NCBI GenBank assembly: GCA_030549175.1
Contig: JAUKUA010000002.1
Span: forward strand, 4,898,001 to 4,962,000
Reading direction: 5' to 3'
From: Lasiosphaeris hirsuta
Taxonomy: Eukaryota; Ascomycota; Sordariomycetes; Sordariales; Lasiosphaeriaceae
Length of the DNA: 64,000 bases
Positions 1 to 64,000 of this stretch are shown here, piece after piece. The position numbers and the translations under genes are program-made. Positions within the stretch are counted from its first letter, which is position 1; every line of letters starts with the position of its first letter. The notes beneath the pieces were generated by a model that saw only the letters and a list, made by a program, of their open reading frames with translations, was not told where the DNA came from and did not search any database.

Positions 1-3000
1 TATTAGGTAGGTTATTCGTGGCCGGATGATATCCGTAGTTAACGTAGAAAGGAGAGCTACTAATAGAAGTCGACCTAGTGTTATTTTATGTAAATTCGGC
101 TGTAGGTAATAAAGTGTCCCAGTTATTTATCTCATAGTTAACGAAGGCTCTGAGGTAAGCCTTGATATACTAATTAAGACGTTTAGTCTAACTATCTATT
201 TCGGGGTAGAACGAGATTAATATCTTTAGCTTAACTCCGACGTATTTAAGAAAGTCGTACCAAAGGCCTATGTTAAATCGTAAGTCCCGATCAGAGATGA
301 TATCAAAGGGTATACCGTGGTATTTCTAGCATTTGTAGGTAAAGAGAGAGATTAAGTTTTTTATCTTCTTAGTGTTATCCTTTAAAGGTATAAAATGTAC
401 TATCTTAGTAAAGGTATCGATAATGACTTAGATAAAATTATATCTATTAGAGAGAGAAAGGTCTATTATGAAGTCTATTAAAATAAGCCTCTACGGGAAA
501 TATTCTAGCTCGATAAGATAAAATAGTCCGAAAGGAAGGTAACGTCTTAGCTTGTTACTTTGACACTTATGATAAGAGTATATAAAGTCAGTGACGTCTT
601 TCTTGAGATTCTGCTAGAACATGTACCGTCTGATAAGTTTAACGGTCTTATTTATACCTATGTGGCCTACTACTTTAATGTCGTGTTTAGAACGGATGAT
701 CTAGATCTTAAGTTCCTTGTTGTTAGAGATCTAGATACGATTCTTTATAAATAAGATTCCGTCTTCGTTAGTTATGTCTTTTCTAAGGGAAACCAAGGCC
801 TTTTAATAAGTCTCGTCTATAAAGGTAGTAACTTTAATTTACTCGAAGAATTCTTCGTTCCATTTTAGTGTTGAAATGTTATAAAGACGTACTTTTAAAA
901 ACATAAATATAAGAACTTTAGAATGTAAGAAATGTTCTTTGTTTAAAACAGAGGTTATTAGTTAGTTTTTATCCCCCCTTCCAGAAGGTACTTTTCGTGC
1001 TGTAAGAGAGTATTTGCCTTAGCATTTTGTGTACCGGGACGGAAATTAATGACGAAATCGAAGGTAGTAAGCTACTAAGCCTATCGGGCTTAGTAGCAGT
1101 TAAGGACCTTGGTAGTCTAGAAGTATTCTAGATTATAATAGTCTAAGAAGACCTCGATATGATATTTAACTCTTTTAAAGTAATATCTCTAACGTTAGAA
1201 GTAATTAACTATCGCTAAGAGTTCCTTATCGTAGATCTCGTAGTTAATTTCTATAGGAATTAGCTTCCTTAAGTAGAATATTATAGGATATATCTTGTCG
1301 TTATCTTACTTCTATGATATTATTTCTTCTAACGTATAGTCTGACGTGTTAAGTTCGATAATAGGTAGTTTATTAAGGTTAAAATAGACTAGAATAGAAG
1401 CTTCGGTAAATGCTTTCTTTAACGCTTTAAATGCCGTGTTCATTTAGTTGTTCTATGTCTAGGTCTTTTAGGTAAGGTTTGTAAAATCAATAAGTAACTT
1501 AGTAATATGTAAATAGCCTTTGATATAGTACCTATAAAAGTTTACAAATCTATTAAATTACTAAACTTCTTTTACCGATTTTAGCTATTCTTATGAAAGG
1601 ATATATTCTATCTTATCCTTCGATATTATGATACCTTTAATATTGATAATATAGCCTAGGTATTCCAATTCCTTAGTATCTTATATGTATTTAATAAGAT
1701 TAATAGTTAGATTATATTTCTAAAGTCACTTAAGGACTTTAATAACAATTTTGTCATGTTCCATTTTAGAACTTGTATAGATAAGAAAGTCGTCAATGTA
1801 AGACAGGAGGCCTTAATCAATAAGGTCTCGAAAGATATGATTTATCATATCTTAAAAGGCCATAGAAATATTAGTAAGGCCGAAAGACATTACGTTAAAC
1901 TTAAAAAGACCGTAACAAGTTCGAAATGTTATTTTCTACTTATAATCTTTTTTTATCCGAATCAAATTAAAGCCTAATTTCAGATCTATCTTTATAAAGA
2001 TAACAAATCTAGTGAGGGCGTCTTAGAGTTTAGTAATTAGAGGTAGTAGGTAACGGTTCTTAATAGTTCATTCGTTAATCTTTCGGTAGTCAACTACTAG
2101 GTAGAGATTCTCCGGATCTCTTATAGCCGCCTTTTCTAATGATACTTCCTTATTTATAAAGAAAATAAGTAAAGAATATAATGATTTTGATTCCCGTATC
2201 TTACCTTTTCTAAGTATTTAGTTTAGTTATTTATAAAGGATTTTCTTTTCTAAGGGTGATATAGGATAGAAAGGTCCTTATAGAAGTTTCTTGTCTCTAA
2301 TGATATTAATCACATAGTTCCAAGGCTGGTGATTTAATAACTGTTAAGCCGCTTTAAGAGATATTAAAGAAGTAAAGATTTTAAATCTTTCGGAGATATT
2401 TAAAATGTAGGAAGTCGTAACGTTTACGATAGAGCTTTTACTTCCTAAGATCATAAAGGAAATATAGTTTTGTCAATAGTAGTCGGAACTGAAAGCTACT
2501 TTCGTTATGTTAAGATCCCATAGGTAATCTGGCTAATACTATTATAACTACTAGTATAGAAGAAGGATGTCATATTCTATGTCAAGGGGAGAGATTTCGA
2601 ACGTGATATAAGAGAAGTATTTTACTTAGTACTATAAAACAATTTCCTTAGTATACTCCTTATCTGATTTAAGGTTGATAGTTCTATTAAAGGCTTCTAA
2701 GGGTTTTAGGATCGTTTTACATTTGTAAGAGATGTTTTATTTTTTAACAAGGTTTTTACTTATGACCGGGCTAGAGGTACTAGGATCTAAGAGTACTTAG
2801 ACAGGGATTTCCTCAGCTCCATAGTAGACGATAGTCATAGGGACGATCTTATAAGTACCATAATATAGTTCATAGTTTCGTTTAACCTTCTTACGAGAGG
2901 GTTTCTCTATGTTATAGTTGGTACGTTTTTTAGTAAAGGTTACGGCGGGTCGAGGTATGATTCCCGATGCCGCGAGTTTCGGGATACCTATTAAAAATCC

Positions 3001-4100
3001 GATATATCTTCGCTATCGGATAGTTTAATAATATGAGGAAAGAGTTTGGGAGGGTCTTTTTCTGTCATTGTAGAGACCTTGGCCTTTTTCGATAGTTAGG
3101 GAGAAATATCCTCTTCTTTATCTCTTCCACACTTAGTCTTAGCTCCGGAGATCTTTCTAGGTAACTTAAGGATATCCTTACTATCCTCAGTTTTTCTACT
3201 ATAACATTTAAGAGTGTTATAGCCTTGACGTTCGTAACGGTAGTATCCCTTATTTACCTTATGTTTATTAATTTTAGCTTATTCTATCTTGGCGATAGCC
3301 TCTTTATAAGTTTACTAGTGCTTCGTTCGGGTAGATGCTGAAGGGTTGTCCTTTCTATCTTATTACTCCTACTTTAGACCTTTCTTAAGTTTTTCTTTTA
3401 CAGGTACTAGATGTAGACGGGAGCTAGAGATATTAGTTTCCTCCTGATAACTATCTTTTTTTGAGCGTTCCTTATTATTCGAAGTAGACTCTCCTTTTCC
3501 TTACTTGGCTTTGTGATTAATTTCGCGGTTCTTCATTTTATCTTTATGAATTAAGTTAGTAGTAACGACGGCTTCGAGAAAGTCGGTATCATTAGTAAGA
3601 AGATATCCCGTACGTGAATAAATTAAGTTTATTATAGCGTCAGGGATAGTATTAGTAACTAGTGATTATAAGGCCTAGCCGTTGAGATCGACGGTATGAT
3701 TAAGTTTCTAAAACTTTATTACGTACTCGTTTATATCTCTATCGTAAGTTAGGGTTTTCATAGCCTCGTAGTCCTTAGCTCTTTGTACTAGGTTACAAAA
3801 ACGTTCGACTATGACGGTGGCATAGTTGTTCTATTGATTTACTAGGCCGAGCTTTTCGATTTAGGTTCTTCTTTTCTGATACTATTCGAAGGTAGTACTT
3901 TTAGTAAGAGTACCGACAAAGCTAATCTTAGCCTTATCATCGAGGAAACTTCGTTTATAGATACTAAAATACTCCTTAACGGAGTGTTACCATATCTTAA
4001 ATTCACTTTTATCCTTTCTATTGTACTTTTCGGGTTTCGCCATGGTTACGGCGGTACCTTAACCACGGGATTCCTAAATTACATTGGTATTGTTACGAAT
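1..4100 (-). pseudogene. Gypsy-1 gag-pol remnant
   Basis: Translating the minus strand gives a recognisable Ty3/Gypsy polyprotein broken by many TAA/TAG codons. The gag zinc knuckle (3204-3245) keeps its spacing, but two Cys and the His read as Tyr. The RT active site reads YIDDFL (YIDD at 1789-1800), so the catalytic aspartates survive by chance. The integrase zinc module has His codons at 683-685 and 662-664, a Cys at 563-565 and a Tyr in place of the other Cys at 572-574. The first catalytic Asp of the integrase core is at about 473-475. Such polyproteins make virus-like particles, copy the RNA and integrate the cDNA. This copy cannot be translated. The 5' limit of gag is unclear: 4100-5453 is equally mutated, and I could not assign it. 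Confidence 0.8.
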
Positions 4101-5453
4101 TAGGTCTTGATTAGTCCGGATAAGGTTGAGGAGGATTACTATAGGGTCACGTGGAAATAAAGGGCTTTGGGATCCCGGACCCTAAGGTCCTAGGGGTCCC
4201 GGAGGCTTAGGTAGGCTTCCTAATAGTCCGGGAGAACCGGGAGGTAGACTCGTATAATAGAAGTCGTCGTCTAAGTTATTATTGTTATTACCGTCGTCCA
4301 GAGGAGGTAAAGTATCTATCCTAACATAGCGGAGAGCCGAGTTTCCTCTTATGTTTCTACTTCTTATTTTAATATCAAAATTTTATATGTTATCTACCTG
4401 TCTCTAGGCTCGTACCGAGATTTCTTAGGTAGCCCTTCTTTAGAGGTTACGGTCTAAGAGGGGGTCTTCGTCTTAGTCGAAATATCGTATGGAAGTTGAC
4501 TTTTTAAACGGTTATAACGGCCGTCGTGAGGGTTTAACAGAAGGGGTTTTCTATAAACATGTCATAGCCCTCTAGATGATTTGTTCTTTATCATAAGACC
4601 TTACCCGTGTTAACCGTGATACGAGGGCTTTTTCGATAAGGTTATTAAAGTAGGCCTTAAGCTAATCAAACAATTCTTAGTCTTTTAGAGTTTGTAATAC
4701 TCTAGGTTACTAAAATGTTATAAGGAAATTAAACTGGCTCTAGGCCGTAGTAGACTAGTAGCTAAATTCCGTGTTATAGTAGTCTTATCGAGCTTACTTT
4801 TCTTCTTAAATTCGAAGGAGTTCCTTAACTCGGACAAGCTCGGCGTTTTATTTTCTAACCCTTACTTCTTAGTCTCGTACTTGTTATACTTACTGTAACT
4901 TTTACTTGGTAATTTCCTTACGGAGGGCTTTTATACGTGTAACAATAAGATTAAGAGATTTTTTACGTTAGGCTATTTAGGTAGTAAACTAAGCTAATTT
5001 TTAGTTGACTTTAATACTAAAAGTAGTATAAGATATTTCTAATTTTTACTAAGTACTTTTAAGGACATATTAATTTATCTTAATATATTATACTATTAAC
5101 TGATAGTCGGTAACTAAGGTAGTAAATATTAAAGTAAGTAAATCGAGCCTTTCCTTATCTTCATATATATTGTTAATAAAGAAGTAAAGTTCCTTATAAG
5201 CTTTAACGACTTAATTGTAGAGATAAATAAACTATTGGAATAGTTTAGTAAAGGTTTCGGAACTCGATAGGAATATAGGAAACTTTTTAATAGTTTATAT
5301 TTCTATCTTAGGAGGTTCTTAGATCATAAGGTCAGTTCCGGGGTTAGGTTCGGTTTCCCGGCCCCGAAGTACCGTTAAGTATGATATAGGATTACCGGCT
5401 ATTATAAATGGAGCGGTAGATAAAAGGATTGTTCGTAGAGTAAAAAGATTATC

Positions 5454-6766
5454 TGTGATATAGGCTAGCTCTAAGAGATCTAGGATGTAATAACCATAAG
5501 GTAAGATATCAAATAAAGAGTCAGACTATAGAACTTTAACCTTTTCTTAACTTTCGACTTAACCGTTTAACGAACTATCCTAACAATTATTATTAGTCTA
5601 ATTTAGAGCTTTCACACGACGAACTTAAGGACTTAATCTTCGTAAGGCTAATAAGTATAAGGTCTAATTTAGAGGTTTAGAATAGAACGGTAAGGGAGTT
5701 AACTATCGTAATATAAAGTAATAGAGAGCTAGGAAGAAAAAGGTTTAAAGAGATAGAATGATCTAACAGAAGATAAGACATAATACTTCGTAGTTATAAG
5801 TTAGGAAAAACAGAAGGGTTCATAAGGTTATATTATCTCTTAACTTCACTAAAGTTCAGTTAATAATCTTTCTAGGTTTGTCTAAAGAAAACTAGGGAGC
5901 TTCTTCCTCTCGAGGATCTATCGTAATATACCTGTCCTACTTATAGAAGGCTATGTATAAGATATAAAGATACTAAAATACCTAAAGGATCCTCCTAGCT
6001 ACCCGTCGGTCCCGAATCTCCTTTCTAGCTACCCGTCTCTCACGTCCTACAAATCCGTAGCTACATGCCAAGTAAAGCCGGCCTATCACACGTTAGTCCA
6101 TGGCCGGTATTAGTACTTATCTATATAGCTCTAGCGGCATGGTGTCTATTACTACAGGTGTTTCTTCACGTCCTTAGTACTTACGTTAGCTACAGTACTG
6201 TTAGGTCGATCCCATGTCGACTATCACAGTAACGGTTCCCTTCGTGACTTACACGCGGGAGTCACAGCCACCTGTCACTACTAAAGCTAGACTCCGGAGA
6301 ACGTCGGGTTCCAGGTCTTCCAAAGGAATGCCAACGATAACGGGGAGGTCCATGATTCGAAAGACCAGCTGTAGGGTCTGGGTTAACTGTACAGGCCCTG
6401 ACCACGATACTAAGATTAAATAGCTTGTCCATGACAAATCTGAAGTCTGATAACGTTACCTAGCGTAGGCGAGATCCGTTATACGGCTGCTCTGGCTCGT
6501 GAGTGGTTCTGGTCATTCCATCGCGACCCGTGGGTACTCATGAGAATCCGCTGACCTACGTGCCGGCTGAGTAGGCCACAAGCTACGCGTGGGATCATGT
6601 CCCGAGGTTAAGCCACGTTGTGGCCCTTCTCTGTGATAGTTCCCTTATCCACGTGATCATGGGTCAATGGGTATGTGCTTCTTATGTGTGGTTCGTGCCG
6701 CTGGTATAGGGCTCGGTCAAGGAGGTTAGTGACCCTGTTGACCTAGGTAAGCCTACCAGTGTGACA
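5454..6766 (-). repeat. LTR-A copy 1 (LTR of Gypsy-1)
   Basis: About 1.31 kb, starting TGTGATA and ending TGTGACA on the plus strand, so it has TG...CA ends on both strands. It aligns over its length with 22397-23745, 60288-61621 (inverted) and 61622-62581. It is more heavily RIP-mutated than the copy at 22397. A 70-80 codon open frame at 6214-6423 recurs in the other copies but shows no protein character. Confidence 0.8.
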
Positions 6767-7005
6767 CCTTTCATATGAGATATTGTAGAGAAATCACAGT
6801 GCCGAATCTAATCTATACCTTTCTTATTAGTAGTCTAGCCATTATCGGTTATTACGATATACTAGGTACCTAGAAGGTTACACTATTAATACTAGTTAGT
6901 AAAGTAATATTAAAAGGTAGCCTTGGTGCCAACTCCACGTCCCGAAGATGTCTCCCACAAATAACGCGTATACAATAAACAAGACGTGGTCCATAAAAAA
7001 CATAA
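6767..7005. other. AT-rich spacer, no gene seen
   Basis: Sequence between the LTR and the Rep fossil. Stops are frequent in all frames, including TAA codons at 6976, 6994 and 7003 in the frame that later encodes Rep. I found no convincing stem-loop with a viral nonanucleotide. The run TAATATTAA near 6905 is not flanked by inverted arms. Confidence 0.4.
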
Positions 7006-8505
7006 AACACGTCACCGTGTCTCACATTGACAATGCCGAACGTATCAGTTGGACTGTCGCAATTGTTCGACATAAGTTCCCCTTCTGTCGTGGAGATACC
7101 AGGCTCCTAAGATTCTCTCAATTCATTCATCGTACCAGATTCATCTTTCAATACATACGCTCAACTAAGAGATAGCCCATCTCCAAACCCGTCTAGTCTG
7201 TTCGTGACACAATCCGAGCAGCTAGAACGCGGTACATCCGAACCAACAGTCGCACCAAAAGGCCCGGAAGGAATGGTATGGTACGTGACATAGCCAGACA
7301 ACACTGTAGTACCTACCAGAAAAAAACGCGACTTCCGCTTAGCTACTAAATCAGTTTTCCTCACTTATCCTAGATGCCTACTAGACACAGACACATTTAA
7401 CGCGGCAATGAACTCATTCGGATTCGAGGATTACTTTATAGTACGTGAGAGTTACCAAGACGGTACCCCGCACTTTCACGTGATCAGCGTCTTCCCTAAA
7501 ACGAAAAATATAAAGAACACCCGCCACTTCGACATTGGCCGATACTACCCGCAGATCGGTAAAACTCGGAGCCCCATCGCAGCGTGGAAATATCTCCACA
7601 AAAAAGAAGACAGATCCGAACACATCGGCGGTGACCTCGTCATCCCGAAAACGGCCCGAGTCGTAATGTAAGACAACATATGGAAGGATACCGCCAAAGC
7701 CGAAACAAAAGACGACCTCTTCAAAACGTTAAAAGTAGGCATACCATAACAGTTCATATGTTTATACACTAACATCAAAGCTTACGTAAACGATATGTTC
7801 AAGGCCGAACGTGAACAATACGTCTCGCCACAACTAGACGGCCTCTGGGAAATCCTAGAAGAAATAACAGAATAGATAGAAAAAAACCTCCATAACTTAC
7901 TACATAAGTACTCTCGTATAACAAGATATGTCACTCGGGTACCCTCTATTAGACGTTCTAAGCTTATTATTATCAGAATGTAAGGTTTCCCCCTCCCCTC
8001 CCGGGAGGGCCTCTCTCCGAATTCCGAAATAGAGTGTCGCTAAGTTACTTAGGGGGCGTCCTTTCTCTCATTTAGATACCTAAGATCTAAAAACAAATTC
8101 GGGGCTTCGTAACTAACTTTTCTTTAGTAAGACTGAAATCACTAGTCCTATTTGGCCTGATAAGACTGTAGAAAATAACATGGGTACGAAGTTTAGATAA
8201 CTATTATTATATATAAGGGTATTGGAACGGTATATTACTCGATAAGACTAAAAAATATATCATTCTTAACGATATTTTATTAAGTGACAATAACATGTGC
8301 CGGTATTACAAATAGATTCTAAGGTACTAGACGTCTTTTATATATATAGATAAGTATAAGCCGAAGACGAAAGTTACTAAATAGGAGTTGCTGTGTATCT
8401 ATGTTTGTAATAGGGACCTAAGAGAATTATATGACGGAATCGATGTAAATTAGTTAGAAAGGAATTATATTTTCATCGAAATTACTAGCCTCCTTTTTAT
8501 AGAAC
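7006..8505 (+). pseudogene. Endogenous CRESS-DNA virus-like replication initiator (Rep), degraded
   Basis: Rep proteins of geminiviruses and genomoviruses nick and join single-stranded DNA (N-terminal HUH endonuclease) and unwind it (C-terminal SF3 helicase). Seen in order: motif I FLTYP (7357-7371), motif II HFH (7471-7479), a GRS-like stretch (7522-7560), the motif III Tyr...Lys pair (7591-7602), a Gemini_AL1_M-like central region (7672-7900), Walker A (8144-8167, with Asp where the last Gly is expected), Walker B (8256-8276, first Asp read as Asn), the motif C Asn (8409-8411) and the conserved C-terminal block to 8505. Eight in-phase stops (7669, 7747, 7873, 8214, 8313, 8328, 8382, 8451) are all TAA or TAG. 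The frame changes once at a probable intron and once near 8165-8180. An open in-phase stretch at 7006-7320, with two stops, may be an N-terminal extension. No capsid gene is visible nearby. Family assignment is strong; virus versus genomovirus-like transposon is unresolved. Confidence 0.8.
7980..8127 (+). other. Probable intron in the Rep fossil
   Basis: The 148-bp stretch starts GTAAGG and ends in an ACTAAC branch-site match followed by a pyrimidine tract and TTTAG. Removing it moves the reading frame from phase 1 upstream to phase 2 downstream, exactly where helicase motif A follows. The stretch contains a GC-rich palindromic CCCGGG core unlike its flanks. Introns in Rep genes are known in mastreviruses and genomoviruses. 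Use of this one is inference. Confidence 0.55.
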
Positions 8506-8745
8506 GAATGCCGCTAGGAACACTTACTTTAGTATAAGATAGATTGGAAGGATTTTTATTATAGATTAAGAAGGACGAGGAATTTCTATAGTTATTTAGT
8601 TACCTTCTTTTTAATATATAGTAGTCTTAACTCTATTAATCTTAATAGCTAGTAAAACAGTTCTTATAGTATCTTTCTTTCTCTATGCTATGATAATAAT
8701 AAATGCCTCTGACTATGACATACTGGGACGAGACGATTCTATATA
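8506..8745. other. AT-rich spacer, no gene seen
   Basis: Between the C-terminal Rep block and Gypsy-2. The Rep frame soon runs into clustered stops. No other coding signal or repeat was recognised. Confidence 0.4.
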
Positions 8746-8750
8746 GATAT

Positions 8751-8984
8751 TGCTACGGTTAAAAGGACCGCTTGTGTAAGTGTTACTTTGGTGGTCCTTC
8801 ACATGAACACTGATATGACATATTGTATGGTAGTGTAAATAATTTGTAAAGGATAGCCCGTTAGTAATCAGTCTGGAGGGTGTACTGCCATTATATGGCA
8901 GCGTACCTCCTGTACTCAATTGAGCGTAGGGACTACGTACAATGGACTAACCTAGCTAGGCTATCTACATTTTTCTACGTAACA
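8751..8984 (-). repeat. Gypsy-2 3' LTR
   Basis: 234 bp, TG at 8751-8752 and CA at 8983-8984. It matches 18185-18418 at nearly every position, and the differences seen are C/T and G/A transitions. The identical length of both LTRs shows no indels since insertion. Confidence 0.9.
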
Positions 8985-9130
8985 TGTGTCCGGGGTAAAG
9001 AATAAAGAAAAGGGCGTCCTTGCCATCGTCCTCCGCTCTCTTGAACTATAAGAAAAGTACCAATTTTTCCTAGCCCTTTCGTATACCGTTGTTATACTTA
9101 GATTATCCTATTCCCTACGTTTATGCCCCT

Positions 9131-10741
9131 TTAGTCTATAGTGTCGAAGAGCGTCTTTCGTCTAGTCGTCTTGGGAGGCGACTTCTTAGCGGTAGGCTTC
9201 TTACGACCGATACCTTTGGTAAGGGTCTCTTGAGTAAGAGAAAAAACTACCGACTTACTACGTATACCAACCTTAGGAGCGTCAGTATCGAATAGGTTAG
9301 TAAGGATACCGTACTTATTCTACTTCTTAGACAAAGTACCTATAGTTATGATTTTACTTTGGGTATCCTTAGTAAGACGCTTATGTAAGGTACCGAGGGT
9401 TATAATAGGTATAGGAGTACTTAAATGAGTAGTCGAGGTAGCCGTAGGTCACGTAGCTGATAGTTACTTGATAGTCTTATTAAGCTTTATTAAGTCTTTC
9501 TAAAGATCTTAGACTTAGTTATTAAATATTTTAATCTTCGGGCTAACCTTATTTATACGGCCTGTTAGAACGTTAACTTACTCCTTAGTAACGTACTTAT
9601 TAAGGTTATCTATCGTCATTCTCTTTATAACCTAGAAAGCTTCATAGACCTTATCGTAACTTAGAAGCTCCTTAATCTTATTCTTAAGGATATTAATCTT
9701 ATCCTCAAGGTACTTCTAGAGATCGTATATGTTAATAAATATACTGGCTGTAAAAGATATATAGACTACTTTAGCCTCCTTAAGCTCTATAGTCTTATCG
9801 GTAAGTTAGTACTTAAGATATTAGAACTATATATGTCAGTATTAGTTTATACCGGTAATAAGAGTATTCGCTTAGTCGGCCTAGGTATAAACTTATGTAA
9901 GGTTAAGGTAATTAAGGTAGATAAGGACTAAAGATAGTTTCTTGTTTAAAATAACTATAAGGTAATAGTAAATAGTTATAAGGATAGATATCTTTAAAGG
10001 TAAATAGTTATTATTAATATCTTACTTATTATATATCGTCTTAGCCTTATTTAACAACTTCTTTAACTAACATATATACGGGTTATTAGCTAGACCTTAG
10101 TTTTTAATAGTCAACTTTAATCCTTTAGTAAAGATACCCTTAATCTTTTTATTTATTATAAAAAGAAGCTTCGGATCGTCAATTATAAAGGCGGCGTATT
10201 TATAAGCTTCTTATCTACTTACTAACTTATTATAGTACTTAAACTCAAAGTAAGCTTTATAATCTAGTAAAATCTCAAGCCTCTTACCGCTAGTAATAGA
10301 TCACTTAACTCTCTACTTAGCTTATTTCTAAAGTACCTTTATACCTTAGCGGTAATACTTCTTAGGGATACGATATTTAACGGGTAAGCTAGTAGAAAAG
10401 CTAGGTAAGCTATCTGAGAGATTTAAGGTTATCTCTTTATCCTTGTTATCGAGCTTACCTTTTATAGTAAGGTTAAAGTTATTGTCCTTTACATACTTAC
10501 TCTTATTATTATCGTAGTTAGAATCATAGTTAGGTAGATCGTCGGGCTTAGGCTCATCGTAATTATCCTTATTATGTTCGGTAGTAACGGTAACACTCTC
10601 TTAGGCTTATTTAGTACATCTTAAGGTTTCTTCGGCTAGAATTTAAAGACACGTAAGATTTGGACTCTTAGCCATTAGACTGTCCTTAAGTACGTCTAGA
10701 TTGTTCGGCTCAGCTCAAGCTACCTCGAATTGACACTTCAT
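9131..10741 (-). pseudogene. Gypsy-2 ORF3: extra ORF between integrase and 3' LTR, unknown function
   Basis: The minus strand from the ATG at 10739-10741 to the TAA at 9131-9133 is 537 codons. Checkpoints near 10276 and 9292 lie in the same phase as the ATG, so the frame has no net indel. Only nonsense codons of RIP type interrupt it (at least a dozen TAG/TAA and a TGA). The product would be hydrophilic: an acidic Asp/Asn-rich N-terminal third, a Lys/Leu/Ile-rich middle that may be helical or coiled coil, and a very basic Lys/Arg/Thr/Pro tail near 9150-9240. I see no signal peptide or membrane segment, so an envelope protein is not indicated. I do not recognise the family. The position is that of accessory ORFs in some retroelements. 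Confidence 0.6.
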
Positions 10742-13700
10742 TTTATAAATATACTTTTATAAATAACTAAATTTAACTATCTCAAAGTATAAATGAACGT
10801 GATAGTAAGATATAAAGAAAGTATAAAGGTATAATTTAATAGCGGCGATAAGGATAGTAATAGTTATAAGAAAGAAAAACGTGAAAATTTTATAGGAGGG
10901 GTTTTTTAGTTAGTAGCCTAGCCTAATAAGTTAGGGCCTTATAATAAGGAAAATTGACAGAGGAAAAACGACGTTATAATAAGGCTTTTATCTAATCATC
11001 TAGTCTTTTTTAGCTTATAGTAAAAAGGTACTTATATAACTAAGTAAGGTTAATAAAGAAAAGTAAAAGAAAGAAAAGATCTAGTATTATAGCTAGAATA
11101 CTTTCTTATCTTATTAAGAAAGCTATTTGTCCTCGAAAATACCTATTATCTAGCGGTTTGGTACTGTGGAAGCTTAATTATTATTTCTATAGTAAGGATA
11201 ATATCGACCTTAACATACTTAACGGCCTTAATATCTTTCTTCTTATGTTCCTTATTTTAGTCGATAAGGTTCCTTACTTCGTAACTTATGACGATATCTC
11301 TTATATTTAGTAATAGGTTTATTCTTAGCTCCTATATATCGTTCTTAACTTCGTAGTTCTTTTAACGGACGAGGTACTTAATGTTTAGGTTCTTTTTCTT
11401 CTAGCTTACTTTATTACTGACGATATAGTCGAGCTTCTATTCTTCTTATTTATTAACCTTAACAGCTAATAATACCTATCACTTTCGGCTAAAAGAATCT
11501 TTACTTTGTTAAGGATAGTATAGTTACATAACTAAGATGATTAGATATACTCTTTATGATATCAGAAAGTTAAGCTTATAAGTTAGATTACTTATCTTTA
11601 CTTTATTAATAATCTTAAATGAGCCTACCCTTTGAGGTAACTATTTTCTTTTTAGCTTACCGGATAGATAATAACCCTTATAGAGACATAAGTAAACAGT
11701 ATCTCCGATCTTAAAGGTCTTAGGTATATACTTATCGTCATAGTAAAGTTTTGTCATTATGTTAACGATGTTAAGAAACTAAATTACTTCTTTTTAGTAA
11801 TACCTCTTAAGAATCTTCGTTACCTCAGTACCTACTCTTATACCTTCTTTTATAGTTAAAATGTCTACTAAAGACCTTAGCCGGAATTTAAAGACTAGTT
11901 TATTAAGTAATCTATTAATCGTAATAGCTAACGTGTTATTAATGTTAAACTAGAACGATGGTAATATATTAACTTATAGAACTTTTCCATCTGTTATAGA
12001 GATATAGAAATAAATAATAATCTCGACTATTTAGTTTATCTTCTCTAACTAGCTATCGGTTTATAGGTAGTAAGTAGTAGAAAAGAGTAGTTTAATATCG
12101 TAAATATCGAAAATCTCTTTTTATAATACCGAAGTAAACTTTAAGTCTCTATCGTTAATAATTATCGTCGGTAGTTCTTAGTCGTATATAAATAATAATT
12201 TCGTTAATACCTTTACCTAATCCTTAGTTATATAGGTATAGTATCTCGTTAGTAAGAGTGTTTTTTTAGAAAACTTATATATAATTATATAAAGTATGTT
12301 AAGTATATTATAACCTTCGAGGTATTATATCGTTCTAGCTGATAAGACTATAAGTAGGTTAATAATGAAATCTATCGTAATAGTATAAAACGGCTATGAA
12401 GTTATATAGATAGGTATCATTTCCTTATTTATAAGTTACCTATCGGTTTAGTTTTAATAGTAGGTCTTATAGAATTAGATAAAACGTTTCGCTTTCTATG
12501 CCTTATTAGTAAAGTATATATTCTAGAGGTTGTCTATTATCTTATAGAAACCGAAATGATACGATTTATCGTAAATTATCTTAAGTATTGTCTTAACGTA
12601 CGTTCTTAGGATATAGAGGCGATGATTTCTATTATGATTGACGTAATATAGTAACTTATCCTTGATCTTAAATAGTTCCATTAGGAGTCGTAGGTATCTC
12701 TTAGGTACTTTAGTATATTCTGCCCGTTGTAATATGATAGGTTTTTCTATCTTGGCGTTGATACTAGTTATTAACTTATTATATTTCGTATCGTTTTTAT
12801 AACTCTCGTATAAGACGGTTTTAAACGAGTTATTAATAACGGACTTGGCACTTACCTAAGTAACCGTAATAGATATCTTATCTCCTATGTTCTATACCAT
12901 GGCTTAGATATTATTAAGCTCGTTAGATTTATCTGTCTTAAGCTTCTTAAAGTCCTATTTAAACGTTAGAAGCCGTAAGAGTATATTAGGAACGATATTA
13001 AAAATGCCTAGGATATAAAAAATGTCGATCTTAAACTAAGAAAGTTAATTTACTGTATTCGTAAGCTTGAGGTTAGTTTTATTTAAGTTTATTGTTACTA
13101 AAGACGTATACTTAACGATACCTTTAGTAAGAGTATGATCCGTTAGGACGTTTAGACGATGTTAGTTTGACTAAACTATCTTCCTAAGCTTCCTAACTAC
13201 CTATATAACTATTATAACCTTTACCTTTGTAGATTTGTATTTCTACTCGGTTATGGTAGTTACTCTTGATAAGAATATGATCGGTAGAACCCTTTTCGTT
13301 ATAAGGTCGTACCCTGAGATTACTTTCTTATCTTAGTTATTCTTAAGTTAGAAAATAAAGAGGCTAAAAGCTCCTTTATAAGTATCGACTTTGAAAAATA
13401 ATAACTTCGTTTTAACGTGATAATAAGTTATAAATTATATATATAAATGTTCCTATAGTAGGTAGAAAGATTTCTGTTTATTTTTTAAAAGTTAAAAACG
13501 TATTTTCGATATGTAAGCCTTTCTCACGTTTTTTATACTTCCGTTTATAATCTTTCTTTCTTTACGGCCTAATATTAATAATATTATCTTTTTCTTTTAT
13601 AACAGTCCGGCTTTGACGTTATACTAAGTAATCTTATATCGTAGTTATTCGGCTATCCCTAGATAGATCTTAAGTATATTTAACGTGTCTAGGAACTTTA

Positions 13701-16700
13701 TCTTTTAGAAAGTTGTAATTTAATCATTCGTTTTCACAACTCCTTTTCTATTAATAATATATCTTAGGAGTTAAATCGCTAGATAGGCCACGAATAACTT
13801 ACTAGTATTAATATATATCCTCACATCTTCTAAAAGCTTAAGTATCTTACTTATGTACTTATAATACTCGTCTTCTATAGTACTAAAGACGACGATGTTA
13901 TTAATGTATACCTATACGAAATTTTAACTATCACGGAATAGGCGGTCTATAAAATGTTAGGCGAAAGTAAGTAAGTTCTTAAATCCTATAAGTACTACGT
14001 TTGATTACTCGAGCCTTCTTTTTGTGATGATAACTATATAATTATAATATTTGTTATAGACTAGTAACTAATAGAAGAAACCGGAGGTATTTATTATAGA
14101 AAAAACCTTTTTTTCTTATATTATAAGGATTATGTCGTCTTAGTCCGTAAGTAGATAAACGTCTAGTATCATAATCTTATTTAAGGTACGTAAGTCGACG
14201 ATAAGACGGCCTTTCATTACTTCGTTAACTGTTCTCTATACTACGAAGGTAAGGTACGTGATAGAGGTTGGTTCGTTAAGAAAGGTTAGCTTTCTAGCCG
14301 TGTATATAGTATTAAGTCTCTACATAGTAAAAACGTAATCTTTCGCTCCCTAGGAGTATAGCTTTGTTAGCTTGATTTAGTTTTATTATCCCTTAACAAA
14401 GTTAATTTTTATTTTACTCTTATCGGATATAAGTACGATGTCTCTGTCATAAAATATATTATACTTATTTAGAAGGTCTTTGATCCTTTTTATAAAGGCT
14501 TTATTTACCTTATAGATACTTATTCTAGCCTTACTCTTAATAGTAGGAAAATCGGCTAGCTTCTCGACTCTGTATAATAGTATGTGATATCCTATCTTTA
14601 GAGGGAGTAGCTATGAGATATCGACGATCTCTATCTCGTTACTTACTTAACTACTTAGAATATAAATAAAAATATCTTCTATTTTACCCTCGAGTTAGTA
14701 GATTTTATTAAGGATAGCTAAATGACATTCTTCCATGTCAATGTTATTAAGCTTTATATAATGTCTTATAGAAGAGACTTATATAATCTTCGTTCTTATG
14801 TTCGTGTTATAGCTCGTTAAATCGAATGTAAACGCCTATTCTACTCCGGGCTATTCTTAAACTTTCCTAATCTTCTAGCCTCTCTTAATGATTATCAGCT
14901 CGGATATTTAGTTATAAAAGTATATTATATAAGATGTTAAGTAGTCGATGTTACTATCTTAAATACCTTCTTATGTTAATATAAGATAAAAAGTCTATGG
15001 CCTATTATAAATATACGTCTCCTTAGGTAATAGTTTTAATAAATCGTATATCTTAGTCTTAATGAAACCTTTCTCTCTAGGTATAAAAATAACACTTTAG
15101 AAAGTAATGACCTTACGTGTAATCTTTTAGCGAGGTTTAATAACTAGGTCCGTCCTTATCTTTATATTTCTAATAGATCGGAAAGTAACACTGTTTCTTA
15201 GGAAGTCGATAGTTACGTTATTATCATCTATGAAAGTAATACCGATTAACATATGTAGCCTTAGCTCGTTAATAACATTAGCCTTTATATAAAAGTAAGC
15301 GTTGACATTAGTTTGTTATATTATATCGGAAATATAAAAATCGAACTTAGCTTACTTATCGATGTAAGTTTTTAAGTTAACTTCCTTAACAAAACGGAGT
15401 TTCTACGGTACCTAACGTAAATAATGTATCTATTTCTAAATCTACTTTTTATCGATGAGGTTAGTTAAGCTACCAGTGTTAAAGTAGACGTATGTAAGTT
15501 TATTATTTAAGTCTACTTTGATGTTGATTCGAAGATAGGACTTTTTCGGATGTTAAGAGCCTATGGGATGAAGTAGTAGGTTTGCTTTAATGACCTGTCC
15601 TTTCTCGAGGATAATATAAGTTCCTTTATCACTCGAGTTATTACTGTTTTAATCCTTTATTAAGTAACTTTCCTAGGTTATAATAAATCCTTTATCTTCC
15701 TCTTCTATATCTTCTATAAATACCTATTTAAAACGAACCTTCCTTATGTTGTTTTTACTTATTTTTATGTTCCTATTATCTTTTAACTTCTTAAAGCTCT
15801 TTAGCTCTTCTCTTAAATAGATAGGCTGTCTCGGAGTCACGGGCTTTATAAGGGACCTTTACTCCCTGAAGATCATAGGCTTCATAGGAGGTATGAGAGA
15901 CATAGGCTCTTCTAGGAACCTAGGTTTCTAGCGTGTGATTAAACCTTCCTTTAGCTTCTACGGTTATTTGATATACTTCGTCCGGATATGCCGTTATAAC
16001 TTATTTCTATAGTCGAATATTTCTGTATAGCTCGAACATTTATACTTTTTCTTATTAGGCGTCTTATACTAGGTAAGGTTACCTAGTACTATAGAAGAAC
16101 GAAGGAAAGCTAAATAGAAAGAAGACATCGTAATATTAAGAAAAGTAGTAATATCCTTTTCCGATTCTTCTTCATTAATAAAGTAATATCCCTCGGCCTC
16201 GAGTTACTTATATTATTACTAAGCGTTAGTACTTTCTCTATAAATAAACTTATTATTAATATAGGTAAATGTACCGTTGTCATAAGATTAGTGTTGGCCG
16301 TAGTACTACTACCTCTAAAACACTCGGTTTGGTTAGAAACCTCTAGGTACTTAGTTGTTAAATCTCTAACATAGGTATATATCACGGCTATATTCGTTTA
16401 CGTTACTAAAGTATAAACGTCCTTACTATCCGCTTCTTTAGTTACTAGAGGATAACCTTTTATTATTAAAGTACCCTCGATTACTGTTATTACCTTATTA
16501 AGTAATTTATCTTTCTCGATCGTTAGCTTGACCTCGTCTTCTATCTTTACTAACCTAGTTAGTATTATCGTCGCTATAGGTCACAGTATCGTTATTATAT
16601 AATATCGTCTTAATTACTTTTGTAACCGTTTCTTTAGTAACTAACATATAATAAGATGTTAATATCTTTTCTTCGATCTTATCGAGGTAATCACGAAGTA

Positions 16701-17900
16701 TGTCTCTAATAGTTAGTCGAATATAGAGCTAACATAATTTCTCGTATAGGTTGTTATATAGCTTAGTAAGTAATTAAAAATCTTCCTTGTCTTCCTATAC
16801 TCTTACGTACTTAAAACAATCTATCACGTACGTACGGACTGACTTACCGGTAATATTATCTTCGGCTTTGAACTTACTTATAGGTTAACTAAACTATCGT
16901 TTTATATCTACTAACTTTAGTCTAAATTATTAAAGGATAATTATGACTTAGTTAAAGACACTTAGTCTTATGTATTCTTTGTCCTTAATTAATAATTAAA
17001 GCTCGTACTATTAGAGGGTTAATCTCCTAAATAATAAAAACAGTTCTTTATAAAAAGTACTATATCTATCTAAATCTAAGGCCGCTTCTTTAACATGTAT
17101 AGTCTAAAGATAAATATTATAGTAATAAAGTTACTTACCGTCATAGAACAGTTAGGCCTTACTGTCTTTCTCCGGTGGTACGTTTAGCTAGAGGAGACTG
17201 ATATGATAGATCTACCAGTTAAAGCCTCTCGTCGCTAACGGAGTACTTATTTAAGCCACGGGGCCGGTCACCGGCGTATTAATCCTTATAAGGGTAATCG
17301 TAAGATATGTCTATATAACCTATATTATCTACGTAAGTTACTCCTTAATTGTCAATTACCTCGGAGGTAGAAATAGAGGTAGACCAGGAGGTTACTTGTT
17401 AACATAATCCTTAAGCGGATCTAAGTTCTACCCCGGCGTATAGTCTTCCGCCATTTCACTTAACATTACAGGTGAGAATCCTTCGTCTTACGATATAATA
17501 TCGGATTTCCTTGATATAGTATCCTATCTAGCTACTAGTGTCATACTACTTAGTAGTAAGATAGTTAACGTACCCCTAAGTATTAGGTCCGTAGGTAGTA
17601 ACGTTGTTAAGGTCTATTAGGTACCCCTTAGTTCTAGCGTTTCCGCCGTTCTTAAGTACTTTGGTGTTAGGTAAAGGCCTTCCTATACTTCTTAAAGGTA
17701 ATTGTCGACCAGAGTTTTAAAGTACTCTTTCGAAATATGGTTGTTAACGTTCTAGGCGTTTAGATAACTGTTTTGAATGGGGCTTCTTAAGTAGGTAAAT
17801 GTTCTATTAATAAGAAAAATTAGGCTTACTAACGCCACGAGTGCTTACTTATACTCTGGCTTTACGTTAGTCTACTACTTGACTCTTAGATTCTTAGAGA
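10742..17900 (-). pseudogene. Gypsy-2 gag-pol remnant
   Basis: Seen on the minus strand: a C2H2-like finger at the end of gag (first Cys codon 16036-16038, His 15988-15990, last His codon mutated to Tyr at 15973-15975); the RT active site YxDD at 13897-13908 reading Y-I-N-N, both Asp codons turned to Asn; downstream text typical of the RT thumb; and an integrase zinc-binding module at about 12430-12580 with His and Cys codons partly changed to Tyr. Stops are TAA/TAG throughout. The finger between gag and protease is found in a group of fungal Gypsy polyproteins. The exact gag start and the protease were not resolved. 10742-11100 appears to be the spacer between pol and ORF3. Confidence 0.75.
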
Positions 17901-17968
17901 TATAGTCAAATACCTATTAGGCTTCGTAGAGCTTAACAATGTATATCTACTTATCTTGTTATTTTAAC

Positions 17969-18102
17969 AGTAGGTCGCCGACTCAGTTAAGAGCCTTCGT
18001 GCCGTTAACACGTACGTTGTCGTTGTTGTCTCAATAGTAGGCCGCCGACTTAGTTAAGAGCCTTCGTACTGTTGACGTTAACGTTGTCGTTGTCTTTATT
18101 AT
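17969..18102. repeat. 67-bp tandem duplication in the Gypsy-2 leader
   Basis: Two imperfect 67-bp units begin at 17969 and 18036 with AGTAGGYCGCCGACTYAG and share a GTTGTCGTTGT end. They lie directly inside the 5' LTR, where the untranslated leader should be. Confidence 0.7.
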
Positions 18103-18184
18103 AACGTGGTACAAGCTAGTGTTGGTCCCGGAGGCGTCAAATTGACTGATGAGGTTTATCCGATTCGATAGTAAGGACATTACT

Positions 18185-18418
18185 TACTACGGTCAAAAGG
18201 ACCGCTTGTGTAAGCGTTACTTTGGTGGTCCTTCATATAAATACTGACATGACATATTATATGGTAGTATAAATAATTTGTAAAGGATAGCCCGTTAGTA
18301 ATCAGTCTGGAGGGCACGTTACCATTATATGGCAGCGCACCCCCTGTGCTCAATTGAGCGTAGGGACTACGTACAACGGACTAACCTAGCTAGGCTATCT
18401 ACATTTTTCCACGTAATA
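18185..18418 (-). repeat. Gypsy-2 5' LTR
   Basis: 234 bp, partner of 8751-8984. Its terminal TG and CA are changed to TA on the plus strand, consistent with RIP. It is followed by the GATAT target duplication at 18419-18423. Confidence 0.9.
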
Positions 18419-18423
18419 GATAT

Positions 18424-19211
18424 TATCGTCCTTTATCTTCGGTTCTATCTTCGGTACGACTAACGGCTACTCTACTTATATATAAGGAACATTAAATAAA
18501 ATATAGAACATGATACTTATATACTAAATAATATCTAAAGTATAGTCTACCTACTAAATACTATCTATACTATTACTACTTATTATAACTTTTTTCTTCT
18601 AACTAAGTTAAATAGAAAAAGGTCGAGACTCTAATATCGATATACTACACAGTTTATAAACAAAACTCTTATCTAACTAAGTATATATCTTAGCTTCCTT
18701 CTAAACTAGCTAATATATAAGAGGACGTGTATTTATATAAGTTAACAACCCCTTGTTAGAAAACAAATATATATAATCTAAGGTCTATAGCTTTTTACTA
18801 GGTAGTAGAACCTAAGTAGACAAAAAGGGCCGGATATTACCCTTTAGTATGATTCTATTAGAATCATACGTCGTAAACGAACTCCGTATTAATATAAGAG
18901 ACGGCTGAAACGTTAAAATCTTAACATAGTAAGTCTAAGAATAAACAATATCGAACTGTAATTTTACCTTATACGTCTTGATCGTATTCGTGTTAGTATC
19001 GTCACTTCATAATACCTCCGAACTAAGAACTAAGAGGACATAGGGATCTATACCGATATATATATCCCTAAAAATGTACGAATAGTCCTTATCGTATAAA
19101 TACCGTTTTACGTTTTTTACAGTACTAGTAACTACTTTAACCTTCTAGGTAAACTAGTAATTAGGTATATTAAAGCGGCGTCTCTATTAGAGACCGCTTA
19201 AGAACCTCTAA
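18424..19211. other. AT-rich RIP-mutated stretch without a recognised gene
   Basis: Dense stops in every frame. The one local structure noted is a perfect inverted repeat with 10-bp arms and a 1-bp spacer at 18848-18868. Confidence 0.4.
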
Positions 19212-19511
19212 CCTATTACTAGCGGTATAAGGGAGGTAGAGAAACGGAACGATAGTCAGTACGGCCGGAAAGAATCTTATACCGTCGAAGAGATAGCTAG
19301 AGAAGATATTCGTTCCTATGACACTTCTACTACATAAGCTCTAATTGATCAGCTAATTACTAATCATATAGCAAGTCAGGAGGATGACGGTAGCGGTTTC
19401 GGAGTGAGCTCGACCTATATGCCCGACTAAAAGGGAATATATGACACGAGCGTCTACGAAATCGAACCTAAGGATCGTATACTGGCGGAGAGAAAGACAT
19501 ACGTTAAATAA
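19212..19511 (+). pseudogene. Broken ORF of unknown function
   Basis: One hundred codons in a single phase, interrupted only by two in-frame TAA codons, inside otherwise stop-rich DNA. The translation is hydrophilic and mixed, with charged Glu/Arg/Asp-rich stretches, and does not resemble the gag or pol of the neighbouring elements. It ends about 200 bp before the tRNA-like boxes. It could be a fragment of an unrecognised transposon or of a host gene caught by RIP. No start codon can be assigned. Confidence 0.4.
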
Positions 19512-19724
19512 TCGTGTTAATATCGCCGATAGGGACGTCGTCGATACGACGAAAACCGCACGGTACGATATACAGAACGATACGGGCGACGATAGGGACG
19601 ACGAAAACCTCTTTGTCGGTAACGTGGATAAGGCATAAGAACTGACAAAAAAATCCCAAGGGAACGGTTTACATATGAGGAGTTGATGTAAGAGGAAAAA
19701 AAGAACAAGGAGACGGAGGCCAAA

Positions 19725-19910
19725 TGGCCGAGCGGTTAACCGCTTGACCATAGTGCGAGAGGTTCGGTTGATATTTTGCCGACGTGACAAATCGTCCCAT
19801 GTATGTACCAATTGAAAAAATGCCTCACGGAGAACGTACATAGTGGCTACGTAACAATTACGCACGACCCCGCACCCTGCAGGCACTGGCCAACCACGAA
19901 GGTTCAATCC
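19725..19910 (+). other. tRNA-like pol III A and B boxes (possible SINE head or tRNA pseudogene)
   Basis: 19725-19735 matches the A-box consensus TRGYNNANNNG and 19902-19910 matches the B box GWTCRANNC. The start resembles a Leu/Ser-type tRNA, with a palindromic AGCGGTTAACCGCT D-arm region. The boxes are about 165 bp apart, and I could not pair the acceptor or T arms, so a working tRNA is unlikely. Confidence 0.25.
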
Positions 19911-20057
19911 CCCGAGTCTGGACGATCGTAATCTCCCACCGTCGGATGCAGGTACACAAGTGTGCCATCCATCGGATCACACACCGTAAACATCCGAGGA
20001 CATCTCCTGTGACACACTGCCAGGACAGAGGACATCAGGACATCAACACCAAGGCTG

Positions 20058-20722
20058 TAATATTACTTAGCTAAGATAATAAATGGTAGGATAGCCTAGC
20101 CTAGAACATTTACTCCTTAGATGACTATAGCCCACTCTCAATTACTAAACTGGGCTTATTTGGCCCTACCACGGCTATTAGAGGTAGTAACTAGCATGGT
20201 AAGGATGATAATACCTATCATAAAGCTGATCTCGTCGAAATTATACGAATCTTCGTTAAGGATACCGTACTTAGCCTTAGTATTATACACAAGCATAAAC
20301 CACTCACGAATAACCTTTAGATCTTTACATTTAGCCCTCTGGTAATCGTATTTACACGTAAAACACGTCCGAAGTTCTAGCTAACGTTTAACGAAGTTGT
20401 AAGCCTAACGTTTGCCGACAGGGGGCACATCGCGTTCACGTAGCAATCGATTAGCCATATCTTCTACGTACAAAAGCCGGGGATGAAATACATAAGCACA
20501 TAGCTTAACTATATATCGAACAATCGTTTGATCTTCTAAATCGGTAAGTTTACGTAAGTTGGCCGGAATATCACGTCGCGTAGGTATACCGTCGCATCTA
20601 CGTACAAAGGTTTTGAAGGAAACATTATAGATATTGGCTGCAGCTCGTAGGCTTAGATTTTTGTCTTTTTCAAGAGCTTGAAGGGCCATAATAAGCCTGC
20701 CTTCTTTTGATGATGAGGCCAT
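20058..20722 (-). pseudogene. pogo/Fot1 transposase, N-terminal half
   Basis: Starts at the ATG 20720-20722. The first 105 codons are open: a psq-type helix-turn-helix (residues about 8-50) followed by a CENP-B/Tc5-type DNA-binding helix-turn-helix (about 55-105), the double DNA-binding head of pogo transposases. The frame then continues past a TAG at 20405-20407 for about 100 more codons with few stops, reaching the start of the DDE catalytic domain, whose first Asp is at 20234-20236. Fot1-type transposases are about 500-550 residues, so over half is missing. Stops are TAG/TAA/TGA of RIP type. Confidence 0.75.
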
Positions 20723-20778
20723 ATTACGTTGTGGAGAAAGTTATGTTCAAGGTAACGGTGTCGCGTTGTAGGGGGGAG

Positions 20779-20812
20779 TGTGTCACTCGCTTATCTGTGT
20801 CACTTGCTTATC
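20779..20812. repeat. Two 17-bp subterminal repeats of the pogo element
   Basis: TGTGTCACTCGCTTATC (20779-20795) is followed directly by the same 17-mer with one C/T change (20796-20812), 10 bp from the element end. Short subterminal repeats are typical transposase-binding sites in this superfamily. That role is inferred here. Confidence 0.6.
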
Positions 20813-20822
20813 ACGCACGTTA

Positions 20823-22391
20823 CCTTAGAAGAAATGCTAGGGCTTTGTAATCTTACTAAGAATTATTATCCTCTCATCAACCTTCATATCTTAATCGGCC
20901 TTAAATCTTAACTATAGAGGATATGTAGGTATCTGTGAGCGATATAAACTATTTATCAAAATCTTTCCTCCACATTAAATATAACCTTAGGAAATCCTTT
21001 ACGTAAGCTTATAATCTAGTTTGCCTAACTCTCTTTCTTATCGGTCTTTTACATTGAATATAACCTTAAAGAATTTTAACAATAGGTAGCTCTGAAAACG
21101 TTATAACTTTACTTAATAAATATATTATCCTCTTTCATCTACCTTTTGTATCCCGATATTACCTTAAGAAATCTTACCCAAGAATATTATCCTCCTTTTA
21201 TATTAAACGTCTTAAGAAATCTCAACTCTAGGTGTTATAATCTAGCTAAGAATTATCTCAATGAGCTTAAATCTTACTGTTGGTACTTTGTAACCTACCT
21301 GTCACATCCCACTTCGTACTAAGAAGTCATATAGCATAGAGTATACAATTGGGCAACGGAGTAACTAATCAAACAACGACATTCCCGTACTCTCTCCACT
21401 CTGTTACAAAGTAACAGAGCGAGTAGAGAAGAATGTTCCTACTCTCTTATCACTCCCGCACAAGGTAGTAGAGTAGGTAGATAAATATAAATAGCTAACG
21501 TGTAAGACACCTTGGAGTATAAGGATTTCTATTTCTCACATAAGCAATTACATTCTGTTATATCCCAAAGTATTACTTTATAACTCAAGTAATAGTAATC
21601 TATTTAACAGTGTGATCTGTGTCTAAGAGCCTTACCTTCCAATTGATCAATCTCCTTCATCCCCTTAGACATTCTACCTTACAATCTATCATTTAACACT
21701 AGGTAGTCTACTACACAGTGCACAGGTTGTAACACTAACTTTCCTCTTTATATCCTAAAAAATATTTCAACGACCTTAATGAAATTTAGGCTCTATAAAC
21801 GTATAATCTTAAGAAATATATTATCTTTCTCTTATTTACCTTTTATATCTTAATACGGCCTTCATTATTAGCTATGGCTTTGTAATCCATTAAGAACTAT
21901 GTCATCTTCTAATTTGATAACCTCAAATATTAACTACGTATCTTTATATGTGTTATAATATATTTACATAGCTCTTGTTCTCCATTATACTAAATACACC
22001 TCAAGAAATCTTAATTATAAACGGCTCCATAAGTATCTAATCTTACTCAGAATTATTTTCTTCCTCTCATCTACCTTTACTTCTTAATACGGTTTTAAAC
22101 ACCAACTATGGAACTTAATAGTTTTACTCTAACCAAAACTATCTTGACAACCTTAAGAAATCTCAATTATAAACGGCTCTATTATAATCTATACTTAACT
22201 CGCCTCTATGTTAGATACCTTAAGAAATACGAGTTAATAATCTAAGAACTTTATCTTCTTCTCATCTACCTTTTAAATCTTATACGGCCTCCGATGTTAC
22301 TATGGGCTCTGTAGGTGTCTATATGCCTAGCCTTACCTAAGAAATATAACTGTAGGTATGGGGCTTTGTTATCCGGTTTACCCCTAACTCT
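20823..22391. repeat. Phrase-repeat domain, RIP-mutated part 1
   Basis: No gene. The DNA is built from recurring diverged phrases such as AATCTTACC, AAGAAATCTTAAC, GGCTCTGTAAGC and CCTTTTATATCTTAATACGGCC in changing order. The same phrases recur at 23751-24191, 25334-26470, 28541-29217 and 30472-31290. Confidence 0.6.
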
Positions 22392-22396
22392 CTTAT

Positions 22397-23745
22397 TGTG
22401 ACACAGGCCAGCTACCGAAGGTCTGGGGTGTGACAACCACAAGGTGAGGTATCAGGTGAGGAATCGAACTACAGAGCTATAACCTCAAACACAACTTCAA
22501 CCAGACAGCTGACTACCCCGGCAATGGTGTTAGTCCGATTCAGAGCTTTCAAGCCTTCCGACTCAGGGAGATGATCCTCGTAAGGCTTCGTACGACTCAA
22601 TGGTCAAGTGACTCGGCACAAGGTGGGATTCAGAGCTTTGGCACAGTGGTTGAGGGAGTTGATCGTCGTAGCCCAGAGTGGTAGTATGCGCCGTGGGAAG
22701 AGGAAGGTTCAAGGAAATGGAACGATACGACAGAAGATAACATACGATACTTCGCAGTTGTAAGTCAGAAGAAACGGAAGGGTTCACAAGGTTATATTAC
22801 CCCTTAGCTTCATTGAAGTTCAGCTGATAATCTTTCTAGGTTTGTCCAAAGAGAACTAGAGAGCTTCTTCCTCTCGAGGATCCGTCGCAGGGTACCAGCA
22901 CTACTTATGGAACGCTATGTATAAGATACAAGAATACCGAGATACCTAAAGATCCTTCCTAGCCGCCCGTCGGTCCCGAATCCCCTGTCTAACCGCCCGT
23001 CTCTCACGCCCTACAAATCAGTGGCTACAAGCTAGGTGAAGCCGGCCTATCATACGTTGGTCCACAGCCGGTATTAGTACTTATCTATACAGCTTAAGTA
23101 ACATGGTGTCCATTGCTATAGGTGTTCCTTCACGTCCTTGGTACTTACGTTGGCCACAGCGTTGTTAGGTCGATCCTATGTCGGCTGTCACAGCAACGGT
23201 TCCCTTCGTGACTCACACGCGGGGGTCGCGGCTACCTGTCACTACTAAAGCTAGACTCCGGAGAACGTCGGGGTCCAGGTTTTCCAAAGGAATGCCAGCG
23301 ATAGCGGGAAGGTCCATGATTCGAAAGACCAACTGCAGGATCCTGGCTGACTGTACAGGCCCTGATCATGATGCTGAGGTTGAGTGGCTCGTCCATGACA
23401 AATCTGAAGTCTGGTGACGTTGCCTAGCGTAGGCGAGATCCAGTGTATGGCTGCTCTGGCTTGTAAGTGGTTCTAGGCATCCCGTCGCGACCTGTGGTCG
23501 TGCCTGAGGATCCATTGACCTGCGTGCTCGGGCCGAGTAGGCCTTGAGCCACGCGATGGGATGTGTCCCGAGGTTAAGCCACGTTGTGGCAACCTTCTTG
23601 GTGCTGACTCCACATTGACAGGTTCAATGCCCCCCTGTTGTTGTGGGTCCATGATGTTATGTAGGTGTGTGGTGTGTGCCGGTGGTGTGGCTCGGTCAAG
23701 GAGGTCAGTGACCCTGTTGACCTAGGTGAGCCTACCAGTGTGACA
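22397..23745 (-). repeat. Solo LTR-A with perfect 5-bp target duplication
   Basis: 1349 bp from TGTGACACAGG to CCAGTGTGACA, flanked by CTTAT at 22392-22396 and CTTAT at 23746-23750. This marks a complete insertion that recombined down to one LTR. It is the least mutated LTR-A copy. The orientation given follows copy 1, the LTR of minus-strand Gypsy-1. Confidence 0.9.
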
Positions 23746-23750
23746 CTTAT

Positions 23751-24191
23751 CCTCCATTACATTAGATAAACCTTAAGCAATCCGACTGTGAGCTCTGTAA
23801 GTGTGCAATCTTACCTAACTATCATCTTCCTTTACGTTAGATAAACCTGAAGAAATCTAAACTGTGAGAGGCTTTGTAAGCAAGTAATCTTACCTAACTA
23901 CCATCTTCCTTTTATACTTAACGACCTCAAAAAAATGTTAACTAGACAGTTCTATAAGTATATAATCTTACCTAAGAAATAACATCAATTTCATAGCCTC
24001 GAATCTTAACTGTACATAGCTTTATAATAATCTTACCCAACTTTCTTCTTTACGTTAACTGCAAAAGAATTCCCGACATAGGCTTTAAAGTTTTTTACTC
24101 TTCATTATCATTAACCTCATTTACCTTTACTTTTGATATAACCTTAGAAATCCTAGCTAAACAGCTTAATAAACGTGTAATCTTAACTAAG
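23751..24191. repeat. Phrase-repeat domain, RIP-mutated part 2
   Basis: Same vocabulary as 20823-22391, with three near-parallel units that each contain TTAGATAAACCT or a derivative and TAATCTTACCTAACT. No coding signal. Confidence 0.6.
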
Positions 24192-24196
24192 AAATT

Positions 24197-25328
24197 TGTG
24201 ACACAAGCTAGTCGTAGGGACTGAGGTGTGGCAATCGCAAGGTGTGTTACCTTCGGTATAACCGAACTGTAGAGCTATGATTTATATCAACTTAACCGTC
24301 TACTCTAGGCCGGCAATGGTGTTAGTCTAACTCAGAGCTTTTACACGAGGTGAGGAAGATGATCTTTGTAACCTAGAGTCCTAGTAGCCGTGAGGGAGAA
24401 GGTAGATATAGGAAGATGGAACGATCATAAGGAAGATAGTAGACGATACTTCGTAGTTGTAAGTTAATAAGAAACAGAAGGGTTTACAAGGTTGTATTAC
24501 CTCTCAGCTTCACTAAAGTTTAGCTAATAATCTTTCTAGGTTGTTTCTAAAAAGGAATAGGGAGCTTCTTTCTCTCGAAGATCCGTCGTAGGGCCCTCGT
24601 CTCTTTTATAAAGGCTATGTACAATATACAAGGATACTGAAATATATGGAGGTCCTTCTTTAGCTACTTTGCCAGCCCGGGGCCTTAACTACTCGTCTCT
24701 CACGTCCTACTAATTAATGTTTCTGCCAAGTGTTACTGACCTTTCCTACGGTAGTCTATGGGCGGTATTAGTACTTAACTCCGATGGTATAATGACCACA
24801 ACCACGGAGGTTTTTTCACGTCCTTGGTACTTACGTCGAATGACGACGGTTCCCTTCATGACTCCTTGGGCTAGGTGGTAGCTACTTGTTACTACTGGGC
24901 TAGACTCCGGAGAACGTCGGGGTTTAAGTCGTCCATTGGAACCGTCGCGATAACTAGGAGGCCTGTCTTTAAAAGTCCTACTGAAATATCATGTGGGTCT
25001 CCTGGCTGGCTAATGTAGCTCCCGACCACGATACTGAGGTTGTGTGGCTGCTTGTTCTAAACCTGAGGTCTAGTGATGCTACAGCCTACGAGCTAGGCCC
25101 TTGTGGTAGGTTGACTCGGCTTGTGAGTGGTGTCTGGGATCTTGGCCTAGGCCGAGGACCCATCGACCTACGTACGGACCAGGGGGTCCTGATCGTGCCC
25201 GGGCTTTGGTGTGTGTACGTGTCCTACAGGTTGAGCCACGATGTAGCCACCGTTGTAGCTATTACGGTGGACCCGGTCAAGGGGGGTGATCCTTCCTGTT
25301 AACCTTAGGTGAGTCCACCAGTGTGATA
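24197..25328 (-). repeat. Solo LTR-B with perfect 5-bp target duplication
   Basis: 1132 bp from TGTGACACAAGC to CCAGTGTGATA. AAATT lies on both sides (24192-24196 and 25329-25333). It is related to LTR-A over its whole length but clearly diverged, so it is a sister family. The 103-codon open frame at 24991-25302 is an LTR-internal coincidence. Confidence 0.85.
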
Positions 25329-25333
25329 AAATT

Positions 25334-26470
25334 TCTCAATATAACCTTAAAGATGCCTTGACTATGGAAGCTTTGTAGAGGCTCTGTATGTACCTACTTA
25401 TAATCTTACTTAATAACTATTCTAACAACCTTAAGGAATGTTAATTATAAGTAGCTCCATATATGTAATCACCTAACTATTATCTTCCTTTTATACTTAA
25501 TAGGTAAGAAATAAACTATAGGTTTTATAATCTGGCTTAAGAAGCATTTTAATACAGCCTCGAAGAAATCCTAATTATAAGCAACTATATAAACGATAAC
25601 CTTACTAATATACTCTTCTTTTCATCTACTTTTATATCTTGATACGGCCTTAAATATTATTTATGAGCGTTCTATAAGCGCTCTGTAAGCTATAGTTTTA
25701 CAAAGAAGTATTATCTTTCTCTTATCTATGTCTTGATACAGTCCTAAATATCAACTGTAGTCTTTATGAGCTATATCTTACCTACGAATATGTCATCCTC
25801 ATTTTATACTCGATAAGTTAAGGAAAATCAGCTTTGCAATCTGGCCAAGAACCATTTTGATACGACCTTAAACCTTAACTCTAGGCGTTATAATCTACCT
25901 GAGAAATATCTTATCCATAGGCACTCTGTAAGCTTCACAATCCAAAGCTATCTCGACGACTCAAAGAAATCTCAATTATAGGCGGCTCTGTAAGCGTATA
26001 ATCTTACTTAAGAACTATCTCTTTCTTTTACTTTATGGTAAGAAATCTTAATTATAAGCGGCTATTATATTCTTACCTAACTCTCCTCTTTTACACTAGA
26101 TAAACCTTGAGAAATCCGAACTGTAGGTGGCTATGAACGTACAATCTTAACTATTATCCTTTTACACTTGATAACCTCAAGAAATCTCAACTTGGTCTGT
26201 AAGCGTACAATCTTACCAAGAAATATCATCCGCAATAGCTTTAAATCTTAACTGTGGACGGCTTGTTATAGTCTTACCTAACTCCTCTTTACGTTGTATA
26301 AACCATGAAGAAATCCTCAACGTAGACTTTACAATCTGTTGTCATTGACCTCATTCCCTTTTTCACCTTTACTCTTGATACAGCTTCAAATATCAACTGT
26401 GGCTCTGTGAGCTGCAATCTTACCAAGAAATATCTCGATATGACTTAAAGAAATCTTAAATGTAAGAGCT
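25334..26470. repeat. Phrase-repeat domain, RIP-mutated part 3
   Basis: Continuation of the phrase domain interrupted by LTR-B. Phrases become less AT-shifted towards the right. No gene seen. Confidence 0.55.
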
Positions 26471-27395
26471 TTGTGGGTGACTCTGGCAAAACTGAGGCGC
26501 ATCGTATTTGTGAGCTAGGCGTTCTGGTCGATGCGATCAAGAAGTGTCCCATATACAGGAGGTTCAGTCCGTCAACAAAGGTCTCATTGCAACGGTCGCA
26601 CCCCTACTACGTAGACACGACGGAACTACCATGAAGCACAGCCTCTACGCAAAGATACGGACGATTACACATATGGCAATCATACAGCACATGCATGAGA
26701 TGCTCGTCTGGTGGCATAAAACTTGGCTAGATATGACACGAGCAACGCAACCCTTGACATATCGACAATCGACGCTACAAACGACAACAGCTGCTACACA
26801 TCAGTCCTCCATCAGAAGAGACCTCGTCTCCACCACGTCGTGGTAGCTCTCAACTTGCTCGTGTGAGTGGACAATGTCCAACACAAAGCAAGACGAACTA
26901 TCGACCGGAAGAGAGCCGTAACGAGAATTACAGGGTCGCTCGTGAGACCGTCTACCGCAAGTTTTTCACGCATAAACTGCATACTTGGGAAGGACATGTA
27001 CTCGGCAATACTAAGGAGAGACATTCTATTGATTGACATGCTCACACAACATCGTGTCGTCATTCCACGAAGCTGGTCTGGCCATGTGGATGAGTTATAG
27101 GTACGATGACGCAGTTTGCATCACTGACACCAAGAACACTCCTAGAAGGCAACGCTCTCTACTCCACAGGCGAGACAGAACGTAAAGATAGTAGACGGAA
27201 TCAACCTCAACGCGTCGAAGGTGTGTATGAGTTTGACGTCAGCTTCAGTCATCCAAGTCATAGCATATCCCTCTCACATCCGCCAGACCCATGAAGAAGC
27301 TCCCAAAAGCATGGTGATGGTGAAGAAAGTATGGAGATGGTGAGGCGTGCGTGCATGGTGACGGTCGGTTCGCAAAACTTCTCGACCACTTACGA
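26471..27395. other. Unmutated unique block, no assigned gene
   Basis: Balanced base composition, no RIP bias and several 60-100 codon open frames on both strands, none convincing. The plus frame at 26867-27100 and the minus frame at 26812-27063 overlap, and either may be part of an old gene. I do not recognise either. Confidence 0.35.
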
Positions 27396-27677
27396 CGTGA
27401 CGCAGATATTCGAGATGAGACGTGATATACAAACTGTCACGGTAGCTCAGGATGAAGAGAGACAATGCTGCAATATCCTATCCTTGATTGTGTAAAAACA
27501 AGCTAAGGAAAGAGAGGAGGAAGAATGAGTGGCCCTGGACTTTTGTAGGAGTCCTAGGCAGCTCGGGCCACTCGTCCTTCAGTGAATGGTCTCCATACTG
27601 ACAGTGAATGGCTATCTTCGAGGTAGGAGTTTACGTGACGCAGATATCATTCGAGATGAGACGTGTGATATACGAAC
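27396..27677. repeat. About 205-bp dispersed element between direct repeats
   Basis: The core 27435-27640 (starting TGTCACGG) recurs inverted at 55158-55365. It is bordered by near-identical direct repeats, 27396-27433 and 27634-27677, which share GTGACGCAGATAT and CGAGATGAGACGTG. The core holds a 9-bp inverted repeat, GAGTGGCCC...GGGCCACTC. Confidence 0.65.
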
Positions 27678-27840
27678 GAGCACACGGCCGTGTCCAGGTC
27701 GAGATGCATTGCAGTTTTTGGAGTCAACCTCATGACCCCGAAACGCACTCTTACCTCTTGGTGGTCCAGCTGAATGTGGGGGTTTTGAAGTCGAGACGTC
27801 ATCTCTGGCCTGACCAGAACTCCCAAAGACATCGATATCG

Positions 27841-28484
27841 TCACAACCCCATGAAGTCGTCTTCCCACCGCAACCTCGACCGATCACATATGTGTAAGTA
27901 GGGCAGTCGGGGTGATATGTCTCGCGCTAGTTGGCGACTGTCCTCGCTTTGGATATGCGTTCCATGTCCTAGTAGAGGCTGAGTTACGGTCATCGTCTTG
28001 AGCTGTGACCTGTCGACCGATAGCGTATTCATCTCCTGCTCGGTTGTTAGTATGGATACCTTCCCTCCATCACTCGCATAGACCCTGATCTCCCTCGACT
28101 CGAATATACGTGGAATGCAGGCCATGTTGATATGCCTGTTGTTTTTTATAAGCTTTCAGCTCTGCACCTCTCGCGTTCATCATCTTGAGAACTGAGTTGA
28201 GATCTAGCTCGAGTCCCCTGCTCGTCAACTCCGACGTCAACCGCTTCATCGATGCCCACTGACATGAACCTGAGTAGGCGTCAGATCTCGACAGCCCACT
28301 CGTCACCGAGCCATACATTGAGTATCTTTGCTCCACCATCAGTGGCTCTACTGATACTGACTTCTCGTTGCTCAGCCTTTGATATGATTCAAACGTAGGT
28401 CGAAGCAAGCGGTTACTAGTTATATCTTCGAACAATCCACCGAATAACTCATGTTGACCGCGTTCAAAGCGCGACGGATCAAGG
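27841..28484 (-). pseudogene. Hypothetical protein remnant in the unmutated block
   Basis: The minus strand is open from about 28484 to 28070 (138 codons) without RIP-type stops. An overlapping frame (28125-27841) continues in similar style, suggesting one frameshift or unannotated splice near 28100. The translation is of normal globular composition with mixed charged residues and a Tyr/Ser/Gly-rich middle. No motif was recognised and no ATG lies near the 5' end, so an upstream exon or truncation is likely. The lack of RIP sets it apart from the neighbouring elements and suggests single-copy DNA. Confidence 0.4.
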
Positions 28485-28540
28485 TCTCAAAGTCGACGGC
28501 TGACTTAGAACTTGTTGTGACAGATGGAGTTACCTGGTTG

Positions 28541-29217
28541 AGCGATCAGTTTCCCAATCTTAACTATGAGAGCTTTGTAGGTAGCTTAAGAACTTCTTAA
28601 CGGCCTCGAATCTTGACTCTAGACATTACAATATATTTCCTACTCTCTCGTCCTCCTTTCACTTAACGGGTAAGAAATATTAACTATAGACGTTATAATC
28701 TGGCCCAAGAACTATTCAAAACGACTTTAAACATCTTACCCAAGAAATATTATCTTCCTCTCATCTACCTTTTGTATCTTACAGCCTTATGTATTAACTA
28801 GGTACTCTATAAAGGTTATAATCTTACCCAAGAACTATCTCGATATAACCTCAGAGAAATCTCAAATGTGGGGCTCTGAGTTGCAATGTGGACCAAGAAC
28901 TAACTCGACCTCAAGAAATCTCAACTGTGGGGCATTGAGCTGCAATCTGGCCCAAGAACTATCTCGACCTCAAGAAATCTCAATTGTGGGCGGCTGTGAG
29001 CGTGCAATCTTGCCCAAAAAATATATTATCTTCCTCTTATCCGCCTTTTGTATCTCGATACGGACTTAAATATCAACTGTGGGCTCTGAGCTGCAATCTT
29101 GCCCAAGAAATATGTCATCTTCCTCTCCTCTGCCTTTTGCTCTCGATACGGCCTCAAATATCAACTATGAGGGCTCTGTTGCATCTTGCCCAACTCTCAT
29201 CTGCGCTAGATAAACCT
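28541..29217. repeat. Phrase-repeat domain, transition zone
   Basis: The same phrases change here from AT-shifted forms (AATCTTACCCAAG) to GC-richer forms (CAATCTTGCCCAAG, AACTGTGGGC). It marks the right edge of strong RIP in this domain. Confidence 0.55.
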
Positions 29218-29225
29218 CAAAGAAA

Positions 29226-30463
29226 GGGATCTGATGGAAGCGCACTACCCTTTTGATACAGGCGCACTATGCAGCGCACTTGCTGCAGGGTTAGGGTTAT
29301 GTATGGGAAAGAGTCAGCGCTTTCAAGCTCCCAAACGGAGGGTATGCCAATCAGGGTGCAACCCCTCCATGCCAGCCAAGTGCCAATTGAGCGATCCTAT
29401 TTTCCCACGCAACGAAGGTTCGTGATGCCACACCCACACACAACTGCGTTCAAGGCTAATATCGTCGTTACAGATCAATCCTACACCATCAAAAGCATCG
29501 AATTCGACTTTTTCCAGCCCAAATACCGTTGCGCGCGCCTGCAGGAGGCCGATACAAGATGCCGACGCAGGAATCCGACCCCGCGCGCACGCACGACCGC
29601 CATTGACGAACTAGCATCTGAAGACCAGACTTGTGAGTACTCTGAGATTTGTGAATAGCTTTATCGCTAACCGCTTATTATAGGACCATGAAGATCCATA
29701 CCTCCGAATCCAAGGCGCCAAGATCACAGAACGGCAGTACGGCAGGCTAAAGAACACCCCGGCGGCAATACCAGTGGCCATGCTATTATTGCCTGGGCTA
29801 GATCCCAAGACGCCTAGTCCACGCACGCCAGGAAGATCCACGCCCAAGAGCGCCAGCGCCAAGGCAAAGTGCACGCGCACTACGCCGAAGCCAGTGAAGG
29901 CGGGTGCTCCTAGACCTCTGCGCTAGAGCGTGCGGCGTGAAGCTCTCACAGTGGGAGCGGAACCCGGCGAGGATGACGCTATTCCCAGTGGCAGATCTGG
30001 CGCGCAAGAACCGCAACACCAAGGCAACTATCGCCTCCGCCTTCAAGAGAACCACTCGCAGCGGTCGGGAGGTGCGGCCGACAGCCAGGGCATTAGGAGT
30101 AGATTGATCCTGGGCCCAGGATAGTGTTGTTTATAGTCAAAGACTGCAGATTCGGCGTTTCTAGGGCCCAGGGCTTATGTAGTTATGTCGTGTGGCACTT
30201 CAAAGACTGCGGATTTGGCATTTTCAGGGCCTAGGGCCTTTCAATTCAATTGCGTGGCATACAGAGCCTTGTGATGTTGATGGTGTTGCTATTTTGCATT
30301 TTGCAGTGTTAATTGGTGCATCGGATTTGATACTATTTGTATGGTGATTTTGATGGCTGGAATGCCATGGGGGTATATCTAGGAAACGTGACTGGCAGAA
30401 TTGACCAAGTGCGCCTGCATAGTGCGCCCGCATCAATTGGATAGTGCGCCTCCATCAGATCCC
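29226..30463 (+). mobile_element. 1238-bp element with 57-bp terminal inverted repeats and 8-bp target duplication
   Basis: The left end starts GGGATCTGATGGAAGCGCAC. The right end, read on the minus strand, starts GGGATCTGATGGAGGCGCAC, and the match runs on for about 57 bp, including two or three GCGCACTA-like motifs on each side. Both ends are flanked by CAAAGAAA (29218-29225 and 30464-30471), an 8-bp duplication inside a phrase repeat that elsewhere reads CTCAAAGAAATC. An 8-bp duplication with terminal inverted repeats is typical of hAT-like DNA transposons. The family is not proven. The interior carries the coding remnant described separately, and the right half has a 63-bp-spaced duplication (30137 and 30200). 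Confidence 0.8.
29425..30118 (+). pseudogene. Intron-bearing coding remnant inside the inverted-repeat element
   Basis: Plus-strand open text with a classic small intron, 29633-29683 (GTGAGT...GCTAAC...TTATAG, 51 bp). Downstream the product is Pro/Lys/Arg/Ala-rich and basic, then passes into a short conserved stretch (residues KLSQWERN) at about 29940-29965 followed by a Gly/Ser/Gln/Glu tail. A second copy at 59460-59830 (minus strand) keeps that stretch and the tail in one frame. Here they are in different frames, so this copy has a frameshift near 29965. The exons do not join cleanly, because the splice creates TGA. I do not recognise the protein. It could be the end of a transposase or of a captured gene. 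Confidence 0.45.
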
Positions 30464-30471
30464 CAAAGAAA

Positions 30472-31290
30472 TCCCAGCTGTGGGGGCTCTCTGGGCGCTC
30501 TGAACTGCATCTTGCCCAACATCTTCCTCTCATCCGCTTTGCCCTGGATACAGCCTCAAATGTCAACTGTGGCTCTGAGCTGCATCTGACCAAGAAATAT
30601 GTCATTCTCATTTTGTACTGACGGGCTGAAGAAATATCAACTATGGGGCTCTATGGGCGCTCTGTGAGCTGCAATCTTGCCCAACTAACATTCTTTGCAC
30701 TCGACGACCTTAAAAATGTTAAGTGTGGGCGGCTCTGTTCCAATCTTGCCCAACTCTCCTTTGCGCTAGATAAACCCCAAGAAACCCGAACTGTAGGCGC
30801 TCTATGAGCGTGCAATCTTGTCCTAGAAATATCTTGATACGACCTCAAAGAAATCTCGATTGTGGGCAGCTCTGTGAGCGTACAATCTTGCCCAACTCCT
30901 CCTTTGCGTTAGATAACCCTCCAGAAATCCTCGACGTGGGCGCTCTGTGGGCTCGTGAGCTGCAATCTTGCCCAACTCCTTGCAATAGAAACATCAAGAA
31001 TCCTCGACGCGGGATTTGCAATCTTGCCCTCCGCTGTCATCGACTTATCCGGCATTTTCGCCTTTTCGATGGCCTTAATCTTAACTATGGGCGGTGTTGC
31101 ATCTTGCTCACTCTCTTTTCCTTCTTTGCACTCGATGGCCTCAATCTCAACTGTGGGCTCTGACCTGCAATCTTGCAACTCTGCCCAACTCCATCCTCCC
31201 TCATCCTCTCTCATCCACCTTTGCATCTCGATACCAATCTTAACTGAGGGCTGTGTTCATCTTTCCTCCAATCTCAACTCTGGCAATCTG
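30472..31290. repeat. Phrase-repeat domain, unmutated part
   Basis: Phrases in their GC-richer form: GAGCTGCAATCTTGCCCAAC, CTTTGCGCTAGATAAACC, AACTGTGGGCGGCTCTG. They occur as loosely spaced repeats of 40-70 bp without fixed order. No coding evidence. Confidence 0.55.
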
Positions 31291-31393
31291 CCAAGACACC
31301 TGCCTCTGACGGGCAAGTCCCATGTCATCTTTTGACTGGATGACTTCCTCGTTCCTTTATCTCTGATCCTCAAGCAGAAGGAAGAAGGAAGCC

Positions 31394-31498
31394 GCAAGCA
31401 CGAGCAACGCAAGCACGAGCAACGCAAGCACGAGCAACGCAAGCACGAGCAACGCAAGCACGAGCAACGCAAGCACGAGCAACGCAAGCACGAGCAAC
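31394..31498. repeat. Perfect 15-bp minisatellite, 7 copies
   Basis: Seven exact tandem copies of GCAAGCACGAGCAAC, then a run of degenerate GCA/AAG-rich derivatives to about 31640. It lies 150 bp beyond the stop codon of the large minus-strand frame. Confidence 0.95.
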
Positions 31499-31652
31499 GC
31501 AAGCAGCGAAAGCAAGCAAGCAACGCAACGAAGATAAGGCAGCGCAGAAGGCAGCGCAGAAGGAAAGCAGAAAGAAAGCAGAAAAAAGGCGCAGAAGGCA
31601 GAAAAAGGCAGCGCAGAAAGAACGCAAAAGGCAAAAGGCAGCAGAAGCGCAA

Positions 31653-34600
31653 CTACTCCTCCATCGCTTTCTCTAGCTCATTGGAAACGCTCTCAACAAC
31701 TCTCGCAACCACTTCTTCATAGTCGACAGAGGTAATCCGCTGGTGGAATCGAATCCAAACTTGATGACCAACGCATCTCAGAGTAGAAATGATTGACTGA
31801 CGAACGATTCCGTGACCAATCTGACTCATTGTTTCCTTTGCGATATCATTGACGAGGGCGATAATATCACCGACGACGGGATGATCGACGTGGGTAAAGA
31901 GGTTGACGTCTGGATTGGTGACGTAGAGGTTGTAAAGAGCTTGACGAGAGATGGTGTCTGCGTGATTAGTGATAGTTAGGTCGATCTCATTGATTAGGTG
32001 AGAGAGGGAAATACGAGTGAAGAAGTTTCCAATGAGAGCAGCGAGAGGGCAGGGGGGGTTGTTTTGGGGTGCATCTTGGGCATATTGGGGTACATCTTGG
32101 GGTACATCTTGGGCATCTTGGGGTGCATCTTGGGCTCCATCTTGTGCATCTTGGGCTCCATCTTGGGCTTGAGCTTGCTCCCGAGCTACTGCATCTTGAA
32201 CTGCAGCAGTGAGAACGGCGGCTGTAAGAGCTGTGACGGGAGTATCTTGAATTTGTGCATCGGCATCTTCGTCTCTCATGGCAAGTGCAGCACGTACGAC
32301 GGCGGCAGCATCTTGAATAGCAGCGAGGATGACGGCGGCGACGTCTAGGTTAGGTTGAACGGCGACGGCATTGTCTTGAACAACAACAGCATTGTCTTGA
32401 GCTGCGACGTCTTGAACGTGATCTTGGGCGGCGACGACGACATCTTGAACGTGATCTTGGGCGACGGCGACATCTTGCATCTCGTCATGCATCTCATCTC
32501 CCCCAACGACGACAATATCTTGGACGTTCTTTTCGTCGTCCTCTTCCATAGGATGAGCAACGACAATCTCATCTTGCATCTCGTCGTCAGCAACATCCTG
32601 GACATCTTGGTCTTTCATGACGGCATCTTCTTGATCTCCCTTCTGTTTCTGAAAGAGCGCAGACGGCAGTGCAGAAAGGGACGACGGACGGGTCAGACCT
32701 CGAGGTAGGAAGCGTGCAGACGGCGAGGGGAGATCCTCAGCCAAAGGCTCGTCCAAAAATCTGTACGACGAAGGCTGACTTGAAGGAGGTAGTTCATAAG
32801 GAGAAAAGATGACGGGAGAAGGAGGGGGAGGAGGGGGAAATTCGGGGGACGCAGGGTGTTTCTGCGACTGTTTCTCGGACGCAGGCTGTTTCTGAAAGTA
32901 CGACATTACAGACCGCGGCTTTGTCTGTGTCTGTGCCTGTGTCTGTGCCTGTGTCTGAGTAGACGGCGACGGCTGTTTCTGAAAGTACGACATTACATAC
33001 AGAGGCTTTGTCTGTGTCTGTGTCTGAATGGACGGCGACGAAGCCTGAGGCTGTGTCTGAATGGACGGCTGAGGCTGTGTCTGAAAGTATGGCGATACCG
33101 ACTGCGACTCTGACTGCGACTCTAACTGCGACTCTAATTGCGACTCTGACTGCAACGACGACGGCTGAAAGTAAGGCGAGGCCGACGCCGACGAGACCGA
33201 CGGCAGATGTGAAGGCTGTGACCGAATGTGTGAGCGAAGCTGAGAAGGCAGCAAATCATCCGACGGCTCATAGTCTGGTAGCTGAGACGCATCCGACGGC
33301 TGAGAGCGTGAAGACGGCATCGGCGGAGACGACGGCATCGACGGCATCAACGACGACGGCAGCGACGGCAGCGACGGCAGCGACGGCAGCGACGGCAGCG
33401 ACGGCATCGACAGCTGAGACGATGGCATCGATGACGGCATCTCATAGTCCGACGACAAATCTAGCTGAGACGATGGCAACTCGGGCACATACTCTGAGAG
33501 TTGAGACTGCAGCTGAGAAGACGACGGTATCGACCATTGCGCAAACTCGCCAGACTTTGACGACGCAAGTGAAGACGACGGCAGCTGAGACGACGACGGC
33601 ATTGACCATTGCGCAAACTCGCCAGACTTTAACGATGCAAGTGAAGACGACGACGGCAGCTGAGATGACGGCAGCTCATCCCGCATCGACGGCATCTCAT
33701 AGTCTGACGATAAATATAGCTGAGACGACGGCAACGTTGGCATTGATAACTCAACTTCATATCCAGGCGACGACGGAGGTGCAAGCAAAGATGGCTTCAA
33801 ATGAGTCAATTCTTCATCCTCCATGCTTACCATACGCTCAGCTCTTTCTGCACGACGAACAGCTCTCGCTTCACGAGAGGCCTTTGCTCTTTCAATGATG
33901 GACGGCTTTGTCTTCGGTCGTGAATGTTTGGCCACGATCCAAGAAAGAGCAGAAGACATTTGGAGTTCTGGGTCTGAGGCAGTAGTATGGGGCGAAGTCT
34001 GGGAGGAAGTCTTGGGCATGGTCGGCATGGTCGGCATCGTCGACATTGTCTCCTCGGGCTCCTTCTTGAACGTAGCTTTCCTAGACCTTATTCTCTTTTT
34101 GGGAGGCTCAAAGCAAGATGGAGGGGGAATCGATGGCATAGAAGGCGGCATCTGAGGCATCCAAGGCATTGGAGGCATCCAAGGGGGATGAGACGACTGA
34201 GACAACGGCTTTGGCATCGACGACGGCATCGACGACGGCATCAACTGAGACGGCTGAGACTCAGGCAGCTCTGACGACAGCTTCGACTGCAGCTTCGACA
34301 GCATCGACGGCATCGACGGCATCGACGGCATCGACGGCTTCGACGACGATGACAACACCTCTGGGGAAGACGGGATCGAGATGGACGTCTGAATTTCTGG
34401 TGACGACGGGATCGAGATGGACGTCTTGGTAATTTCTGGTGACGACGGGATTGAGATAGTGTCCTGCTCAGGCCGAATAATCTTGTTAGACGGCGGCATC
34501 TTCGACGACATCTTGGACGTGTTGAAGCGAGAGCCAATCTTGTGTTCAGTCTTGGACATCGTGTGGGCGTGGGTGTTGTGGACGTGGCTCTCGTGAGTCA

Positions 34601-35198
34601 TCTGAGTCGGCTCGTGAGTCTCGTGAGTCTCGTGAGTCGGCATCTCGTGAGTCGGCATCTCGTGAGTGTGTAAAGTAAAATAAGGCGAAACCTGAGAAGC
34701 CTGGGGCAAGGTGTGCGTCTGTGAAGCAAAATGCGAAAACTGGGAAACCTGTGGCAAAACCGACGGCAAGGCCTCGGTCTGTGAAAGCGCAAAATAAGGC
34801 GAAACTTGGGGCTTAGAAACCTCAAAATAAGGCGAAACCTGGCGAGAAGGCAACTTGAAAACGCGCGAAACGGAAGCTGAGGAAGAAACCTGGGGCAAAA
34901 CCTGGGAAACTGAGGTCTCCGCCTGCGAGGGCGAGGGCTGCGAGGTCGAGGGCTGAGTTTGTACCTGGGAAACCAAAACCGTGGTCTCGCTCTTTTGCGG
35001 AAACGCGTGAGAATCAAGCCACGTCTTAGAAACGCCAAAGTAGCGAGAAACTTGAGATTTAGACGGCTTGGACGCGTTGTGAGAAGAAAGCCACGTCTTG
35101 GAAACGCCAAAGAAAGGCGACGTCTCGTGCTGGACGTCGGTCTGGACGTCGGTCTGGACCTCTGTCTGCGTCTCGGTCGGTCGCTTGTGAAACTTGAG
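31653..35198 (-). CDS. Very large low-complexity protein, 3' portion (probable downstream exon of the 38240 gene)
   Basis: The minus frame is open for 1181 codons from just after a TAA at 35199-35201 to the stop at 31653. The first ATG is about 180 codons in, while text of the same style precedes it, so the frame probably continues an upstream exon. Composition: Ser/Pro/Gln/Met-rich and apparently disordered. A short motif of the form S-P/R-Y/F-F or M-S-Y-F recurs about nine times. A basic patch with KKRIRSRK lies at about 34080, Arg/Ala-rich helix-like text at about 33850, and an acidic Asp/Gln/Ala repeat at 32060-32640. A compact C-terminal domain of about 130 residues (31653-32055) is rich in hydrophobics and contains no low complexity. 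Absence of stops over 3.5 kb and normal GC argue for selection or recent expansion. Family unknown; a nuclear scaffold-like role is only a guess. Confidence 0.55.
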   Translation of the reverse strand, partial: LKFHKRPTETQTEVQTDVQTDVQHETSPFFGVSKTWLSSHNASKPSKSQVSRYFGVSKTWLDSHAFPQKSETTVLVSQVQTQPSTSQPSPSQAETSVSQVLPQVSSSASVSRVFKLPSRQVSPYFEVSKPQVSPYFALSQTEALPSVLPQVSQFSHFASQTHTLPQASQVSPYFTLHTHEMPTHEMPTHETHETHEPTQMTHESHVHNTHAHTMSKTEHKIGSRFNTSKMSSKMPPSNKIIRPEQDTISIPSSPEITKTSISIPSSPEIQTSISIPSSPEVLSSSSKPSMPSMPSMPSMLSKLQSKLSSELPESQPSQLMPSSMPSSMPKPLSQSSHPPWMPPMPWMPQMPPSMPSIPPPSCFEPPKKRIRSRKATFKKEPEETMSTMPTMPTMPKTSSQTSPHTTASDPELQMSSALSWIVAKHSRPKTKPSIIERAKASREARAVRRAERAERMVSMEDEELTHLKPSLLAPPSSPGYEVELSMPTLPSSQLYLSSDYEMPSMRDELPSSQLPSSSSLASLKSGEFAQWSMPSSSQLPSSSLASSKSGEFAQWSIPSSSQLQSQLSEYVPELPSSQLDLSSDYEMPSSMPSSQLSMPSLPSLPSLPSLPSLPSSLMPSMPSSPPMPSSRSQPSDASQLPDYEPSDDLLPSQLRSHIRSQPSHLPSVSSASASPYFQPSSLQSESQLESQLESQSESQSVSPYFQTQPQPSIQTQPQASSPSIQTQTQTKPLYVMSYFQKQPSPSTQTQAQTQAQTQTKPRSVMSYFQKQPASEKQSQKHPASPEFPPPPPPSPVIFSPYELPPSSQPSSYRFLDEPLAEDLPSPSARFLPRGLTRPSSLSALPSALFQKQKGDQEDAVMKDQDVQDVADDEMQDEIVVAHPMEEDDEKNVQDIVVVGGDEMHDEMQDVAVAQDHVQDVVVAAQDHVQDVAAQDNAVVVQDNAVAVQPNLDVAAVILAAIQDAAAVVRAALAMRDEDADAQIQDTPVTALTAAVLTAAVQDAVAREQAQAQDGAQDAQDGAQDAPQDAQDVPQDVPQYAQDAPQNNPPCPLAALIGNFFTRISLSHLINEIDLTITNHADTISRQALYNLYVTNPDVNLFTHVDHPVVGDIIALVNDIAKETMSQIGHGIVRQSIISTLRCVGHQVWIRFHQRITSVDYEEVVARVVESVSNELEKAMEE

Positions 35199-35448
35199 TT
35201 AGAATCTTGAGGACGGACCTGAACGGGAATGTGGAAGCGCGTCTGTGTGCAACGTGGAAGGGAAGTGTGCAGGTGCAACGTGGAAGGAAAGTGTGCAGGC
35301 GAGGAGGAGTGGGTTTTACGTGTGAAAGGGAATCAGGCTTCCTGTGAAAGCGACGAACCTTTAAAGGATGGGAGGGCGTTTTTACCTCGTGTGAAAGCGA
35401 AACAGGCTGGACCTGTGAGAGAGAATCAGGCTGGGCCTGTGAAAGGAA
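35199..35448. other. Junction between the two large frames
   Basis: On the minus strand the upstream frame ends at a TGA (35449) but stays in the same Ser/Gln/Pro style for about 20 codons, then meets an AG-GTAAAA donor-like site (G at 35385). A CTAAC-like branch match lies close to the start of the next frame. This may be an intron plus one nonsense change, or two separate genes. Not resolved. Confidence 0.3.
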
Positions 35449-38240
35449 TCAGGGTGGGCCTGTGAGGGCGAATCTGGGAATGGGCGTCGTGTACGAATCA
35501 GGCTGGAAATAGAAATGTGCAAAGATCGAGAAATAGAAATGAAGGCTGCGTCTGGGCAAAGGGAAGCCGAGACTTGAGAAACCGTGTGCGAAGGAACATG
35601 TCCGTGTGCAAAGGAAAATGTAAAAGCTGCGTCTGGGAAGGGAAAGCCGAGACTCGAGAACTGTGTGCGAATCAGGGAAAATGTGAGGCTGCGTCTGGGA
35701 AGGGAAAGAGTGGAAAAGAAAGAACCTGCAACGAACCTGGGGCGACGTCTGAAGACACTCGGAAGGCTGCGAAAGCAACTTCTGCGTTGAAAGCGACTTG
35801 GAAACGGTCTTGTGCGAGGAAATGGGCGAATCCTGCGATGGCGAATCCTGCGTCAACGTCGAATCGCGCGTGCGAGAAAGCGACGTCGAAATCTCAGCTT
35901 GCAACGCCTTGGAAATAGTCGAAAGAACCTGCGAATCCGGCAACGGCGAATCCTGCGTCGATTGAAGACACGGCGACGTCTTGGAATCTGAAATGTGCAA
36001 AGGCAAATCCGGCGACGGCGAAAGCGACTTGGAAACGGTCTTGTGCAGCGGGGAAATGGGCGAACCCTGGGGCGACGTGTGAGAAAGCAACGTCTGGGTT
36101 GAAGAAAGCGACTTGGAAATGGTTTTGTGCAGTGGGGAAATGGGCAAATCCTGGGGCCACGTGTGGGAAAGCAACGTCTGCGTCGAAAACTTGGAAACGG
36201 TCTTGTGCAGGGAAATGGGCTCCTGCGTCGTGTGGGAAAGCAACGTCGAACCTTCCACCTCCAAAGCCGTGGCTGCAATCTTGGATAAGATATCGAGGTT
36301 GGGGGTGTCCATCTCGGACATATCCGTTTGAGATGGCTTGGCCACCGTTTGAGACGGCAGCTCAGACTTTTCCTTCAACGCCGAAACAGTCTTTGGCGAA
36401 GTCTTTGGCGAAACAGTCTTTGGCTTGCGAGGTTTGCGATTGACCTTAGAGATCTCGGGCTCCGACACCTTTGGACATAATTTGCGAGGGGAGACGGCGA
36501 ATATTTTTGGAGGTTTGTTCTTGCGGACAAAGATGCGTTTCTTTGGGGTCTTGGGGGTCTTCTTGGGCGTCTTCTTGGGCGTCTTCTTCATGGGAGACGT
36601 TGACGAGATCTGCGACGGTGTCTCGGTTGACATCTCAGACAGCATCTTGGGCGAGATCTTGGGCGACATGTCCTCCATCTCGATGTCCTGGGACTTGACA
36701 TGGGACTCGACATGGGACTCGACCTGGGACTCGACCTGGGACTCCATCTCGACATCCTCAGCGGACTCAGCGGACTCCACATCGACAAGAGACTGCATGG
36801 ACTGCATGGACTGCATGGCCTCATCCTCAGCGCACTCCATCTCGTGAGACTCAACTTCAGACTCAATCTCGGGCATCGACTGAGACATGTACTGCATTTC
36901 AACATTGTGAGACTCAACACGAGCCTCACGCTCACGAGCCTCGCCCTCAAAATTGTGAAACCCCTCAACATTGTGAGACTCAACATTGTGAGACTCATTG
37001 TCACACATTGACGATATCGACATTGCTGCCCGCATCTCGTTGACAGAAATCTCTGTGATTTGGTGAAGCGACATTTGAGAAATCTGAGAGAGAGAGATCT
37101 GGGGGAGAGTTGGCAGAGCAGGCGAAGACATCGACTGAGACATCTCAGGCGGCAACTGAGCAGACTCGCTCACAGACGTCGCAGACTGAGGGAAAGGAAT
37201 CGACATCTTAGACTCGGGAATCTCTGGCATTGACATCTCGACAGACTTCGCAGACTGAGGGAAAGGAATCGACATCTCGGACGACATCTCGCCGCTCTCC
37301 TCGGCAATCTCGGGCATTGGCATCTTGGGTTGAGACTCTGACGGCTTCAACATTTCGCTGACGGACATTTTGCGAGAAATCTCCGTCTGCTGAGGGTTGC
37401 GAGGGCGTGAAATATTCATCTCAGGCAGCTCGTTGACTGACATCTTCGACATTGCAGACGGAGACATCTCCGACATACTTGCAGACATCTTGGGCGACAT
37501 CTCCATCTCCAGCTCAGACAACATCTCGTTGACTGACATGCGGCGAACCTGGGGCGTCTCAGAGAGCTCGTTGACTGACATGCGGCGAATCTGGGGCGTC
37601 TCAGACATCTTGGACATCTTGGACTCGGGGCTCATCCATTGAACGGTCTGGAGCTTGCGAGGAATTGGTTGAGCAGGCATTGACTGAGGCGGCATTGGCT
37701 GAGCAGACTGAGCAGACTGAGGCGGCGACGATATCTCAGGCTCAGACATTGAGTTGCGAGATTTCTTGCGAGACATCTCAACAGACGTTATCTGAGGAGG
37801 CGGCGTCGTCGCCATCTCGTACATCTGTGACGTTGACATGGACATCTGTGACATTGGCATCATGTACGACGACATCTGAGCGGACGTTGAGAGGCGCATC
37901 TCGGAAGGAATCTTTGGAAACATTGGCATCTCCATCTTGGGCGGATCGGGCATCTCGGGCTTCGACATATCGGGCATCCCAGGCTCCCGCTCAGACAGCA
38001 TCTTGACCGACATCGTCTGTGACTCTATCTCAGTCTCAGAGACCGACATCGACGGCAAGGCTTCGTACGTAATCGGATATTGAATGGGCGTATACCTACA
38101 ACGTTAACACAAACAACAACGACAACGGACAATACTCACTGCGCATTCCCATATCTTCTAATTCCGTGGGTTTCAATTTCGGCTCTAACTTGAGGGCTAA
38201 CATTTGTTAGAGTCCAATGATGGGAGGTAAAGTGGATCAT
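35449..38240 (-). CDS. Two-exon low-complexity Ser/Met/Pro/Glu-rich protein, 915 aa as read
   Basis: The ATG at 38238-38240 opens a 33-codon exon of ordinary composition. A 44-bp intron (38096-38139) with GTGAGT donor, TTAAC branch match and TTGTAG acceptor joins it in phase to an open frame ending at TGA 35449. Total coding length 2748 nt = 916 codons. The first 45 residues look globular and rich in His, Tyr and Thr. Then follow hundreds of residues of short-period Ser-Met-Pro-Glu repeats, a Lys-rich KKTPKK repeat and basic segment at about residues 535-600, and Ser/Gln/Leu-rich repeats to the end. The last 80 residues are out of style (Phe/Arg-rich), suggesting that the true frame leaves before the TGA. 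No catalytic motif was found. It is probably the 5' part of one gene with 31653-35198. Confidence 0.6.
38096..38139 (-). other. 44-bp spliceosomal intron
   Basis: GTGAGT donor, GTTAAC branch-like site 9 nt before the TTGTAG acceptor. Splicing joins codon CA/G and keeps phase. Without splicing the first exon stops at once in the donor (TGA). Confidence 0.75.
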
Positions 38241-41200
38241 GGCAAGGAGCACAAGGCAAGCAAGGCAAGCAGAGGCGTGAGCAGCAGACTGCAGACGGCG
38301 ACGTGCAAGCACAAGGCAGCGCCGAGCGAGTGCAGGGCACAGCAGACGAGTTCGAATTGTAGACAATGAGTTGGAGTTGGGAGTTTAGACAGCGAGTTGG
38401 CGGTTGACAGAGTTGCGAGTTCAGAGTTGAGGACGATGCAACAAGGCGAGTATGGGCAGGACGATGCAGACGAGTATAGGACAATGCAGACGACCACAGG
38501 GAACGAGTATCGGACGATGCAGACGACTTACTTGATACGATTTTCACGATTCCCCCCGATTTCGAGTCCCATTTCGAGTCCCATTTCGAGTTGGCGATTT
38601 CTTGACCCCCGACCTAGCCCCCGACTTGCCCGACTTGGCCATTTTCGACTTGGCGGATTTCGTGCCCTTGCCCTTCACCTTCCCCGTCCCCGATTTCCCC
38701 TTTGCTTTCACTCAATTCCCATCGCTTTCGCGGCACAACCTTGTGAATTTGCATGACGACTGAGACAGTGGCGCTGGTGCAGTGTTAGCCTGGTTTGAGA
38801 GCAAATCAGAGAGGACGAACCACAGAAGCGAGGGGCGTCTGCAAATCAGAGGCGTCGCAAGCATCAATGAGGGCGTCTACTGCGAGGGGATGGCGTCTGT
38901 GAATGGAGGCGTCTCGATGAGGGATGGCGGGGCGTCTGCGAATCCGAATCGTTCAAGCTACGAGCGAGGGGGCGTGAATCAAGGCGCAAGCGAATCAATG
39001 AGGGCGTGAATCGAGGGTCTGCAAGCATCAATGGCGTCCAGGAATCGAGGCGCAAGCGAATCAGCGAATTGTCCAAGCTACGAGCGAGGGCGTGAATTGA
39101 GCGTCTACAACATCAATGAGGGCGTCTGCGAATCAGCGAATCGTCCAAGCTACAATGAAGGAGGCGTGAATCGAGCGTCTCAATGAGGGCGTCGTCGCAA
39201 GACGAGGGCTGAAAATCAGCGTCCGAGTCATGCAGGAGTCAATTGCAAGAATCAGCAGCAAAAGCAAATCAGCAAACTCAGCAAAAGCAAATCAGCAAAC
39301 TCAGCAAAAGCAATCAGCAAAAGCTGCAGTCAAGCCGAGGACTGAGTGCAGCAGAGATGCACCAGGACGGACTCCGCCAGGACTCCCACTACTGACGACA
39401 TAGTGGAGGTGACGTTATTCCCCGGGAAAAATTGCATCAACTGAACCTTATCGAGTCGGCTCACCGGACCGTGTTCCACGCTCCACGCTCCACGCTCACG
39501 ACTCCACGAACCTTATGGGGAACCCTGGCTCCTGTCTCCTCAGATTGGTCACGTCAGATTCGTTGCCGGCATCAATTGGCTCACATGCGCCCCATAGAAT
39601 AAGCAATTACAGGCCTGAATCCCAGTCCCCTTACAGGCCTGAGATCCCAGTTCACACTGAGATCCCCAGTTCACACACCAAGTCTAGAGATCGCGGGACT
39701 GGGAACTGACCAATTGGATCCTGGACCGACCAACTGATCCTGGTCCAACTGATCCTGGATCAACTCATCCTGGTCCAACGATCCTGGTCCAACTGAACCT
39801 GTCCAACTGGATCCACTAGGATTACGCTAATCGGGGATCACGGTTCAACTGCAGAGATCGACAGTGGCGCACGGTTTCGTAATTGACCACACTAGTGGTT
39901 TCAGTCGAGGGCTGAATTCAGCTTCAGTGGAGTCGAGGCGGGGAATGAGCGGGGAAGGAGGGGAAGAGGAGAGGAGTCGAGCGAGTGAATTTCCGAGGCA
40001 GTGAATGCAGTGAAGGCTGAAGGCAGTGAAGGCTGAAGGCAGTGAAGGCTGAATGAAGGCAGTAAAGGCTGAAGGCAGTGAAGGCAGTGAAGGCAGTTTT
40101 CGCAGTACGCAGTGAACGCAGTGAATTCCAGGGAATCCAGGTGAATGAACCGCGAGACGCTCCCCACAGCAGTGAGATGCGACGGCCTCAGACTCCCACG
40201 CACACAAACTCCACACAAGAACAACCAAGAACTCACAAACTCACCCAACAACCAAAAACTCCACTCCACCCAACAGCCAAGAACTTCCCCAACCAAGATA
40301 GACTCCACGAGAACCCCCGAGGTCTGAGCGTCCAGACAGTGGGCTAAGAATAGCGCCCCACTCACACAAAAAGTCATGGACTCAATTCACAACACTGGAG
40401 AAGCAGCAGAGGCAAGAGGCGAAGTCAGAAGCAAGAGGCCAGAAGTCAGAGCAGAGCAGCACTCAGATGAAAGAAAATCCCTCAGAATGCAGACAGTATG
40501 AATTCAAATACACGTTGGAGCGTGTGACAAAGTGGCATACACCGTGTTGAGCATGTGAGCATGTGATGGACGTGTTGCTGTGACCGTGTGAGCATGTTTG
40601 GACACCGTGTTTGAAGCATGTTGAGCATGTGATGAGGGAATACGAGGTGATCCCACGGAATAAGAAACGAACTGCGCGAGACAACTGTGATGAGACAGAT
40701 GTGGACTAGTGATGGAACTATTGATGGAGAGCTGGAGCTGGAGAGGGAGAGTTGATGGAGGGCATGGACGAGACAGAACGAGATGCGGACGAGACACAGT
40801 GATGTAGGGACGTACGAGAGGGGGAAAAGAAGCGAGGAGTTGGGTACTGAGACGCGGACTGCGAGACTGGGACCGGACTGAATCTGGGAAGTTCTGGCTG
40901 GGCTGAGACAGGGAGAATGGCTGGCGACTGAGGGACTGCACAGGTGAGCAGACTGCAAGACTGAATTGGGACTGAATCTGGGAACTGGGAATCTGGGAGT
41001 CTGGCTGGGCTGAGACAGACTGGCGACTGCGACTGGGTGGACTGCAAGACTGAATCTGGACTGAATCTGAGAACTGTGGACTGCTTTGGACTGGGAATCT
41101 GGGAGTTTGGCTGGACTGGGACTGAGCGGACTGCGAGAGAATCTGAAGTTCTGGCTGGACTGAGACTGCGAGACTGGGAGTTCTGGCGAGAACACTGAAC

Positions 41201-43382
41201 TGAACGCAGATGAAACTGGAACTGAACGCAGACGCAGGCGAAACTGGTAGAAGTGAGCCGTTGACGCAGACAGACAGACGGAACAAACAGAACTGGAACT
41301 GGCGCCGTGGACGCACGAAACGCAACGAAAGTGGTCCTGCCTCGATCTGCTGGTGCCGTGGACGCAAAACGCAACGAAAGTGGTCCTGCTCGATCTGCAA
41401 TCGACGACAGCGACTGTCCAGAACTGGGAACTGATCTTTCCGTCGATTGGATTCTGAAGAGGCGACTGTCCAGACTGCACGCTGGGGATTTGGATTCTGA
41501 CTCGATCTGCTGCGTGGATTCGCCTCGATTCTGCGTCCACGAAGAGGTGACTGTCCGCGTGCACGAAACCAGACTGTCACGCTGGGGAATTTGGACTGAC
41601 GTCGACGAAGAGGCGACGTCCGCAAATTGGTGAGGAATTGATTTCTGCTCGATTCGCGATTCGCATTCGCCTCGATTCGACGTCGACGAGGTTGAACTGG
41701 AAACATTGGAACTGGAACGCAACTCAGACTGGAACTGAACGCACGCAACTGCCAGAACGCACCAAGCGAGTGGAGACGCATCACGCCATCGACCGAGACA
41801 GACTTTCATTCTGACGACAGTGGGACGTGGCTGAAGCATCTAGAAACCCGCAAATGGTGTGATTCTGACCTCATAATTGTGGCGGCTGCACCATGGAATC
41901 AGTGAAGGAGCTAGCAAGAACTGTGCACGTGGTCTGTGTTCAGTCTCTAGACTCAACAGAACTAGACTCACTAAACTGCGGTAGAGCAAATGGTGATCTG
42001 TTTGAGTCTGCGTTTCTGGGCGTTCAGTCTTAGGAGACTCAACAGAACTGGCAAGAACTGTGCACGTGGTGTCTGCGTTCAGTCTCTGGAACTCAACAGA
42101 ACTGGACTCAACAGAACGGACGCAAAAACTCTGCAAATTTGGTTAGTCGACGTCTGGCTCAACAGAACGTGACTCACCGAAATCTGCTGGTACAATTCTG
42201 ATCAGACTTCAGACGTCACAATTAGCCATGAATTGGTCCGGGCTTTGGTCCCCTGGTTCCACAGCGGGCTTCACAGACGTTCCACAGACTGGTTCCACAA
42301 ACGAAGATCACTCGGCTCAAGTTCAACGGTCGGCTCAAGGTTAAACGGTTCACTCAGCAAGGTTCAAACGGAGTGCAGAACCTTCCAGGCGGCTTCAAGG
42401 ATTCCCCACGCACGCACGCACGTCACGCACGTTCCACGTTCCACGTTCACGTCCACGTTCACGTTCCCCGCAGAAAGACTGACATAATCGCGGTTCGACT
42501 TGGCAATTCTTGACTGACGAGACTTGCCGAGAACTGACGAGGAGAATTCGAGCTTCAAGAACGCTCGACATCGGAGCTCGACATCGGAGCGCGACAGATC
42601 GAATCGAGCGACGACAGATTCCACAATCGGAGCGGATTCGATCCCGACGGTCGACCTCGACATCAGACCTGGGAGTGCTTGAACGGACTTTGCCTGGGAT
42701 TCGCAATTCTGATTCGCAATTCTGGGCTCACAATCCTGATTCATTCCTGGATTCTGACAACGGATTCTGGCCCAGGTCAGGATGACTCAATCCGACCGCA
42801 CACAAAAGACCACGATCCGAGACGTCGACTCAATTCTGGTCCTGAGTAGCTCGGTGATAGGATTGACGTGACGTTGGGATAAAGTTGACGTTTGGTGCCA
42901 AGGCGATTGACAAGGAGTGACACCAGCTGGTACGTGGTACAAGCTAGTACGTGGCACAAGCTGGTGGCACAAGCTGGTGGCACAAGCTGGTGGCACAAGC
43001 TGGTCGTGGCACAAGCTGGTACATGGCAATTGGGTGAACTCGAGGTACGTACAAGCACGTCAGCACGTCAGCACGTCAGGGCTCAACCGAGGCTACAAGA
43101 CGCAACCAACGCCGGCGTCAACTTTATTACTGACTGGCTCGATTGTAGGTCACCAGACGCACAAAGTACACGGCAGTCATCGAGCGAGTGGCGACATTGA
43201 CAGACGACACATCGAGGGCGACCGTTGGGATCATCGACATCGACATCTCTTATCGACATCCACATCGACTCCACATCGACTCCTCATCGACATCGACATC
43301 GACATCCTCATCGCATCCACATCGACTCCTCATCGACATCAACATCCCACATCCACATCCTCGACATCCACATCCACATCTC
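38241..43382. repeat. Cryptic simple-sequence domain, purine-rich plus strand
   Basis: No gene assigned. Words such as GGGCGTCTGCGAATC (38.8-39.2 kb), AGCAAACTCAGCAAAAGC (39.25-39.32 kb), GAAGGCAGTGAAGGCTGA (40.0-40.1 kb), GACTGAATCTGGGA (40.8-41.2 kb) and TGGCACAAGCTGG (42.94-43.02 kb) are reused with drift. Minus-strand frames at 40482-41564, 40504-41784 and 40718-41839 are open simultaneously. They are Ser/Gln/Pro-rich and are best explained by the word composition. Confidence 0.6.
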
Positions 43383-43640
43383 ATGAACGACGCCGCAAAA
43401 GCCCGCAGAGCGGTTAATGCCGCCGCGAGAGCTGCAAAAGAGGCGGCAAAAAGGGAAGCTATTGCATTAGCCAAAGCAAAAGCGGTAAAGAGGACGTTAA
43501 CAACCGAAGAGAGTGTTCTTGTACCAAAAAAGAAAGAGGGCAAAGAGTGCAGCGACAGCAAATGCCAAGATGCGAAAGATTGTACCAAAACCGACGACCA
43601 CAACAGCTACAGCCACGACAGCCACGGGAATCTAAGGTAG
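43383..43640 (+). CDS. Possible small Ala/Lys-rich protein or first exon
   Basis: The ATG at 43383 follows a GACATC/CATCGA repeat and opens 85 codons to a TAG. The first half is an Ala/Lys/Arg-rich amphipathic helix-like segment; the second is Lys/Cys/Asp/His-rich with a His/Ser/Asn tail. The DNA is compositionally unlike the cryptic repeats on both sides. The stop lies inside AG-GTAGGT, a good donor site, so splicing to a further exon would remove it. I could not find the partner exon. Family unknown. Confidence 0.35.
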   Translation: MNDAAKARRAVNAAARAAKEAAKREAIALAKAKAVKRTLTTEESVLVPKKKEGKECSDSKCQDAKDCTKTDDHNSYSHDSHGNLR

Positions 43641-46600
43641 GTGCTGATTTGCTTCTTATTGGCTTGTGTATCATTTATACTGGCATGCGCAAGTGGCCGC
43701 TGCCAGCTCTGGAGAACACTGTTTCACGTCGATATCGACTTTCAACGTGACATGGTCGTGTTCACACTGGTTTGATGATAGTTCTGTTGACACTGGTTAC
43801 GCTTTCCTGTTCATGGTCGGCTTCGCGGTGAACTGTTAACGTCGACATTAGTCGTTTCAACAGTGGGTGACACTGTTCACGTTCGACATCGACTGACGGT
43901 CAACGTCGACATTGGTCGTGTTCACACTGGTTCGACGCTATTTGACGCGGGTCACTGTTCGACATTGGATTCAACGGTAAACACTGTCAACGTCGACATT
44001 AGTCGTGTTCGACACTGGGTTCGACGCTCTTTCACGTTCGACGACATTGGTTCTGTCAACACTGTCTACACTTTCGACGCTATTCATGGTCGGCCTCGAC
44101 GCAAACTGTTGACGTCGCATTAGTCGTGGTTAACACTGGTTCAACGGTAACACTTTGACGTCGACGGTTCAACTGTACACTTTGACGTCGACATTAGTCG
44201 TTCAAACTGGGTGCGCTGTCACGTTCGACATCGACTGACGGTCGTCGACATTGTTCGTCCAAAATGTCCATTGGTCATGCACTGTCAACGCTCAACATTG
44301 AAAATGACATGACTCAACATGTCGACAGTCGACGTTCTGGTCTTGTCCTCGTTCTACTCGACCTAGCTGCTTACACTGATCTGGTCGACATTGGAGTACA
44401 CTGGTCACATCTTGGCGATCTTGAATATTGCATCTTGGGATATGGCATGGGATATTGTATCTTCGCATCTTGGCTCTAGCATCCTGGCATCCTGGCATCC
44501 TGGCATCCTGGCATCCTGGCATCCTGGCATCCTGGCATCCTGGCATCCTGGCATCCTGGCATCCTGGCATCCTGGCATCCTGGCATCTTGGCACTGGGCA
44601 TCTTGGAATATTGCATCTTGGCTCTTGGCACTTGGCATCTTGCGAATCTTTAACATCTCTTCTCTCTTCCATCAACATCGACATCAACATCTTCCATCCG
44701 ACTTGCCATCGACATCGACATCGACATTGAGATCTGCGTTTACATTTACATATTTGGCGGCATCTTGGATCTGGTTCTGATGGCATTTTGGATATACATG
44801 TTTGGATCTGCATTTTGGATTTGCATTTTGGATATGCATTTTGGATTGGCATCCTTTGAATTGGTATCTTTGGATAGGCATCTGGTTCGCATTTGTGGCA
44901 TTTGGTTCACATCTGGCATCACATCTCCCATCTCATCTCCATCTCAACTCACATGTCAGCACATCTCGCATCTGGTTCACATCTGCACATCGGTCACTCG
45001 GTCACATCTGTTCACATCTCGTCACATCTGGCATCTGGCATCGCATCGCATCTCGCATCTCGCATCTCGCATCTAGTTCACATCTGGCATCACATCTGGC
45101 TCACATCCCATCTCAACTCACATCTACTCACATCTCGCATCTGGTTCACATCAGTCAACATGGTTGTGGTTGGTTCACGTCTGCCGAGTCATTCATCGTC
45201 TTCAACGGATTCGACTCCATCTCGAATCGCTGAGAATCTAGTTGATCGGTTCGACACTGATGAGTCAACTCTGCAAGTCGATCACCGCGTCAACACGCTT
45301 CACTGCTTCGTCTGGTCAAACTGTTCATTCGACATGTCCATGGTTGGCTGACACTTGTCGATTGGTCACTGTCGACCAAAGTCAACTTCATAAGTTCGAC
45401 GCGAACCATGAGTTCCAGTTCGACTATCGACGTCTGCTGGACGTTGGCCAACCTGGATCGTCTGTTCAATTCGATATTCCGTGGTCACAGTTCCGTTCGA
45501 CATGTTAATTTGATTGGTTGGACATGAGTTCGACACGAGGTTCGACACGAGGTTGGACACGAGGTTCGACACGATTTCGACACGAGTTCGGCACGAGTTC
45601 GACACGAGGTTCAACACGAGTTCGACACTGTACGTCAGAGTCAACATTCAGGAGTCATGTACCACATCCGTACATCTGGTTCGACTCACATCCGTCATCT
45701 GGTTCGACTCACATCCGTCATCTGGTTCGACACATCCACATCTGGTCACGTCGACATGGCTTGGTACGTCTTCAACTAACATGATCGTCGACGTTTCAAC
45801 CGCTCCCGGCGACATTCAGGTCGGGACAGGTTCGGGACTCGTGCATCCTCTTGCTACGTTGGTTGCGTTATCAAGTTCGACCCGGTTGGCTAGTTCATCT
45901 ACGTCTGGTTTGCATCTACGTCTGGCTTGAGTTTGAAGACAGTTTGAAGTTCGACATGGTTCAGTCAACTCTGGTCTCAACATCTGGGTTCAACACTGAC
46001 TTGACACTGTTCAACATGGTTCAAACTGTCGCATGGGACATGGTCGACATTGGTTTGTGGGACTGGTTTGTGGGTTCGGTTTGTGGGTTCGGCTTTGGCT
46101 CTGGCTTTGCTCTAGATTTGCTCTGCTCTGGCTTTGCTCTGGCTCTGACTCTGCTCTGACTCTGACTCTGCTCTGGCTGCTCTGACTCTGCTCTACCTTC
46201 TTCGAGTCACATCACATTGAGTTCAACCAGACATCTGACAGTTCGCTTCGATATCTTTCGACATGGTCGACGTCGACAGCTCCTGGTTCGTATCTGCGTC
46301 AATATCTTTCGACATTTGACATTCTATGTTGACCGACTGGTTCAACACTGGCTCAAACTATCAGGTTAATGGCTGACAGGGGTTCGATCTACTTGACCGC
46401 CAGTTACATGGATTCGCACGTTCCGGTGATCCGAGATGCGCGTCTGCTGTATCTGGTGCGTTAATGTCTGCTAGTTTGGTTTGCATCCGTCGACGTTTGT
46501 TCAACACGAACTTCATCTTGACATTGGCGTCTCGTTGACATTATGTTTCGTCTGGACTGGGTTTGAGTCTGGTTCACTGTTCTGTTCACTGTTCACTGGA

Positions 46601-47877
46601 TTCGACTCTGGCCCTCGGCTTGTCCCTGGATTCACTGGATTCAACGTCATCCGTCGACGCATCGCCGACCATACATCTGTTCTCTGCTATCTGCATCGAC
46701 ATCTCCCTGGATTAGCACTTTGGGTTCGACTTGACGTCCATGAGTTCGACCTTGCATCTACGTCAACCTGGCTTCGACTGTTGACGCTTGGACATGGTTA
46801 CATGGGTTCGTGGTTCACGCTCGTCATGAGTTTGACTGTCGCATGAGTTGACTTTCGACACGAGTTGCATTCATCTTGATACTGTCGTGGGTTCTGTTAA
46901 GCTTGCATTTTCTTGATGTCTATGTTGCGGTTCGTGTTCCTTTTCGTGTTCCTTTTCGTATTCGTGTTCCTGTTCCTGTTTGTGTTTCTGTTCGTGTTCC
47001 TGTTCTGTTCACGTTCTGCATAGTTCGACTGACGATTCGACTGTCGACATCTTGATATCTTCGACTGGCGTTGAGTCACTTCATCTTGTCCCTTGCGTAT
47101 TGAGTCGTTCAACGTCGTCGATCGTCTGTTCAACAGACGATCACTGTCAGTCGAGGTCTACGTCGATCCCGATTCATATCCAAGCCTGCACGGGTTCGAC
47201 TACGTCTGCGTCAGGTTACAGTCGACTCGAGGTCAACATCACTTTGTCCATTCAACGCTGTTCAGGCCACATGAAACTTTATGACATTGGCGTCGGACAT
47301 TGTATTCGTCTGGGTTTGAGTCTGGACTGATGCTGGTTCAACTCTGGTTCCTGGTTTTACTAGATCACTGGATTCAACTCTGGTTTGACTCTGGAATCAC
47401 TGCATCACTGGATTCACTAAATTCGACTGGATCACTTGATTCAACTCTCGGTTCGACTCTGGTTTAGGATCACAATTCACTGCCACTCTGTCGACTGTTT
47501 AACTATGGACTCGACTGTGACGAATCACAATCTAATCACAATCACATTCGAAAGTTCAACATCGACATCTACTCATCTACCAACTTTCGACATCTGCCGG
47601 ATTCAGTGTCAACGTCTATAAAGTTCGACGTTCGACCGACGTTCGACTGACGTTCCATTATCATGGTTCGACTCCTGCTCGACTATTGCGTCATCTCGGT
47701 CTGGATCAGATTCCACCATCTAATCCCACTGAGTTGACTGGCTCATTTGGTTCACTACGTCGACTGACTTGTTGATTGGTTCATCTACGTCTCTCGAGTC
47801 TGGCGCATGACTCAACATTGCTGAGTTGCATAATTCCCTGCGTCACTGGGCCTGGATTCGATGCGTCTACATGGAGT
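43641..47877. repeat. Cryptic simple-sequence domain, pyrimidine-rich plus strand, part 1
   Basis: Endless variants of GTTCGACACTGG, GTCGACATTAGTCG, CACATCTGG, CATCTCG and TTCGACACGAGG. Includes a perfect octamer array at 44480 and a 12-bp ACACGAGGTTCG array near 45530-45620. No convincing gene. Confidence 0.6.
44480..44583. repeat. Perfect 8-bp array, CATCCTGG x 13
   Basis: Thirteen exact copies, then a run of CATCTTGG-like derivatives. Related to the CATCTGGG octamers at 52573. Confidence 0.95.
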
Positions 47878-48207
47878 TCATCTGCGAGTCGCTGATTCTA
47901 TTCTCACTGGTGCTGGTTCCTGACACTGGCACTGCACTGCACTGGCACTGTTTCTGGCTCCCTGGCTCCCTTCCTTCGCTGCTTCTTTCGCTCGACCGTT
48001 CAGTCTCGACATGCCTCGAGTTTGACATTCGCGGTTCGCTGGGTCTGTTTGCTGGCGTTGGTCGACTCGTTCCGGTTCGCTGGGTTGTGGTTTCTGAGTC
48101 GTCTCGCTTTTACTTTCTGTCCAACTGTCCAAGCTAAAGTCCCTGAACCAGAGCACCTGCAAGAATACCAACCTCAAGACAAGGACTGGTGTTGACTGAG
48201 ATTGCAT
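47878..48207 (-). CDS. Coding-like island, unknown protein fragment
   Basis: Minus frame of 109 codons with a hydrophilic, Gln/Glu/Arg/Ala-rich second half that looks protein-like, lying just downstream of the minus ORF at 48296-48715. The two could be exons of one gene, but no splice pair was established. The first codons overlap repeat words, so the start is uncertain. Confidence 0.25.
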   Translation of the reverse strand: MQSQSTPVLVLRLVFLQVLWFRDFSLDSWTESKSETTQKPQPSEPERVDQRQQTDPANRECQTRGMSRLNGRAKEAAKEGSQGARNSASAVQCQCQEPAPVRIESATRR

Positions 48208-48295
48208 GTCTCGTCAACTAGCGAATCTACGTTGTCTTTCATCGCGTCACATTTACATGTCATCTGTGACTTGAACAATTTCATCCGGTCTTCAT

Positions 48296-48715
48296 CTAGT
48301 CACTGTTTTCGTCTGGCATCTGATCCTGCTGAATTCTTGGCCGAGTTCCATCCGTTTGATCAAGATCACTTTGATCCCATGACATTCGATCCGACACTCG
48401 CAACATTGTTCGAAATCGTCCAGCCCTCTCCAAACCCAACACCACATTTACTACTCTTGCATCAAGATGTTGCTGAACCTTGTTGACCAGCACGGCAATT
48501 ACTTGATTTGCGTGCTCTGCTCGCTGATACTCCGACTCTGCACATTGGCGCTCCTGCTCTGCACGTTGATGGACAAATGCGAAATCGGCTTGCTTGGATT
48601 TACCCTGTTGGCGATGCGAGCTGTTCCGAAATTGATGATTATAATAATCCATTGGCGAATCGAGGATCTTGGACAGTTCTGGCGAATTGAGCAAGGCTGA
48701 TTTCGGTGTATCCAT
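48296..48715 (-). CDS. Hypothetical protein with a short coiled-coil segment
   Basis: From the ATG at 48713-48715 the frame runs 139 codons to a stop at 48296. The N-terminal 30 residues are rich in Pro/Ser/Leu. Residues 45-85 form a Glu/Gln/Arg/Ala heptad-like helix, followed by a Val/Leu-rich helix and a polar Asp/Gln tail. The local DNA lacks the repeat words of the surroundings. Plus-strand frames over the same interval are also open but shorter. No family recognised. It could be a single exon of a larger gene. Confidence 0.4.
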   Translation of the reverse strand: MDTPKSALLNSPELSKILDSPMDYYNHQFRNSSHRQQGKSKQADFAFVHQRAEQERQCAESEYQRAEHANQVIAVLVNKVQQHLDARVVNVVLGLERAGRFRTMLRVSDRMSWDQSDLDQTDGTRPRIQQDQMPDENSD

Positions 48716-51060
48716 AAACCCCAACCGAGAGGGATATCGTTCGAGGTTTGAGGTTCAGTCCACGGACGGTTTGAGGTTCGGTTTACGGAATCGATCTATC
48801 TAGACGATCTCGTCTAGTGAATCGATTTTCATCTCGCCTAGTGAATAGATTTTCATCTTGTCCAGTGAATCGATCATAAATCTCCATTGAGAGATTGTCA
48901 TCTCCATCGAGATTGAATCGGTCTCCATCTCCATCGAGATCGAATTGGTCTTTATATCCATCGAGAGATCGTTCATTGAGAATTAATCAAGGGATCTTCT
49001 CTTCCATCTTGTCTTGACGGTTAAGCAGACTCTGGCAGTGAACTGTATCTTGACCCTGGCTTTGACGGTCAGACTGCAGTGAATGTCTTGACCTTCTTTG
49101 ACGGTCAGACTGAATGGAGTCAGACTCGATCTTGGTTGACTGGTAATTTCGAGGAAAGTGCAGAGCAAGCGATTCCCCAGAACAAGATAAGGAGCAAGGG
49201 CAATGGCACAGGGTCAAGCGCAGAACCAGGCGAATGACGTAGGGTCAAGCGCAGGACCAGGCGAATGGCGCGGGGGCAAGCGTAGGGCCAGACGAATCAA
49301 GCGCAGAATCACAGAAGCGCAGCAGGAATGGCAACAGATGAGTCTGGTTATGGTCATCTCTCAGACGGGTCGCGCCATCATCTTGGTCGACTTCAGACCT
49401 CGTGTGCAGACAGCCATCGTTCAGACGGAATGCTCGTCTCCTTGTCTTCAAGAATTCGTCTGAGACGAGATTGGACGGTAGCACGGTAGCCTCTTTATAG
49501 AGGACGACAAAGGAGACTATGACCACGCAGAGGACGTTCAAAGAGATTATGACCGTGCCTCTACGCAAAGCTCAAAGGAGACTTCTCCAAGCTCCAGGAG
49601 ACATCGGCAAGGAGACCCAAGCTCTAGGACACCAAGCTCAAACGGTCCGATACGACAGTCACAGCAATCCCTGTGGCATCGATTTGGCTGTATAACACTC
49701 TGGGTATAACTAACTCCATGTGTTGGCATAATAACTATGTGTGTCTATTTCACGGAGCTCCACGGAGCTCTGCTGTTATCACCAGGAGAGATCATGCAAA
49801 GCATCTGATCTCATCTCTTCACAGAGCTCCATGAAGCTCTGCTGCTATCACCACGATGACATCACGCAAAGCATCTCATCTCATCTTCCGTCTTGTCTTT
49901 CTTCCGTCTTATCTTTCTTCCGTCTCTCCTCCATCTTCTGCTTCTGTCCATCCTCAATCTTCCGTTCTCCTCCCTCCATAGTCTGTCCATCCTCCATCTC
50001 TGTCTTCCGTCTTGGCTGAGCTTAAACACCATCGAGTGTCCATTTTCAATAAAAAATTTTCACGGAATCGTCAAATCAAATATAACTCAATCTCATGGAA
50101 TATGCCAACACATCTCATGCGTCAAATACAATTCTTGACTGCGTCCAAACACGATTCCATCTCATGTCACTACGTCGTTCAATTTATTCCTGAATGGTTC
50201 ATTTTCGTCGAATTCCATCGGATTCGCCAAATTCCGTCATATTCATCGAATTCATCAATTCCGTGGGATTCCCTCAAATTGATGGAATTCATCGAATTCA
50301 ACACTCAACCTCAAGACCCCTCCATCTCACGGAGCGTCGCCACTCCCTCGACCTCGTGCTGTAGCTCGCCGTCGCCGCGTCCAACTTAATCTCAGAGAAC
50401 GTCGAAGCCCGCGAAGCCAACACTCATCTCTGAATCTCGTTGCCTCGTCCAACGTAACCCTCTCACATCATGTAGAGACTTGGTGCAGCAGGTTTTTGGT
50501 GCAGCAGGTTCTTGGTGCAGCAGGTTCTCGGTGCAACAGAAAGTCGGTGCAGCAGATTTTCTGTGCAGGAGAAATCGGTGCAGGAGAAATTGGTGCAGAA
50601 ATCTCGGTTCCGGCCATACTATGATATCTTGGTTCCGGCACATATTACGACTAGGTTGGGGTCTGCCGTCTCGCTCCATCTTGGTAAGATGAGTTCTTTC
50701 ACCATCTTGGGTCCCGGGTTCGATCTTGGATTGGGTTCATCTTAGTTCGTTGGTTCGTCGGCTTAGTTCACTTGATTCACGTGGACTAGTTCAAAATCTA
50801 ACTCAACGTCGAGCAGGGTCCAAAGAGCATTGTCTAGAATTTACTTCCGTTCAGAAACTACTTCCGTCCAGAATTCTTCTTAGAATCTACTCCCAGAATC
50901 TGGATCTTGTCGAATCTTGTCGAGTCTGATCTCGTCTATATCATCAAATCTCGTCAATCTCGTCATCCATCATCCATCTTCTACCGAAATGTCAAAGTGA
51001 CCAAGGAGGCCGTGGAGCAGGTCTGCCTTTGACTCTGGATTCGCCATCTACTTCATCTGC

Positions 51061-51152
51061 ATTTGTTCTGCATTTGTTCTGCATTTGTTCTGCATTTGTT
51101 CTGCATCTGCTCTCTGCTCTCTGCTCTCTGCTCTCTGCTCTCTGCTCTCTGC
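51061..51152. repeat. Adjacent 11-bp and 7-bp perfect arrays
   Basis: ATTTGTTCTGC x 4 (51061-51104), then ATCTGC, then TCTCTGC x 6 (51111-51152). The shorter unit appears derived from the end of the longer one. Confidence 0.9.
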
Positions 51153-52572
51153 TCTCATCTACTCTCATCTTCATCGTCATCTTCACCTTCACCTTCATAT
51201 CCATCACTCATCCCATCTAACACAGGCCTAGCCTCCAAACCACCTGAAAGAAGTATCTAACACCTGAAAGAAGTATCTACCACCAGAAGCATCTACCAAC
51301 AGAAGCATCCACCAGGAGCATCTACCAACAGAAGCATCCACCAGGGGCATCTACCACCAAAAGCATCCACCGAAGCATCTACCACCAGAAGTATCTACCT
51401 AATGGAGACCTCGATCTAGCTGAGCTCATGCTATCTGGCAACACATTTCTGAGCCATGATAGATCGCCATGAAGCTCGCCAAGAAGCTCGCCATGATATA
51501 GCGTGATTGCCAGTAGCCATGAAGCAACTTTGGCTACTGGACACATTTAAGCTGGATTCTGGATTCATCCGTCGACATCTTGTTCCTGTTCATGCATCAA
51601 TGACAATACAATCTCATCAATGACAATACAAATCTCATCTGCATCGGCGTCGATCTGCTCTAGCTCGCTCTCGCTGCGATATCTGTACCTGGCTCTGCTC
51701 TGGCTCTCTGCTCTGTCTCTCAGTCGGGCTCTCTACTGTCTCTCTGCTGTCTCTCTGCTGTCTTTGTACTCTGTCTACTCTGTCTGCTCTCGCGCTCTGG
51801 CTGCTGCCTACTCTGTATGCATCGACATCGCCACGTCCACTTTAATATCTACACCAATATCCAGTCCAGCTTAATCAACTCTAGGTTTGACATTTTAATT
51901 TAACATTACTTTCATCAAGACGTCTTAATATCTACGTCGAGTTTCTTCGTCTGACCTTGCTAAGCTCGACACAAGAGTTCATTCCGTCGGTGTCATGGAA
52001 TGTTCCTAATTTCCACATCGGTCATCGTCCGCAGTCAGAAGTCAGACAAAATACCGAGGGACAGCAGCCACTTTATGCTCGAAACCCTGATCGTCATAAG
52101 CATATTCATCCTGATGGCAAGCTGAGGTTGTTCATCTTGTTCATCTCGTCAACGAGGGAGTTGACGGTTACGACGGAAGGTCACGATGGAAGGTCACGAC
52201 GGACGGTCAACAATGTGGAACGGTGTCGTTACAAAGGGAGAGACGAGACGACGGAATGGTTATTAACGACGGAGGTTGACGACGTGAACATGTGTTAACG
52301 CCGTGTCTCGTCAACGACACGTCTCATCAACGACGCGGAACGGTCATCTTCACCGACACGGAACGTCATCAACGACGCGGAACGATGTTATCTTCGACAT
52401 GGAACGGTGCCTGTGCCTGCCATCGACGCGAACAGTGTCAACAACACGGCGTGTCAACGCGTCTCGTCAACGCGTACGTGCTGCCGACTGCAGTGACGGT
52501 AATAGTCGAAACAGCTCGCTGTCTGCATCTAGGTCTAGTCTGCTGCAGGGCATCTGAGTCTAGTCTGCTACC

Positions 52573-52652
52573 GGGCATCTGGGCATCTGGGCACCTGGGC
52601 ATCTGGGCATCTGGGCATCTGGGCATCTGGGCATCTCGGCATCTCGGAATCT
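52573..52652. repeat. 8-bp array, GGGCATCT-type x 10
   Basis: Ten octamers, seven identical, one with a C for the T, and the last two starting with C. It has the same period and nearly the same letters as the 44480 array 8 kb away. Confidence 0.9.
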
Positions 52653-55157
52653 GCTGCATCTGCTGCATCTGCTGCATATCCTACCTTTGTCGATATCTAC
52701 GTGTCGATATCTACGTGTCGACTTGTTCAAGCTATTATTATGGTATGTACGTCTACTCCGATATTCACGTCTACTCTGATATTCACGTCAATATCCATTC
52801 AAACTTGATCAACTCTTGGTTGGACATCTCCCTTAACACTTACCTCTCTTCAGGACACATTGATATCTACTTTGAGTTGATCTGTTCATTTACAAAGTCA
52901 ATGTTTGCGTGTATTTCACGTTCCCCTCCAATCCAACCTGTTCTGGATCGTTGCCGCACCTATCGCCATCAACGATCGACCATCGCTGCCATTGACGCTG
53001 GAATCTGCCATCACCGCATCGACGCCACCGCTGCCATAACAGCGCATCGCCGCCCACTGCCATCGACATGTGTCGTCTCCTTCAATATGGGAATTGTGTC
53101 GTCTTGATTCAAGTCGTAGTCGTCGATCCTATAGGCATCACATGTTGCTGGTCGACACAGCATAACTGCATCGCGACTTTGGTGGTTGCATGTTATGAGT
53201 TCCTGTTGAACTGGCTGCTTCGACTCCGACTCGCTCGACTGCTTGGACCTGGTTCGACCGGATTCCATGTCAACGCTGAGTCGACCGGATTCGCCATGTC
53301 GACACGAGTTCAACCTGTTTGACCTAGATTCACACTGGCTTCATTTGGCTTCGACTGGTTCAACTACTTTGACTTTGACTCCGACTCCGACTCTTCGACT
53401 CCGACTCTTCGACTGGCTTTGACTGCTTCGACCTGCTTGGCCTGGATTCGTTCCAACTCTTTACTGCTTCAACCCAGATTCACATCTGTTTCAGTACTGG
53501 GTTCGACGGCTTCGACTGGCTTCAACTTGGCTTACTACTTTGACTACTCTGACTCCTTCGACTCTGACTCCTTCGACACTATTTCCTGGACGCCTAGTTA
53601 ACACTATTTGACTTGGTTTGACCTGGATTCACACTGGCTTCATTTGCTTCGACTGGCTCCAACTTGGCTTTGACTACTTTGACTCCTTCGACTTGGCTTC
53701 GACACTATTTCCTGGATACACTATTTGACCTGCTTGACCTAGATTCACTCTTAACACTAGGTTGGACTTGGTTTGACCTGGATTCACATCTGGTCAACAC
53801 TGGCTGCCTGTTGACACTATTCGAGGTCTACATATTATTGCTGGCTTGACCTGTTGATCTGGTCCACTGGATTCACATCTATACCGCACTGCTTCGACTG
53901 GCTTGACTGGCTTGACTGGAATGGCTTGACTGGCTTCACTGGCTTAATACTTTGACTCCTTCGACTCCTTCGACTGGCACTGGCTTCGACACTGTTAACT
54001 TGGCTTTGGCTATATTCGACCTACATCCACGTTTACACTGGCTTCGAATTCCGGTTCGACACTGTTCGACCTACTTGACCTGCTTGACTAGATTCATATC
54101 TGGTTCAATACTGTTGGACTTGGTGACCGCTTTGAACGGACTCACGCCTAACACTAGCCACGCAACACTGGCCACGCAACACTGGCTTCGACCTGCCTTT
54201 GACCTGGTTTCGACCTGCCTTTGACCTGGTTTTAACTTAGATTCACATCTTCAACACGGCTCCGACACGTTGACCTGTTCAACTCTGGACTCACATCTGC
54301 TCAATACGGCTTCGACTTGGCTTCGACTGGCTTTGACGGCTTTGACGGCTTTGACGGCTTGACGGCTTTGACTGGCTGACTGGCTTCGACCGATTTATCT
54401 ACGTCACCACCGAGTTCGACCCGCCTTGACCCGGTTTTAACCCTCACATCTCAACACGGCTTCACTCTTTGACCTTCAACTCTGGATTTACATCCCAACA
54501 CGGCTTCACTCTGACCTTTCAACTCTGGATTCGCATTTCAACACGCTTCACTCTTTGACCTTCAACTCTGGATTCACATCTCAACACTGCTTGGACAATT
54601 CGACCGGCTTCATCTGCGTTGAGCTGGCTTAACTTGGCTTGACTCTTCGACTCAACTGGCTGACCAAGCATCTAGTTCAACTTTGAGATCTAGGTTATTG
54701 CTGGCTTCACAGCTTCACGGCTTCGATACTGTTTGACTAGATTCGTGGTTCAATACTGGGTTCGACTGGGTTCGACGGTTTCGACAGCTTCAACGGCTTC
54801 GTATCTACGTCGATATTGACGACTTCTTGCCTGTTCAACACTGAGTTCACACACACCGACACTGGCGACTGGCGACTGGTTGACTGGCTTCAACTGTTCA
54901 ACCTGCTGACCTGGCTTCACCTGCTCGACTGCCTGGATTCAATCTGGTCACTGGCTCCTCTGTCCACCTGGCTTGACCTGGCTTGATTCATCCATGTTAA
55001 CACGTTGACCTGGCTGGATTCATCCATGTTAACACCGTTGACCTGACTTGGTTCACATCTGGCTTTGACTGACTACTTTGACTCCAATTGCTCACATCTA
55101 CATCGCACTGAGTTCGTGGCTTGCCTGTTCAACCTAGATTGTGACGGCTGGCACGCA

Positions 55158-55365
55158 TGTCACACACCGTCACGTAAACTCCTCCCACCAAAAAGATAGC
55201 CATTCACTGTCAGTATGGAGGCCATTCACTGGAAAAGAACAAGTGGCCCGAGTCCAGAACCGGCCACCACTCGATTCTTCCTCCTCTCTCTCCTTAGCTT
55301 GTTTTTACACAATTAAGGATAGGTTATTGCAGCATTGTCTCTCTTCATCCTGACCTGCCGTGACA
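55158..55365. repeat. Inverted copy of the 27435-27640 element
   Basis: Plus strand from TGTCACACACCG to CCGTGACA matches the reverse complement of 27435-27640 through most of its length, including CTTAGCTTGTTTTTACACAA. It is an unmutated island in the cryptic repeats. The direct repeats seen around the other copy are absent here. Confidence 0.75.
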
Positions 55366-56836
55366 TAGATCGCATCTCCAACACTGGCATAACCGCTTAC
55401 CTGGATTCATCTGGTTTACACTGGACCTGGACGGAATTCGCATCTACGTCGATACTGAGTTTGAACTGGCTGACCTGTTTGACCTGGTTTCCCGGCTTTG
55501 ACCTAGATCGCATTGCTCAACACTGACTGGAATCGTATCTACGTCGACTCTATTCGACCTGACCTACTTTGAACTAGTTTGACCTGTTTGGATTCGTCTA
55601 GTTTAACACTAGACTGGCTTGACTGGCTTTATCTACGTTAACAGGCTTCGATACTGTCCGGCTTTGGCCTAGATTAGTATCTGGTTCAACACTGGCTTGA
55701 CTGGTGATTGGCTTCGACCTGGCTTTTACTTGGATTCCCATCTACGGACACTTTGACCTTATCGTATCAACTTTGACCGGAATCTGTTCAACACGCTTCT
55801 GGAACTGGTTCTGTTTCAGCACTGCTTCGACGGCTTCAACGGAACGGCTTCCAGCTTCCATCTACACACTGCTTCGACTCGACATCCCTTACGTTTACTG
55901 TTCGACTGTAATCGACACGGTTTATCTGCGCTCATCGGTTCGACTGGTCACTGGTTCGACAGTTCAACCTGGGTCATTGACTGGTTCAACAGTTCATTGA
56001 CTGAGTTCGACTGGTCACTGGTTCGACAGACTCGACATTGACTCTGGTTCATCGACATGCGTCGATATCATCAATTTATATCTAATCGACTCTGTTAACG
56101 ACATCTCGCTCATCTGTTCATACGTCGAATCTCGCTCATCAACTGACTCGACTCCCAACTGACTCGAGTCCGATTCGTTTGATTCATCAGACATCAGTCG
56201 TGGTCAAACTAATCATCGACCGTTTATCTGCTCGGTGACTGTTGTATCTGGTCGAATCGCTGACATGTCGACACTGCGTCAACATTTTGACATTAACGTT
56301 CTGGTAGGTCATTGCGCTGCCTGCGACACTTTGGAGGGTCCAGATTGGAATCTCGAGCGTCGGAATCTCGCGCTGCCTCGACGTCAGCTGAGTACGTCCA
56401 CTGAGTACGTCCACTGAAGCCACGTCTGAAGCCGCTGCTTGACGTCCACTGAAGCCGGACATCCACTAAAGCCGGACATTCACTGAAGCCGCTGCTTGAA
56501 ATTGTCAAGCGCCATCCCAAGTCCACGTCTCGAGATCGTACACCATCCCCGAATTTACCCAAAAGGTAATATGGCTACAGGCTGCCATCCCCAAAATTAT
56601 CCCAAAGGCACGCTGCCCAAGATCCACGGCAATACCTACATGCCATTCAACGTGGTAGCCGCAACGTCCAGGGCATTCCCTTTGAGCATCTGCATCTCGG
56701 TGTACATGCGAATTCCACGTGACGTCGACTGATCACATCTCGACATACATGAATCACATGTCGGGTTGAGGTCGACATTGCGAGTTCTACGTAGATTCGC
56801 ATCTGCTCTTTTTTGATATTGAGTTTGACTCTGGGT

Positions 56837-57391
56837 TTATTGTTGTGAATTTGATTTGTCTGATGGGTTCGATGGTTCGTCCTTTGACTGGTTCCTTTGA
56901 CTTGGCTCGTCGACCTCTACATAGCCATCGCTCTGTTGCGGTCTGTTTGTCGATTTACCTGGACCTGGACCTCGACCTGGACCTGGACCTGGACCTCGAC
57001 CTGGACCTCGACCTCGACCCGACCTAGACCGGCCACACGTATTCCATGAGCGGCAGTTGGCACCAGGACAGGCCTCAAAATTACTTGAGCGTCCGACACC
57101 AGACCTCACACGCTCTGGATACGGAAGCGGTGAACTTGGTTGCGTGAAGCAGTACGCGTACATCTCGGTATGTTGCTGAGGATGCTGACGATGCTCAGGA
57201 TGCTGCTGAGGATGTTACTTAGGATGTTACTCAGGATGTTGCTCAGGATGTTGCTCAGGATGTTGCTGAGGATACTGACGATCCTGAGGATTCTGCTGAG
57301 GATGCTGACAATGCTGAGGATGCTGCTGAAGATACTGACAATCCTGAGGATGCTGCTGAAGATGCTGCTGACGATGGCATATTGTGGGCAT
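56837..57391 (-). pseudogene. Gln-His-Pro repeat protein with Arg/Gly/Pro tail
   Basis: The ATG at 57389-57391 opens a frame whose first 70 codons are a 12-bp-periodic repeat (units like QQHP and EQHP; 57170-57375). It continues through the only two in-frame TAA codons, both at positions where the unit has CAA, into about 108 open codons: a Tyr/Pro/Cys-containing segment, an Arg/Gly/Pro hexanucleotide-repeat segment (56950-57015) and a Ser/Asp/Gln tail ending at 56837. One frame spanning the repeat and the unique part argues for a real former gene. Another frame over the repeat (57545-57255, Ala/Ser-rich) is also open. Function unknown. Confidence 0.35.
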
Positions 57392-58937
57392 GACAAAACA
57401 GATACAAGGTTATGATCAATTCTGTGATGTTGCGGGCCAGGAAATTTGCGGCCCAGGAAATTTGAGGGCCAGGAAATAAATAGGTGCATAAGCACTGGCC
57501 AGGTGGGGTGGTGGCTGCACCCTGCGTTCTCGAGGTGGGGCCCACACATATGTTACTGAGTCGATGGCTGATTAGGTTCGCTGGTTCGCTGGTCTGGGTT
57601 CTCTGGTTCTCTGGTTCTCTGGTTCTCTGGATTCTCTGGGTTCGACTGGATTCACCTCTGAGTTAAACCTGAGTTCGATATCTCGGCATCTACGTCGACA
57701 TCTCGACATCTATGTTGACATCTCATCTGGCCTCAGTCTATTGAGTGTTCAACTCGTCGACTCATCATTCCACATCTGTTTGGTCAACACCGCATCTATC
57801 AACATCTGTCATCTCGTATCTACGTGATATCCAGTGACACGGTTGTTCAACATGACTACTCGATATGTTGCTAATTCCATGTCAATCAATCTGTTCTCAA
57901 TTCGTGCCTCACATCTGGCCATTCCTCCCATATCTGGCGTTTTTCACTCGTAATCTGACTTGTCCAATCATGGTGCCGAGCCTGATTGTTGCCTTGGTCG
58001 TCCTATCATTCTTTGGACTTTGTTGACGGCTGACCTGCTCACTATTCCCTGGGTCATTTCGACCGACTTGGCTCGTTCTCAATGACTCAAACTGTGGCCA
58101 GTCTCAGGCTTCTCTTCAACCTTGATAGCCGCTCACTCTTCACTCGACGATATTCCAATCAGGCCCGGTTGTCCTGGCATGCTGGATTTCCGCCTTGTTC
58201 TTGGACCTGCGGCTCGATATTCTTGACCGCTTGACTCGAACTGGTGGACATCCATTGATTCATGTGTTTGACTGGTTCGACTGGTTCGACTGAACCGAGG
58301 ATCGAGAATTGAGGATCGAGAATCGAGAATCCAGAATCGAATCCAGAATCGTCTGGAATCTGCTCTGGTTCGACATCTACAATGCTTTGCCCTGGATCGT
58401 GTCTGAGTTTGACTCTGGCTCGCTTCACGGGTTCGACTGAATCGAAATCGACATCTCAACTCGTCCGCCTGGGTTCGATCTGGGTCGTATTTGGCTTGAC
58501 TAGTTTGTCTCGTTTGACTCTGCACTCTTGCCTAGATCGACTCCGGTGTCGACCTTGTGAACCCTTTCCTACGCTAATATCTGTCTCAGACCTAGTTAAC
58601 ATTAAACATCTATCGATATCCATCTACGTTGTGACTCTGTTTAACTCTGGCTTCGAATTTCTAGCTTCAATTGGCTTCGACTAGGTTCGACTGGGTTTGA
58701 CTAGCTTTAACTAGCTTTGACGGTTTGACGGTTTGACGGCTTTGGCCTAGGTTTATCTACATTAATATTAGCAACCCGCCTTTGACCCGGGTTTAACCTA
58801 GATTTATATCTGTTTAACACGGCTTTACTCTGTTGACCTGTTCAACCCTGGATTTACATCTGTTTGAAATTGGACTTGGCTTCATCTATGAACTGGCTTA
58901 ACTAGCTTCGACTGTTTCAAATCCTTTAACTTAGTGT
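57392..58937. repeat. End of the cryptic simple-sequence domain
   Basis: Repeat words continue, with a triplicated GGCCAGGAAATTTG motif at 57438-57475. A minus frame at 58159-58428 (89 codons, acidic, with a VEPVEPV run) looks weakly coding but has no clear start. Confidence 0.5.
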
Positions 58938-59417
58938 CAACAGGGTGAACCCCCTCCTTGACCTGGGCCCACAGTGACGGCCACACAACCTCAGTATCGT
59001 GGTCGAAGCTGCATTAGCCAGCCAGAAAACCCACATGGCGTTTCAGCAGACTTTTGAATGACAGGCCTAGCTATCGTAGTGGTTCCAGTGGAGAACCTAA
59101 ACCCCGACGTTCTCCGGAGTCCAGCTTCAGTGGTGACAGGTGGCTGCAGCCAAGCTTAACAAAACCTCCATGAATCACAAAAGGAAACGTAGCTGTTCGA
59201 CGTAAGTACCAAGGACGTGAAGGAACCTTTGCGGTAGTGAATATCATACTGTTGAAGTAAATACTGATATCGGCCGTGGACCATTGGAAGGAAGGGCAGC
59301 AGCACTTGGCTTCCCTGATTCGTAGGGTGTGAGAGACGGGCGGTTAAGGCCCCGGGCCGATGAGCGGCTAAGGAAGGACCTTTATATATCTTAATATTCT
59401 TGTATATTGTATATAGC
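58938..59417 (+). repeat. LTR-B fragment, inverted relative to 24197-25328
   Basis: Reads as the reverse complement of LTR-B from near its TGTGATA end to the ATAGCC block, with internal deletions. The outermost bases and the 5' third are missing. It is nearly free of RIP changes, and the cryptic-repeat domain ends exactly here. Confidence 0.65.
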
Positions 59418-59459
59418 CTCTACGTGCTACCCTGGCCTAGATCTTGTGTGCCCGCTTCT

Positions 59460-59830
59460 TTCTGCGTGCCCTAGCCTAGATATTATGTGTCCTGGCCTTC
59501 ACGTATACACTCCTCTCTATGTATGCCCTGTATATGTTCTTCCTCTTTATCTTCCGATATGTGGATTGGCCTCTCTTGCGCGCCTGATCTGCCACTAGGA
59601 ATAGCCTCATTATCACTGAGGTTCCGCTCCTACTGTGAGAGCTTATGCCGCGTACTCTCTTGTAGGTTCCTAGGAGCGTTCTTCTTAGCTAGCTTTGGCT
59701 TGGAGCGTGATACCCCGGTGCCGGCACTCTTGGGAGTAGATCTTCTGGGCGTACGTAGTAGATGCTAAGATGTTCTTCGGCTTGCCACGCTACCGTTTTA
59801 TAACTTAGGGGTCGTAGATTTAAAGGTACG
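59460..59830 (-). pseudogene. RIP-affected relative of the 29-30 kb coding remnant
   Basis: The reverse complement aligns with 29790-30010: the same basic Pro/Lys-rich text, the KLSQ...ERN stretch with TAG for the Trp codon, and the Gly/Ser/Gln tail, here in one uninterrupted phase. It shows that the family is dispersed and was once a longer frame. The terminal inverted repeats were not found around this copy. Confidence 0.6.
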
Positions 59831-60287
59831 AATCTATTTCGTCTTATAATAATAACAATAGTTAGTAATGAAGCTATTTATAGACATTGGAACATATATA
59901 AGTGGTATTTCCAAGTGCTAGTGATAGTATATATCTTACCGACGTAGAGTCTTTCCTGTTAATAATTGAGAGTAAATGGTATGGTGGTAAGGTATTCCGT
60001 ACTAAAGGGAACAAGTATAATTTGCTGTATATGTATTAATATCCTTTGCCAGCTTTGTTAGTATTGCAGTTACAGCTCTTATATGATAGTATCTTCAGTT
60101 AATTAAATTTAACGTATGATAGCTAATACGTATTGGGAGCCTACTGAGATAGCTACGTGTTAGATACTTATATTTGTTCTTATTATTTTAGTAAGCCGCT
60201 TCTTCCTTGATGTATTTTTACCTTTTCTAATATATCTTGTAGATAGCCTTAATAAGTATGGTAATGTCATTTCTTTATCTCTTTATA
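59831..60287. other. AT-rich stretch, nothing recognised
   Basis: Stops in all frames. No repeat partner elsewhere in the window was noticed. Confidence 0.4.
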
Positions 60288-61621
60288 TGTCACACTGGTA
60301 GGCTCACCTAGGTCAACAGGGTCACTGACCTCCTTGACCGAGCCACACCACCGGCACGCACCACACACCTACACAACACCCATTGACCCACAAATATTCA
60401 TTGAGACCCTCATGATTCAATATGGAGAAGGGAACCATCATAAAGAGGTTGCCACAACGTGGCTTAACCTCGGGACATACTCCTACGTGTGGTCAGTAGC
60501 TTATTCGGCCCGCACACAGGTCGAACGGATCCTCACGTACGACCACGGGTCGCGACGGGATACCTAGAACCACTCATAAGCCAGAGTAACCGTACAACGG
60601 ATCTCGCCCACGCTAGGCAACGTCACCAGACTTCAGATTTGTCATAGACAAGCCACTCAACCTCAGCATCGTGATCAGGGCCTACATAGTCAGCCAAGGT
60701 CCTACAGTTGGTCTTTCGAATCATGGACCTCCCCGCTATCGCTGACATTCCTTTGGAAGACCTAGAACCCGACGTTCTCCGGAGTCTAGCTTCAGTAGTA
60801 ACAGGTGGCCGTGACCCCCGCGTGTGAGTCATGAAAGGAACCGTTGCTGTGACAGCCGACATGGGATCGACCTAACAACGCTGTGGCCAACGTAAGTACC
60901 AAGGACGTGAAGGAACACCTACAGCGATGGACACTATGCTACTTAAGATGTATAGATAAGTACTAATACCGGCCGTGGACCGACACGTGATAGGCCGGCT
61001 ACACTTAGCTTATAGCTACAAATTTGTAGGGTATAAGAGACGGGCGGCTAAAAGGGAGATTTGGGACCGACGGGTGGCTAGGAAGATCCTTTAAGTATTT
61101 TAGTACCCTTATATCTTATATATAGCCTTTCATAAAAGAATAGGTACGCTGTGATAGATCCTCGAGAGGAAGAAGCTCTCTAGTTTTCTTTAGACAAACC
61201 TAGAAAGATTATTAGCTAAACTTCAGTAAAGCTAAGGGGTAATACAACCTTGTAAACCTTTCTGTTTCTCCTGACTTGTAATTACGAAGTATTGTATCTT
61301 ATCTTCTGTTAGATCATTCCATCTCTCTGAACCTCCTTCTCCCTGGCTCTCTACTACTTTGTATTACAACAGTTAACTCCCTTACCGTTCTGTTCTAAAC
61401 CTCTAAATCGGACCTTGTGCTTATTAGCCTTACGAAGATCAAGTCCCTGAGTTCATCGTGTAAAAGCTCTGAACTAGACCAATAGTAATTGTCGGGGTGG
61501 TTTACTGAACGGTTAAGTCGAGAGTTAGGAAAAGGTTAAAGCTCTGTAGTCTGATTCTCCATTTGATATCTCACCTTATGGTTGTCACACCCCAGACCTT
61601 CGTAGGCTAGCCTGTATCACA
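60288..61621 (+). repeat. LTR-A copy, opposite orientation to copy 1
   Basis: Full-length, 1334 bp, from TGTCACACTGG to CCTGTATCACA. The flanking pentamers differ (TTATA and GGTTT), so it is not a simple solo insertion. Confidence 0.85.
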
Positions 61622-62581
61622 GGTTTATAAGGTTATATTACCTCTTAGCTTCACTGAAGTTTAGCTGATGATCTCTTTAGGTTTGTCTAAAAAGAACTAG
61701 GGAGCTTTTTTCTCTTAAGGATTCGTCGTAGTATACCTGTCCTACTTATAGAAGGCTATATATAAGATATAAGGATATTAAAATATCCGAAGGATCCTCC
61801 TAGCTACCTGTCGGTCCCGAATCTCTTTTCTAGCTACCCGTCTCTCACGTCTTATAAATCTGTGGCGTTAAGCTAAGTGAAGCCGGCCTATCATACGTTA
61901 GTCTACGGCTAGTATTAATACTTATCTATATAGCTTAAGTGGTATGGTATCTATCGCTATAAGTGTTTCTTCACGTTCTTAGTACTTACGTTAGCTACAA
62001 TACCATTAGGTCGATCCTATATCGGCTATTATAATAACGGTTCTCTTTATAACTTATATGTAGGGGTCGCGGCTACCTGTTACTACTAAAGTTAGACTTT
62101 AGAGAACGTCGGGTTCTAGGTCTTCCAAAGGAATGTCAATGATAGCGGGAAGGTCTATGATTCGAAAGACTAGCTGTAGGATCTTGGCTGACTGTGTAAG
62201 CTCTAATTATGATACTGAGGTTGAGTAGCTTATCTATGACAAATCTGAAGTCTGATGACGTTACTTAGCACAGGCGAGATCCGTTGTTCGGCTACTCTGG
62301 CTTGTGAGTGGTTTTAAGCATCCCGTTGTGACCCGTAGGTACTTAGGAGAATCCGCTGACCTGTATGCCGGCTGAATAGGCCATTAGCTACACGTGGGAG
62401 CGTGTCCCGAGGTTGAATCATATTGTGGCTGTCTCTTCTGTGATAGTTCCCTTCTCTATGTTAGTCCATAATAGATATCCGTGGGTTAATGGGTGTGTGT
62501 GTGTATGGTTCGTGCCGGTGGTGTAGCTTGGTCAAGGAGGTCAGTGACCCTGTTAACCTAGGTAAGCCTACCAGTGTGATA
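61622..62581 (-). repeat. Truncated LTR-A copy abutting the previous one
   Basis: Begins abruptly at the position corresponding to base 378 of LTR-A and runs to TGTGATA at 62575-62581. More RIP-mutated than its neighbour. The two copies converge head on. Confidence 0.8.
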
Positions 62582-64000
62582 TCTTTCTAATCTTTCTTAC
62601 TAAGTTAGAGGTTTATACTTATTAATGTTTATTTCTTTAGAACCACTTTTTTTAATTTTAAAACCTTATTTCTTAACTTCTTATAAGAAGTTTTAAGCTT
62701 TTTATTCCGCTGTATAAAATATATTACTTAGGAAGGTTAATATTAAGATTTCTCTTTTATTAAAGTATTATCTTAATTAATAATTAAGTTATATTTATTT
62801 ATACTTTAATATATAAACCATCAGAAAGAAATCAATTAATACTATTTTCTTTTGTTTATATATGTAATTCTTTTAATTTCTTATTCTCTAAGTATTTTTT
62901 TTTTAAAGTTTTTATACTTATTTTAAATATTTTATTATTATTATATTTCTTTCTATATAAGTACTATATCATTTACTTTACTTAGTATTTTCTTATCTTA
63001 GATAATTATTAAATCTTCTTATTCGTCTATTAGTAAGTCGTTATATTTTTCTAAGTTTACTATATAAACAATAAGTTCTTTTTCTATGTTAATACTTAAG
63101 ATTTATCTAACTTTAAAGATTAGCTTCTACATAACTTACTTTTAAGTTCTTTTACGATATTCTCTAATAAAGTAACCCTTTTTATAATAGTTATAACATT
63201 TTATTTAGTTTTTATCATTTTTAGTCATAAAAGGTTTGTTAAGTTTAAAAGGGACCTTACCATTTTACCTATTAATTTATATTACGCCAATTTCTATAAG
63301 GCCAACGTATCTATATCCTCTATATATTATACTAGGTAGTATTTTTCTTATTGGCTCTATCTTTAAACTAGCTAAAAAAATGGTTTTATAATACTTGTAA
63401 TACCAATTATTAATCTTAATAACTATCATAATAAATTCTCTAAGGGTTATTAGCCGATCTTGTAGAAAAAGTCAGTTTATAACATGTAACTTTAAACCTT
63501 TCTAAAATATTATTATCAATATCTCCTATCCCAGTTTCATATTTTATAATTCCATAGTAAACCTAGCTCCATAGTCCGTGACTAATATAGTCTACTTCAA
63601 AGCCTAGAGTCTTTTTCCGTTATCTTAACAGTGTCTACTTCTTCAAAGTCTTCTCTTATAACTTTAAGAAAGTCGTAGTAACCATAGAAAATCTTCTAAG
63701 CAAAGAGATTCTTTTTCTTCAGCTTGTTCGTCTCGAGGTTATTATATGTTCTAAGGTGTAGTTCGTACCATTTTACTATGGTACCCGTGAGGAGGGATCC
63801 TAAGAATAGAACTTTGTCAAGTTCCTCTATAAACTAATAATCGTTATAATAGATATAAGCTTCGACACTAGCTAACTAAGATTTTAAGTCTTAGAATTTT
63901 TTATTATATTTCAGAGGAAATAGTAACTCAGGTTTCTTTCTTTTCGAGTCTCTAACCTCCTTACTTTTACTTTCTAATACTCGAGTTACTACCTTTAAGA
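62582..64000 (-). pseudogene. Gag region of a third RIP-degraded retroelement, partial
   Basis: Very AT-rich. The minus strand from about 63990 downwards reads as a gag-like chain rich in Lys/Leu/Glu broken by TAG/TAA. A CCHC zinc knuckle lies at 63157-63198, with the first Cys intact (63196-63198) and the second Cys, the His and the last Cys turned to Tyr. Below 63100 the text decays to A/T-rich noise and the pol that should follow is missing before the LTR at 62581. The element starts outside the right edge. Superfamily (Gypsy or Copia) not decided. Confidence 0.55.

What the first reader, a model, noticed from the sequence alone, without database searches (positions are those of the whole stretch)
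7309..8505. Fossil replication initiator of the geminivirus/genomovirus type in a fungal repeat region
Three rolling-circle endonuclease motifs, the central domain and the Walker A, B and C helicase motifs occur in the right order and spacing. The eight stops are all TAA/TAG, and key Asp/Gly residues show G-to-A changes. A viral-type Rep with RIP damage means it was present in more than one copy or recently duplicated when RIP acted, so it may have been carried by a mobile element.
Basis: partly seen in the sequence, partly recalled or inferred. Interest (0 to 1): 0.88.

Follow-up and report, generated by a model that had tools for sequence, protein, structure and literature searches.

The report
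Virus-type Rep element targeting origin look-alikes
A fungus-like genome carries a family of broken 3.5-kb mobile elements with a plant-virus-type replication gene, and the insertions whose empty sites could be read sit exactly at a short sequence resembling the virus replication origin, which suggests the viral start-of-replication enzyme also worked as a transposition enzyme.

The parts
6905..8750 (+). left half of the Rep unit (1,846 bp)
   Evidence: homology of the copies starts at 6902-6905 and runs to 8750-8751
18424..20065 (+). right half of the Rep unit (1,642 bp), contiguous with the left half in other copies
   Evidence: uninterrupted copies are 3,486, 3,487, 3,488 and 3,410 bp
6905..6912 (.). 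left terminal TAATATTA; with the G at 6904 the minus strand reads TAATATTAC
6919..6928 (+). hairpin arm AGCCTTGGTG
7294..7671 (+). open Rep piece with the Gemini_AL1 catalytic domain (125 aa)
7669..7923 (+). Gemini_AL1_M central domain, interrupted by stops
8746..8750 (.). GATAT target duplication, left of the nested retrotransposon
8751..18418 (.). LTR retrotransposon inserted into the Rep unit; LTRs 8751-8984 and about 18185-18418
18419..18423 (.). GATAT target duplication, right
19996..20044 (+). three iteron-like repeats GAGGACATC, GAGGACATC, CAGGACATC
20047..20056 (+). hairpin arm CACCAAGGCT, complementary to 6919-6928
20058..20065 (.). right terminal TAATATTA; with the unit's own G at 20057 the minus strand reads TAATATTAC
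6795..6904 (.). left flank, part of a repeat family whose empty sites are found elsewhere
20066..20175 (.). right flank of the same repeat family

Best explanation
A circular, rolling-circle replicating element of about 3.5 kb encoded a Rep of the Gemini_AL1 type. Its origin was a hairpin with TAATATT^AC in the loop, on the strand opposite the Rep gene. Rep nicked the origin and also nicked origin look-alikes (GTAATATTAC-like 10-mers) in the chromosome, and joined the two, so the circle was opened at its origin and laid down at a look-alike. An insertion leaves TAATATTA at both ends, and an end can serve as target for the next insertion. The copies found were inactivated by RIP. Shown: Rep domain, unit ends, split hairpin, copies, empty sites. 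Inferred: the circular single-stranded intermediate, catalysis by Rep, the order of events, the fungal host.
For: Rep domain. The 8 left ends and 12 right ends found lie at one point of the unit; no copy opened elsewhere was seen. Arms CACCAAGGCT and AGCCTTGGTG flank the TAATATTA core, and the tandem junction on C2 shows them joined (fold z -2.24). Seven insertions have readable empty sites. Of seven target sequences, six carry the whole purine/pyrimidine pattern of GTAATATTAC (in most or all empties read) and one 9 of 10; random positions do so at 0.00067. One LTR site was hit in both orientations. Flank C/G sites of six filled copies are changed at 47 of 148, while the 11 C/G positions of their target 8-mers read T/A at the filled ends, so the ends were most likely TAATATTA at insertion. 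The tandem members differ by 34 transversions in 1,197 sites (2.8%) against 0.2-0.7% among six young copies, so the pair probably arose by serial insertion.
Against: No intact copy was found, so no activity can be shown. The helicase is not detected. By plain identity the targets are less striking: the 16 LTR A empties match GTAATATTAC at only 4-8 of 10, and 1.4% of random positions match at 7 or more; the purine/pyrimidine measure, which ignores RIP-type changes, was chosen after the sites had been seen. At the LTR A site 0 of 16 empties reads exactly TAATATTA, so either the target was already RIP-changed or both end 8-mers come from the element; this is unresolved. One insertion (C2:244763) replaced 712 bp between two look-alikes instead of inserting cleanly. 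Four units with a right end have no left end found, and their other boundary was not resolved. The hairpin fold is only moderately better than shuffles (6 of 200 as good).
Confidence: 0.76

Rival explanations
1. Cut-and-paste DNA transposon with an 8-bp target duplication that carries a captured Rep gene as passenger.
For: Both ends carry the same 8-mer, and short inverted arms lie near the ends. The truffle geminivirus-like transposon carries transposase ORFs (PMC3198968).
Against: No transposase family matched the pieces tested (the second half was tested only in part). The 8-mer does not vary with the target although the empty sites do, and later RIP hardly explains this: 11 of 11 target C/G positions changed against 47 of 148 in the flanks. 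The arms are set back unequally from the ends, and the 8-mer is the known Rep cleavage core.
Confidence: 0.09
2. Repeated integration of a real virus or plasmid at origin look-alikes during infection, without movement between chromosomal copies (endogenous viral elements, not a transposon). This shares the joining step with the best explanation, so the two odds overlap.
For: The same sequence data fit; 12 of the 17 metagenomic relatives P0001-P0017 lie on contigs of 2.8-3.2 kb.
Against: At least three age classes by transversion distance (0.2-0.7%, 1.5-1.7%, 3.2-4.1%) suggest a lasting resident lineage. No coat gene was recognised, though that search had no positive control.
Confidence: 0.3
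3. Random integration by microhomology, the origin being merely AT-rich.
For: Target and end share several bases (4-10 of 10).
Against: A 3.5-kb circle offers thousands of junction points, yet the 8 left and 12 right ends found all use one.
Confidence: 0.06

Closest known systems
Geminivirus-like transposon of Tuber melanosporum (Liu et al. 2011, PMC3198968; abstract, passages and section 8 read)
   Same: Gemini_AL1-type Rep, many copies, no obvious target duplication reported
   Different: There 37-bp terminal inverted repeats, two transposase ORFs and copies over 95% identical; no origin-derived ends or target sequence is described in what I read
Geminiviridae and Genomoviridae
   Same: Rep catalytic and central domains; TAATATTAC in a hairpin loop; Rep on the opposite strand
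   Different: 3.49 kb, no coat gene recognised, no helicase detected, integrated in multiple copies
Replitrons (passage in PMC10741241; the original paper is not held)
   Same: HUH endonuclease, 0.9-4 kb, short direct terminal repeats of 5-11 bp
   Different: [quoted passage not shown] whether their Rep is of this type was not tested
Helitrons, including the fungal ones of Fusarium oxysporum (passages of PMC5148889)
   Same: HUH-type rolling-circle movement, evidence for a circular intermediate, tandem insertions
   Different: Short targets such as A|T or TTTT|T; other Rep family with fused helicase (recalled)
AAV-2 Rep-guided integration (abstract of PMC2900306; abstract and passages of PMC3918229)
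   Same: A viral Rep directs integration to chromosomal look-alikes of its own binding sites
   Different: Linear parvovirus; integration near, not exactly at, Rep-binding sites; here junctions fall within the 8-mer
Phytoplasma plasmid Reps
   Same: 28-37% identity in the catalytic domain over 12 records
   Different: Bacterial plasmids, not integrated repeats

Membership tests
Gemini_AL1-type CRESS-DNA Rep | catalytic HUH domain with motifs I-III | tested here: met
   motif definitions from passages of PMC6668415
Gemini_AL1-type CRESS-DNA Rep | Gemini_AL1_M central domain | tested here: met
   28.2 bits against 24
Gemini_AL1-type CRESS-DNA Rep | superfamily 3 helicase with Walker motifs | tested here: inconclusive
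   not detected; RIP damage may hide it
Geminiviridae / Genomoviridae | nonanucleotide TAATATTAC in a hairpin loop at the origin | tested here: met
   stem 9-11 bp and loop 10-13 nt given in PMC7826260; the joined hairpin is seen only at one RIP-damaged tandem junction
Geminiviridae / Genomoviridae | Rep encoded opposite to the TAATATTAC strand | tested here: met
   ends and Rep frame
Geminiviridae / Genomoviridae | coat protein gene | tested here: inconclusive
   no Gemini_coat match, but nothing rang in the controls either
Geminiviridae / Genomoviridae | genome of 2.5-3.0 kb (geminiviruses, passage) or about 2.2 kb (genomoviruses, recalled) | tested here: not met
   3,486-3,488 bp
Geminiviridae / Genomoviridae | place within the family in a Rep tree | tested here: inconclusive
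   branch length 2.36, 106 columns, almost all rows unnamed
Helitron | Helitron-type Rep | tested here: not met
   Pfam lists only Gemini_AL1, REP_ORF2-G2P and Phage_GPA for the Rep piece at E up to 10
Replitron | short direct terminal repeats of 5-11 bp | tested here: met
   8-bp TAATATTA at both ends
Replitron | Replitron-type HUH endonuclease | not tested
   no Replitron sequence was at hand
Truffle geminivirus-like transposon | 37-bp terminal inverted repeats and transposase ORFs | tested here: not met
   10-bp arms set back from the ends; no transposase family in the pieces searched

The most novel reading that the evidence does not exclude
A new class of eukaryotic rolling-circle transposon: a CRESS-DNA Rep that uses one reaction, nick and join at TAATATT^AC, both to replicate its circle and to place it at chromosomal look-alikes, regenerating a target at each end. 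RIP, by turning TAACGTTA-like and TGACGTTA-like sequences into TAATATTA, may even have made landing sites for it.
Probability: 0.55. Interest if true: 0.86.

Novelty: new variant of a known kind. Interest (0 to 1): 0.77.

Why it matters
Virus Reps and several transposases share the HUH enzyme fold, and it has been proposed that endogenous viral Reps could be re-oriented towards transposition (PMC5014472 conclusion, passage). Here the junctions, empty sites and relative ages of a whole family can be read, so the proposal becomes testable. [quoted passage not shown] a geminivirus-type element would be a second kind.

Tried and rejected
Helicase: PF00910 over the genome, two home-made profiles on stop-to-stop pieces with decoys: nothing above decoys; tblastn with phytoplasma Reps gave only a weak alignment near the expected Walker A place in the C13:148362 copy (E 5.6 and 2.0). 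Second gene in 18424-20065: Pfam and PHROGs on some pieces and a count of stops shared by four copies: inconclusive. The 207-aa minus-strand frame 19353-19976 matched no family. tRNA: ARAGORN 0 genes, Rfam nothing relevant in 6700-20400. Viral relatives in IMG/VR: four scans gave 0, 0, 0 and 2 distant loci. Phage collection: no match. Coat gene: no positive control. A0A1S5QMN0, the best BFVD match (47% identity), could not be named.

Dropped or awkward rows: four right-end pattern hits with 3 mismatches were taken as chance. One protein hit, C7:903276 at E 0.33, was taken as chance. L095 was mis-anchored in the automatic read-out (3 of 10); one search shows GTAACGTTAC one base further on. One of 12 window-family empties (L087) keeps 9 of 10. 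C13:456107 reads TAATATTG at its left end. C2:297773 has a degenerate right end. C2:244763 and the C12 unit share a target and may be one event copied with its host retrotransposon; C2:211522 and C13:448319 share a target and orientation and may not be independent. The slices held 1-2 flank bases and, for C2d, some flanking LTR; one search repeats the lengths and the C2d and C2e distances on clean slices.

Full report

Copies and extent. The window lies in a 44.4-Mb, 14-contig assembly of an unnamed organism; that it is a filamentous fungus is inferred from RIP-like damage (the name RIP is recalled). The Rep region has 8 copies: the window's, and seven others at 73-85% identity (C7 once, C2 five times, C13 twice). 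The other seven carry stops in the catalytic piece; the window's own piece is open but stops follow. Homology starts at 6902-6905 in the window, stops at 8750-8751 and goes on at 18418-20070 in the other copies. The gap is an LTR retrotransposon with LTRs of about 234 bp and a GATAT target duplication. Uninterrupted units measure 3,486, 3,487 and 3,488 bp in three copies and 3,410 in a fourth; the window's two halves sum to 3,488.

Damage and age. Among six young copies, 249-549 transitions stand against 4-24 transversions per pair (0.2-0.7%). C2e differs from them by 1.5-1.7% transversions and C2d by 3.2-4.1%. Thymine before adenine is the commonest state in C/T columns. So near-identical copies were hit by RIP, after at least three waves of insertion (inference).

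Ends. The whole-genome pattern search finds 8 left ends, 6 exact and 2 with one mismatch, and 12 right ends, 7 exact, 2 with one and 3 with two mismatches; 4 further right-end hits with three mismatches were taken as chance. Seven of 8 left ends read TAATATTA (C13:456107 reads TAATATTG), and 11 of 12 right ends do (C2:297773 is degenerate). Inside lie the complementary arms AGCCTTGGTG (6919-6928) and CACCAAGGCT (20047-20056). At C2:98351-98388 two units abut, and the arms are joined around TAATATTA, folding as a hairpin with z -2.24. The minus strand of the right end reads TAATATTAC, so Rep lies opposite the nonanucleotide strand, as in geminiviruses (recalled). Published origins of this kind have stems of 9-11 bp and loops of 10-13 nt, and geminiviral ones are cut at TAATATT*AC (PMC7826260, passages). 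Iteron-like repeats lie at 19996-20044.

Targets. Empty sites were found for the window insertion (26 of the 40 rows shown, which scored 40 of 55 candidates; 12 read), C13:148362 (4 read), the C2 tandem (1 read) and C13:456107 (2 read); for the LTR A site (16 empty copies in hand), hit by C2:250307 and C2:211522; and for two sites of retrotransposon B (10 read each), between which C2:244763 lies. In one search, 33 rows span both B sites, the window's own included. At each junction lies a 10-mer like GTAATATTAC: GTGATATTAC or GTAATATTAC, GTAACGTTAC, GTAATGTTAT, GTAATACTAC, [A/G]TGACGTTAC, GTAACGTTAA, GCAATGTTAT. Six of these seven target sequences keep the whole purine/pyrimidine pattern (11 of 12 window-family empties, 16 of 16 LTR A empties, 10 of 10 at B 16850), the seventh (B 16130) 9 of 10; random positions keep it at 0.00067 of 161,920. 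This measure ignores RIP-type changes and was chosen after seeing the sites. By plain identity the empties score 4-10 of 10, and 1.4% of random positions score 7 or more. The LTR A site was hit by C2:250307 in one orientation and by C2:211522 and C13:448319 in the other.

Whose 8-mer? In six insertions the flanking C/G sites are changed at 47 of 148 (16-52% by insertion), yet the 11 C/G positions of the target 8-mers read T/A at the filled ends. The product of the per-site rates is about 3e-6 for one end (hand arithmetic). So the ends were most likely TAATATTA when inserted: either both come from the element or the target had to match exactly. This speaks against a free 8-bp target duplication; which of the two holds is open.

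Two oddities point to exchange at the motif. The unit at C2:244763 lies between two look-alikes of retrotransposon B, and the 712 bp between them are missing. The C2 tandem members differ by 34 transversions in 1,197 sites (2.8%), so the second unit probably entered the end of the first.

Relatives. The best-scoring proteins are 34-40% identical, and 12 of P0001-P0017 lie on contigs of 2.8-3.2 kb. Phytoplasma plasmid Reps are 28-37% identical over 12 records. A tree of 120 rows (119 of 137 proteins plus the window piece; 15 dropped for short matches, 3 without a match) puts the piece loosely with P0001-P0017 relatives and the phytoplasma Reps, on a branch too long to trust.

Literature. A geminivirus-like transposon with 37-bp inverted repeats and transposase ORFs is known from truffle (PMC3198968, section 8). 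Authors of the yam endogenous geminivirus study proposed a shift of Rep to transposition (PMC5014472, passages). Eight searches aimed at the question (listings seen) gave no report of a CRESS-type element with origin-derived ends and origin-like targets; two more served other ends. The library lacks most subscription papers and the Replitron paper.

Verdict. A family of broken rolling-circle elements with a geminivirus-type Rep and, most likely, origin-to-origin site specificity: a new variant of a known kind, with a mechanism readable from its junctions.

Noticed in passing
window 6905-7293 and 19501-20065: The 0.4-0.55 kb next to each end show almost no RIP index (-0.05 and 0.02) while the inside shows 0.48-1.3; left ends are also well conserved between copies (80-92%).
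   Followed up: partly
window 19725-19735 and 19901-19910: tRNA-like A box TGGCCGAGCGG and B box GGTTCAATCC (box consensus recalled); no tRNA called by ARAGORN or Rfam.
   Followed up: partly
contig C2 (602,790 bp): Five of eight Rep copies lie on this small contig, two on C13 (957,171 bp): possibly accessory chromosomes.
   Followed up: no
P0001-P0017: Metagenomic Gemini_AL1 proteins, 12 of 17 on contigs of 2.8-3.2 kb, look like an unnamed group of small circles.
   Followed up: partly
BFVD entry A0A1S5QMN0: A 452-aa viral protein is 47% identical to the Rep piece over 123 columns; other rows shown over 100 or more columns reach 35%, one 86-column row 42%; no name at hand.
   Followed up: partly
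window 1-6766, 8751-18418, 22397-23746, 60288-62587: Two multicopy RIP-damaged LTR retrotransposon families; repeats of the first family's 1.3-kb LTR recur in the window.
   Followed up: partly
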